A DNA stretch of 43,321 nucleotides, taken from NCBI GenBank assembly GCA_014799365.1, contig JAAVIF010000050.1, forward strand, positions 1-43,321. Reading direction: 5' to 3'. The translations under genes and the position numbers were made by a program. A model generated the notes under the pieces. That model made no database searches and was not told the DNA's origin. It saw only the letters and a program-made list of their open reading frames with translations. Positions 1-43,321 of the stretch are shown piece after piece; positions within the stretch are counted from its first letter, which is position 1; each line of letters opens with the position of its first letter. The stretch comes from Oscillospiraceae bacterium (lineage in GTDB: Bacteria > Bacillota > Clostridia > Oscillospirales > Ruminococcaceae).

Positions 1-29
1 GGCGGATATGTACGTTCAATACAATATCT

Positions 30-115
30 GAGGGAGCTTCGCTCCCTCACGCTGCCGCTATTGCGGCAGCGCATTTAAAAAGTAGCTTGTCTACTTTTTA
101 AATGGATATTAGTAT
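30..115. repeat. Three consecutive hairpins, the last a diverged end of the modular repeat family
   Basis: Three perfect inverted repeats follow one another: 30-37/41-48 (GAGGGAGC), 50-58/63-71 (CGCTGCCGC) and 73-85/91-103 (ATTTAAAAAGTAG). The last is followed by ATTAGTAT at 108-115, the terminal motif of the repeats at 18361 and 30297, and its tip (AAAAGTAGCTTGTCTACTTTT) resembles theirs. The left end is not recognisable, so this is a partial or hybrid copy. It lies directly downstream of the methyltransferase stop codon and could also act as a 3' transcript end. Confidence 0.7.
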
Positions 116-119
116 TACT

Positions 120-992
120 TTATTTAACACCGCGTATCACCATAACAACCGACACATTGGTGTCCCACTTCTTTTCCCCTCTTTCGTACGCATCAATACG
201 TGCATCGTATTTCGCGTTGGTTATCCGCTTCATTTCTTCAATTTCTTCTTCCGTAAAATGTTCCGACATTGAATTGAAAACGGAATCGATCCCGTCAATA
301 TCCGAATATCTTTCCTCGTTTATTATATCATGCGCCAATTTGTCCGAAAATTTGGGATTATCGGGGGTAAGGTCAATAGCGGCAAAACCCGTGTTTATAT
401 TCTTAAACCCGTATTTTTCCATTGCGGCGGGCAGCTCCGCTTCATTCATCCAATATTTGCCCACGGCGTATTTATCAAGTGTTTCGTCGCGCTGTTCCGC
501 TTTTTTCCAAAACCGTTCTTCGTATTCACTCAGAGTTAAACTGTTTTGGGCGGCGGTAATTCCCCTGCGGGAAGATAATACAAGGCAGATTCCGTTCGGT
601 TTAAGCACCCGAAGCTGCTCCCCGTAAAACGCGGAAGGCTCTATATGCTCGCAAACCGTATTAGAAATCACAACATCAAAGCTGTTATCGGCAAAGGAAA
701 GCTTTGTGGCGTCACCCTCCGCGAAAACAATCCCGTTTTCATGCTCCAAAGCAAACCTTATAAATTCGCTGTCGCGGTCAACTGCCGTTATATCCGCGTT
801 CGGGTACCAGCGGTGAAGCGCGCCCGCGAGAGCACCGGGGCCGCAGCCGATCTCAAGTATCTTAAGGCACTTGCTTTCGTCCAGCTCAAACAATTTCTTG
901 TACTGTTCCTTAAACATATCGTCGAATCTCAGCTTACGGGAATAATACAGCGTTTGTGTACCCTGCACGTATTTTGACCAAATATTATTCAT
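120..992 (-). CDS. Class I SAM-dependent methyltransferase
   Basis: Predicted small-molecule or lipid methyltransferase of 290 residues. The Rossmann motif I, LEIGCGPGALAG, is at residues 46-57, followed by an acidic strand end (ITAVDRD) and motif IV-like VVISNTVCEHIEP, then VLKPNGICLVLSSR, as in the Methyltransf_11 and UbiE-like families. There is no signal peptide or membrane segment. The start is supported by AAGAAAGGATCGG just upstream on the minus strand. The substrate cannot be read from sequence. The gene stands alone, 152 bases downstream of the WYL regulator, and may share its control. The fold is near certain; the specific function is unknown. Confidence 0.85.
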   Translation of the reverse strand: MNNIWSKYVQGTQTLYYSRKLRFDDMFKEQYKKLFELDESKCLKILEIGCGPGALAGALHRWYPNADITAVDRDSEFIRFALEHENGIVFAEGDATKLSFADNSFDVVISNTVCEHIEPSAFYGEQLRVLKPNGICLVLSSRRGITAAQNSLTLSEYEERFWKKAEQRDETLDKYAVGKYWMNEAELPAAMEKYGFKNINTGFAAIDLTPDNPKFSDKLAHDIINEERYSDIDGIDSVFNSMSEHFTEEEIEEMKRITNAKYDARIDAYERGEKKWDTNVSVVMVIRGVK

Positions 993-1144
993 AGTACCGA
1001 TCCTTTCTTTTATGGCTTATTGAATATACCTATCTGTCTTTTCGCGAAAAAGGAAATATATAATATCAGTTCAATATGAAATTTTAGGTATAATTTGATG
1101 ATTTTCCCGTGAAATAGTAGCATACTTCATTTTTTTCCAAAATC

Positions 1145-2047
1145 TCAGTACTTTTCATAAATCTTTTTCACAAGCTCCTTATACTCTTCCCTGTACTTCT
1201 TAGGAGATATTATTTCCGCCTTATCACCGAAGGTCAGCACATACTGAAAAAAAGAAGGAAGATCGGACCATGTGAACGTTCGTTCCACATCTCCGTTTTT
1301 ATGAACAATAAGACTGCCGCCGCCGAACTCGTCCGCCAACCGCCACCTTACCGATTTGTCAAACCTTACCGTTGCCTGTATCTCGGTTTCGGTATGGTAA
1401 AACTTATCGCATACGTACTCGGGTACCTCTCTTTTTTCTCTTATCCTGCCCGTACGCTTCAATTCGGCAAGACGCGACAGCTTGAACATTCGATAATCAT
1501 TGCGCATAAGACAGTAGCCCCACACATACCAGCCCGACCACTGAAAAATCAGATGATATGGCTCGATCTCTCGCTTGCTGTCTCCGTTTGGCGCATAATA
1601 GGAAAAGGCTATTGTTTCACCGCTCTCCATAGCTGATTTAATTAGCTCGATCTTTTCGGATAACCCTGTCTTGTCCCAGTTTGCAAGGTCAATTATAATG
1701 TTTCCGACGCTTTTGTTCATGTTTTGACTGTTAGATGAAATTTTGCTCATTAGCTGTCGGTATTGGTTGGTGCCGCTTACACTGTCCAAGCTTTGCAGTC
1801 CCGCAAGTATCGATTTCATATCTTCACGGGACAGCACCGTACGGTCAAGCTTATAGCCGCTCATTATGTATATGCCGCCGCCGTGACCTTTTTCCGAGAC
1901 TATGGGTATTCCCGCCGTGTTTATTGCCTCGATGTCCCTTATTATTGTACGTCTTGATACTTCAAATTTTTCCGCCAGCTCAGCCGTAGTTATCTTGTCC
2001 CTTTGCAGTAATACAGAAAGTATTCCTATCAATCGGTCGAGCTTCAT
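1145..2047 (-). CDS. YafY-type HTH and WYL-domain transcriptional regulator
   Basis: Predicted DNA-binding regulator of 300 residues. Residues 1-60 form a DeoR-like winged helix (LLQRDKITTAELAEKFEVSRRTIIRDIEAINTAGIPI). The WYL region follows in the middle (SGWYVWGYCLMRNDYRMFKLSRL), with a C-terminal WCX-like extension. WYL domains are thought to sense nucleic acid or small ligands, and such regulators are often autoregulated or control neighbours. The start is supported by AAAGGAGTTATTG upstream. The natural target candidates are the adjacent methyltransferase gene and itself. Family call strong, target unknown. Confidence 0.88.
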   Translation of the reverse strand: MKLDRLIGILSVLLQRDKITTAELAEKFEVSRRTIIRDIEAINTAGIPIVSEKGHGGGIYIMSGYKLDRTVLSREDMKSILAGLQSLDSVSGTNQYRQLMSKISSNSQNMNKSVGNIIIDLANWDKTGLSEKIELIKSAMESGETIAFSYYAPNGDSKREIEPYHLIFQWSGWYVWGYCLMRNDYRMFKLSRLAELKRTGRIREKREVPEYVCDKFYHTETEIQATVRFDKSVRWRLADEFGGGSLIVHKNGDVERTFTWSDLPSFFQYVLTFGDKAEIISPKKYREEYKELVKKIYEKY

Positions 2048-2076
2048 TTTACAATAACTCCTTTCCCTTTAAGAAA

Positions 2077-2101
2077 GTGCCGATGCAAAAGGTATCGGCA
2101 C
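2077..2101 (-). terminator. Hairpin downstream of the receiver-like gene
   Basis: Perfect 8-bp stem GTGCCGAT/ATCGGCAC (2077-2084 and 2094-2101) lying between the receiver gene end at 2202 and the WYL gene start. The following T tract on the minus strand (TTTCTT) is short, so this is only a possible weak terminator. Confidence 0.4.
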
Positions 2102-2201
2102 AACGGGTTTCAAAAAATTTTTTTCAGGTTCTTTCATACTTTTATATCATGCAAATTCGTTTGTGCATATCCATTATGCTTAATGAACAAAAATGGCTCG
2201 G

Positions 2202-2630
2202 CTACCTGCCAAGCCTTTCAAGATATTCACCGAAATTTTTCAAATTATCGTTTGGCGATCTCCAGCCGTTTGCCACGCTTTCCGCTGTAAGCCGTATTCT
2301 CTGTATGCTGAGAGGCGGTTCCCAGAAATCAAATACGCCCGTGGAAATAAAATCCTCCGCCTCCTGCTCCTCGAAGCCGTCGCCTATAATAACAAAGGGA
2401 GAAATATTGTCCGACAGCCTTTTGCGAAGACTGCGCGCCGTTTTCAAGCCGCTTAAAAAGCTGAGATCACGCTCTATAATTATCAGATCAAACTTCTTTA
2501 AGCCTATCGCTTCTATCGCGGTATAGCCGGAATCAACTATCGCTAAGTGGTAGCGGCTTCTATCCGATAATGCCGAATAGATAACCGACGACTTCTGACG
2601 GTCGTTTTCTACTGCGAGTATATTTATCAT
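2202..2630 (-). CDS. Degenerate response-regulator receiver domain protein
   Basis: A stand-alone CheY-like domain of 142 residues with no output domain. The first strand MINILAVEND and the region FDLIIIERDLSFLSGLKTARSLR follow the receiver pattern, but the usual phospho-acceptor aspartate position reads Glu (IIIERDL). The conserved Thr/Ser and Lys near the end are replaced (VIIGDGF and FWEPPLS instead of a KP motif). It therefore probably does not undergo normal phosphotransfer and may be a constitutive or protein-binding receiver. The start is supported by GAGGGAGAATAATAC upstream. No cognate kinase is nearby, and a role in motility is not shown. Confidence 0.75.
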   Translation of the reverse strand: MINILAVENDRQKSSVIYSALSDRSRYHLAIVDSGYTAIEAIGLKKFDLIIIERDLSFLSGLKTARSLRKRLSDNISPFVIIGDGFEEQEAEDFISTGVFDFWEPPLSIQRIRLTAESVANGWRSPNDNLKNFGEYLERLGR

Positions 2631-2843
2631 GTATTATTCTCCCTCTTTTGCACAATTGCAAACTTTTTTCGGCTAAACGGTTTCAAATATACAGATAAAT
2701 GCACATCAGAAAAGTACAAATCAATACGCAAAAAGCCTTATTTTTCTGTATTTCACCGTTATAAATGCTGTACTTATAAAATATTTTCTTAAAAATATAT
2801 ACTCAATGTATTATTTTTGCGGTTTATGCAATCCGTCAATTCC
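2631..2843. other. AT-rich intergenic spacer with nothing recognised
   Basis: About 210 AT-rich bases between the amidohydrolase stop and the receiver gene. I see the receiver gene ribosome binding site at its right edge but no convincing small gene, terminator or repeat. Confidence 0.5.
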
Positions 2844-3641
2844 CTAAACGGAAATCTGCAGCAGCTCCGCCGCGTTTTTCCAAAAGATTTTGTCTTTATC
2901 TTCGTCGGATATATCCAAGCCTTCAACAAGCTTTTCCTCCATTGAGGGCAAATGCCACGGCAGGTCGCTGGCAAAAAGTATTCTGTCCGCACCGTGCTTT
3001 TCTATGATTTTCTTCATAAGCTCGGGCCGTAAAAAACCGTCAGTAAACGCGGTGTCAAGCCAAATGTGACGATCGCCGCAAATATAGTGATCAACTGCTT
3101 CCCATGAAAACACTCCGCCCATATGAGCGGCAATTATATTCACGTTTGGCACCTTGCTGTGAACGTAAAGCAAATCCTGCGGCATGGCGTGGCGAACAGT
3201 AGGCGTCACAGGATCATAGCCCATATGTATTGTAACCGGTAACTCCAGCTCCGTGCATTTTTCCCAAAACGGAACAAGTCTTTCTTCAAAAAGAAAAAAG
3301 CCCTGATAATCGGGGTGAATTTTTACCCCCTTTAAACCCAATTCCTTTATTCGGTCAAGCTCGTCAAGATATGCTTCATTATCCGGGTGTACCGTGCCGA
3401 ATGAAATCAGGTTGTCATGGTTCAGCTCCGCCGCCCAGCTATTTATAGAGGTCTGCTGCGTGGGCTTGGTGGCTATGGGCAGCAGTACGCCGTAATCGAC
3501 GCCGCATTCTCTCAGTATACGCCTTGTATCTGTCTCCGTACCCAATGAATAGTGAGGAAAACCCGCGGTATCGGCTAATTTTTTCATCGCTCTTTCCGCT
3601 ATGCCGTCGGGAAAAGCGTGAACATGACAATCTATTTTCAT
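2844..3641 (-). CDS. Amidohydrolase-2 (ACMSD-like) family metal-dependent hydrolase
   Basis: Predicted TIM-barrel metallohydrolase or decarboxylase of about 265 residues. Metal-ligand motifs appear in order: DCHVHAF (HxH) at the N-terminus, GVKIHPDYQG, VTIHMGY, AAHMGG and FASDLPW with the catalytic Asp. The ATG giving MKIDCHVHAF at 3641 is preferred because the HxH motif always lies near the N-terminus. A GTG at 3677 in the same frame would add 12 residues and has no visible ribosome binding site. Neither start has a perfect one. The substrate is unknown, and the neighbours give no pathway. Confidence 0.82.
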   Translation of the reverse strand: MKIDCHVHAFPDGIAERAMKKLADTAGFPHYSLGTETDTRRILRECGVDYGVLLPIATKPTQQTSINSWAAELNHDNLISFGTVHPDNEAYLDELDRIKELGLKGVKIHPDYQGFFLFEERLVPFWEKCTELELPVTIHMGYDPVTPTVRHAMPQDLLYVHSKVPNVNIIAAHMGGVFSWEAVDHYICGDRHIWLDTAFTDGFLRPELMKKIIEKHGADRILFASDLPWHLPSMEEKLVEGLDISDEDKDKIFWKNAAELLQISV

Positions 3642-3830
3642 TTTTACTTTTGCTCTTTCTATGGATTTGTTAGACACAGTGTTCTGCTTTTGAAATCAAG
3701 CCCGTTTGTACCGATACCGATCATACTTAACCAATGGGTCGGCCGTCAATGAAAACGGATAACAGCCTTTATTCCTGCGGCCAAAATGTGGATCGCGCAA
3801 ATTACCGCTGCCGTCGTATCAGAAGCGGTC

Positions 3831-4322
3831 CTAAAAGCTGCTGTCCAACGATCCGCCCAGCTTTCCGGTAGGATTAACGCTTGAATAATAATCAAGCTTC
3901 TTTTTATCGTTTTTAAGCTGAACAAGCTGTTCCTTTGCCTCATTTGTGCGGGACGTAAACTGAGCCTGCAATGCCTTGTCGTTTTCCGCGGCCTGAAGCT
4001 GTGCGGAGCGAAGACTTACTATTGTATTCTGCAAAGGAGCAAGCTCGTCGCTTATACGCTGGTTTATATTCGTACCCGTCAGCATTCCTCTGATAAGCGC
4101 GCTGTCCTCGGACTCAAAGCTGTCGATAAGCTCGGTGCAGGTGCTTTTTACCTTGTCCATTTCCTTAATAATATCGTCTCTTTCCTGCACCTTTTCCGTC
4201 AGGTCCTCAACCTCCTCGCTTTCTATCTGCATTATCAAAGCACCTATTTCGTTGTACTTCAGAAGAAATTGTTCCATTTTAGCAAAATTTTCGGCCAGCA
4301 ATTTTACATTTTCTGTTTTCAT
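3831..4322 (-). CDS. Small coiled-coil protein at the fliT position of the flagellar operon
   Basis: A 163-residue, highly charged and helical protein (SEEVEDLTEKVQERDDIIKEMDKVKSTCTELIDS). It has no signal peptide and a Gly/Ser-rich tail ending GGSLDSSF. The start at 4322 (MKTENVKLL) is chosen over the in-frame one at 4361 because GAAAGGA lies 8 bases upstream. It follows fliS, where Bacillus carries the FliD chaperone fliT, and size and helicity fit a FliT/FlgN-like export chaperone. Direct sequence recognition is weak, so the role is inferred from position. A hairpin at 4426-4448 and a 20-bp palindrome separate it from fliS, so it may be expressed separately. Confidence 0.6.
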   Translation of the reverse strand: MKTENVKLLAENFAKMEQFLLKYNEIGALIMQIESEEVEDLTEKVQERDDIIKEMDKVKSTCTELIDSFESEDSALIRGMLTGTNINQRISDELAPLQNTIVSLRSAQLQAAENDKALQAQFTSRTNEAKEQLVQLKNDKKKLDYYSSVNPTGKLGGSLDSSF

Positions 4323-4347
4323 AAGGTAAATCCTTTCATACGGTTTA

Positions 4348-4404
4348 ATACTATTAACCATTTTGACTTTTGATTTTATCCTGTGTCAAAATGGTTAATA
4401 GTAT
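4348..4404. repeat. Perfect 20-bp inverted repeat in front of the FliT-position gene
   Basis: Left arm 4348-4367 (ATACTATTAACCATTTTGAC) is matched exactly by its reverse complement at 4385-4404, with a 17-base loop. It ends about 25 bases upstream of the 4322 start codon on the minus strand. It has no T tract and so is not a standard terminator. It could be a mobile palindromic repeat, an operator or a leader hairpin. Confidence 0.8.
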
Positions 4405-4425
4405 AATAGCCCTGCAATCAAAACA

Positions 4426-4448
4426 ACAGCCGAATGGGGTTCGGCTGT
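4426..4448. terminator. Bidirectional terminator-like hairpin after fliS
   Basis: Stem ACAGCCGAA (4426-4434) pairs with TTCGGCTGT (4440-4448) around a 5-base loop, flanked by AAAAC and GTTTT. On the minus strand it would end most fliS transcripts, about 100 bases beyond the stop. Confidence 0.65.
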
Positions 4449-4545
4449 GTTTTAGAATTTTTTTAACTCACGATTTTCATTATCGAACGGTAATATAAAA
4501 AGCAATTTCAATGAAAATCAATATATAAAGCGCAAGCTCAGTTTG

Positions 4546-4944
4546 TTACTTCGGCTGGCGCATGCTCTGTGCCGCGATCTCGTCCTTTGACATTGTGGAG
4601 ATCTGCGTAAACGCGTCCTTCAATTCTCCGATCATAGGCAATAAGGTCTTGATCACTTGCACGTCCTTTTTAACATTTGCGGCTATTATCTGTCTTTCCA
4701 AAAACGTATAAATTGAATCCAGATTCTTTCCTATGGGCAGATTAACATCAAGCACCGATCTTAAAGCCGCAATTAAATCCACCGATTTGTTAAGAGCTTT
4801 ATTCGCGCTTTCGTAATTCTTATCCTCAATAAAGACTATTGATCTGTTCAGCTCCCTTTCGGTCTCGCTGTAAAGCTTTATCACTATCTCTATTGGGGTC
4901 ATGGTGGTAACCGACTGTTTTTTATACGCTGCGTAGGGATTCAT
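4546..4944 (-). CDS. fliS: Flagellar export chaperone FliS
   Basis: A 132-residue helical chaperone that binds flagellin in the cytoplasm and delivers it to the flagellar export gate. The N-terminus MNPYAAYKKQSVTTMTPIEIVIKLY is the hallmark FliS motif, and the rest (RSVLDVNLPIGKNLDSIYTFLERQI) fits the four-helix fold at normal length. The start is supported by GAAAGGACATT upstream. It follows fliD, as in Bacillus subtilis. The flagellin gene itself is outside the window. A pair of mutually exclusive hairpins lies in its leader (4964-5003). Confidence 0.96.
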   Translation of the reverse strand: MNPYAAYKKQSVTTMTPIEIVIKLYSETERELNRSIVFIEDKNYESANKALNKSVDLIAALRSVLDVNLPIGKNLDSIYTFLERQIIAANVKKDVQVIKTLLPMIGELKDAFTQISTMSKDEIAAQSMRQPK

Positions 4945-4963
4945 AGGGTTAATGTCCTTTCAT

Positions 4964-5003
4964 ACCAATGCAGCAAAAAGCCGCATTGGTACGGCTTTTT
5001 GCT
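4964..5003 (-). promoter_or_regulatory. Mutually exclusive hairpins between fliD and fliS
   Basis: ACCAATGC (4964-4971) can pair with GCATTGGT (4983-4990), while AGCAAAAAGCCG (4972-4983) can pair with CGGCTTTTTGCT (4992-5003). The two stems use overlapping bases and cannot form together. The second resembles an intrinsic terminator with its T run in the stem. The arrangement looks like an attenuator tuning fliS relative to fliD, but no ligand or leader peptide is visible. Confidence 0.5.
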
Positions 5004-5043
5004 GATAGGCTTACACTTTGGTAAAATATTTCGTTACAAACAA

Positions 5044-8000
5044 TTACATTCCCATAAGCTGATTGATATATGAAGACTGCGAGTTGATGTTACCCAAAAG
5101 CGTTTCCATGTTGGAATAAATCTTCCAGTAACGATCCTGCTGCTGGTCGTAACGCTTCTGCAATTTTGTAATGGTTGATTTCAAGCTTTCAATCTGCTTG
5201 TAGATCGAGTTGTTGGTCGCGGAAGCAGTACCCGAAACGCCCGCTTTTTCAACCAAGGTACCTCTTTCTCCGGGGCCGCCCGAGGTCTTAACGGCGGAAT
5301 TGATAATGCTCTCGAACTGAGCGGAAATTCCGTTTTCGGGGTCTGTAAACAGCTTGCTGAATTCGTCCGCATATGTTGCGAATATGCTTTCAAACTCCTC
5401 GTCGCTGATCTTGGAGTCAAACTGAAGCTTACCGTGATTTGTCCAGTTGCTGGAGGTGGTGATACCTAATGTGTACAAGCCAACCTTGGTTCCGTCCGCC
5501 GCGTCAACGGTGTTGTAAATAACGCTTCTCAGCTTGGACATGATGCTTGTTAAGGTCTGATCTCTGTAAAGAATACCCTTGTTGGCAAGCTTTTCCCACT
5601 TGTTCTGCTGGCTTTCGGAAAGATCCATTTCCTCAATATCGTCATCGGTAAGGAAGTAGTAATCCGAATTGGGTTCATCGTCAACATATCCGAAAACTTC
5701 ATCTATAAGCTTGTTGTAATCCTCAACAAAGCTCTTGATAGCTTCAATGGGCTTGGAATAATCGCGGCTTACCTCATTGGTAAACTCGGTACCCTCAGCC
5801 GACTGGGAGAAGGTGAAGGTTGTGCCGTCGACCGTGTAAGAGTTGGAGGTGGTTTCTACATCAACACCGTTCACTTCAAGAATAGTGTTCTTGCCCTGTG
5901 TAAAGTTCTGTCCCGCAACAAAGCCCAGTGCGGACAACAGTCCCTGATCGCCGTCCTCAATATCGATAGTGGTATCTCTGCCGTATTCGTTGGCCGTGAT
6001 CGTGAACTGGTTGGTCAAGGTGGTGTAGGTCATCTTAACGCCCGCGTCGGAAGCGTTGATCTGCTTCATCATATCGGAAACGGTGATGTCCCCGCTGAAT
6101 GTGAAATCATGACCGTTGATTGAGAAGCTGTAATTTCCGTTGCTGTCAGCCTCAAGACCCAGCTCGCTGAGCTTGGATGTAGTATCTACCTGGCTTGTTG
6201 TACCCGAGGTCGCTGTTTTATCCAAACCGAAATCGCTTGCGTTGTTTGCGGACTGAGTTATAGCGAATTCCTTGGCGTTGCCGGTGTATATGCCCTTGCC
6301 CTGAAGCGTGATGCTGCCGTCAGCTTCTACGGTAGCTTCCAATTTTGTCAGCTCGTTGCCGAATGTCAGCGCACCCAAATTGTTTTCGATATTGGCCTTA
6401 TTGAAGTCAAATACCGCTTCTTCCTTGGTATATCCGGCTATGTAGTCTTCCTCGGAGGGACCTGTATAAAGACCCGCTTCCTCAAACAGCTCCATTTTTT
6501 CGGCTTCGCTTAAGCCGTCATAATCTAAGGACAGAATACCGTTATTTGCGTAATCGTCGGCGATATCCTGCGCCTCCTGCTCGTAAGCGGTGTACTGCGC
6601 GGTTGTCTTAAACTCATCGTCTGTGTACTTGAAATTAGCAAGTGAAACGTAATTTTCATCGCCCTCGGTGGAGGAAATCTCCCCGCTTGCAACCTTTGCG
6701 TCGTAAGCTTCCTGCTTAGCTGCAGCAAACTGAGCGTTGTATGCCGCCTTCTGCTCTCTTGCTACCGCCTTGTCGGTGTTAGCCTGAGCATCGTCCTTGA
6801 TCTTCTGAACTTCTTTTTGATAATTCTCGTACAGCTTCTGACCGGTTTCGTCGTTGGCAATGTAAGAGTCAACATCGGCTTCGGTCATAGCAGACTTGAT
6901 AGTGTCGGTAAATTCGCCTCTGAAGTACTGCTTGAATGTAACGAAATTGGGATCCTTGGGATCATAGGCACCTGAATCAATACCGTATTTATCATTATAA
7001 TCATTGACGATCCGAGTAAACAACGCCTGCTGCTCAGCTGTCATGTCCTGGGTATTGGCTTTGAAGCCGTCGCCCGTTTCGGTTTCATAATATTCGATAT
7101 GCTTCTCAATATCACTGAGCATATCATTGGCAAAGCAGTTTTTCGCGTTTTCCTTAAGGCTTTCGGTAGCATTGTTCATCGCGGCATTGTATCTTGCCTG
7201 TGCCATATTTTCGGAAAAGGCTTTCTTTTGAGCGTCGGTAAGATTATTATCCCACAATTTAAACTCGTCGTAAACCTCGCCCTCGCGCTGGTTTAAAGCG
7301 ATCTCCTTAAACAGCTCAACCTTATCCTGATCCGCGTCCTCCTTGATATTGCCGTCGTCGTCGAAAATATCGTCAAAGTAATCGGAAGCAATGGTTGAGA
7401 ATGTAACGGTCTTGGTGGTATCTCCTACGGTAACGGTAAAGGTATTGTTGCCCGTTTGCATATTGCCGATATTGCCCAAGTCGCGTGTATCTTTATAAAG
7501 GGTCGCGCTGCCCGTAACTACCGCCGACTTGTCGGAGGAAGTGAACTTGTTGTCGGAGCCGATAGAAACAATGTTGCTGCCGTCGGTTTTAGTTCCGAAT
7601 ACGGAAAGCTGAGCGTTTATATTATCTCTTACCTCTGCCTCCGTACCGCCCTTGAAAGTAATATTTTTGTTCTTTCCGTTAACGGATACGGACATAGTGT
7701 AGGTCTCATTGCTGTCATTGCACTTGGAAAGGTCTACCGCCTTGCCGTTTGTGCCGGAGGACTTAAGAGTAGCCTGTGTGGCAACCTGATTTACCTTGAC
7801 CTTATATGTTCCGGGATTGGCGTTAACGTTGCTGGAAACCTTTACGCCGTTTACGTTTGTTCCCGCGGAATTGGTAAGAGTGCTCTTGAAGGAATTGAAC
7901 AGACCTGTGGATTTCAGGCTGGTGGAACCGTTAAGTATATCAAAATACTTATCCTTAAAGTTTGTGAAGCTGGTAATTAAGGAACGGTAAGCCTCCTGCT

Positions 8001-8139
8001 GTGCCTGGAGCTTAAGTACCTTTCTTTCACTGGTGTTGATCTTGCTCTTGGTGGTGGACGTCAAGGCGTTAACTATCGCCTCGGTATCGAGACCCGAATT
8101 CATACCGCTCATTCTGAGCGCGCTTGTTGCATTAGCCAT
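5044..8139 (-). CDS. fliD: Flagellar hook-associated protein 2 (filament cap), with a large insertion
   Basis: Secreted cap protein that folds flagellin onto the filament tip, 1031 residues, far longer than the usual 450-700. The FliD N-terminal domain is clear at about residues 10-110 (MSGMNSGLDTEAIVNALTSTTKSKI), and the C-terminal domain lies at about 740-1020, ending in a coiled coil (SLKSTITKLQKRYDQQQDRYWKIYSNMETLLGNINSQSSYINQLMGM). Between them, about residues 250-605 are an acidic, Ala/Tyr/Lys-rich helical insertion following a flagellin-IN-like strand (TVTVGDTTKTVTF). The start has AAAGGAGGATTAACC upstream, and csrA ends 5 bases before it. The insertion probably forms a surface-exposed D2/D3-type domain. 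Confidence 0.95.
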   Translation of the reverse strand: MANATSALRMSGMNSGLDTEAIVNALTSTTKSKINTSERKVLKLQAQQEAYRSLITSFTNFKDKYFDILNGSTSLKSTGLFNSFKSTLTNSAGTNVNGVKVSSNVNANPGTYKVKVNQVATQATLKSSGTNGKAVDLSKCNDSNETYTMSVSVNGKNKNITFKGGTEAEVRDNINAQLSVFGTKTDGSNIVSIGSDNKFTSSDKSAVVTGSATLYKDTRDLGNIGNMQTGNNTFTVTVGDTTKTVTFSTIASDYFDDIFDDDGNIKEDADQDKVELFKEIALNQREGEVYDEFKLWDNNLTDAQKKAFSENMAQARYNAAMNNATESLKENAKNCFANDMLSDIEKHIEYYETETGDGFKANTQDMTAEQQALFTRIVNDYNDKYGIDSGAYDPKDPNFVTFKQYFRGEFTDTIKSAMTEADVDSYIANDETGQKLYENYQKEVQKIKDDAQANTDKAVAREQKAAYNAQFAAAKQEAYDAKVASGEISSTEGDENYVSLANFKYTDDEFKTTAQYTAYEQEAQDIADDYANNGILSLDYDGLSEAEKMELFEEAGLYTGPSEEDYIAGYTKEEAVFDFNKANIENNLGALTFGNELTKLEATVEADGSITLQGKGIYTGNAKEFAITQSANNASDFGLDKTATSGTTSQVDTTSKLSELGLEADSNGNYSFSINGHDFTFSGDITVSDMMKQINASDAGVKMTYTTLTNQFTITANEYGRDTTIDIEDGDQGLLSALGFVAGQNFTQGKNTILEVNGVDVETTSNSYTVDGTTFTFSQSAEGTEFTNEVSRDYSKPIEAIKSFVEDYNKLIDEVFGYVDDEPNSDYYFLTDDDIEEMDLSESQQNKWEKLANKGILYRDQTLTSIMSKLRSVIYNTVDAADGTKVGLYTLGITTSSNWTNHGKLQFDSKISDEEFESIFATYADEFSKLFTDPENGISAQFESIINSAVKTSGGPGERGTLVEKAGVSGTASATNNSIYKQIESLKSTITKLQKRYDQQQDRYWKIYSNMETLLGNINSQSSYINQLMGM

Positions 8140-8144
8140 AGCGG

Positions 8145-8375
8145 TTAATCCTCCTTTTTGAATTTAAACAGACTCTCCAATGTTTCCTTGGGGATTTCTC
8201 TTGAGGAGTCCTCATTTATATTTTGCGTATCAAGAAGCTCGTTTCGGATAATCTTTACATCCTTCGGAGCAGAAATACCGATCTTAACGCGATCCTTCGC
8301 AACCTCTAAGATAGTGACCTCTATGTGGTCGGCAATGATAACGCTTTCTTCTGTTTTTCTTGTCACAACTAACAT
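8145..8375 (-). CDS. csrA: Carbon storage regulator CsrA (flagellin translation repressor)
   Basis: RNA-binding post-transcriptional regulator of 76 residues. MLVVTRKTEESVIIADHIEVTILEVAKDRVKIGISAPKDVKIIRNEL matches CsrA from the first residue. The start at 8375 is fixed by AAGGAGGGCTGAT directly upstream; the in-frame start at 8402 would add nine residues ahead of the conserved MLVV. The C-terminal extension (QNINEDSSREIPKETLESLFKFKKED) is of the kind FliW binds in Gram-positives. It begins one base after the fliW stop, so the pair is translationally coupled. It probably represses flagellin mRNA. Confidence 0.96.
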   Translation of the reverse strand: MLVVTRKTEESVIIADHIEVTILEVAKDRVKIGISAPKDVKIIRNELLDTQNINEDSSREIPKETLESLFKFKKED

Positions 8376-8376
8376 A

Positions 8377-8820
8377 TCAGCCCTCCTTTTCGGTTTCTTC
8401 ATTTTTAAATATGGGCTGACGATAAGGATAATTACTCGGAAGAATAACCTGCATTGCCTTTTTGGTGTCCATATTTACAACTATCGGAGATTTTAAATTA
8501 ACGGTGGTCTCCTTAAAATCTTCGGGAACTCTCGCAATGCACAGAACCTGCAAATTTGTTTTTTCGTTTATCTCAAGCATTGCCTTTTCACCGCTGTTTA
8601 AGGTTATTTCATAATCCTTGCAGATAAGCCACGGGTCAAACACGATAAAACAGGGCTTTATGGAATCGATACATTGAAGCCATACGGGATACTGCCCCTT
8701 TTCAAGCTCGATAAGCGCAAATCTCCTCGCGTCCTCAAAGGCATATATTCCGTTGGGAAATTCTACGATCTGATCCTCGCTGACTTCCATTGTCCCGAAA
8801 TCTCTTGTTTCAATTTTCAT
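8377..8820 (-). CDS. fliW: Flagellar assembly factor FliW, CsrA antagonist
   Basis: A 147-residue beta-barrel protein that binds either flagellin or CsrA, coupling flagellin export to flagellin translation. Family features are ETRDFGTMEVSEDQIVEFPNGIYAFEDARRFALIE and FDPWLICKDYEITL; length is normal. The start has AGGAAGGTGCATAG upstream. Its stop nearly touches the csrA start and the csrA ribosome binding site lies inside its last codons. The order DUF6470-fliW-csrA is the same as in Bacillus subtilis. Confidence 0.95.
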   Translation of the reverse strand: MKIETRDFGTMEVSEDQIVEFPNGIYAFEDARRFALIELEKGQYPVWLQCIDSIKPCFIVFDPWLICKDYEITLNSGEKAMLEINEKTNLQVLCIARVPEDFKETTVNLKSPIVVNMDTKKAMQVILPSNYPYRQPIFKNEETEKEG

Positions 8821-8908
8821 CTATGCACCTTCCTGTTTGATGTCCCTTTATTGTAATTTAGTAAAGCTTTTTTATGTAGTTGATTTCCGAGCCTATTTGC
8901 AGATACGT

Positions 8909-9514
8909 TCAAGCCCACGACTGGAACTCGGGATCAGGGAAAAACATCGGCTCGCCCAAATAGGTTATGTCCACGTACGCCTTTTGCACAATATCAAAGC
9001 TGACCGTGCCTCTTTGAAGCTGATAGGGTACTATTGCCGTATTTTCCCAATCGATATTTACCTGCGTGGGGTGCTGTGTAATATCCGTCGTACCGGGATT
9101 TACCGTTATCTCGGGCGGAACCGAGGGGTAAAAGGCGATATTCGCGTCCACCGGCTCGTTCTTCCGCATAAATTCACTTTTTGCGATCTGAGCGGGAGGG
9201 GTGCGGTTTTCCTCAACCATATTGCCCTGCTGAACGATACTCCTTGTGGCCTCGTCCGCTACCTGATAGCCCTTATCCACATAATACTTTACCAGCGAAG
9301 CGTCGCTTAGCTGTCCCAAGCCCATGCTTTCCCTGCAAGGCTTTGTGTCCACTTCGATCACCGCGTCGGTGGTGTGTACCTCCAAGCCTCCCGGCTCGGT
9401 ATTCTGGCGGATAAAGGTTGGATTTGTTCCGGGGTTTATCATTCGGGGGTGATTTATAGTGGTATTCATTACGGTGTCTTGTATATTGTAGCTTAAAAGA
9501 TTAAAGCTTACCAT
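8909..9514 (-). CDS. DUF6470 (YviE-like) flagellar-operon protein
   Basis: A 201-residue protein in the place of Bacillus yviE, between flgL and fliW. The N-terminal half (EVHTTDAVIEVDTKPCRESMGLGQLSD, then KGYQVADEATRSIVQQGNMVEENRTP) follows the pattern I associate with DUF6470. The C-terminal half is beta-rich (FDIVQKAYVDITYLGEPMFFPDPEFQSWA). There is no signal peptide or membrane segment. The start has AAAAAGGAGGCGATTTT upstream. The molecular role is not established; its constant position suggests a part in late flagellar assembly or FliW-CsrA control. Confidence 0.8.
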   Translation of the reverse strand: MVSFNLLSYNIQDTVMNTTINHPRMINPGTNPTFIRQNTEPGGLEVHTTDAVIEVDTKPCRESMGLGQLSDASLVKYYVDKGYQVADEATRSIVQQGNMVEENRTPPAQIAKSEFMRKNEPVDANIAFYPSVPPEITVNPGTTDITQHPTQVNIDWENTAIVPYQLQRGTVSFDIVQKAYVDITYLGEPMFFPDPEFQSWA

Positions 9515-9561
9515 AAAATCGCCTCCTTTTTATACAAGAATCAAATCAAAATCGAATAAAA

Positions 9562-10854
9562 TCAGCTTATAAAGTCGAAAATCGACTGAGGAATAACCGA
9601 GCCGCTCATTTGCAGCGTCGCGGAATAAATGCTTCCCAGCATTTTCCAAGTGGTGGTCTCGGAGGGGAAGTCGGTGGATTCCAGATCGTTCTGACGTCCC
9701 GTGAGGGTCTCCAGGTTGTTGGTGATACGTTCCTGGTTAAATTCTATAAACTTTGTGGTATTGCCTATTTCCGCAAGAGTCATGGAAACCTTTGTCTGTA
9801 AGGAGTAAATATGATCCGCGTAACGGGCGATCTCCTTACCGTTTCCGTTTCTTATCATCTCGGCCGCGTCAAGTATGCTCTGTATGATATTGTTGGAGTA
9901 CGCGCTGCCCTGGTTTTCAACCTCAAGCTTCGCCGTACCTTCGCTTGTATCCTTTATCTTGACCTGTTTTCCGTTAAGATTGTTCACTATGGTGCCATGC
10001 TCGTAAACGGAAATTTTGTCGCTGCCTACCGCGTCCCTGATAGCCGCGTTTATCGCGTCTCTGTTGGCGTTTGAGTCGGCACCGCCCGTAAAGGTGATGT
10101 TATATTTTTGAATCGTATCTCCGTTGTTTCCTATTGCCAGTTCAAAGGAGTACTCTACGCCGTCCTCGATCTGGTCAAGATCAATATAAGAGGTAGTGGG
10201 CTGTTTGCCGCAGCCTGTACACTCAACGCCGTTAAAGGTAAGCTTTAACGCGGATTGCTCGTCTATTCTGCCGTTTGCGTCCAAGGTCATGCCCAAACCG
10301 ATGTCGCAGTAAGAGGATACGGATTGCGGGAACATTTCGGGATCGCTGTACTGGTCAACGGCAACACCGTTATAAGTAACGGTTCTGCCGTTTACGATCT
10401 CAAACGCCTTTTCGTCGTTGTTAATGCCGCCGAAAATTCTTCTGTCGGCAACGGTAAGGTTCATAAGACGGGCAATTTCATCGGCATATGACTCAACGCC
10501 CATAGCTATCATCTCCATTTGATCGGGAGCGTGAGTGTGTACATCGGAGCTGGTACCGTTGGCAGCCTCTATACATTTTTCATAGGTGGTTTGAATGATT
10601 TCGGAAATCGCCATTATGGAGGATTCCGCGTTGGCATAAATATTATCCGCGGTCTTAAGATTTTCCTGATAATTGTTTAAATTGGCAATAGCCTTTCTCA
10701 CTCTCATGGCGGCGGCAGCCTGTGCGGGCATTTCGCTTGCCTGCGCAAACTGACGGTAGCTGGAGATCTTCTGCTCGGATTTGTATTTAAGGGAATAATT
10801 CTTTTCAAGGTTTTTTACGTAATTGCGGGTTATGGTGGCGTTAGCTACTCTCAT
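9562..10854 (-). CDS. flgL: Flagellar hook-filament junction protein FlgL
   Basis: Exported junction protein (HAP3), 430 residues, longer than the usual 300 or so. The flagellin-like N-terminal coiled coil is present (MRVANATITRNYVKNLEKNYSLKYKSEQKISSYRQF with SMAISEIIQTTYEKCIEAANG). The C-terminal helices are also clear (LAEIGNTTKFIEFNQERITNNLETLTGRQNDLESTD). The extra length lies in the middle beta domain. The start has AAAGGATGATTATC upstream. It follows flgK with 49 bases between. Confidence 0.92.
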   Translation of the reverse strand: MRVANATITRNYVKNLEKNYSLKYKSEQKISSYRQFAQASEMPAQAAAAMRVRKAIANLNNYQENLKTADNIYANAESSIMAISEIIQTTYEKCIEAANGTSSDVHTHAPDQMEMIAMGVESYADEIARLMNLTVADRRIFGGINNDEKAFEIVNGRTVTYNGVAVDQYSDPEMFPQSVSSYCDIGLGMTLDANGRIDEQSALKLTFNGVECTGCGKQPTTSYIDLDQIEDGVEYSFELAIGNNGDTIQKYNITFTGGADSNANRDAINAAIRDAVGSDKISVYEHGTIVNNLNGKQVKIKDTSEGTAKLEVENQGSAYSNNIIQSILDAAEMIRNGNGKEIARYADHIYSLQTKVSMTLAEIGNTTKFIEFNQERITNNLETLTGRQNDLESTDFPSETTTWKMLGSIYSATLQMSGSVIPQSIFDFIS

Positions 10855-10903
10855 TTGATAATCATCCTTTCAGCCGTTAGATTTGTATTTTAAGCCGTAT
10901 CGC

Positions 10904-12508
10904 TTATCTTCCTGCCAAGCCTGTGCTGTTTATAAGTCTGTCAACACATTCGTCCATTGTGGTCAGCATACGTGAATTGGCGTTGAACCACTTCTGGTAG
11001 TTCATCATGTTGATGCCCTCTTCCGTTTCCGAAACGCCCGAAATGCTCTGTCTTACGTCAAGTATAGCGTTTGCGTTGTCGGAATTAAGATCGTACTGTT
11101 CTTCATAATAGCTTATGCTTTCAGCGATACGGTCGTCAACAAACAGGCAGTAATCGTAAATGGAGCCTGTGAACTCGCCCGCTCTGCCCACCTTAATGGG
11201 AGTGTCCAATCCGAGATAAAGCGTATTGACCATGTTGCCGTCCAGCGAAAGCTCCCATTTCAACTCGTCCTTATCCACATCATAGGAAGGATTTCTGCCT
11301 ATCATTGTGGCTTCGTTCATCCACGCGTCGGAAATTCTGATGTTGGAAGCGGTAATGGGAACGTCGGTAATTTCATTGCCGTCCTTGTCGTATTGCTTAT
11401 CGGAGGAAAACATTATTCTTGAGGGGTCTGTCGCGGTAACCTTGTTGCCGTCATCGTCGGTGTAGGAGTATTGACCGCAGAGGTCGTTCATCAGCTTTGC
11501 AAAGGAGTTTGCGAAAGCGTCCAGAGTGGAGCGGTAATACGGAATACCGTACTCGCTGTTCTGATAGAAGGCGGCATAGGTGCCGTTGCCGTTAAGCATA
11601 TCCATTCTTGCCTTCAGATCGCCGGTAAGGCAGTTGCCGCTGACGGATTCGCCGTTTGTGAACAGAAGAACCGCCGCGCCGTATTCCTCGTAATCCTTCA
11701 TTATAACATGCTCATATTTAGTGCCGTTTACTACGGTAGTACCGCCCAATTCTATTTTAACCGAGCCGTCGTTGTTATCGGAAACGGTAATATTTCCGTA
11801 ATAGGAAAGCTCGTCAATAAGCTGGTTGCGCTGATCCAAAAGCTCGTTGGGTCCGTATGAGCCTATAACGGTTTCGCCGTAATATATCTTATCGGCGGCG
11901 GTAATGTTGTACTCGCCCGTAATAACGCCGTTGTACAAAACGATCTTATCGATAAGCTCGTTTACCTCGGAGATCGACTCCTTCAAATCTATTATATTTT
12001 CGTTTTTAAGGTTGTCAAGCTTGGTGGCGTAGTCTCTGAGAGTCTGAGTAACCGAATAGCACTCGTTTCTTACAATGCTCGCAAGCTCCTGATTGTAGGG
12101 GGAATCCGCCGCGTACTTCGCAAAGGCGGATTTTACGTCGTTCAAATTCTTAATAAGGCCGGTTTCGTCTATATCGCTTAAAATCTTTTCCGCTTCGCTC
12201 AAAACGTTTTTCTTAACGTCAAATTCGGCTACATAAGCGGTAAATTCTCTGTAACGCTTGTCGACGTATTTATCTCTTATCTGATTAACACCGAACGCGT
12301 TAACGCCCTGTCCCGTAAGGGAAAGCCTGGCAAGCTTTGAGCCGTATTTGCCCGAGAGGGGAACGAACATGGAGTTTAAGTCCACACGCTGTCTGCTGTA
12401 ACCCTCCGTATTTATGTTGGACAGGTTATTGTTTGTAATATCCAGAGACTTCTGTGAGATCTGAATCGTACGCTTTGAAACCTCATAGCCTACAAAAGTT
12501 GAACGCAT
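10904..12508 (-). CDS. flgK: Flagellar hook-associated protein 1 FlgK
   Basis: Exported junction protein (HAP1), 534 residues. The N-terminus MRSTFVGYEVSKRTIQISQKSLDITNNNLSNINTEGYSRQRVDL carries the rod/hook-protein signature (LDITNNNLSNINTEGYSRQ). The C-terminus SGVSETEEGINMMNYQKWFNANSRMLTTMDECVDRLINSTG is the matching C-terminal helix. Length is normal. The start has TTTTAGGAGGAATATT upstream. Exported via the flagellar type III apparatus with help of the FlgN chaperone encoded just upstream. Confidence 0.95.
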   Translation of the reverse strand: MRSTFVGYEVSKRTIQISQKSLDITNNNLSNINTEGYSRQRVDLNSMFVPLSGKYGSKLARLSLTGQGVNAFGVNQIRDKYVDKRYREFTAYVAEFDVKKNVLSEAEKILSDIDETGLIKNLNDVKSAFAKYAADSPYNQELASIVRNECYSVTQTLRDYATKLDNLKNENIIDLKESISEVNELIDKIVLYNGVITGEYNITAADKIYYGETVIGSYGPNELLDQRNQLIDELSYYGNITVSDNNDGSVKIELGGTTVVNGTKYEHVIMKDYEEYGAAVLLFTNGESVSGNCLTGDLKARMDMLNGNGTYAAFYQNSEYGIPYYRSTLDAFANSFAKLMNDLCGQYSYTDDDGNKVTATDPSRIMFSSDKQYDKDGNEITDVPITASNIRISDAWMNEATMIGRNPSYDVDKDELKWELSLDGNMVNTLYLGLDTPIKVGRAGEFTGSIYDYCLFVDDRIAESISYYEEQYDLNSDNANAILDVRQSISGVSETEEGINMMNYQKWFNANSRMLTTMDECVDRLINSTGLAGR

Positions 12509-12580
12509 ATAAATATTCCTCCTAAAAAATCTGCATTAAACATCTTTGATCAAAAGGTAATGTCCTATTGTTACAAACTG

Positions 12581-13063
12581 TCAAACATTGCCGATAATAT
12601 CGCCGCCCGAGCCGCTGCCGCCCTTAACAAAGCGCGCGTCGCCGGAATATGCGCCTATTCCCGTCAATTCGTTTACACCGAGAAGCTTTGACTGTACCTT
12701 TATTTTTCTCTCCACCAAATCATTGGAAATCTCATTGATCCTTTTTATTTTTGCAATGGAATTGTTGAGCCGCTGACTTTGCAGCTTAAAAGCGGGGATA
12801 TAGTCCTCGGGAAATTGCTCGGTCAGGTCCACCAGCTTTACGCCCTTGATCCCTGCCCGCTCAAAAAGGGCAAGTCTTTTATCCTCCAGCGAATTGCCCT
12901 TCATTATATAGCTCTGCTCGTCAACAAGAGCGTTTTCCAGCCATGTAAGATCGTCCTTAAGAATATGGTTCTGCTTCTCAAGGAGAAAGCTGGCAAGCTT
13001 TTCAAAGTGAGTGTTATACTGATCAAGAAATCTTATGATAATTTCGGCGGTCTGAACAGTCAT
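12581..13063 (-). CDS. flgN: FlgN-family flagellar export chaperone
   Basis: A 160-residue mostly helical cytoplasmic protein, predicted to hold FlgK and FlgL before export. It matches FlgN in length, in helical pattern (LASFLLEKQNHILKDDLTWLENALVDEQSYIMKGNSLEDKRLALFE) and in position between flgM and flgK. The C-terminal tail is Gly/Ser-rich (FVKGGSGSGGDIIGNV). The start has GTAAGGAGGCGGTTTT upstream, and the flgM stop codon lies just before that ribosome binding site, suggesting coupling. Confidence 0.88.
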   Translation of the reverse strand: MTVQTAEIIIRFLDQYNTHFEKLASFLLEKQNHILKDDLTWLENALVDEQSYIMKGNSLEDKRLALFERAGIKGVKLVDLTEQFPEDYIPAFKLQSQRLNNSIAKIKRINEISNDLVERKIKVQSKLLGVNELTGIGAYSGDARFVKGGSGSGGDIIGNV

Positions 13064-13075
13064 AAAACCGCCTCC

Positions 13076-13357
13076 TTACTGTCCGAGAATAGCCTTGGCA
13101 ATAATCTCGGAGCTGACAGGGCAGTTGTCGCCGCTGTACGCGGATTGAAGCTGTTCGATCCTTGCGGCATTGGCTTCCGCGTCAATGCTGCTTGCCGTGT
13201 TGGCCTTAGCCGCTGCCAACGCGCTCGCAAAGTCAAAATCGACCTTGTCGGTATTGGCGGGAGCCTTGCCCTTTTCTTTTTTGCCCGCGGAAACGTTCGC
13301 AAATTTTTCATATGAGCGTATCGCGCTTGCGTTAGGTATTAAATTCTTTATCTCCAT
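13076..13357 (-). CDS. flgM: Anti-sigma-D factor FlgM
   Basis: A 93-residue anti-sigma factor that holds SigD until the hook-basal body is complete. The N-terminal half is disordered and Ala/Lys-rich. The C-terminal helix region IDAEANAARIEQLQSAYSGDNCPVSSEIIAKAILGQ carries the characteristic PVSSEIIAKAIL motif. The start has CAGAAAGGGTTGATTTT upstream. It is the first gene of the operon and lies about 150 bases from a perfect SigD promoter, giving the usual autoregulatory loop. Confidence 0.93.
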   Translation of the reverse strand: MEIKNLIPNASAIRSYEKFANVSAGKKEKGKAPANTDKVDFDFASALAAAKANTASSIDAEANAARIEQLQSAYSGDNCPVSSEIIAKAILGQ

Positions 13358-13506
13358 AAAATCAACCCTTTCTGTATGGTTTTAGTGGGTCTGTTTTTTT
13401 GTTTTCGGGGATTCGGGGAAGCTGCGTAAACGCTTTAGGCACGCCTGCGCCCCCAAAATCGGTTCGTTATTTTTTCATAAAGTTACTCGATTCTTCCTCA
13501 CATATA

Positions 13507-13533
13507 ATATCGGCAGGGAAGAAAAAAACTTTA
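13507..13533 (-). promoter_or_regulatory. SigD (sigma-28) promoter of the flgM operon
   Basis: On the minus strand TAAA, then exactly 15 bases, then GCCGATAT: a full match to the Bacillus SigD consensus. It reads toward flgM, which starts about 150 bases downstream. Confidence 0.93.
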
Positions 13534-13542
13534 GCTTTTATT

Positions 13543-13586
13543 TGAAATAAATATGAAATTTTTGTGAAATTTCTGTGAAATATTAT
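13543..13586. repeat. Four 11-bp tandem repeats beside the flgM SigD promoter
   Basis: TGAAATAAATA, TGAAATTTTTG, TGAAATTTCTG and TGAAATATTAT follow directly on each other. Each begins TGAAAT with an 11-base period, close to one helical turn. They sit 10 bases upstream of the -35 element of the SigD promoter. Likely a bend, an UP-like element or an activator array. Confidence 0.7.
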
Positions 13587-13995
13587 TTTGACGGCTTCAC
13601 CGCAGTATGCCCTAAAAGCGCGTACCGTTTCAAAAGACGGGTAAAAGCACTGAGCTTGTTTTGTTTATTGAACGGTCGGCAGCTTGCGTCCTTGAAAATA
13701 TACGGGTGAAAACGCCGGGAAAATTGCGGAAATAAAAAGGGTACATCGCCGATTATTTGTTAGCCGAAAAAATAAATTTCCCGTTTGTAGCGCAATAATG
13801 TCAAGAATCAGATTTATGTTGATTTTTGTAAAAAAGTGCGGTAAATTTAAGTGGGATATTTTTCGCAAAATATACGGAAGCTCCAAACAAAAAACACATC
13901 GCAAAAGATTACTTTCCGCTAAGCTTATACTAAATACATTCACCTAAATTTTAAAGGCAGCTTTAAAATAAATTATCTGAAAGGAAGCTAAAACC
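13587..13995. other. Divergent intergenic region between the flagellar operon and the plus-strand cassette
   Basis: About 410 bases without a supported gene. It must hold the plus-strand cassette promoter. The best candidate is TTGATT at 13819-13824 and TAAATT at 13842-13847 with 17 bases between. A TATACT at 13927 has no good -35. AAAGGAAGC precedes the first cassette gene at 13996. No repeat or RNA was recognised. Confidence 0.4.
13819..13847 (+). promoter_or_regulatory. Candidate SigA-like promoter of the cassette
   Basis: TTGATT, 17-base spacer, TAAATT, pointing toward the first cassette gene with a leader of about 140 bases. Matches are partial (5/6 and 4/6). No SigD-type site was found on this strand here. 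Confidence 0.3.
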
Positions 13996-14556
13996 ATGGA
14001 AAATTATCAAATTACTACGGCAACCCGAAATACAAAAATTCAGGTCAACCCCGATGCTTCGCTTAATTTTGGCGCGGATGTAGAGGTTTTCGGAATCAAG
14101 CTTACCGGAGTGATCGAAAAAAACAATAATGACGTACGCATTCTTGTATGCCCGACATCAAAGAATCCGCAGCAGGACGTAACATTAAAAGCCATACTCG
14201 GGGAGCTTGGAATCACCGATACGTCACAGGCGGACGATGTACTTAAGTTTGTGGGATTTGACGGCGGTGCGGATAAGGTCGATATTAAAGTTCATCAGGC
14301 CTTTTTCTATTCCAGCAACGCTGAAGCCGATATAGCATCGATAACCGTGCCGGACAAAGGGACAGTTAAAATTGACAGGGAATATGCTTTTTCCCTCGGA
14401 ATGGTCAACACCTTTGAACCAAGCGATAATGCTAAGAAGCTTCCCTTTAAGATCGATTCGATTTCCTTTTCCTTATGGAACAGCACACGCAAGGGCGTTG
14501 TTGAATCGCTCGGAGCATACGGCATAGCGGATAAGCTTGACAAGCTGAGCGAATGA
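13996..14556 (+). CDS. Cassette protein 1, beta-rich, related to the N-terminus of cassette protein 2
   Basis: A 186-residue protein without signal peptide or membrane segment; function not recognised. Residues 21-72 (ASLNFGADVEVFGIKLTGVIEKNNNDVRILVCP...LKAILGELGI) align by eye with residues 15-67 of the next protein (KLAVKLSIELFGKKFTGAAEKNGEYLNISAC...ISAAADKLGL). This suggests that one domain exists both free and fused. AAAGGAAGC precedes the start. It is the first gene of the cassette, and its stop overlaps the next start by 4 bases (ATGA), so the two are translated together, probably in a set ratio. It may be a partner or nucleating form of the large protein. Confidence 0.8.
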   Translation: MENYQITTATRNTKIQVNPDASLNFGADVEVFGIKLTGVIEKNNNDVRILVCPTSKNPQQDVTLKAILGELGITDTSQADDVLKFVGFDGGADKVDIKVHQAFFYSSNAEADIASITVPDKGTVKIDREYAFSLGMVNTFEPSDNAKKLPFKIDSISFSLWNSTRKGVVESLGAYGIADKLDKLSE

Positions 14557-17192
14557 GCGACAGCAAAAAATATAAAATCAAGGCGGAGAAGGATCCAAAG
14601 CTTGCCGTAAAATTAAGCATAGAGCTTTTCGGCAAAAAATTTACGGGAGCGGCGGAAAAAAACGGCGAATATTTAAATATATCCGCTTGCTCGGAATCCG
14701 AGCTTAATATAAAGGATTTCATATCGGCGGCGGCAGACAAGCTCGGATTGGAGCTTGACATTCCCGATGCCTTTGACCTAAGCGTCGAACGCTTAAGCGT
14801 TGATTATATCAAAAACATTCTGTCCTTTGAATGCGAGTTTGACAAATTTCTGCGGAAGATAAGTTTCGGTTACGAAAACAAAAACAAGGATTATTTTTTG
14901 GGGTTTACGGTTCAGGACCTTAATTTGACCGAAATACCCTTTATATCCGAATTTGCGGGCGGCGCAAAATTCGGGCTTAACGATCTGTCGCTGATCTTCG
15001 GCACGACCGCTCAAAATTACAAATACTCCTCCGCAAAATCGGCGGAAAGCAAAAGCTTTGACGTTAACGCGGGACTGAGTCTTTGCGGAAATATATGCGG
15101 CTTTGGCTTCGTACAACTTCTGAAGCCCTATCAAAAAAAGGTCAAAACAGACATTGAAAATGAAACCGCGCTTTCGGAAAATACAAGCGGTCCGACAACC
15201 TTCTGGGCCGATATAAATAAAAAGGTATCCGTTATTACGCTGCACAGAGCGGGGTTTTCCTACGATAACGGAGAACTGGGGGTAATGCTGGATATTTCGG
15301 CGTCAATAAACCCTTTTACGGTTTCGCTGCTCGGAGCGGGACTTCGGGTAAACATAGACACCAAGGACGTCAGCTTTCTTTTATCGGGATTGGGGCTGGA
15401 ATTTGACAACGGCTTCCTTACAATCGGCGGGGCGTTCAACAGATCGGGGAATAAATACTCGGGTGCGCTGACGGTGGGCATCAAGACAATAAAAATCACC
15501 CTTATCGGAACGTATGAGAAGGGCAAATTCCTTGCGTACGCGCTTATAAACGCCAATATAGGCGGCCCGCCCGCATTTTTTGTAACAGGCCTTGCGGCTG
15601 CCTTCGGCTGCAACAAGAGGATCGTGCTGCCCGACATTGGGAACGTGCCCGATTTTCCTCTGGTAGCGGCGGCGGTGGGCAAAAATAAAATGAACCTCAC
15701 GGAAATGATAAACAATCTTGAAAACGGAAAATATATTTCCGATCAAGAGGGGGACAGATTTATTTCCGCGGGAATAAAATTCACCTCCTTTAATATGATA
15801 GAAAGCTTTGTGCTTTTAAACGTAGGCTTTGGCAGCAAATTAAGCTTCAGTCTGCTGGGCACCTCCGAAATTTCAATACCGCCAATGACGAAAAAAAATC
15901 CGATCGCGTACGCGCAGCTTGCTTTGAAAGCGGTCATTGACCCGTCGGAGGGCGTCGTTTCCGTTCAGGCTCAGCTAACTCCCGAATCCTATATTTTAGA
16001 CAAGAAATGTAAGCTTAACGGCGGCTTTGCGTTTTTCCTGTGGTTCGGCAGCAACCCGCACAGCGGTGATTTTGTGCTTTCCCTCGGAGGCTATCACCCG
16101 AAATACGACAAGCCGTCTCATTATCCCGACGTACCGCGTATAGGCATCAACTGGCAGATAACCAATCAGCTTTCCGTTTCGGGGGAAGCGTACTTTGCCC
16201 TTACGCCCTCCTGCATAATGGCGGGAGCGAGAATATCCGCTTTGTACCGAGACGGTAATCTGAAAGCGTGGTTTATCGCTCAGGCGGACTTTTTAATAGG
16301 GTGGAAGCCGTTTGAATATTCGGCGCACCTGTGCGTTTCTCTCGGCGCGTCATATACCGTCGACTGTTGGTTCATTCATCACACGTTTACAATAGAGCTT
16401 GGCGTGGAGCTTGACTTTCACGGTCCCGATTTTTCGGGCAGGGCGCGCATAAGCTGGTTCATAATCTCCTTTACCGTAAAATTCGGAAGCGATAAGCAAA
16501 GCGCGCCGCCGATCAGCTACCAAGAGTTTGAGCAAAGCTTTTTGCCCTGTCAAAAAGAAAAATCAACCTCCGCGCTTTTTTCCGTTAACGAGCCCAAGCC
16601 TCTTACCGTTACCGTCAACGGGAAAATACTCGGCGAAAAAAACGGAGTAAAATATGTAAGCTCAGACGGGCTCTCCTTTATCGTATCCTCCGCCGTGCCC
16701 GTTTCCGACGGGACGCTTGTTATACGTCCCATGAAAAGCACTGTGTTTGCGGACGGAAAACCCTTTAGGTCGGAAATAACCTTTGATAAAGAGGGAATAG
16801 AAAATTACACCGTAACGGAATATGTCCGGCGCGCACCCGCTGCGCTGTGGGGCGGAAACGGAGAGCTTCGCGAGGTAACAAGCGGATATGTTATAACGGT
16901 AAACGACCCGTACTTTGAAGCTTTTCCGAAAAACCGCTTCATATCCCTTGAAGAGCTTTACGACAAAAACATTCAAATTTACGAGGGATATAAATTCCGA
17001 CAATCGGTAAAAACCGAATATAAAGCCCGCGACACAATAAAAGAGTTTATGGAAACGGCGAATAATGTCGGCGAAGCGCGAACGGCGTTTATAAAAGCAA
17101 TGGGAGTAATCCCCATTTCGGATATTACTCTTGCCGTTTACGCCGAAAACGCGGAAACGCTGTTTGACGAAAACATTTTGATTAAAGAATAG
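14553..17192 (+). CDS. Cassette protein 2, large DUF6603-type beta protein
   Basis: An 879-residue protein. Residues 1-150 repeat the fold of cassette protein 1. Residues about 215-670 look like DUF6603: long runs of alternating strands (LLSGLGLEFDNGFLTIGGAFNRSGNKYSGALTVGI) and the marker GGPPAFFVTGLAAAFGCNKR at about 338-356. The repeats of short amphipathic strands recall porin-like or solenoid architecture, but there is no signal peptide. Residues about 690-879 form a separate alpha/beta tail. DUF6603 has no established function as far as I know, and the assignment is from recalled pattern, not a search. It overlaps the gene before by 4 bases. Confidence 0.85.
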   Translation: MSDSKKYKIKAEKDPKLAVKLSIELFGKKFTGAAEKNGEYLNISACSESELNIKDFISAAADKLGLELDIPDAFDLSVERLSVDYIKNILSFECEFDKFLRKISFGYENKNKDYFLGFTVQDLNLTEIPFISEFAGGAKFGLNDLSLIFGTTAQNYKYSSAKSAESKSFDVNAGLSLCGNICGFGFVQLLKPYQKKVKTDIENETALSENTSGPTTFWADINKKVSVITLHRAGFSYDNGELGVMLDISASINPFTVSLLGAGLRVNIDTKDVSFLLSGLGLEFDNGFLTIGGAFNRSGNKYSGALTVGIKTIKITLIGTYEKGKFLAYALINANIGGPPAFFVTGLAAAFGCNKRIVLPDIGNVPDFPLVAAAVGKNKMNLTEMINNLENGKYISDQEGDRFISAGIKFTSFNMIESFVLLNVGFGSKLSFSLLGTSEISIPPMTKKNPIAYAQLALKAVIDPSEGVVSVQAQLTPESYILDKKCKLNGGFAFFLWFGSNPHSGDFVLSLGGYHPKYDKPSHYPDVPRIGINWQITNQLSVSGEAYFALTPSCIMAGARISALYRDGNLKAWFIAQADFLIGWKPFEYSAHLCVSLGASYTVDCWFIHHTFTIELGVELDFHGPDFSGRARISWFIISFTVKFGSDKQSAPPISYQEFEQSFLPCQKEKSTSALFSVNEPKPLTVTVNGKILGEKNGVKYVSSDGLSFIVSSAVPVSDGTLVIRPMKSTVFADGKPFRSEITFDKEGIENYTVTEYVRRAPAALWGGNGELREVTSGYVITVNDPYFEAFPKNRFISLEELYDKNIQIYEGYKFRQSVKTEYKARDTIKEFMETANNVGEARTAFIKAMGVIPISDITLAVYAENAETLFDENILIKE

Positions 17193-17200
17193 GCGTGTTT

Positions 17201-18367
17201 ATGGAAATAACACAGGAATTCAAGCTTATAGACAAAATAGAGCCTCCCGTTAAAAACGGAAGGCGTACTTTTTCCGCGGTCCAAACGGTAACGCCGCAAG
17301 GTGAGCAGCCCGCCGAATATACCGCGTCTCAGGAATACGTGATCTCACATAACGCCTTTACTCTCGGCGCGGACGAGGTTTTCAGCGTATACCCTGCAAA
17401 CGGCGAAGCGGGAGATTTCGCAGGAACTCTCCCTTACATAACCTTAAACCAACGAACTCTTCCGTGGGCGTTTGGCGGCAGTCCTTTTTTGGCACTGCTG
17501 GTGCTTAAAAGCAGTGAAATCATCGAACAGGGAGAGATAGAGATAAAAGAGCTTTTTACGCCTACTTCGGGAACGTATTTCCCGAAAAAGCCCGAATTCC
17601 CCGAAATTTACTCCGAGGACGATACGGAGCGTTGCCGCTTTATAGATATTTCAAGGCGGACATACAACGATATTTTTCCGTCCTCTTCGGATATTCCGCT
17701 TTTGGCTCACGTTAAATTTCTGAATCTGAGCAGGGCGCAGGACAAGGTTTGCGGCAAGGACGGGTATTTTTCCGTAATTCTCGCAAACCGCTTTGTTCCG
17801 TCGGATTCCGAGGGCGAAACCTTTTCGGAATGTCATCTGGTAACGGTTTTCGGACACGGCAAAGGTGTTCCCGCGGACTGCGAAAAAGTAAGACTGGTGT
17901 CCTTATACAGCTGGAATATCCGTTCCCGCAGCGAAAAGGGCAGACCCTTTACGGAGCTTGTAAAGGGATTGTCGAAGAACTGTAAAGAGATCGGCGGAGA
18001 CCGAACAGGGGGAGAATCGGTTTTGATGCCCCATTATACACGAACGGGCGAAATGACATATTCGCTGTACCGTCCCCCCCTCGCCGCGGGAGAATGTGAA
18101 GAAATCCCGCAGCTGTCCCGCGCCCGTACCGCCGACGGCAGACTTATCTATGACAAGAAAATCGGTATTTTTGACGTAAGCTACGCGGCGGCGTTTCAGT
18201 TGGGCAGGCTTATAACGCTCAGCAGACCCGAAATGGCGGAAAAGGTTTTGTCCCACCGCAACGACAGCAAGGCGGCGGCGCATAAAGAGGTGATCGATCG
18301 GATCGTTTCCGATACCAACGAAAACCTTGATCTTGACGCGCTTGCCGATCTGTTGATCTCATACTAA
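17201..18367 (+). CDS. Cassette protein 3, uncharacterised
   Basis: A 388-residue soluble protein of unknown function. The segment EVFSVYPANGEAGDFAGTLPYITLNQRTLPWAF and the later FDVSYAAAFQLGRLITLSR look like conserved family blocks. They recall uncharacterised actinobacterial and cyanobacterial proteins with LPHVVLNRRTLPWER-like and AWQLGRLLAL-like blocks; this is memory, unverified. ATG at 17201 is preferred, with AGG 7 bases before it; a GTG at 17195 would add two residues. Its stop codon TAA and last codon lie inside the terminal motif of the repeat at 18361, so the insertion set or preserved the C-terminus. Confidence 0.8.
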   Translation: MEITQEFKLIDKIEPPVKNGRRTFSAVQTVTPQGEQPAEYTASQEYVISHNAFTLGADEVFSVYPANGEAGDFAGTLPYITLNQRTLPWAFGGSPFLALLVLKSSEIIEQGEIEIKELFTPTSGTYFPKKPEFPEIYSEDDTERCRFIDISRRTYNDIFPSSSDIPLLAHVKFLNLSRAQDKVCGKDGYFSVILANRFVPSDSEGETFSECHLVTVFGHGKGVPADCEKVRLVSLYSWNIRSRSEKGRPFTELVKGLSKNCKEIGGDRTGGESVLMPHYTRTGEMTYSLYRPPLAAGECEEIPQLSRARTADGRLIYDKKIGIFDVSYAAAFQLGRLITLSRPEMAEKVLSHRNDSKAAAHKEVIDRIVSDTNENLDLDALADLLISY

Positions 18368-18486
18368 TCTCTGTTTTGACGGTAGACAAAATTTAACAAA
18401 GTCTACCGTCAAAACAGGGTTACCCCCTAAGCACTAATATCGGTTTAAAAAGCCATTTTGTCCACTTTTTAAACCGATATTAGTAT
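18361..18486. repeat. Modular hairpin element, copy A
   Basis: 126 bases bounded by ATACTAAT and ATTAGTAT. Hairpin 1 has perfect 17-bp arms (18371-18387 and 18401-18417, CTGTTTTGACGGTAGAC). A linker ending CCCTAAGC follows. Hairpin 2 has perfect 20-bp arms (18433-18452 and 18465-18484). It differs from the copy at 30297-30422 at only three positions. It encodes no protein and splits the cassette between genes 3 and 4. Confidence 0.9.
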
Positions 18487-18529
18487 CATACGCGGAAAGC
18501 CAAAAAAACAAATAAGGAATATTCATAAA

Positions 18530-19417
18530 ATGAAAAGACATTATCCGCAAAGCATGAACGATAAGCTGACCGCCTTTTGCGGCGTATCGGAAATTCCCTC
18601 AGATATACAAAGCTATGTGGAGGAGCTAAGACTGCTGAACTACGTTCCCCTTTCCTATATCATTGCGGACGAGTCGCTGCTGCCGCCCGAAAGCCTGCGC
18701 TTTTTCTGCGTTGACCGCAACTGGGTAAGCGCGCTTACCGACGGGGCCTTAAGCATAGGCAGAGTTACCGAGGGAGACGGGAAGCATGATGAAATGCAGC
18801 TTGGCTGCGCTATGGAACACTCAAACGCCCGTCTGCATCTTCCGCGCCTTAAAAAAATGCACCCGCTGCATTTAGGCTCCGCGCTGAACGTGTACAAAGA
18901 AAACGAAAAATTCAGCCAAGCCTTTTTGACCGATCGATCCGACAGCGGCGAATTTAGTGTAAACGACGCGGCCACCGACGGAATGGTTTCGGGATTTATC
19001 ATGCGCTCCGAGCTTGTAAGAAGAGCAAAAGACCTGAATATTTCCGCGTACAGCGGCAAAAAGGAAATTCCCGCTCTGCGCTTGGACAGTCTTGCCGACG
19101 ATATTTCTATCGGACTGTTTGACGGAAGAATAACGTCGCTTAAAATATCCGAGCCGAAAACAGGCTTAAGCTTCGGACTTGCGGGAAAGGAAGAGTGCCT
19201 TGTGCCAAAGGATACCGACGAAAAAAACTTCGGCGCGCCGCTGAGGGATAAGAGCATAGACATAAAGGATTATAAAAACGGCGCGGGCAGACTTGACGTT
19301 TCCAAGCTGGCGGAAAAATTAGGCGAAAGCTTAAATACCGATATTAAATCCGCAAAGCTTGCGTTTGAACTGATAGTAACTCCCGCCTGCGCCGTCTTTA
19401 AGGAAAAGGAAGAATAG
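18530..19417 (+). CDS. Cassette protein 4, uncharacterised
   Basis: A 295-residue soluble protein of unknown function. The N-terminal block LNYVPLSYIIADESLLPPESLRFFCVDRNWVSALTDGALSIGR (about residues 35-78) and the later GFIMRSELVRRAKDLNISAYSG and LRLDSLADDISIGLFDGRI look like conserved family motifs. I recall similar blocks (IRFFYVDPNW, FLLRSAVVSGWPGL) from unnamed actinobacterial proteins; not verified. AAGGAA precedes the start. It comes directly after repeat copy A and 12 bases before the next gene. No signal peptide, membrane segment or catalytic motif seen. Confidence 0.8.
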   Translation: MKRHYPQSMNDKLTAFCGVSEIPSDIQSYVEELRLLNYVPLSYIIADESLLPPESLRFFCVDRNWVSALTDGALSIGRVTEGDGKHDEMQLGCAMEHSNARLHLPRLKKMHPLHLGSALNVYKENEKFSQAFLTDRSDSGEFSVNDAATDGMVSGFIMRSELVRRAKDLNISAYSGKKEIPALRLDSLADDISIGLFDGRITSLKISEPKTGLSFGLAGKEECLVPKDTDEKNFGAPLRDKSIDIKDYKNGAGRLDVSKLAEKLGESLNTDIKSAKLAFELIVTPACAVFKEKEE

Positions 19418-19429
19418 AAGGGTATAAAA

Positions 19430-22400
19430 ATGCCATTGAACCGTATTATCATACCGCTTACGGTAAAAGCTCACCTTGCGAACGATACCAATGCCGACAC
19501 ATATAAACCGCCGCGCTGGTTTCCCGATTATACAAAGGTTTATAACTCCGTTCTCGGAGCAAACGTCACGCCAACGCCCTTTACGGAGTACAACAATTGT
19601 CTTAAGGCAGGGGTTCATCTGCACTTTATACTTCCAAGTGCTTTCAGGCACGGGAGCGTAAAGAACGACAGCAATGACAGCGAAAAAAACGAAGAATACG
19701 ACTTTCCCGCTGTCCCCAACAGATATGTTATAACGAGAATGTATGAACAAGACGGGAAAATACAAGTCAGGTGCTTTATTGCGGAAAGCGATTTTATCAG
19801 GCCTGAGCTTGGCAAAGGGGAAGATAAAGAGGATTACTCGGTAATACCCTATCTTGACGACTCCTCGCACCCATACCGTTTTATGGGACGTTGGTATGAA
19901 GCGGAAAACATTCCCGAGGGCGGAGAATACTTAAATAAAAAGCTTACCGTCGTTATGGGGGGCGATCCCTTGTTCGCGGCTTACTACCCCACCTGTAAAA
20001 GCGTTTTCGGGTGGCATGACACACTGGAGGGCGTTCCCGAAAAATGTGATCTCACTTATTTTGTTCTGGGATATTTCAGCAGCGCGAAGGACGATCCCTT
20101 TTCCGAAATCGATACGATTGAAAAGCTCAGGGAGGTCTTATCCTCCTGCAATTTTACCGTTGAAGGCGAAACCGAAGAGCTTTGCGATGGCTGCGTTTTT
20201 TTCGGGGAAGCACTGAACATCAGGTGGGAGGGAGCAAAATATCCTTATGATGATATGAACGCTCCCACAGGCGAGGTAGACGTATCCTTCGGCCCTACCT
20301 CGGCGGAGGCAATGTCGGCGGTTCTGGCGCAAAAAAGCTCGGATAGACTGTCGGCGAAAAATTTTTTTGCCCGATCCTCCCCGTCGGAAAGCTTGGAATA
20401 TAATTTCACCAAGCTGCAATACGATCTGCTTAAGCAGGAAAAATTGGAGGACGGAAGCTTTAAGGCAGACGACGAGATACACAAGCGCACGTTCAGAGAG
20501 ATCGATCCTCTTGAAAAATATGACGTGATCAGACCCAAGGAAAATACCAACCACAGCGCGGCGATCGATCTTACCGCTTACAGCGAGCTGCGCCGACTGC
20601 GGCGGGAGGCGGGACGTGTCGAAAGAAAGCTCAGCTTTACAAGAAAAAAGCTTTATTACGCATGGGAAACGTATATAAGCCGCCGCGAGGCCGCCAGATC
20701 CAACTTCAGCGAAGCTCTTGACGAAATAAATCGGCTGATTGATCAGCTTTCCGACGGCAGCGAGCTTATGTCGGAAAAAAGCAGACTTGAAAATGAGATA
20801 AAGCTTAAGCTTATTGAGACAGAGAAAAGTCTGCCCGACGGTTACGAGCTGAAAACCGAAACCGCCGAGCCGTTCGTTATTCAAAAGGACCCTGTGATAA
20901 TGGTAAGCGGAGAGGGAATAAACAAGGTATTCGCGTTCGACGAAAAAAATGCGGACGGCTCGCTGACCTGTTATATTTCGCCGCGGGGATCGGAGGGGCT
21001 GAGTCCCGAGGACGTGCTGAAAAAATGCGTCGGTCTTCCTCCCGAATTTCTGCCCTTTGATTATTACGCTCTGCTTTATCAGGCGGTTATAAACAGTCCG
21101 AAGCTGCTGAAAATATTCGGCGGCGTTTCCGTAAAGGAAAAAACCTTATCCGACGCCGTAAACGAAATGCCCCTTGAACCGTCGCAGCTTTTTATGGACT
21201 GGCAGATAAAGTGCCGCTTCACCGAGGACAAAGCCTCTCTGGATGGTTGGAGCTTTGACTTCGGGGAAACCGATTACGTCTATAACGGCAGTCCGAAAAA
21301 AACGCCGATCTCCGTAGGAGGGCGTATACCCCTGACTCCGCACGCTCACAAGGTGCTTACCGAGCAATTGGATAATTATCAAAACAAACCCGAGCTTCGC
21401 GAAAGGCTGCGCGATCTGCCATTTATCTCTCAGGAGCTAAGCGGCTTCACAAACGAGCTTGCAGGCTTACGGCAGGTCTTTCAGCTTCCCTTAAGCTATG
21501 ACGTTCACGACATCTCCAAGGAAGCGGAAAGGCTTGTTGAAAAGCACAGGCTTTCCGTCCGCGGAACCGAGCTTTTTCCCATGCGCGGCTGCTGCATAGG
21601 CTTATCAAGACTTAATATAATAGGCACCTTCGGACAGAAGCAAACGGTAGTGCGGGACAGCGAATACAACAACTCCAAAGCGTTTTTTCCGTACTATATG
21701 GCGACCTTTAACGACGGCGGCGATTATATGGGAATGTTTCCGCTTTTCTTTACCTCCGAAACAAGGCTTACCGCGGAATTTACCGCTCCCGACTTTAAGT
21801 GCGGCAATACAAACGACGGCTCGCCGATCTGCGCAACGATACTTCCCGAGCTGCTGAATAACCGTCTTATGCTTTACAATCAAAAGGGAGAATATGCGGG
21901 AATGCTGAAAACCGTTTTCAGAAACGGAAAAGGCAAAAACATATTTATAAAATCCCCCTCCGTCCCCGAGCTTAACCCCGTTCTGGAAGGCTTTATAAAC
22001 GGGATCATGAACAACGACGCGTCTCTTTCCTCTCTGATCTCCTTGATGCAAAGCAAGCTGGACAGAACGGTGCGTACCTGTCAAAGCGATTTTATATGGG
22101 GGGTTCCGCTGACGCTGTCGCAGCTCAGAGTTAGGTTTGAGTTTTTCGGCGGAGCGGAGTATTCAAAGGAGGACAAGGATTTCGGCAAATATGACGACAA
22201 GGGCGCGGAAAGGCTCAAAATACCCTTGAATTTCGGAAATATAAACCGCGCTGCGGACGGAACGATAGGAGTTTATGAAAACGGTGATTTTTCCGCGATC
22301 TACCCATTGTGGGGCGCGGAAAATAACGATGTACGGGATTATGTCAAAAAGGAAAGCCCTTTGATCTCGGCCGCCGACGGAGACAAAATATTTACCGTGC

Positions 22401-22696
22401 TGTCTGTTCCGAACAGCGATCTGTATATAGAAACGGGACTTCTCCCCGTAGTCAGGACCCGCATAAACTCAATGTATACCTCGGCGGCGGACAAGATAAT
22501 ACCCACCGCCGAAATAAACCCGATCATTGCCGATATTAAAAAAGTCCGTCTTCCCATTTATGACGGATTTGAATGGCAGTATAAGACAACTCCGCAGGAC
22601 AGCGGAACTTTTTCCGAAATATTGCCCTTGGAGGATATTATAACGGAAAACGTTATTGCGGAAGGATTGATCGTAAAAAATGAAAAAAAGAATTAA
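19430..22696 (+). CDS. Cassette protein 5, giant uncharacterised protein with central coiled coil
   Basis: A 1088-residue soluble protein of unknown function. The N-terminal block LKAGVHLHFILPSAFRHGS followed by FPAVPNRYVITRMYEQDGKIQVRCFIAESDFI appears to be a family signature (I recall GVHLHWALPDAL and FPAVPNRW in unnamed proteins). A long charged coiled coil lies at about residues 380-470 (LRRLRREAGRVERKLSFTRKKLYYAWETYISRR). The C-terminal half is alpha/beta with no recognised catalytic motif. AAGGG precedes the start. It overlaps the next gene by 17 bases. Size plus coiled coil suggests a structural or scaffold role within the cassette; this is inference. Confidence 0.82.
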   Translation: MPLNRIIIPLTVKAHLANDTNADTYKPPRWFPDYTKVYNSVLGANVTPTPFTEYNNCLKAGVHLHFILPSAFRHGSVKNDSNDSEKNEEYDFPAVPNRYVITRMYEQDGKIQVRCFIAESDFIRPELGKGEDKEDYSVIPYLDDSSHPYRFMGRWYEAENIPEGGEYLNKKLTVVMGGDPLFAAYYPTCKSVFGWHDTLEGVPEKCDLTYFVLGYFSSAKDDPFSEIDTIEKLREVLSSCNFTVEGETEELCDGCVFFGEALNIRWEGAKYPYDDMNAPTGEVDVSFGPTSAEAMSAVLAQKSSDRLSAKNFFARSSPSESLEYNFTKLQYDLLKQEKLEDGSFKADDEIHKRTFREIDPLEKYDVIRPKENTNHSAAIDLTAYSELRRLRREAGRVERKLSFTRKKLYYAWETYISRREAARSNFSEALDEINRLIDQLSDGSELMSEKSRLENEIKLKLIETEKSLPDGYELKTETAEPFVIQKDPVIMVSGEGINKVFAFDEKNADGSLTCYISPRGSEGLSPEDVLKKCVGLPPEFLPFDYYALLYQAVINSPKLLKIFGGVSVKEKTLSDAVNEMPLEPSQLFMDWQIKCRFTEDKASLDGWSFDFGETDYVYNGSPKKTPISVGGRIPLTPHAHKVLTEQLDNYQNKPELRERLRDLPFISQELSGFTNELAGLRQVFQLPLSYDVHDISKEAERLVEKHRLSVRGTELFPMRGCCIGLSRLNIIGTFGQKQTVVRDSEYNNSKAFFPYYMATFNDGGDYMGMFPLFFTSETRLTAEFTAPDFKCGNTNDGSPICATILPELLNNRLMLYNQKGEYAGMLKTVFRNGKGKNIFIKSPSVPELNPVLEGFINGIMNNDASLSSLISLMQSKLDRTVRTCQSDFIWGVPLTLSQLRVRFEFFGGAEYSKEDKDFGKYDDKGAERLKIPLNFGNINRAADGTIGVYENGDFSAIYPLWGAENNDVRDYVKKESPLISAADGDKIFTVLSVPNSDLYIETGLLPVVRTRINSMYTSAADKIIPTAEINPIIADIKKVRLPIYDGFEWQYKTTPQDSGTFSEILPLEDIITENVIAEGLIVKNEKKN

Positions 22697-24296
22697 AGCG
22701 GAAATAAACTCGGGAGCGTGTCCCGTATGGCTGTCTCCCGAAACGGAAACGGGCGTTCTGAAAATGCTTCAGAATTTTTCCGTAACCTTTGAAGCGGTTC
22801 CCGATTTTGAGGAAAAGCAAGGCTCCGTCAAAGGTCCGGGAGAGATTCCCCGCGTTATTTTGCGCGACTTTTCAAGGCTTGTGTCAAAAAGCGATTTTGA
22901 AGGTGCCGAGCTTTCGTATTCCGACGATGAAAATTGGGACTGCAAATGGACAGAGACGGACGATCTGATATTTTCTTATTCGGGAGACGACCCCTTTAAA
23001 AAGGGCGGCGAAAAAATCTCCTTTTTTTGGAGGAATTTCTATACTCTCGCTTCCTCCGAAAACAAGAATATCAAGCTGACCGTCGAAGCGTACTCCGTTC
23101 CCGGCTGCGGGGACGGAGAGCAGGGGACTTTGTCGGCAAGGCTTGCTTTCCCCGCTTATATAATTTCGTTCCGGCCCGACAACGAAAAATCCGAGGGAAT
23201 AGTCCGCAGCGATTCGGAAAACAGAAGATGCGTTGTCAGCGCGGGGGGCAGCGTGGTGCTGAAATGGAGGGGAGCCGCTGACTTTACGGACAAAACGGTG
23301 CTTAAAAAGAACGGTATCGCGGTAACGGGCAGCTTTACCGTCAACGACTCGTACAGCGTAAAAAACATCACCGAAAGCTCGGACTACGAGCTTTCGGTTA
23401 CCAACGCGTACAGGTTTCCCCATAGTCTCACCTACGGGATAGACAAGACCGACTGGAAGAAAAAGGGAGCGGAGAACGGGATTTTTGAAACTGACATATA
23501 CTCCGATAAAAATTTCAATTCGCAAATTTTTTCTTATCAAGGCACATTGTACGCTTACAGTCACCCCTGTCTTTATAAAAAAGACGAAAGCGGAAGCTGG
23601 GAAAGCGTTTCGGAAAATAAGCTGTACAGCAATAAAAATTATTCCTGTCACGCTTCGTATTTGCATAACGGAGTATTGTACTGTGCGGGAAGCATAAAGG
23701 ATTCGGAATATTTTTCGTTTTGCCGTTACGATATGAGCTACGATAAATGGAATACTGACGAGGGCTGCGTCAATTTGCCCTGCTTGGAAAAAGACGCGCC
23801 TATATGCTGCGGATTTGCGGCTTCAAGCCGTCAAAAATATTTTTACTTTGCGGACAAGGGTCTTATTTCGATAAATCACTGTAATGATTTTGAGGGCTGG
23901 GGAAGCAGCCGATATATAAACGCTCCGAAAAACACCAAGCTGATCGGCGCGGCAATGATATTTCGCGTCGATCGGTTCTATGTGTCAATGCTGTGTGAAG
24001 AAGAGGGGAACGAGCAAAAAAGGAACGTTTATCTTGCCGAAAATCCGGAGGGAACCGAGGAGTTTATAATGAAGCAGCCTGTGTCCAAAAGCACCGAAAG
24101 GATCACAATGCTTAAAACAGTAAACCACTTATGGATCGCTACGGACAGGGAAGTAATAAACTGCGATAAAACGGTATGCGACAGCTTGTTTTATCCTCCC
24201 GCGCCAAACAACGGAAAAGCGTGGCTGGGTTCGGACGAAAACAATATTTTCGGAATATTTCCCGATAATAACTTATGGGTTTATGACTGCCGCTGA
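22680..24296 (+). CDS. Cassette protein 6, Ig-like N-terminus and predicted beta-propeller
   Basis: A 538-residue protein. Residues about 1-260 look like two beta-sandwich regions (SGGSVVLKWRGAADFTDKTVLKKNGIAVTGSFTVNDSYSVKNITESSDYELSVTNAY is Ig-like). From about residue 280 on, repeated blocks such as FSYQGTLYAYSHPCLYKKDESGSWESV and LHNGVLYCAGSIKDSEYFSFCRYDMSYDKWNTDEG resemble Kelch-type propeller blades. Cysteines are more frequent than in the neighbours. It starts inside the end of gene 5 with AAGGATTG upstream, indicating translational coupling. A binding rather than catalytic role is inferred. Confidence 0.78.
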   Translation: MKKRIKAEINSGACPVWLSPETETGVLKMLQNFSVTFEAVPDFEEKQGSVKGPGEIPRVILRDFSRLVSKSDFEGAELSYSDDENWDCKWTETDDLIFSYSGDDPFKKGGEKISFFWRNFYTLASSENKNIKLTVEAYSVPGCGDGEQGTLSARLAFPAYIISFRPDNEKSEGIVRSDSENRRCVVSAGGSVVLKWRGAADFTDKTVLKKNGIAVTGSFTVNDSYSVKNITESSDYELSVTNAYRFPHSLTYGIDKTDWKKKGAENGIFETDIYSDKNFNSQIFSYQGTLYAYSHPCLYKKDESGSWESVSENKLYSNKNYSCHASYLHNGVLYCAGSIKDSEYFSFCRYDMSYDKWNTDEGCVNLPCLEKDAPICCGFAASSRQKYFYFADKGLISINHCNDFEGWGSSRYINAPKNTKLIGAAMIFRVDRFYVSMLCEEEGNEQKRNVYLAENPEGTEEFIMKQPVSKSTERITMLKTVNHLWIATDREVINCDKTVCDSLFYPPAPNNGKAWLGSDENNIFGIFPDNNLWVYDCR

Positions 24297-24352
24297 CATA
24301 CTCGTTTTTTATAAGCGAACAGCGATGACAATACCGAAAAGGAGGAAAAACA

Positions 24353-26938
24353 ATGAACGATGCTAAAACACAGGCTTTAGAGAACATTTCGGAATGTAAC
24401 GATATGGAGATCAGCGTAACCAACATATTTCCCGCAAACCGATCGTTGGAGCTGGACACCTTAACATTCAAGGACAACGGCGTTATAGTTTTTTCGGGGG
24501 ATTATGAGCTTAAGGTCAACAAAATATACAACCTCAAAAAAACCTCCGTAAACAACGGCGACGACAGCAGCTACGAATTTATTATCGCAGGGGAAGACGG
24601 AGAGAACGGCAGAGACGCGGCTCATGCGGGAAAGGTAAATATCCTCGTAAAAGAGATCGACGGCGATATACGTATACTTGCGGCGGCAGGCAAGGGATGC
24701 GGCGGAAAGGACGGCGTTGACGGAATGAACGGCGGCGACGGCGGCAACGGGTATCAGGGGGGCGACGGCGGAAGCGGCGGTGACGCAGCGGCGGGAACCA
24801 ACGGCAGCAGCGGCGGAAATGCACCCGATTTGAATTTAACATATTCATCGCTGAACGGTGATTCGTCAATATATGTTAACGGTGAAAAGGCAAAACAAAA
24901 TCACATATTCCGTATCGAGGGCGGAAAGGGAGGCAAAGGAGGAAATGCCGCCGCGGGAGGAAAAGGCGGACGGGGCGGCAAGGGCATAGATTCTCTGCAT
25001 AACGGAAAGGACGGTAAAGACGGCATGGACGCAAAGGGCGGCATTGACGGTAAAGACGGAGAGGACGGTTTTATAAAAATCACAAAAAGACCTATTGCCG
25101 AAAGATTGGAGGAGCATAGGGGGCTTTACGTTTTCGATCTTACGGACGATGAAGAATACGAATACTGCATGTCCAAGCTGGGCGGCAAGGAAAGGCTTAT
25201 GCAATACGGCGCGGTTTCGGACGCTTTAAAGAAAAGCCGCTTAAAGAAAAGGGGCGGTACAAAAAGCGAGGATAATACGTCGTCCATATCCGTAACCTTT
25301 AACGGCAACAGCTTTTACGATGCGGCGAAAAATAAACGCTCCGTCAAATCCGATTCAAACGGCTCCGATTTCAAAAGAATGTGCAAAAACTTCAGCATTG
25401 ATCTTTTCGACACAAAAACCGAGCCGGCCGAAAATATTGCCGCTTCAAAATGGAAGGTACTGACGGTAAATTTAAATGTAGTAAATAAAAGCTGCCCCAC
25501 AGGTGCTCCGATAATAAGCCAAAGCTTTGAAGCGTCAGGCAGCTACGGCGGCACCAAGGACTTCTGGTCCGAACCCTTGAAAACCGAGGATTTTGAAGGA
25601 ACGCTTGTCACCGTAATGGAGATCAGAGGCATCAACGCCGAAGGAAAATATGTTGAGGCCGAATATAGGGATAAAGAGCAGTTTGGCAAGGAGATAATGC
25701 AGTATACCGTAACGGATATAAAGGTAAGCGACCCCAAATGGAACAAAAAGTATGATGACGGCATAATTATGCTGTACGGGCGCACAAACGAGCAGGATAT
25801 ATATTCAAAGGCGGATTATGTCGGCGGGGACTATGAACACAATACCGTAAAGTCAAACAAAGAAATAGCGACCCTTATTCCCTTTAAGGGCAGGGTCACC
25901 TTCAGCAACGACTATACCCCTGTCGGCATCACCCCTCCTGATGACGCAATAACATTTTTGCGGCCCTCGCTGAATTACGATAATAAATCCGCAGGCAAAA
26001 GAACTCCCGACATTGTTTATCAGAACGATATAACCGACAACAGTAAGCTGTATAAGCTTTGGACGGATCAGGAATGCTTTAAAGCCTGTCCCGGCGTTGT
26101 GGACCCTCATGTTGATTTTGACCTTTCGCTGGACCGAAACGACAAGACAAGCAAATTGGACTGGCATCACAACATTACGGGAGATGCCGACGGCAATAAG
26201 CGAACCGTCCTTCTTCGCGGAAACTTTGGTTACAGGCTGCACAGAAACGGCTTTCCCGACGATAAATATACCGATATACAAATATCGGTAGCAAGTATTT
26301 CAAAGGAAAATCTTGAAGAAAACAACAAGAACCTCCCCCCCGAAGAGAAACGCGAATATTACAGCTTTTTAAACGGCAGCAACCTGATCTATATTCCTCC
26401 AATACATATTTATTGGGGCTGTCTGGGCAAAGACGTTTTGCTGAAAACCGCCGACAAAAAAGAAAAAACCGCTGAATCGGTCAAAATAGGCGATAAGCTC
26501 TTATCCCATGACGGCAGGACGGTTACGGTGGAGGATATATACACGGGTCGGGATGAAACGATCCTGCGCTTAAAATGCAAGGGCGGTTATGAAACTCTTA
26601 TGTCGGGAGCTCACCCCGTTCTTGATGAAAACGGAAAGGGCGTTCCCGTAAGAAGTCTTAAGGCGGGAGATAAAATAATGACGGAAAACGGCGGCACGGC
26701 GGAGGTTATATCCGTAACTGAAGAGCCTTACAATGATACCGTCTACAACTTTACCTTTGCGGGAGAATCCGAAAGCGTTTATATCATTGCCGACGGGATC
26801 TACGCGGGCGACCTTAACGCTCAGAACGCAGAACCCGAAGAGCCTCGGGAAACCGAAGAGGAAAAAGAGCTGACAAGGAAGCTGGCCGAAGAGATGCACA
26901 TTATTTGCAAACTGGCAAGGAGCAGGGTAAAATGCTGA
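24353..26938 (+). CDS. Cassette protein 7, glycine-rich collagen-like region with C-terminal Hint domain
   Basis: An 861-residue multidomain protein. Residues 1-78 are beta-rich. Residues 79-239 are Gly/Asp/Lys-rich with collagen-like repeats (GGDGGNG, GGKGGKGG, GKDGKDG). Residues about 240-685 are mixed. Residues 688-822 form a Hint (Hedgehog/intein) domain: the nucleophile Cys690 in WGCLGKD, block B His754 in SGAHPVL, the AGDKIMTENG turn and the terminal IIADGIYAGDLN. The tail is a charged helix ending KC. The Hint domain may cleave or release the upstream part, as in polymorphic toxin and bacterial intein-like proteins. AAAAGGAGG gives a strong start. No signal peptide seen. Confidence 0.87.
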   Translation: MNDAKTQALENISECNDMEISVTNIFPANRSLELDTLTFKDNGVIVFSGDYELKVNKIYNLKKTSVNNGDDSSYEFIIAGEDGENGRDAAHAGKVNILVKEIDGDIRILAAAGKGCGGKDGVDGMNGGDGGNGYQGGDGGSGGDAAAGTNGSSGGNAPDLNLTYSSLNGDSSIYVNGEKAKQNHIFRIEGGKGGKGGNAAAGGKGGRGGKGIDSLHNGKDGKDGMDAKGGIDGKDGEDGFIKITKRPIAERLEEHRGLYVFDLTDDEEYEYCMSKLGGKERLMQYGAVSDALKKSRLKKRGGTKSEDNTSSISVTFNGNSFYDAAKNKRSVKSDSNGSDFKRMCKNFSIDLFDTKTEPAENIAASKWKVLTVNLNVVNKSCPTGAPIISQSFEASGSYGGTKDFWSEPLKTEDFEGTLVTVMEIRGINAEGKYVEAEYRDKEQFGKEIMQYTVTDIKVSDPKWNKKYDDGIIMLYGRTNEQDIYSKADYVGGDYEHNTVKSNKEIATLIPFKGRVTFSNDYTPVGITPPDDAITFLRPSLNYDNKSAGKRTPDIVYQNDITDNSKLYKLWTDQECFKACPGVVDPHVDFDLSLDRNDKTSKLDWHHNITGDADGNKRTVLLRGNFGYRLHRNGFPDDKYTDIQISVASISKENLEENNKNLPPEEKREYYSFLNGSNLIYIPPIHIYWGCLGKDVLLKTADKKEKTAESVKIGDKLLSHDGRTVTVEDIYTGRDETILRLKCKGGYETLMSGAHPVLDENGKGVPVRSLKAGDKIMTENGGTAEVISVTEEPYNDTVYNFTFAGESESVYIIADGIYAGDLNAQNAEPEEPRETEEEKELTRKLAEEMHIICKLARSRVKC

Positions 26939-26994
26939 TTTTATATCCAAGTACATACAATAAAAACGGGGCAGTCTATTTATTTTAATGTAAT

Positions 26995-27038
26995 AAAAAA
27001 GCTTACGGCATTCATAAAGATGCCCGTAAGCTTTTTTT
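26995..27038. terminator. Bidirectional terminator between the cassette and the XRE gene
   Basis: AAAAAAGCTTACGG (26995-27008) pairs with CCGTAAGCTTTTTT (27024-27037) and gives a T run on both strands. It ends the plus-strand cassette and the minus-strand XRE gene that converge here. Confidence 0.9.
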
Positions 27039-27039
27039 A

Positions 27040-27567
27040 TTATTGTTTTCCGCTGCCGTCAAAGGCTTTTTGTTCCGCATACGCCATCATTTTATTGTAC
27101 CTTTCGATCCTGACGACCGCCGCTGCGATACAATCCGCGCCGCACACAACAAATCCCGCCTTTTCCCAAACAAACCACCCTATCAATGCGCCCGAAACAA
27201 AAACCGCCGCAAAAACGATGATCCACAAAAGCAGCGAAAGCCTGTGATCCTTTTTCCACTTTTCCTTAAAAAACTCTATCTTCTCCTTTAAAGAAAAAGA
27301 GGTTCCCAATACCGCCTTTATATTTTCCTCCGCTTTTTCCTTATACTCGGTATCGGACAGCTTTTCGCCGCTTAATATTTCGTTGATGCTTACGGAATAA
27401 AGCTCGCTTAAGAGCCTGAGCATTTCCACCGGCGGCATATAATTCCCGTTTTCCCAACGCGAAACCGTTTTGTTGGTAACACCTAATTTTTCTCCAAGCT
27501 GTTCTTGGGTCAGATTTTTTTCATGCCTTAGCTCAGCCAAAAATTCCCCGATTTTAATTAAGTCCAT
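27040..27567 (-). CDS. XRE-family transcriptional regulator with C-terminal membrane anchor
   Basis: A 175-residue regulator. Residues 5-60 are a Cro/C1-type helix-turn-helix (LTQEQLGEKLGVTNKTVSRWENGNYMPPVEMLRLLSELYSVS). A charged linker follows, then hydrophobic helices at about 111-131 and 137-153 (SLLLWIIVFAAVFVSGALIGW), so the DNA-binding domain is probably tethered to the membrane. ACAGGAGAAACGATC precedes the start. It is a single gene facing the cassette, and the target is unknown. Membrane-tethered XRE regulators often sense envelope or peptide signals. Confidence 0.85.
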   Translation of the reverse strand: MDLIKIGEFLAELRHEKNLTQEQLGEKLGVTNKTVSRWENGNYMPPVEMLRLLSELYSVSINEILSGEKLSDTEYKEKAEENIKAVLGTSFSLKEKIEFFKEKWKKDHRLSLLLWIIVFAAVFVSGALIGWFVWEKAGFVVCGADCIAAAVVRIERYNKMMAYAEQKAFDGSGKQ

Positions 27568-27596
27568 GATCGTTTCTCCTGTGCCGTTTTTTATTT

Positions 27597-27755
27597 ATAC
27601 TAATTCTCGATCAAAATAAGACATAGCCGGCGGGCGGGGCGTTCCTGATCAAGGAAGTCCCGATGCAGGAATATGCGGATATTTCAAGTCGGGCTGACGC
27701 AGAGCAGGGACGCCCCGGCCGTTGGATTTGTCTGATTTTTATTGAGATTTAGTAT
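27597..27755. repeat. Modular hairpin element, long imperfect copy E
   Basis: A 159-base imperfect palindrome that starts ATACTAATTCTCGATCAAAA and ends GAGATTTAGTAT. The outer arms match each other well through the GC-rich CGGGGCGT block near 27636 and 27710. The outer bases resemble the hairpin of copy C (CGATCAAAGTATAGACAAA), with a GC-rich centre about 80 bases long between. No coding potential. Confidence 0.7.
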
Positions 27756-27851
27756 TATTATATCATGTACAAGGAAATTTGTCTTTACCATAAACAGCGA
27801 ATGGCTTGGTTAACGCAAAATTTCGGCTTGCTTTTTCATATCGGTACAGGC

Positions 27852-28706
27852 CTACTGCTTTTTAATAACAGGCACCCAAATTTCGCTTTTATAGTTATCT
27901 GTTGCGTAAACCTCAATATCCATATCGCAGGTAGGGCTGTAATCCGAGGAAGGTATAAACTCGGTGCAGATTCTGTGCCACAGATTCTGAATAGCGTCGG
28001 GCATTGGCCCTACGCACTGAAAAACAGCCCATGTGCAGGAGGGTATTTCGCTTACCGTAAATTCCTCGGGAATCTCACGGCTGTCGTCTATCACAGCCGC
28101 AACGGAATACTCAAAGGTGGATTCCGGGGTGTGAGGATTTGAATAGCATATCCCCCAAATTTTGCTTTTGTCACATGAAAGCTCCAAAAGTCTGTTAACT
28201 GTGCCGTCCGCGTGACATCTCGCCCAAAATTCAGGAATGGTTTTGTTATTTGCGTTTTCGCTTACGGTATGTGTTTCACGTTTTTCCGCCACCTTAAATT
28301 TGTCCTTTTTGATGATCTGGTAATCCATTTCGGTACCGCCTTTCATTGATATTGCAACGGTAAGCTTGGCAAAGGACTTGATAGGGCTTCCTTTTTTTGC
28401 GGCAGCGGGAGTTACCCCGTGAAAGCGTGTAAAAGCCCTTGTAAAGCCCTCGTGGGTATCGTAGCCGTACTTCAGCGCAATATCCAGCGTTTTTTCATCT
28501 GTGGAAACAAGCTCCGATCCCGCAAGGGCAAGACGGCGGTTTCGGATATATTCGTTTACCGTAAAGCCACATATTATCGTAAAAAGCTTTTGATAATAAA
28601 ATGAGGATATGTTCATTTGCGCCGCGATCTCGGTCATATCAAGGGGCCGTAAAAGATTGTCCTCGATATAGTCTATCGACCTTTGAAAGCTTCTTATCCA
28701 ATCCAT
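27852..28706 (-). CDS. AraC-family regulator with GyrI-like effector-binding domain
   Basis: A 284-residue regulator. Residues 5-105 hold the two AraC-type helix-turn-helices (DNLLRPLDMTEIAAQMNISSFYYQKLFTIICGFTVNEYIRNRRLALAGSEL and IALKYGYDTHEGFTRAFTRFHGVTPAAAKKG). Residues about 125-283 match the effector-binding domain (AKLTVAISMKGGTEMDYQIIKKDKFKVAEKRE, SIPSCTWAVFQCVGPMPDAIQNLWHRICTEFIPSSDY...DIEVY). Such proteins bind small drug-like ligands and often control efflux or detoxification genes; no such target is next to it here. GGAGGTGAAGCA precedes the start. Confidence 0.9.
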   Translation of the reverse strand: MDWIRSFQRSIDYIEDNLLRPLDMTEIAAQMNISSFYYQKLFTIICGFTVNEYIRNRRLALAGSELVSTDEKTLDIALKYGYDTHEGFTRAFTRFHGVTPAAAKKGSPIKSFAKLTVAISMKGGTEMDYQIIKKDKFKVAEKRETHTVSENANNKTIPEFWARCHADGTVNRLLELSCDKSKIWGICYSNPHTPESTFEYSVAAVIDDSREIPEEFTVSEIPSCTWAVFQCVGPMPDAIQNLWHRICTEFIPSSDYSPTCDMDIEVYATDNYKSEIWVPVIKKQ

Positions 28707-28828
28707 TGCTTCACCTCCATTCGAGTATATATTACCATATTTTAAGGCATAAGTCTTGACTTTTTTGACCGTGTTTTGTTATTATGCGATCTGCCGCAAC
28801 GCCTTTTCAAATTATCTGTATACAAATC

Positions 28829-28856
28829 AATGCCGACTGCTTTTGCAATCGGCATT
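28829..28856 (-). terminator. Hairpin after the SigD-dependent gene
   Basis: AATGCCGA (28829-28836) pairs with TCGGCATT (28849-28856), and the stem extends inward with one mismatch to a 4-base loop. It lies just past the stop of the gene ending at 28865. The T tract is short, so it may be a weak terminator. Confidence 0.55.
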
Positions 28857-28864
28857 TGCTTATA

Positions 28865-29803
28865 TTAAGCCTTCATATCGAGATCATCATTGCCCGCCTT
28901 AAAGGTTCCGTCTCTTAACTGCTGTTCAAGCCTTTTCATCTTGTCGGCTATGACGGAATCGCTGTATTCCACCGCCTTTTCCTCTTTTTGGGAAAAACTC
29001 GGATTATAGTTTTTTAAGCTTTCCTTAAACGCGTCTTCCACTCCGGTGATAGAATTTCTTGAATATACGCCGCTGCTTTGAGCCGATGCGGAAGCGACCG
29101 AAGAGCTTGTCTTGGAAACAAGGGTGTTCCCCGACTGCACAAGATTTTGCTCAACGGATTCTCTCGTGATACCGTCAAGCGCGCCTTTAGGAATAGGCAT
29201 ACCGATTTTCCAGTTGGGATCGGCGGCTCTTACCGCTTCGTACATTGCCCGACTGTACGCCCTCTCGTACTGCTCCATGGTGTACCCCGCCTTTAAGCGG
29301 TCGTTTTTCTCCATTTTGCGGTACAAATGTGTGTATACGTCCGAACGCTTGGTAGTATCGCCGTTAGCTACGCCGTTTTCACGGATAAACTCTTTCTTTG
29401 TAAGCTCGAACATTTCCTGTCTGCTGCTTTCGGGAATGGAAATGAGCTGCTTTCGGCTTTCGGCGTTTTCATCTGTCACAAGAAGCCCCGCCAAGCCCGT
29501 GGTAGGGTCTACCCAGTCGCCGTCCTTATCGTAGTTTTTCATCAGGTTCTTGATAGCCTGAATATTTGTATACATCGCGCCGTTTCCGTTTGCGCCTTTC
29601 ATCATCTCTTTTATAACGGCCTTGTACTGCTTGCTGTTTGTATCAACTCCCGCCGCCTTAAGCCGGCTTTGTACAGCCGAGCTGTTTAAATTGGATAGCT
29701 GAAAGCTGCCGATAGAAGTGAATACGCCTGAGCCTGAGCCGAAAAGGCCTGTTTTTTTATTGTAGGGATTTTGGAAAAGGAATGCGTAGTCCGTGATTTT
29801 CAT
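28865..29803 (-). CDS. Uncharacterised protein of the SigD (motility) regulon
   Basis: A 312-residue soluble protein (MKITDYAFLFQNPYNKKTGLFGSGSGVF) with no recognised domain; there is a faint recollection of DUF3879-type proteins. It has no signal peptide or membrane segment. The N-terminal third (SRLKAAGVDTNSKQYKAVIKEMMKGANGNGAMYTNIQAIKNLMKNYDKDGDWV) is helical with a possible calcium-loop-like DKDGD. The C-terminus is low-complexity and charged. The in-frame start at 29914 is rejected: AGGAGGGTATCTC precedes 29803, and a perfect SigD promoter lies between the two. Co-regulation with flagellar genes is strongly implied; exact role unknown. Confidence 0.85.
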   Translation of the reverse strand: MKITDYAFLFQNPYNKKTGLFGSGSGVFTSIGSFQLSNLNSSAVQSRLKAAGVDTNSKQYKAVIKEMMKGANGNGAMYTNIQAIKNLMKNYDKDGDWVDPTTGLAGLLVTDENAESRKQLISIPESSRQEMFELTKKEFIRENGVANGDTTKRSDVYTHLYRKMEKNDRLKAGYTMEQYERAYSRAMYEAVRAADPNWKIGMPIPKGALDGITRESVEQNLVQSGNTLVSKTSSSVASASAQSSGVYSRNSITGVEDAFKESLKNYNPSFSQKEEKAVEYSDSVIADKMKRLEQQLRDGTFKAGNDDLDMKA

Positions 29804-29843
29804 GAGATACCCTCCTGAAGCTGTATAATTTGCTCTATATGTT

Positions 29844-29870
29844 ATATCGGCATTTTTCAGGAAAACTTTA
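29844..29870 (-). promoter_or_regulatory. SigD (sigma-28) promoter of the uncharacterised gene
   Basis: TAAA, 15 bases, GCCGATAT on the minus strand, identical in layout to the flgM promoter and sharing AAAGTTTT at the -35. The expected start point lies about 34 bases before the 29803 start codon. Confidence 0.93.
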
Positions 29871-29886
29871 GCATTTTTAGCGGTTA

Positions 29887-29967
29887 TTATTCCAAAACAC
29901 AAAAAATCCCACATTTAAGGCTTTTTGGATGGTTTTGTTGGGCCATACTGCATTCATGTTTTTTCAT
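29887..29967 (-). CDS. Possible 26-residue peptide
   Basis: ATG at 29967 overlaps the stop of the small membrane gene (ATGA) and has AAAGGGGGACAA upstream. It would encode MKKHECSMAQQNHPKSLKCG then IFCVLE, with three cysteines. It ends about 17 bases before the SigD -35 of the next gene. It may be a coupled peptide or chance. Confidence 0.35.
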   Translation of the reverse strand: MKKHECSMAQQNHPKSLKCGIFCVLE

Positions 29968-30125
29968 TTTTGTCCCCCTTTGTCGCAGCTTTGAATAACC
30001 AAAGCCAAACCAAATAATCCTATGATGCCTCCTGCCAAATATAGATAAGACCCTATATCAAATTGGGAACCGTTTGAAAGCAATACTCCAAACAATAGTA
30101 AACTTATTCCAATCTTAAACTTCAT
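29964..30125 (-). CDS. Small two-helix membrane protein
   Basis: A 53-residue protein read directly from the minus strand: MKFKIGISLLLFGVLLSNGS, then two hydrophobic stretches at about residues 5-17 and 26-45 (YLYLAGGIIGLFGLALVIQS), ending CDKGGQK. TTAAGGAGGAACAA gives a very strong ribosome binding site, and a good SigA promoter lies at 30207-30235, so it is probably real. The Gly-rich second helix (AGGIIGLFG) suggests helix packing. Function unknown; small toxins, transporter regulators and envelope-stress proteins can all look like this. Confidence 0.7.
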   Translation of the reverse strand: MKFKIGISLLLFGVLLSNGSQFDIGSYLYLAGGIIGLFGLALVIQSCDKGGQK

Positions 30126-30206
30126 TTGTTCCTCCTTAAAGCTATTCTATTTATATTTTAAATCCTAAATTTTATTTATCATTCCTGTGTAATTTTTCTA
30201 TTTTTT

Positions 30207-30235
30207 ATTATAATAATCCAACCGCATCTTGTCTA
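30207..30235 (-). promoter_or_regulatory. SigA promoter of the small membrane gene
   Basis: TAGACA, 17-base spacer, TATAAT on the minus strand. It reads to the small gene at 30125 with a leader of about 75 bases. Confidence 0.7.
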
Positions 30236-30247
30236 TGGCAATTTTAC

Positions 30248-30434
30248 ACTAATTTCCGATCACAGTATAGACAAATTTCGCTGTCGATCGGAAATTATAC
30301 TAATCTCTGTTTTGACGGTAGACAAAATTTAACAAAGTCTACCGTCAAAACGGAGTTACACCCTAAGCACTAATATCGGTTTAAAAAGCCATTTTGTCCA
30401 CTTTTTAAACCGATATTAGTATTAGTGTTTAGGG
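30248..30434. repeat. Modular hairpin element, composite copy B
   Basis: Three hairpins in a row. The first (TAATTTCCGATC, 30250-30261 with 30286-30297) is also found in copy C. The core 30297-30422 is the same 126-base unit as copy A, differing at three positions. A broken linker (ATTAGTGTTTAGGG) follows at 30421-30434. One G-T wobble occurs in the second hairpin. It lies between the small membrane gene and the tuf region. Confidence 0.9.
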
Positions 30435-30447
30435 ATAAATTTTTTTA

Positions 30448-30557
30448 CAAAAAAATTCCACCTCACAGCCCCAAGACTTCTTCCCATTCAGGGGAGAACA
30501 TTTGTTTGTTCATCTCAAACGATGAAAAACTCTCGGTTTTATGTCGGTGGAATTGTA
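30448..30557 (-). ncRNA. Candidate structured small RNA downstream of tuf
   Basis: AATTCCACC and GGTGGAATT (30546-30554 with 30454-30462) close an RNA of about 105 bases on the minus strand, followed by a T run typical of a terminator. Inside are short stems CATC/GATG, GAACA/TGTTC and CCCC/GGGG. A promoter-like TTGAAA-17-TAATAA at 30565-30593 would start transcription right at the first stem. I do not recognise the family; it does not look like 6S, SRP RNA or tmRNA. It could instead be an elaborate tuf terminator. Confidence 0.5.
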
Positions 30558-30564
30558 TTTTGTT

Positions 30565-30593
30565 TTATTAAGTCAGCGTATAAATAATTTCAA
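30565..30593 (-). promoter_or_regulatory. Promoter-like element before the candidate RNA
   Basis: TTGAAA, 17 bases, TAATAA on the minus strand, within the 3' untranslated part of tuf. The predicted start point is near 30557. Confidence 0.45.
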
Positions 30594-30605
30594 TACCTTG
30601 AAAAA

Positions 30606-31808
30606 TTACTCGTTGATCTTGGTAACAACGCCGGAACCTACGGTCTTGCCGCCCTCACGGATAGCGAAACGGAGACCCTCTTCAACAGCGATAGGAGTGA
30701 TAAGCTCAACGTCCATCAATACGTTGTCGCCGGGCATGCACATTTCCTTGTCAGCGGGAAGAGTGATAACGCCTGTAACGTCGGTGGTTCTGAAGAAGAA
30801 CTGAGGTCTGTAATTGCTGAAGAAGGGCTTATGACGGCCGCCCTCGTCCTTTTTAAGAACGTAAACCTGTCCGCTGAACTTGGTGTGGGGATGAATTGAG
30901 CCGGGCTTGCAGAGAACCTGTCCGCGCTCGATGTCGCTTCTCTGGATACCACGGAGCAATGCGCCGATGTTGTCGCCTGCTTCAGCGTAGTCGAGGAGCT
31001 TGTGGAACATTTCGATACCTGTAACAACGGTGCTCTTGGGCTCGTCGCAAAGACCTGTGATCTCGATAGGATCGTTCATCTTAAGAACGCCTCTCTCAAC
31101 ACGTCCGGTAGCAACGGTACCACGGCCTGTAATGGTCATAGTGTCCTCAACAGGCATCAGGAAAGGCTGGTCAGCCTTACGGTCAGGAGTGGGAATGTAA
31201 TCGTCAACAGCCTTCATAAGCTCAACGATGCACTGATACTCGGGAGCGTTGATGTCCTGGCTTGCGGAATCAAGAGCAACCTTAGCGGAGCCTCTGATAA
31301 CGGGAATGTCGTCGCCGGGGAAGTCGTGGTTGCTGAGAATGTCTCTGATATCCATTTCAACGAGGTCGAGCAATTCGGGATCGTCAACGTCGTCGCACTT
31401 GTTGATAAATACTACCATTGCGGGAACGCCTACCTGGTGAGCAAGCAGGATGTGCTCCTTGGTCTGAGCCATAGGACCGTCTGTACCTGCAACAACGAGG
31501 ATCGCGCCGTCCATCTGAGCGGCACCGGTGATCATGTTCTTGATATAGTCAGCGTGGCCGGGGCAGTCAACGTGAGCATAGTGACGGTTGTCTGTCTCGT
31601 ACTCAACGTGAGCGGTATTGATAGTGATACCACGCTCTCTCTCTTCGGGAGCCTTGTCGATCATGTCGTATGCTTCGAACTGAGCGTAGCCCTTGAGTGC
31701 CAGTACCTTGGTAATAGCAGCGGTAAGAGTGGTCTTGCCGTGGTCAACGTGACCGATGGTACCAATGTTTACATGGGGCTTATTACGTTCAAATTTTTGT
31801 TTAGCCAT
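30606..31808 (-). CDS. tuf: Elongation factor Tu
   Basis: GTPase that brings aminoacyl-tRNA to the ribosome A site. 400 residues, normal length. G1 GHVDHGKT is at residues 19-26, followed by the switch I region ([17 protein letters not shown]), DCPGHADY, and NKCD in place of the common NKxD. Domains 2 and 3 are complete, ending [17 protein letters not shown]. The start has CTTTTAGGAGGAAAATATA upstream. It is last in the str operon after fusA and also has its own promoter at 31850-31878, as usual for such an abundant protein. Confidence 0.99.
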
Positions 31809-31849
31809 TATATTTTCCTCCTAAAAGATTTTGTTTTAGCTTAACCTTA

Positions 31850-31878
31850 ATTTTACCAAATTTTTTTGTAAATTACAA
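31850..31878 (-). promoter_or_regulatory. SigA-type promoter of tuf
   Basis: TTGTAA, 17-base A/T-rich spacer, TAAAAT on the minus strand, in the 101-base gap between fusA and tuf. It would give tuf transcripts independent of the operon. Confidence 0.65.
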
Positions 31879-31909
31879 GTCTTTTTTGTAAAATTACTAA
31901 AAAATATTC

Positions 31910-33988
31910 TTAATCCTTGCTTCTGGACTTCATAATTCCTTCCGCGATATTCTTGGGAACCTGTACATAGCTGTGAGGCTCCATTACATACTGTCCGCGG
32001 CCCTGTGTCTTTGAACGCAGGTCATTGGAGTAGCCGAACATTTCCGAAAGGGGAACCAAAGCTTCGATCTGCTTTGCGCCGTTTCTGTCCTCAAAGCCCT
32101 GGACAAGTCCGCGGCGGGAGTTCAAGTCGCCGATAACGTCGCCCATATAGTCCTCGGGAACGATAACGACTACCTTCATGATAGGCTCAAGGATAACGGG
32201 GTTTGCCTTGCGGCAGGCTTCCTTGATAGCCATAGAACCCGCGATCTTGAACGCCATTTCCGAGGAGTCTACCTCGTGATAAGAACCGTCGTAAAGAGTT
32301 ACCTTTAAGTCAACGGTGGGGAAGCCCGCAAGCACGCCTGCCTGCATTGCGCCCTGGATACCTGCGTCAACGGCGGGTATATATTCCTTGGGAACGGAGC
32401 CGCCTACTACCTCGTTAATGAACTCGTAGCCCTTGCCGCTTTCGTTAGGCTCAACGCGGAGCTTAACGTGACCGTACTGACCTTTACCGCCAGACTGACG
32501 CGCATACTTGGTGTCAACCTCGGTGTTGGTCGTAATGGTCTCCTTATAAGCAACCTGAGGTGCGCCGACGTTTGCTTCTACCTTAAATTCACGGAGAAGT
32601 CTGTCAACGATGATCTCAAGGTGCAATTCGCCCATGCCCGCGATAATGGTCTGACCTGTTTCCTCGTCTGTCCATGTTCTGAAGGTGGGGTCTTCCTCCG
32701 CAAGCTTTGCGAGAGCCAACGCCATCTTTTCCTGACCTGCCTTGGTCTTAGGCTCGATAGCCAAGTCGATAACGGGATCGGGGAATTCCATGGATTCGAG
32801 AATTACGGGGTGTGCTTCGTCACAGAGAGTATCACCGGTTGTGGTGTTCTTAAGACCCACCGCCGCAGCAATATCGCCGCAGTAGCAAACCTCAAGGTCC
32901 TGTCTGTGGTTAGCGTGCATCTGGAGAATACGTCCCATGCGCTCTTTCTTGCCCTTGGTGGCGTTAAGCACGGCCGAACCCGCTTCAACAACGCCCGAAT
33001 AAACTCTGAAGAAGCAAAGCTTACCTACAAAGGGGTCTGTTGCGATCTTAAACGCGAGAGCGGAGAAGGGTTCGTTATCTCCCGCCTTTCTGTCGGTCTC
33101 CTCGCCTGAATCGGGGTCGGTACCCTTGATTGCGGGGATATCGAGAGGTGAAGGCATATAGTCAACAACGGCGTCAAGCAGCTTCTGAACGCCCTTGTTC
33201 TTGTAAGACGTACCGCATACTACGGGTACGATCTGGTTATTTATCGTACCGATGCGCAAACATCTCTTAATTTCAGCAGTGGTTATTTCTTCGCCCTCGA
33301 GGTATTTGTTCATTATCTCCTCGTCCTGCTCGGCGATCGCTTCCAGAAGCTCGTCCCTGTACTTGGAAGCCAATTCCTTCATATCCTCGGGAATTTCTTC
33401 GACTCTCATATCCTTGCCCAGATCATCGTAATAGATGTCGGCGTTCATTTCAACGAGGTCGATGATCCCTCTGAATGTGTCTTCCGCACCGATAGGGAGC
33501 TGAATGGGAACCGCGTTTGTTTTAAGGCGATCCTTCATCATCTGCACTACGTTGAAGAAGTCCGCACCCATAATGTCCATCTTGTTAACATAAGCCATTC
33601 TGGGTACCTGATACTTGTCTGCCTGACGCCAAACCGTTTCCGACTGAGGCTCAACGCCTCCCTTTGCGCAAAATACGGTTACCGAGCCGTCAAGCACTCT
33701 CAGTGAACGTTCTACCTCAACGGTAAAGTCCACGTGACCCGGAGTATCTATAATATTTATTCTATGCTTGTTCCAGTATGCAGTGGTAGCGGCGGAGGTG
33801 ATCGTGATACCTCTTTCCTGCTCCTGCTCCATCCAGTCCATTGTCGCAGAACCGTCGTGAGTTTCGCCTATCTTATGGTTGATACCGGTGTAAAACAGGA
33901 TACGCTCCGTTGTAGTGGTTTTACCTGCGTCAATATGCGCCATGATACCAATATTACGGGTCATTTCGAGAGTTACATCTCTTGCCAT
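31910..33988 (-). CDS. fusA: Elongation factor G
   Basis: Translocation GTPase, 692 residues, normal length. G1 AHIDAGKT is at residues 17-24, then [23 protein letters not shown] and NKMD. Domain IV/V motifs ([31 protein letters not shown]) are complete. The start has GAAAGGAAGGTCATAT upstream. It lies 101 bases after rpsG, and the gap contains two hairpins (34019-34040 and 34041-34079). Confidence 0.99.
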
Positions 33989-34018
33989 ATATATGACCTT
34001 CCTTTCTTTGAAGGACTA

Positions 34019-34079
34019 AAGACCGTTTTTAGGCGGTCTTAAACGTCTGATAGCAGTATTTGCAGCATACCCGACGTTT
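34019..34079 (-). promoter_or_regulatory. Tandem hairpins in the rpsG-fusA spacer
   Basis: AAACGTC/GACGTTT (34041-34047 with 34073-34079) and AAGACCG/CGGTCTT (34019-34025 with 34034-34040) lie one after the other before the fusA ribosome binding site. Neither has a good T run on the minus strand, so they may be processing or translational control structures rather than terminators. Confidence 0.45.
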
Positions 34080-34089
34080 ATCCTTGCAA

Positions 34090-34560
34090 TTACCACTTGT
34101 AATGAGCAAACGCCTTGTTGGCTTCTGCCATTCTGTGGGTATCATCACGCTTCTTGCAAGACGCGCCCTGTCCGTTCAATGCGTCGAGGATCTCGTTTGC
34201 AAGTCTTTCTTTCATGGTTTTTTCGTTACGTTTTCTGCTGAACATGGTGATCCATCTGAGACCCAATGTTCTGCGTCTGTCGGGGCGAACCTCCATAGGA
34301 ACCTGGTAGGTCGAACCGCCCACACGGCGAGCCTTAACCTCGAGCTGCGGCATGATGTTCTCCATTGCCTGCTCAAAAACCTCAAGGGGCTCCTTGCCCG
34401 TCTTTGCGCCTACAATTTCAAATGCGCCGTAAACAATTTTCTGGGCTACGCCCTTTTTACCGTCAAGCATGATATTGTTGATAAGTCTTGTTACCAATTC
34501 CGAATTATACATAGGATCGGGCAATACTTCACGCTTGGGTACATTACCTCTTCTTGGCAC
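34090..34560 (-). CDS. rpsG: 30S ribosomal protein S7
   Basis: Primary binder of the 16S rRNA 3' domain and organiser of the 30S head. 156 residues, the family norm, when read from the GTG at 34560 ([37 protein letters not shown]). That start has GAAGGAGGGAATAAA upstream. The longer in-frame ATG at 34617 would add 19 residues that do not belong to S7. The rest ([32 protein letters not shown] at the end) is canonical. Confidence 0.98.
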
Positions 34561-34848
34561 TTTATTCCCTCCTTCATAAATTTTCGCCGATCTGATCATA
34601 TCGGCTAATGAATTCATCGGTACTCGAAAGCGCAGCGGCTTTTCCGCATCGGCTTGTCAAAAAGCACTTGCTTTTCATCAGGCCCTGCGTTTTCCGCTTT
34701 CTCCCGCCAGCCATTTTGCAGTAAAGGCAATATAACATAGCCCTTTTTCTTTTCGTTTATCTCCGAAAAGAAAGCTTAATGTATTATTAACCTCCCACAC
34801 AAATGTGGCAGTGGATATTCGTGAATACTTTACGATATTCGTTACGCT
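34561..34848. other. rpsL-rpsG intergenic spacer
   Basis: About 290 bases, long for this operon. It holds the rpsG ribosome binding site and a small hairpin GCCGAT/ATCGGC near 34585-34604. No gene or clear promoter was seen. S7 is a known translational autoregulator in other bacteria, so a leader structure is possible but not shown here. Confidence 0.4.
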
Positions 34849-35271
34849 TTACTTCTTACCGGCCTTTGGACGCTTAGCTCCGTACTTGGATCTGCCCTGC
34901 ATTCTTCCGTCAACGCCCTGAGCGTCAAGAGTTCCTCTGATGATGTGATAACGCACACCGGGGAGATCTCTTACACGTCCGCCGCGAATAAGAACAACGC
35001 TGTGTTCCTGCAGCTTGTGTCCGATGCCGGGAATGTAAGCGGTAACTTCGTATCCGTTGGAAAGTCTTACTCTGGCGATCTTACGCATTGCGGAGTTAGG
35101 CTTCTTGGGAGTGCTGGTTCTTACGGCAGTGCATACTCCGCGCTTCTGGGGAGAAGGCATGTCCGTAGTTTCCTTCTTAAGAGTGTTAAGGTTCTTAAGC
35201 AGTGCGGGAGCCTTAGACTTCTTTGTGGATAACTCTCTACCTTTTCTTACAAGCTGATTAAAGGTTGGCAA
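34849..35271 (-). CDS. rpsL: 30S ribosomal protein S12
   Basis: Decoding-centre ribosomal protein. Read from TTG at 35271 ([18 protein letters not shown]) it has 140 residues. AACAGGAGGTGTAAAAGAA upstream fixes that start; the in-frame start at 35331 adds 20 unrelated residues. An insertion of about 16 residues ([16 protein letters not shown]) relative to Escherichia coli precedes [26 protein letters not shown] associate such an insertion with Ruminococcaceae-type Clostridia. Streptomycin-site lysines look wild type. First gene of the str operon. Confidence 0.98.
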
Positions 35272-35339
35272 TTCTTTTACACCTCCTGTTAAAATTATAC
35301 CGCGCGAAAAAATGTTAGAATATCCGCGCAAGCTTTATT

Positions 35340-35368
35340 ATTATACACAAAAACACGGCAAAAGTCAA
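35340..35368 (-). promoter_or_regulatory. Strong SigA promoter of the str operon
   Basis: TTGACT, 17 bases, TATAAT on the minus strand, with rpsL starting about 70 bases downstream. The -35 lies within the right arm of the rpoC terminator hairpin. Confidence 0.88.
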
Positions 35369-35410
35369 TATTTTCAAGGGTTTGCGTGAAAATATTGTAG
35401 CTTTTGCCGT
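35355..35410 (-). terminator. rpoC terminator
   Basis: On the minus strand ACGGCAAAAG and CAATATTTTCA pair with TGAAAATATTG and CTTTTGCCGT (plus-strand 35355-35376 against 35387-35410), about 21 pairs with one small internal bulge. TGTTTTTGTG follows. It ends rpoBC transcripts about 50 bases past the stop. Confidence 0.82.
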
Positions 35411-35456
35411 ATAAATCCTTTATTAAAAAGTGCTTTTGTGCATTTTTACTATATTA

Positions 35457-38987
<3,531 letters not shown>

Positions 38988-39089
38988 TTTAAGTTGACCT
39001 CGATTCTTTGATTTTTTTGTCAAAATGGTTTAACAGCCTTTTCGGAACGCCCGCAAATGCTTTAAGCTATTCCGAAAAAATACTGTTTC

Positions 39090-42000
39090 TTACTCGTCAT
39101 CGTCCGACATGCTGTCCATAACCATGCTGCCGGGGAAATCGTCCTCGTCGTCGTCATCATCGCCGAAGTCGTCCTCATCGTCATAGCCGCTGCCGTAAAG
39201 AGCGTCTTCATCATCGGGATTCTCGGGAATAAAGGAAGCGTCAAGCTCGTCTTGATCGGCAACGTACTCGAAGTCGTCGGCGTTGACCATTCCGACCTCC
39301 TCGTCGTCGTCAAAGGTTTGCTTAAGGTCTATTTCATCCTGATTTTTGTCAAGCACCTTAACGTCAAGACCCAAGGACTGCAATTCCTTTACAAGAACCT
39401 TAAAGGATTCGGGAACGCCGGGCTTGGGAACATTGTCGCCCTTGACAATGGATTCATAGGTTTTTACGCGTCCCACAATATCGTCGGATTTTACGGTCAG
39501 TATCTCCTGCAGGGTATAAGCCGCGCCGTAAGCCTCCAACGCCCAAACCTCCATTTCACCGAAACGCTGTCCGCCGAACTGAGCCTTACCGCCCAAGGGC
39601 TGCTGTGTAACCAGCGAATAAGGACCTGTGGAACGTGCGTGGATCTTATCGTCAACAAGGTGGTGGAGCTTAAGATAATACATATAGCCTACCGTTACGG
39701 GGGACTCGAACAGCTCGCCCGTTCTGCCGTCGATAAGCTGAGTTTTGCAGTCGTCCGTCCAGTTAAGCTTGGTAAAGTCTATCTGCGCGGTGTCCTCGCC
39801 AGAAAGCTCGTTTTTATGCTCCCTTGCGTAGTCGTAAAGGTCGCGGATATTTTCCTCGTGAACGCCGTCAAATACGGGGGTCATTATCTTCCAGCCCATA
39901 GCCTTCGCAACGTAGCCCAGATGCACCTCAAGGACCTGTCCGATATTCATACGGGAAGGTACGCCCAAGGGGTTCAATACTATATCAAGCGGTGTTCCGT
40001 CGGGAAGGAAGGGCATATCTTCCTGCTTTAAGATACGGGAAACAACGCCCTTGTTGCCGTGACGGCCCGCCATTTTATCGCCCACGCTGATCTTTCTCTT
40101 CTGCGCGATATAGCAGCGGACTACCTCGTTAACGCCGGGAGAAAGCTCCGCGCAGTTGTTTCTGTTAAACACCTTAACGTCTACTATAACGCCGCTTTCG
40201 CCGTGAGGAACGCGCAGAGAGTTGTCTCTTACGTCTCTTGCCTTGTCGCCGAAAATGGCTCTTAAAAGTCTTTCCTCGGCGGTCAGATCCGCCTCGCCCT
40301 TGGGAGCTACCTTACCTACAAGTATATCCCCGGCGTGAACCTCCGCGCCTATTCTGATGATTCCGCGGTCGTCCAGATCCTTTAAAGCGTCCTCGCTTAC
40401 GTTGGGGATCTCTCTTGTGATCTCCTCGGGGCCTAACTTTGTTTCGCGGCATTCAAGCTCGTATTCCTCAATGTGTATAGAGGTGTAAACATCGTTGTAA
40501 ACTAATTTTTCATTTATAAGAACGGCGTCCTCGTAGTTGTAGCCCTCCCATGTCATGAAGCCGATGAGAGCGTTTTTGCCCAATGAGATTTCGCCGTTGC
40601 TGGTTGCGGGGCCGTCGGCTATTACATCGCCCTTCTTTACCGTATCGCCCTTTTTAACGATAGGCTTTTGGTTGATACAGGTGCCTTGGTTGGAACGCTT
40701 GAACTTGATAAGCTCGTACTTATGCTCCTTGCCCTCGTTGGTGAAAACGGTTATAACGTCCGCCGTAACATTGGTTACAAGGCCGTCCTCTTTCGCAAGT
40801 ATGCAAACGCCCGAGTCTACCGCCGCCTTATACTCCATGCCCGTGCCTACCACGGGATTCTGAGTTACCATAAGCGGCACTGCCTGACGCTGCATGTTCG
40901 CGCCCATCAGCGCACGGTTTGCGTCGTCGTTTTCAAGGAAGGGGATCATGGCCGTCGCAACGGATACCATCATCTTAGGAGAAACGTCCATATAGTCGAC
41001 GGTCTCTCTCGCCACCTCCAATATTTCGTCGCGGTGACGTGCGGTAACGCGGGGACGCATGAAGTGGCCTTCCTTATCCAAAGGCTCGTTGGCCTGCGCC
41101 ACTATATACATATCCTCCACGTCGGCGGTCATATAAACCACCTCTTCGGTAACAACGCCCGTTGCCTTGTCCACCTTGCGGTAGGGAGCTTCGATAAAGC
41201 CGTATTCGTTGATCTTGGCAAATGAAGCGAGATAGGATATAAGTCCGATGTTAGGACCTTCGGGAGTCTCTATGGGACACATTCTTCCGTAGTGGGAATA
41301 ATGTACGTCACGAACCTCAAAGCTTGCTCTGTCACGGCTCAGACCGCCGGGACCAAGCGCGGAAAGACGTCTTTTATGAGTAAGCTCCGCCAAGGGGTTA
41401 TTCTGATCCATGAACTGCGACAGAGGAGAAGAACCGAAAAATTCCTTGATCGCCGCAACCACGGGACGGATATTTATAAGCGAGCTGGGGGAAACCTTTT
41501 CCATTTCCTGGGACTGCAAGCCCATTCTCTCGCGGATAACGCGCTCCATTCTCGCAAAGCCTATCCTGAACTGGTTCTGAATAAGCTCGCCTACGGAGCG
41601 TATACGCCTGTTGCCCAAATGGTCGATGTCGTCGATGTCGCCTACGCCCTCGCAAAGATTGATAAAATAGCTGACAGTGGCAAAAATATCATCGATAGTG
41701 ATATGCTTGGGGACTAATCTGTCCGCCTTTTGCGCCAAGGCTTCCTTTATTTCCTCCTCGGAATCGGCGGTATCTAAAATTTCCTTAAGCACGTTAAAGG
41801 AGACCTTTTCGTTAATGCCGTAGTCAAGCGGGTTAATGCTGTCGGGAATGTAGGGGCGTATATCGACCATACCGTTGCCCACTACCTTTATAACATCTTC
41901 CTTGTCCTCAACGTTGATGAGGACCTCCATAACGCCCGCCTGCTCGATCTCCCTGGCAAGCTCCGTCTTTATGACCTCGCCCTCTTCCGCCATGATCTCT

Positions 42001-42905
42001 CCCGTCATGGGGTTGATCACGGGAGCGGCAAGCTTATGACCCGCTATTCTTCCCGAAATTCCGAGCTTTTTGTTGTATTTGTATCTGCCGAAACGGGACA
42101 GATCGTAACGCTTTGCGTCAAAGAATAAGGAGTTTAAATGATTCTGCGCGGAATCCACCGTGGGAGGCTCGCCGGGGCGAAGCTTCTTGTACACCTCGAG
42201 GAGAGCCTCCTCGGTGTTCTTGGTGGTGTCTTTTTCGTTTATGGTCTGACGTATGCGCTCGTCCTCGCCGAACATGTCGATAATATCATCGTCCGTACCC
42301 TTTCCCAAAGCGCGGATAAGGGTGGTAGCGGGGATTTTGCGGTTTTTGTCGATACGAACATAGAAAACGTCGTTGCTGTCCATTTCGTATTCCAGCCACG
42401 CGCCCCTGTTGGGGATAATGGTGGATTTAAACAGCTTTTTGCCTGTTTTGTCGTAGTCAAAGCCGTAGTAAACGCCCGGAGAACGGATAAGCTGTGAAAC
42501 AATAACTCTTTCCGCACCGTTGATAACAAATGTACCGCTGTCGGTCATAAGCGGAAAGTCGCCCATAAAAATCGTGTTCTCGGTAATTTCGCCCGTTTCC
42601 TCGTTTTTAAGACGCGCCTTTACACGCAGGGGGGCGGCGTAGGTCACATCGCGCTCCTTGCATTCGCTGATGGTGTACTTGGGCGTATCGTCGATCGAAT
42701 AATCCACGAAGCTTAAGGTAAGCTTGCCGTTGGAGTCGGTTATGGAGGAAATATCGTTGAATACTTCTTTTATACCCTCGTCCAAAAACCATTGATAGGA
42801 ATTTTTCTGAATCTCGATGAGGTTCGGCATTTCCAAAACTTCGTCGATTTTCGAAAAGCTCTTTCTGGTATTTCTGCCCAATTGCACATCCTTGACATTT
42901 ACCAT
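39090..42905 (-). CDS. rpoB: RNA polymerase beta subunit
   Basis: Catalytic subunit of RNA polymerase, about 1271 residues from ATG 42905 ([17 protein letters not shown]). AAGGAGTGATTG lies at a good distance before this ATG, whereas the GTG at 42917 would overlap it. The rifampicin region [39 protein letters not shown] looks wild type (sensitive-type Asp, His and Ser). The normal C-terminus ends near [10 protein letters not shown]; about 60 further residues, very rich in Asp and Glu ([16 protein letters not shown]), follow. Transcribed with rpoC from its own promoter. Confidence 0.98.
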
Positions 42906-43007
42906 TGGCTCAATCACTCCTTAATAAATTCAACGCTGATGCAGAATTTCAGCGGTTTTTGTCACATCGTCAAAACCTCTGAAATACACACATATCCATT
43001 ATGATAC

Positions 43008-43023
43008 AGTATACTAGTATACT
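43008..43023. promoter_or_regulatory. 16-bp perfect palindrome over the rpoB -10
   Basis: AGTATACTAGTATACT is its own reverse complement and covers the -10 hexamer of the rpoB promoter. It also offers a TATACT on the plus strand. It could be a regulator-binding site or a bidirectional -10. Confidence 0.6.
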
Positions 43024-43044
43024 CCAAATAAAGGAAAATGTCAA
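43016..43044 (-). promoter_or_regulatory. Strong SigA promoter of rpoBC
   Basis: TTGACA, 17 bases, TATACT on the minus strand. A perfect -35 and near-perfect -10, about 110 bases before the rpoB start codon. Confidence 0.9.
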
Positions 43045-43166
43045 GGGTTTTGGCTAATTTTTTTCCTTTGGCAATATTGACAAAAATTTCAGAAAAATTA
43101 TGACCGCAAATTCATAAAAACGCCATATCGTTAAGCCTTTGTCAAATCAAAATACGGCCGCGGTTA

Positions 43167-43293
43167 ATACTAATTTCCGATCAAAGTATAGACAAATTTT
43201 GCTGTCGATCGGAAATTAGTGCTTAGGGTGTAATTGAAAATCATATTGTAGACCCTGTAAAATTTTGTCTACAATATGATTTTCAATTAGTAT
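43167..43293. repeat. Modular hairpin element, copy C
   Basis: 127 bases bounded by ATACTAAT and ATTAGTAT. First hairpin, perfect 14-bp arms (ACTAATTTCCGATC, 43169-43182 with 43207-43220), shared with copy B. The linker GTGCTTAGGGTGTAA is the reverse complement of the linker in copy B. Second hairpin, perfect 23-bp arms (43231-43253 with 43267-43289), not seen elsewhere in the window. It lies upstream of the rpoB promoter. Confidence 0.9.
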
Positions 43294-43321
43294 AAAACGG
43301 AATCAAAAACGTTAGTATAAC

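Follow-up and report, generated by a model that had tools for sequence, protein, structure and literature searches.

The window analysed here, a stretch of 43,321 nucleotides, carries a cassette of seven plus-strand genes (g1–g7), all of which were recovered as open reading frames in the sequence, in agreement with the first-pass annotation of a seven-gene cassette; they are real and form one unit. The features of the locus are:

13588–30451, no strand: strain-variable region containing the cassette, between flgM and the EF-Tu gene, delimited by homology breakpoints against relatives
13996–14556, plus strand: g1 (186 aa), a putative separate piece with the N-terminus of g2 as its look-alike
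14553–17192, plus strand: g2 (879 aa), DUF6603 protein, domain at 15213–16556
17195–18367, plus strand: g3 (390 aa, GTG start), core protein without a named family
18530–19417, plus strand: g4 (295 aa), core protein without a named family
19430–22696, plus strand: g5 (1088 aa), core protein with the motif G-HLHW-LP ... VPNRWLV-R and a helical, coiled-coil-like middle stretch
22680–24296, plus strand: g6 (538 aa), carrier domain and Ig-like region (22863–23456) followed by a variable head (23457–24293)
24353–26938, plus strand: g7 (861 aa), composed of a glycine-rich fibre-like part, a middle part, the Hint domain and a short charged tail
26420–26827, plus strand: Hint domain of g7, from Cys690 (W-G-C) up to the GDLNAQN motif, placed by aligning the 18 Hint matches found in a set of 27 g7-family proteins
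26990–27043, no strand: bidirectional terminator, predicted from RNA fold and sequence

The proposed tight packing held for the overlaps of 4 (g1/g2) and 17 bases (g5/g6) and for gaps of 2, 12 and 56 bases, but not for the g3–g4 gap of 162 bases, which exceeds the gap size originally given. The closing terminator was borne out by folding of 26985–27045 at −23.3 kcal/mol (z = −6.8; none of 200 shuffles was equal), with an A-run on the 5' side and a T-run on the 3' side of the stem. The description of all seven products as giant beta-rich proteins clearly applied to g1 and g2 only, whose fractions of segments with beta-type alternation (0.57 and 0.60) compare with 0.41–0.49 in six other window proteins; g6 (0.53) and g4 (0.52) barely qualified, and g3, g5 and g7 (0.42–0.48) did not.

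The cassette is divergent from genes which we take, from reading their proteins, to be flgM-flgN-flgK-flgL, as expected from the late flagellar operon named in the earlier reading. On the left, homology to the relatives G015 and G007 stops at 13587/13588; on the right, homology to G007 and G034 starts at 30451/30464, next to a gene that is presumably EF-Tu as read from its sequence. A second genome of the genus holds all seven genes in the same order with 50–68% protein identity, and the cassette is thus not a chance arrangement. In the sister genome it lies elsewhere, beside genes that we read as beta-galactosidase and AraC types, and the flgK-flgM region sits on another contig with no cassette there. 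Because the sister genome carries the cassette at another place, away from flgK-flgM, the flagellar neighbourhood is incidental and a functional link to flagella was ruled out. Within the genus, g4 was found in 2 of 71 genomes searched; DUF6603 was sought in 36 of those 71.

For comparison across phyla, 84 loci were used, namely four plasmid loci (L004–L007), the locus of G015 (L008) and 79 loci from the top 80 of 356 relatives, L011 being left out because its contig equals that of L008 in length and number. As DUF6603 served to fetch the loci, all 84 necessarily contain g2, and close relatives are over-represented; genes were called by a codon-usage script rather than taken from annotation, and two locus pairs (L071/L086 and L034/L082) each come from one genome. 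Profile searches detected g3 in 77, g4 in 74 and g5 in 74 of the 84 loci, every one of the 77 g3 genes lying on the strand of g2 and at most 1.5 kb to its 3' side, and g3 and g4 being fused into one polypeptide in 45 of 74 loci. Three loci (L036, L064 and L066) extend 3.6–7.1 kb 3' of g2 and have no g3. A gene with the g6 domain follows g5 on the 3' side in 64 of 71 informative loci. Across 23 genomes, all 25 g5 places were within 9.5 kb of DUF6603, and 2 of the 27 DUF6603 places had no g5 nearby. DUF6603 also matched in 11 plasmid records, four of them in the set, two from S. clavuligerus with the same score, three (L094–L096) checked separately and two left out; two of the three further loci (L095 and L096) showed nothing beyond weak g3-like matches, with g4, g5 and the g6 domain all absent.

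Loci with core genes were found in Clostridia, Actinomycetota, cyanobacteria, Bacteroidota, Chloroflexota, Acidobacteriota and Pseudomonadota. The earlier expectation of a wider system including actinobacterial and cyanobacterial proteins was therefore supported, with the cassette as its clostridial form, and its homologues co-occur instead of being scattered. By profile and gene order, the system has a core of five components (g2 with g1, g3, g4, g5 and g6) that are co-inherited and syntenic across phyla. Since most members lack a named family, a chance cluster of ordinary unrelated genes was conceivable, but this reading is refuted by the cross-phylum synteny and co-occurrence.

The assignment of g2 as DUF6603-like was confirmed by a Pfam match to PF20248 (E = 4.7e-137; 458 bits against a cut-off of 27), and the core residues DF..GGY are invariant. 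The function of this family is unknown, and the open-licence papers searched held no published partners, genomic context or mechanism for DUF6603/PF20248; nor was the cassette as a system found in this literature, in keeping with its designation as undescribed. Long-form g2 proteins contain tandem repeats of about 105–120 residues, as seen in a repeat comparison run without a shuffled control. A TamB-like lipid-transfer protein, suggested by the repeat-rich strands, was rejected (hhalign probability 0.5%, against 2.5% for the reversed control). The small g1 matched the N-terminus of the window g2 (BLASTP E = 1e-5), and the g1-family profile matched the window g2 (7e-5) and none of the other g2 proteins searched; against the N-terminus of A6 it reached a probability of 39%, and against the long-g2 alignment it gave no signal. 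As g1 occurs only beside short g2 proteins of less than 1000 aa (8 of the 13 loci with a short g2 and none of the 71 with a long one), it appears to be a part of g2 that is encoded on its own.

The three proteins described earlier as conserved-looking unknowns, g3, g4 and g5, proved to be widespread and without a named family, as Pfam scans returned no family in more than one of 39 members for g3 and for g4, or in more than one of 30 for g5. Beyond DUF6603, searches of g2–g5 against Pfam, NCBIfam, PHROGs, PADLOC and PDB sequences gave no convincing match; profile comparison with known structures gave none for g2, g3 and g4, and for g5 the only matches were to helical bundles, coiled coils and similar structures (best 0.002). 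Kinship among g2, g3, g4 and g5 was rejected for the five pairs compared, all except g4–g2. The divergence of the four proteins is strongly correlated in all six pairs (Mantel r = 0.87–0.95 over the window and 54 loci; none of 999 permutations reached the observed value in any pair), a pattern that shared descent alone would also give.

Comparison of g6 across loci revealed a different behaviour of its two parts. The carrier profile (191 positions) matched residues 62–259 of the window g6 (E = 8e-23) and returned no matches in reversed or shuffled neighbour proteins. For locus pairs whose g2 proteins are 45–50% identical, similarity was detectable in 115 of 119 N-parts and in 28 of 119 heads, and for pairs with at least 60% identity in 32 of 32 and 18 of 32, respectively, although detection is biased towards N-parts because these often exceed heads in length. 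At 50–60% g2 identity the heads were mostly conserved (53 of 62), which counts against head swapping. Clustering separated the heads into 19 groups and the N-parts into 6, one of which holds 60 of 68. On these comparisons g6 is built from a carrier domain and, behind it, an exchangeable head. Pfam families were matched by 6 of 10 heads scanned: tail collar/Gp10_C (3e-8), the S74 chaperone of fibres (1e-4), Fib_succ_major (2e-13), kelch twice (1e-15 and 2e-7) and a lactonase propeller (5e-23). In addition, LamG was found in both LamG-type proteins scanned from the g6 slot (2e-24 and 6e-19). The head of the window g6 matched no family in Pfam or PHROGs.

Two of the ten scanned heads, those of L033 and L061, belong to the phage tail fibre, collar and S74 families (PF07484, PF21939 and PF13884), and the collar and S74 heads fall among PHROGs tail fibres (2e-31 and 6e-14). 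The arrangement of a carrier with an exchangeable tip is likewise shared with phage tail fibres. For the core, however, no phage relative was found: g2 relatives were found in 0 of 50,697 phage records, none of the 68 pattern matches in a viral-contig scan was a relative, and g2–g5 matched nothing convincing in PHROGs. A phage origin of the core was therefore rejected, on the phage and viral-contig searches with g2 and the PHROGs search. Fibre-like recognition proteins of the kind known from eCIS, T6SS and tailocins occur in loci of other phyla (the collar and S74 heads), and in the window only the glycine-rich part of g7 weakly resembles one. The lack of signal peptides is shared with these systems, whereas no sheath, tube, baseplate or ATPase family was found in the seven proteins. 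Twelve of 25 cassette genomes have Phage_sheath_1, at 19 places in all; 17 of these lie on a contig other than that of DUF6603, and two on the same contig at distances of 366 and 763 kb. As the sheath genes are unlinked to the cassette, a contractile injection system was rejected. Since the core is without a tail, sheath or baseplate relative, the fibre-like tips are no proof of an extracellular particle.

The product of g7 fits the earlier description of a collagen-like protein with a Hint domain, in that it combines a glycine-rich stretch with a Hint-like domain whose motifs are conserved in the family alignment. The glycine-rich part weakly resembles the PHROG tail fibre 5073 (residues 111–252, E = 2e-4), and PT-HINT, the best Hint match, falls just below its Pfam cut-off (E = 9.4e-6; 26.4 against 27.7 bits). 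Like Hedgehog and bacterial Hint domains, that of g7 has the N-terminal Cys (18 of 18 Hint matches in the family), the block-B His (17 of 17 reaching that position) and matches to Hint-type profiles. It differs in being the terminal domain of a glycine-rich fibre-like protein and in a C-terminal GDxx(A/M)Q in place of His-Asn (12 of 12 reaching the end), the pair assigned to splicing in PMC4031507. As the residues for the thioester step are present and the C-terminal His-Asn is absent, the domain is predicted to be self-cleaving. Within the cassette, self-processing is plausible for g7 only. The g7 profile was found in 21 of 84 loci; g7 is mainly clostridial.

The PT-HINT match and the tail-fibre-like tips are also what a delivered polymorphic toxin or eCIS locus would offer, in which Hint frees a toxin and fibres aim it, and a P. 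polymyxa plasmid carries two 'baseplate assembly protein V' genes about 9–14 kb upstream. Against this stand the mere 36 residues that follow the Hint motif in the window g7, which match no family and include no toxin domain, the sheath genes located largely away from the DUF6603 contig, and the statement of Zhang et al. 2012 (PMC3482391) that HINT is never associated with T6SS or PVC. We consider this explanation highly improbable and, for the window, largely refuted.

A Kyte-Doolittle scan revealed neither a signal peptide nor a membrane span in the seven window proteins, as had been noted before. This absence holds for the window proteins only, since some homologues were flagged by hydrophobicity: a crude scan picked out N-termini in 7 of 58 g5 and 1 of 26 g7 homologues (74 of 491 among unlabelled neighbours), and 19-residue hydrophobic stretches occurred in 17 of 85 g2, 2 of 58 g5 and 2 of 26 g7 homologues (93 of 491 among unlabelled neighbours).

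The reading that we favour, with a probability of roughly 40%, is that the cassette encodes a signal-less multi-protein recognition assembly with a fixed scaffold and swappable tips. According to this proposal, g2, g3/g4 and g5, synthesised in the cytoplasm and lacking signal peptides, would build a large scaffold, and g6 would serve as the outward-facing recognition fibre, its tip being exchanged from lineage to lineage in the fashion of tail-fibre tips. In Clostridia, g7 may add a second, glycine-rich fibre, from which Hint probably cleaves itself off, possibly leaving an activated end for hedgehog-style attachment to an acceptor. Lysis or some other route would bring the assembly outside, no export route having been found encoded or linked, and there it would bind a partner cell, surface or polymer. 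The patchiness within the genus, the different place in the sister genome and the plasmid copies suggest that the cassette moves horizontally. Somewhat unlikely, taken as a whole, is the further-reaching claim of a new class of extracellular recognition machine not descended from phage tails, with a DUF6603/g3–g4/g5 scaffold, swapped tips partly shared with phages, horizontal spread over at least seven phyla and a clostridial second fibre that is cut and attached by Hint.

Multi-gene systems conserved across phyla whose core components resemble nothing characterised are rare. DUF6603 hereby gains a defined set of partners, in which fixed parts (scaffold) can be told from swapped parts (tips). 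An extracellular assembly would represent a new type of device for bacterial interaction, and an intracellular one a new conflict system. The question is testable in culturable hosts, for example Herpetosiphon aurantiacus, which carries two cassettes, Blautia schinkii, Streptomyces shenzhenensis and Westiellopsis prolifica.

LamG, Ig-like and glycine-rich parts, a Hint domain that could anchor g7 covalently, and filamentous or developing hosts (Streptomyces, Nonomuraea, Herpetosiphon, cyanobacteria) would also suit a structural layer of the cell surface or of development, a sheath or coat-like adhesive acting on the producing cell and not on a target. Such a layer is improbable, as the window proteins show no signal peptide, an occurrence in 2 of 71 genomes of one genus would be odd, and head swapping points to changing partners.

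The recognition assembly leaves unexplained a protein with a His/Asp motif of the metallo-beta-lactamase (MBL) type, which is encoded by the immediate 5' neighbour of g2 in 31 of 83 loci (on the same strand in 29 of the 31) and anywhere in the fetched stretch in 33 of 84. Because of this gene, the main rival is an intracellular anti-phage conflict system in which g6, g7 and the large core proteins would detect or capture part of a phage, with the MBL protein as the nuclease effector, lost or replaced in the window. The MBL protein of L058 resembles effectors of Lamassu, RT-associated and Avs systems in PADLOC (LmuA 3e-18, RTasMBL 9e-18, Avs1a 1e-9), and the patchy distribution, including the plasmid records, and the lack of visible signal peptides in the window proteins would fit as well. 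These matches are at superfamily level, however, and the one clostridial MBL protein scanned, from L029, hit none of the PADLOC models. Neither an MBL nor any other effector-like gene is present in the window cassette, PADLOC gave no convincing match for its g2–g7 (the best value, 0.029, fell on the helical part of g5), and LamG and tail-fibre tips would be unusual for cytosolic sensors. We therefore regard a conflict system as unlikely. The kelch and lactonase propellers found among the g6 heads also occur inside cells.

Seven plus-strand open reading frames were confirmed where the first-pass annotation had placed them:

13996-26938, plus strand: cassette of seven genes
g1, plus strand: 186 aa, small protein
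g2, plus strand: 879 aa, DUF6603 (PF20248) protein
g3, plus strand: 390 aa, core protein without a named family
g4, plus strand: 295 aa, core protein without a named family
g5, plus strand: 1088 aa, core protein without a named family
g6, plus strand: 538 aa, carrier domain with variable head
g7, plus strand: 861 aa, glycine-rich, fibre-like protein with a Hint domain

Both overlaps it had described (4 and 17 bases) were found, and the intergenic gaps are 2, 162, 12 and 56 bases. The cassette starts 638 bases from flgM, which is on the other strand, and its 3' end carries a strong, symmetrical hairpin flanked by an A-run and a T-run, in agreement with the terminator proposed to close the unit. 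The DUF6603 assignment was borne out by Pfam, which places this family in g2 (E 4.7e-137), while the Hint-type domains of g7 were matched with scores under the cut-off. Scans of g1-g6 against NCBIfam and PHROGs and of g2-g7 against PADLOC (g1 being left out of the latter) gave nothing convincing; the glycine-rich part of g7 is resembled by tail fibre PHROG 5073 (2e-4). Consistent with the claimed lack of signal peptides, a crude scan made no hydrophobic N-terminus or membrane span visible in the seven proteins; among homologues, the same scan flagged the N-terminus of 7 of 58 g5 and 1 of 26 g7 proteins, and a 19-residue stretch in 17 of 85 g2 proteins.

With moderate confidence, we interpret the cassette as a signal-less recognition assembly, in which g2 (with g1), g3, g4 and g5 would form the scaffold, g6 an exchangeable fibre, and g7 with its Hint domain an additional fibre in Clostridia. 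This implies that the cassette proteins would assemble, leave the cell and bind a target. No mention of DUF6603 or PF20248 was found in the open-access literature searched, nor anything on the cassette neighbours describing such a system, and the sequence profiles of g2-g5 yielded no convincing relative of known function; on these grounds the cassette appears, at the level of sequence, to be a new gene system, though g2-g5 may yet prove to share a known fold.

Searching with the core alignment of DUF6603 gave 440 pattern matches, 356 of which are relatives. By record titles, the best 80 of these 356, which were kept, belong to Lachnospiraceae and other Clostridia, cyanobacteria, Actinomycetota and Bacteroidota, and also to Chloroflexota, Acidobacteriota, Pseudomonas, alphaproteobacteria and others; the suggestion of a wider system including actinobacteria and cyanobacteria therefore holds, conserved loci being found in those groups and beyond. 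The retained relatives, four plasmid loci and the related genome G015, minus a duplicate of the latter (L011), made up 84 loci, in which g1 and g3-g7 were sought with iterated profiles seeded from the window proteins. Homologues that never co-occur had been named as the outcome speaking against a system; g3, g4 and g5 were present in 77, 74 and 74 of the 84 loci, and the window-seeded profiles detected g6, g7 and g1 in 21, 21 and 8. Gene order and fusion are evident from these sequences: in 77/77 cases g3 follows g2 on the same strand, no more than 1.5 kb 3' of it, and it forms one polypeptide with g4 in 45 of 74 loci, the two being separate in 29. Four of the seven loci without g3 end less than 1 kb from g2, and the remaining three (L036, L064, L066) offer 3.6-7.1 kb more sequence, still with no g3 match. 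Relative to g2, g5 is located 3' in 39 loci and 5' in 34 (3.9-9.2 kb off); in one more locus it lies on the opposite strand. Genome-wide counts for 23 of 24 chosen loci found DUF6603 at 27 places and g5 at 25 (from 27 rows, of which two are second pieces); no g5 lies farther than 9.5 kb from a DUF6603, and two of the DUF6603 copies are without a nearby g5. Co-inheritance is likewise evident in the distance matrices of g2, g3, g4 and g5 (54 loci plus the window; r 0.87-0.95, 0/999 permutations as high), and since correlated distances are expected for co-inherited genes, contact is not proven thereby. The locus of Eisenbergiella tayi (L079) is rearranged, with g5 and g7 on the strand opposite to g1-g2-g3-g4.

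A 191-position domain seeded from locus L064, whose consensus reads as a beta domain with an Ig-like region behind it, reaches 77 proteins in 68 of the 84 loci, including residues 62-259 of the window g6 (E 8e-23), with no match to reversed or shuffled copies of 961 neighbour proteins. The gene following g5 carries this domain in 64 of 74 g5 loci, or 64 of 71 informative ones (66/73 by entries instead of loci; proteins under 80 aa were skipped); the others comprise five next genes without the domain, two on the other strand and three contig ends. Judged by this domain, g6 is also a core component of the system. From the g5-g6 and g2-g3-g4 adjacencies, both blocks are mostly fixed, and their mutual order varies. 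Pairwise comparison at g2 identities of 35-40%, 40-45%, 45-50%, 50-60% and at least 60% found the g6 N-part detectably similar in 259/946, 241/339, 115/119, 62/62 and 32/32 pairs, against 43, 39, 28, 53 and 18 pairs for the head, a pattern demonstrating head swapping at sequence level. Six of ten heads had Pfam matches (tail collar/Gp10_C, lactonase propeller, S74 chaperone, Fib_succ_major and, twice, kelch), whereas the window head and three others had none, and PHROGs groups two heads from other loci with phage tail fibres/collars. LamG was found in the front part of both LamG-type g6-slot proteins scanned (L043, L071). On an Embleya plasmid (L007:24927-25604), a Fib_succ_major domain is the end of the g6-slot protein; domains of this kind are a target of diversity-generating retroelements.

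Directly 5' of g2, 31 of 83 loci encode a protein with metallo-beta-lactamase (MBL)-type motifs, 29 on the same strand; some Clostridia (L025, L026, L029, L031) are among these loci. This gene is the best argument for the rival reading of the cassette as an intracellular conflict (anti-phage) system. Pfam Lactamase_B was scanned against three candidates and matches those of L043 and L071 but not that of L044, and against PADLOC the L058 protein matches defence-system MBL effectors (LmuA, 3e-18), while that of L029 has no match. However, the window cassette contains no MBL gene, which speaks against a conflict system, and we favour the recognition assembly.

The 21 loci with g7 comprise 17 with clostridial titles, two titled 'uncultured bacterium' (L017, L023), a Fibrobacter MAG (L028) and Embleya (L007), the last with the glycine-rich part only. 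The window's Hint is matched by 18 of 27 g7-family proteins, the other nine being separate glycine-rich pieces, cut by the locus end, or without Hint. Its first residue is Cys in 18/18, and the two residues before it are W-G in 17 proteins and F-G in that of L031. A block-B His is kept in 17/17 proteins reaching that position, and GDxx(A/M)Q replaces the terminal His-Asn in 12/12. With Cys and His kept and His-Asn absent, the residue roles given in PMC4031507 lead us to expect N-terminal thioester formation without splicing; the fibre part may then be released by hydrolysis or joined to an acceptor. In the window g7, 36 residues and no toxin domain follow the Hint; the passages on HINT in PMC3482391 place it directly before the toxin in polymorphic toxins, and without association to T6SS or PVC.

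The g1 protein is similar to the N-terminal ~50 residues of g2 in the window (E 1e-5), and its profile reached a probability of 39% against the N-terminus of A6; the g1-family profile matched no g2 other than the window's and gave no signal against the long-g2 alignment. As g1 occurs only alongside short g2 (8/13 loci, against 0/71 with long g2), it looks like a separately encoded piece of the long protein. Tile-against-tile hhalign comparison of 51 long g2 proteins, run without a shuffled control, showed N-terminal tandem repeats of ~105-120 residues (up to 98%). A TamB-like lipid-transfer reading of g2 was tested and dropped.

Among 60 relatives, own genome counted, only the own genome and G015 carry DUF6603; G015, a sister species, keeps all seven genes in order at 50-68% identity to the window proteins, adjoining genes of apparent beta-galactosidase and AraC type, not flagellar ones. 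The same two are the only genomes with g4 among 71 of the genus, 36 of which the DUF6603 search had covered, and a phylum sample of 249 genomes had DUF6603 in one and g5 in one, both the own genome. Relatives' homology to the window ends at 13587/13588 beyond flgM (G015, G007) and resumes at 30451/30464 next to the gene for EF-Tu (in G007 and G034), which places the cassette inside ~17 kb of strain-variable sequence with a conserved block on either side; as its flanks are on separate contigs, G007 is not a clean empty site. On the opposite strand, this region also holds genes (27040-29914) for a 349-aa protein and for regulators that, by reading, are XRE-like and AraC-like, and another contig of the genome carries a phage-type contractile sheath gene (G000:C27:10435-10869).

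Plasmid locus L094 (Streptomyces sp. NBC_01276) carries g2-g5 and two g6 domains, with annotated CATRA conflict-system and CHAT-domain genes ~5-10 kb upstream. Plasmids of Halalkalicoccus (L095) and Streptomyces sp. NBC_01724 (L096) bear distant DUF6603 genes, each followed by a large protein that matches g3 only weakly; g4, g5 and the g6 domain were not found there. These two loci, the first of them archaeal, may represent a distant second variant of the system. A conserved 54-71 aa protein without Pfam or PHROG match occurs in 16 of 84 loci (e.g. L054:4068-4250), adjoining g5 where inspected. On Paenibacillus polymyxa plasmid p-YT9A (L004), a DUF4280 gene and two genes for 'phage baseplate assembly protein V' are located ~9-14 kb upstream of the cassette. 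Herpetosiphon aurantiacus DSM 785 (CP000875.1) has two cassettes ~28 kb apart (L071, L086), both of which contain g5, a g6-slot protein with a collar-like tip (by reading in L086), an MBL gene, g2 and fused g3-g4.
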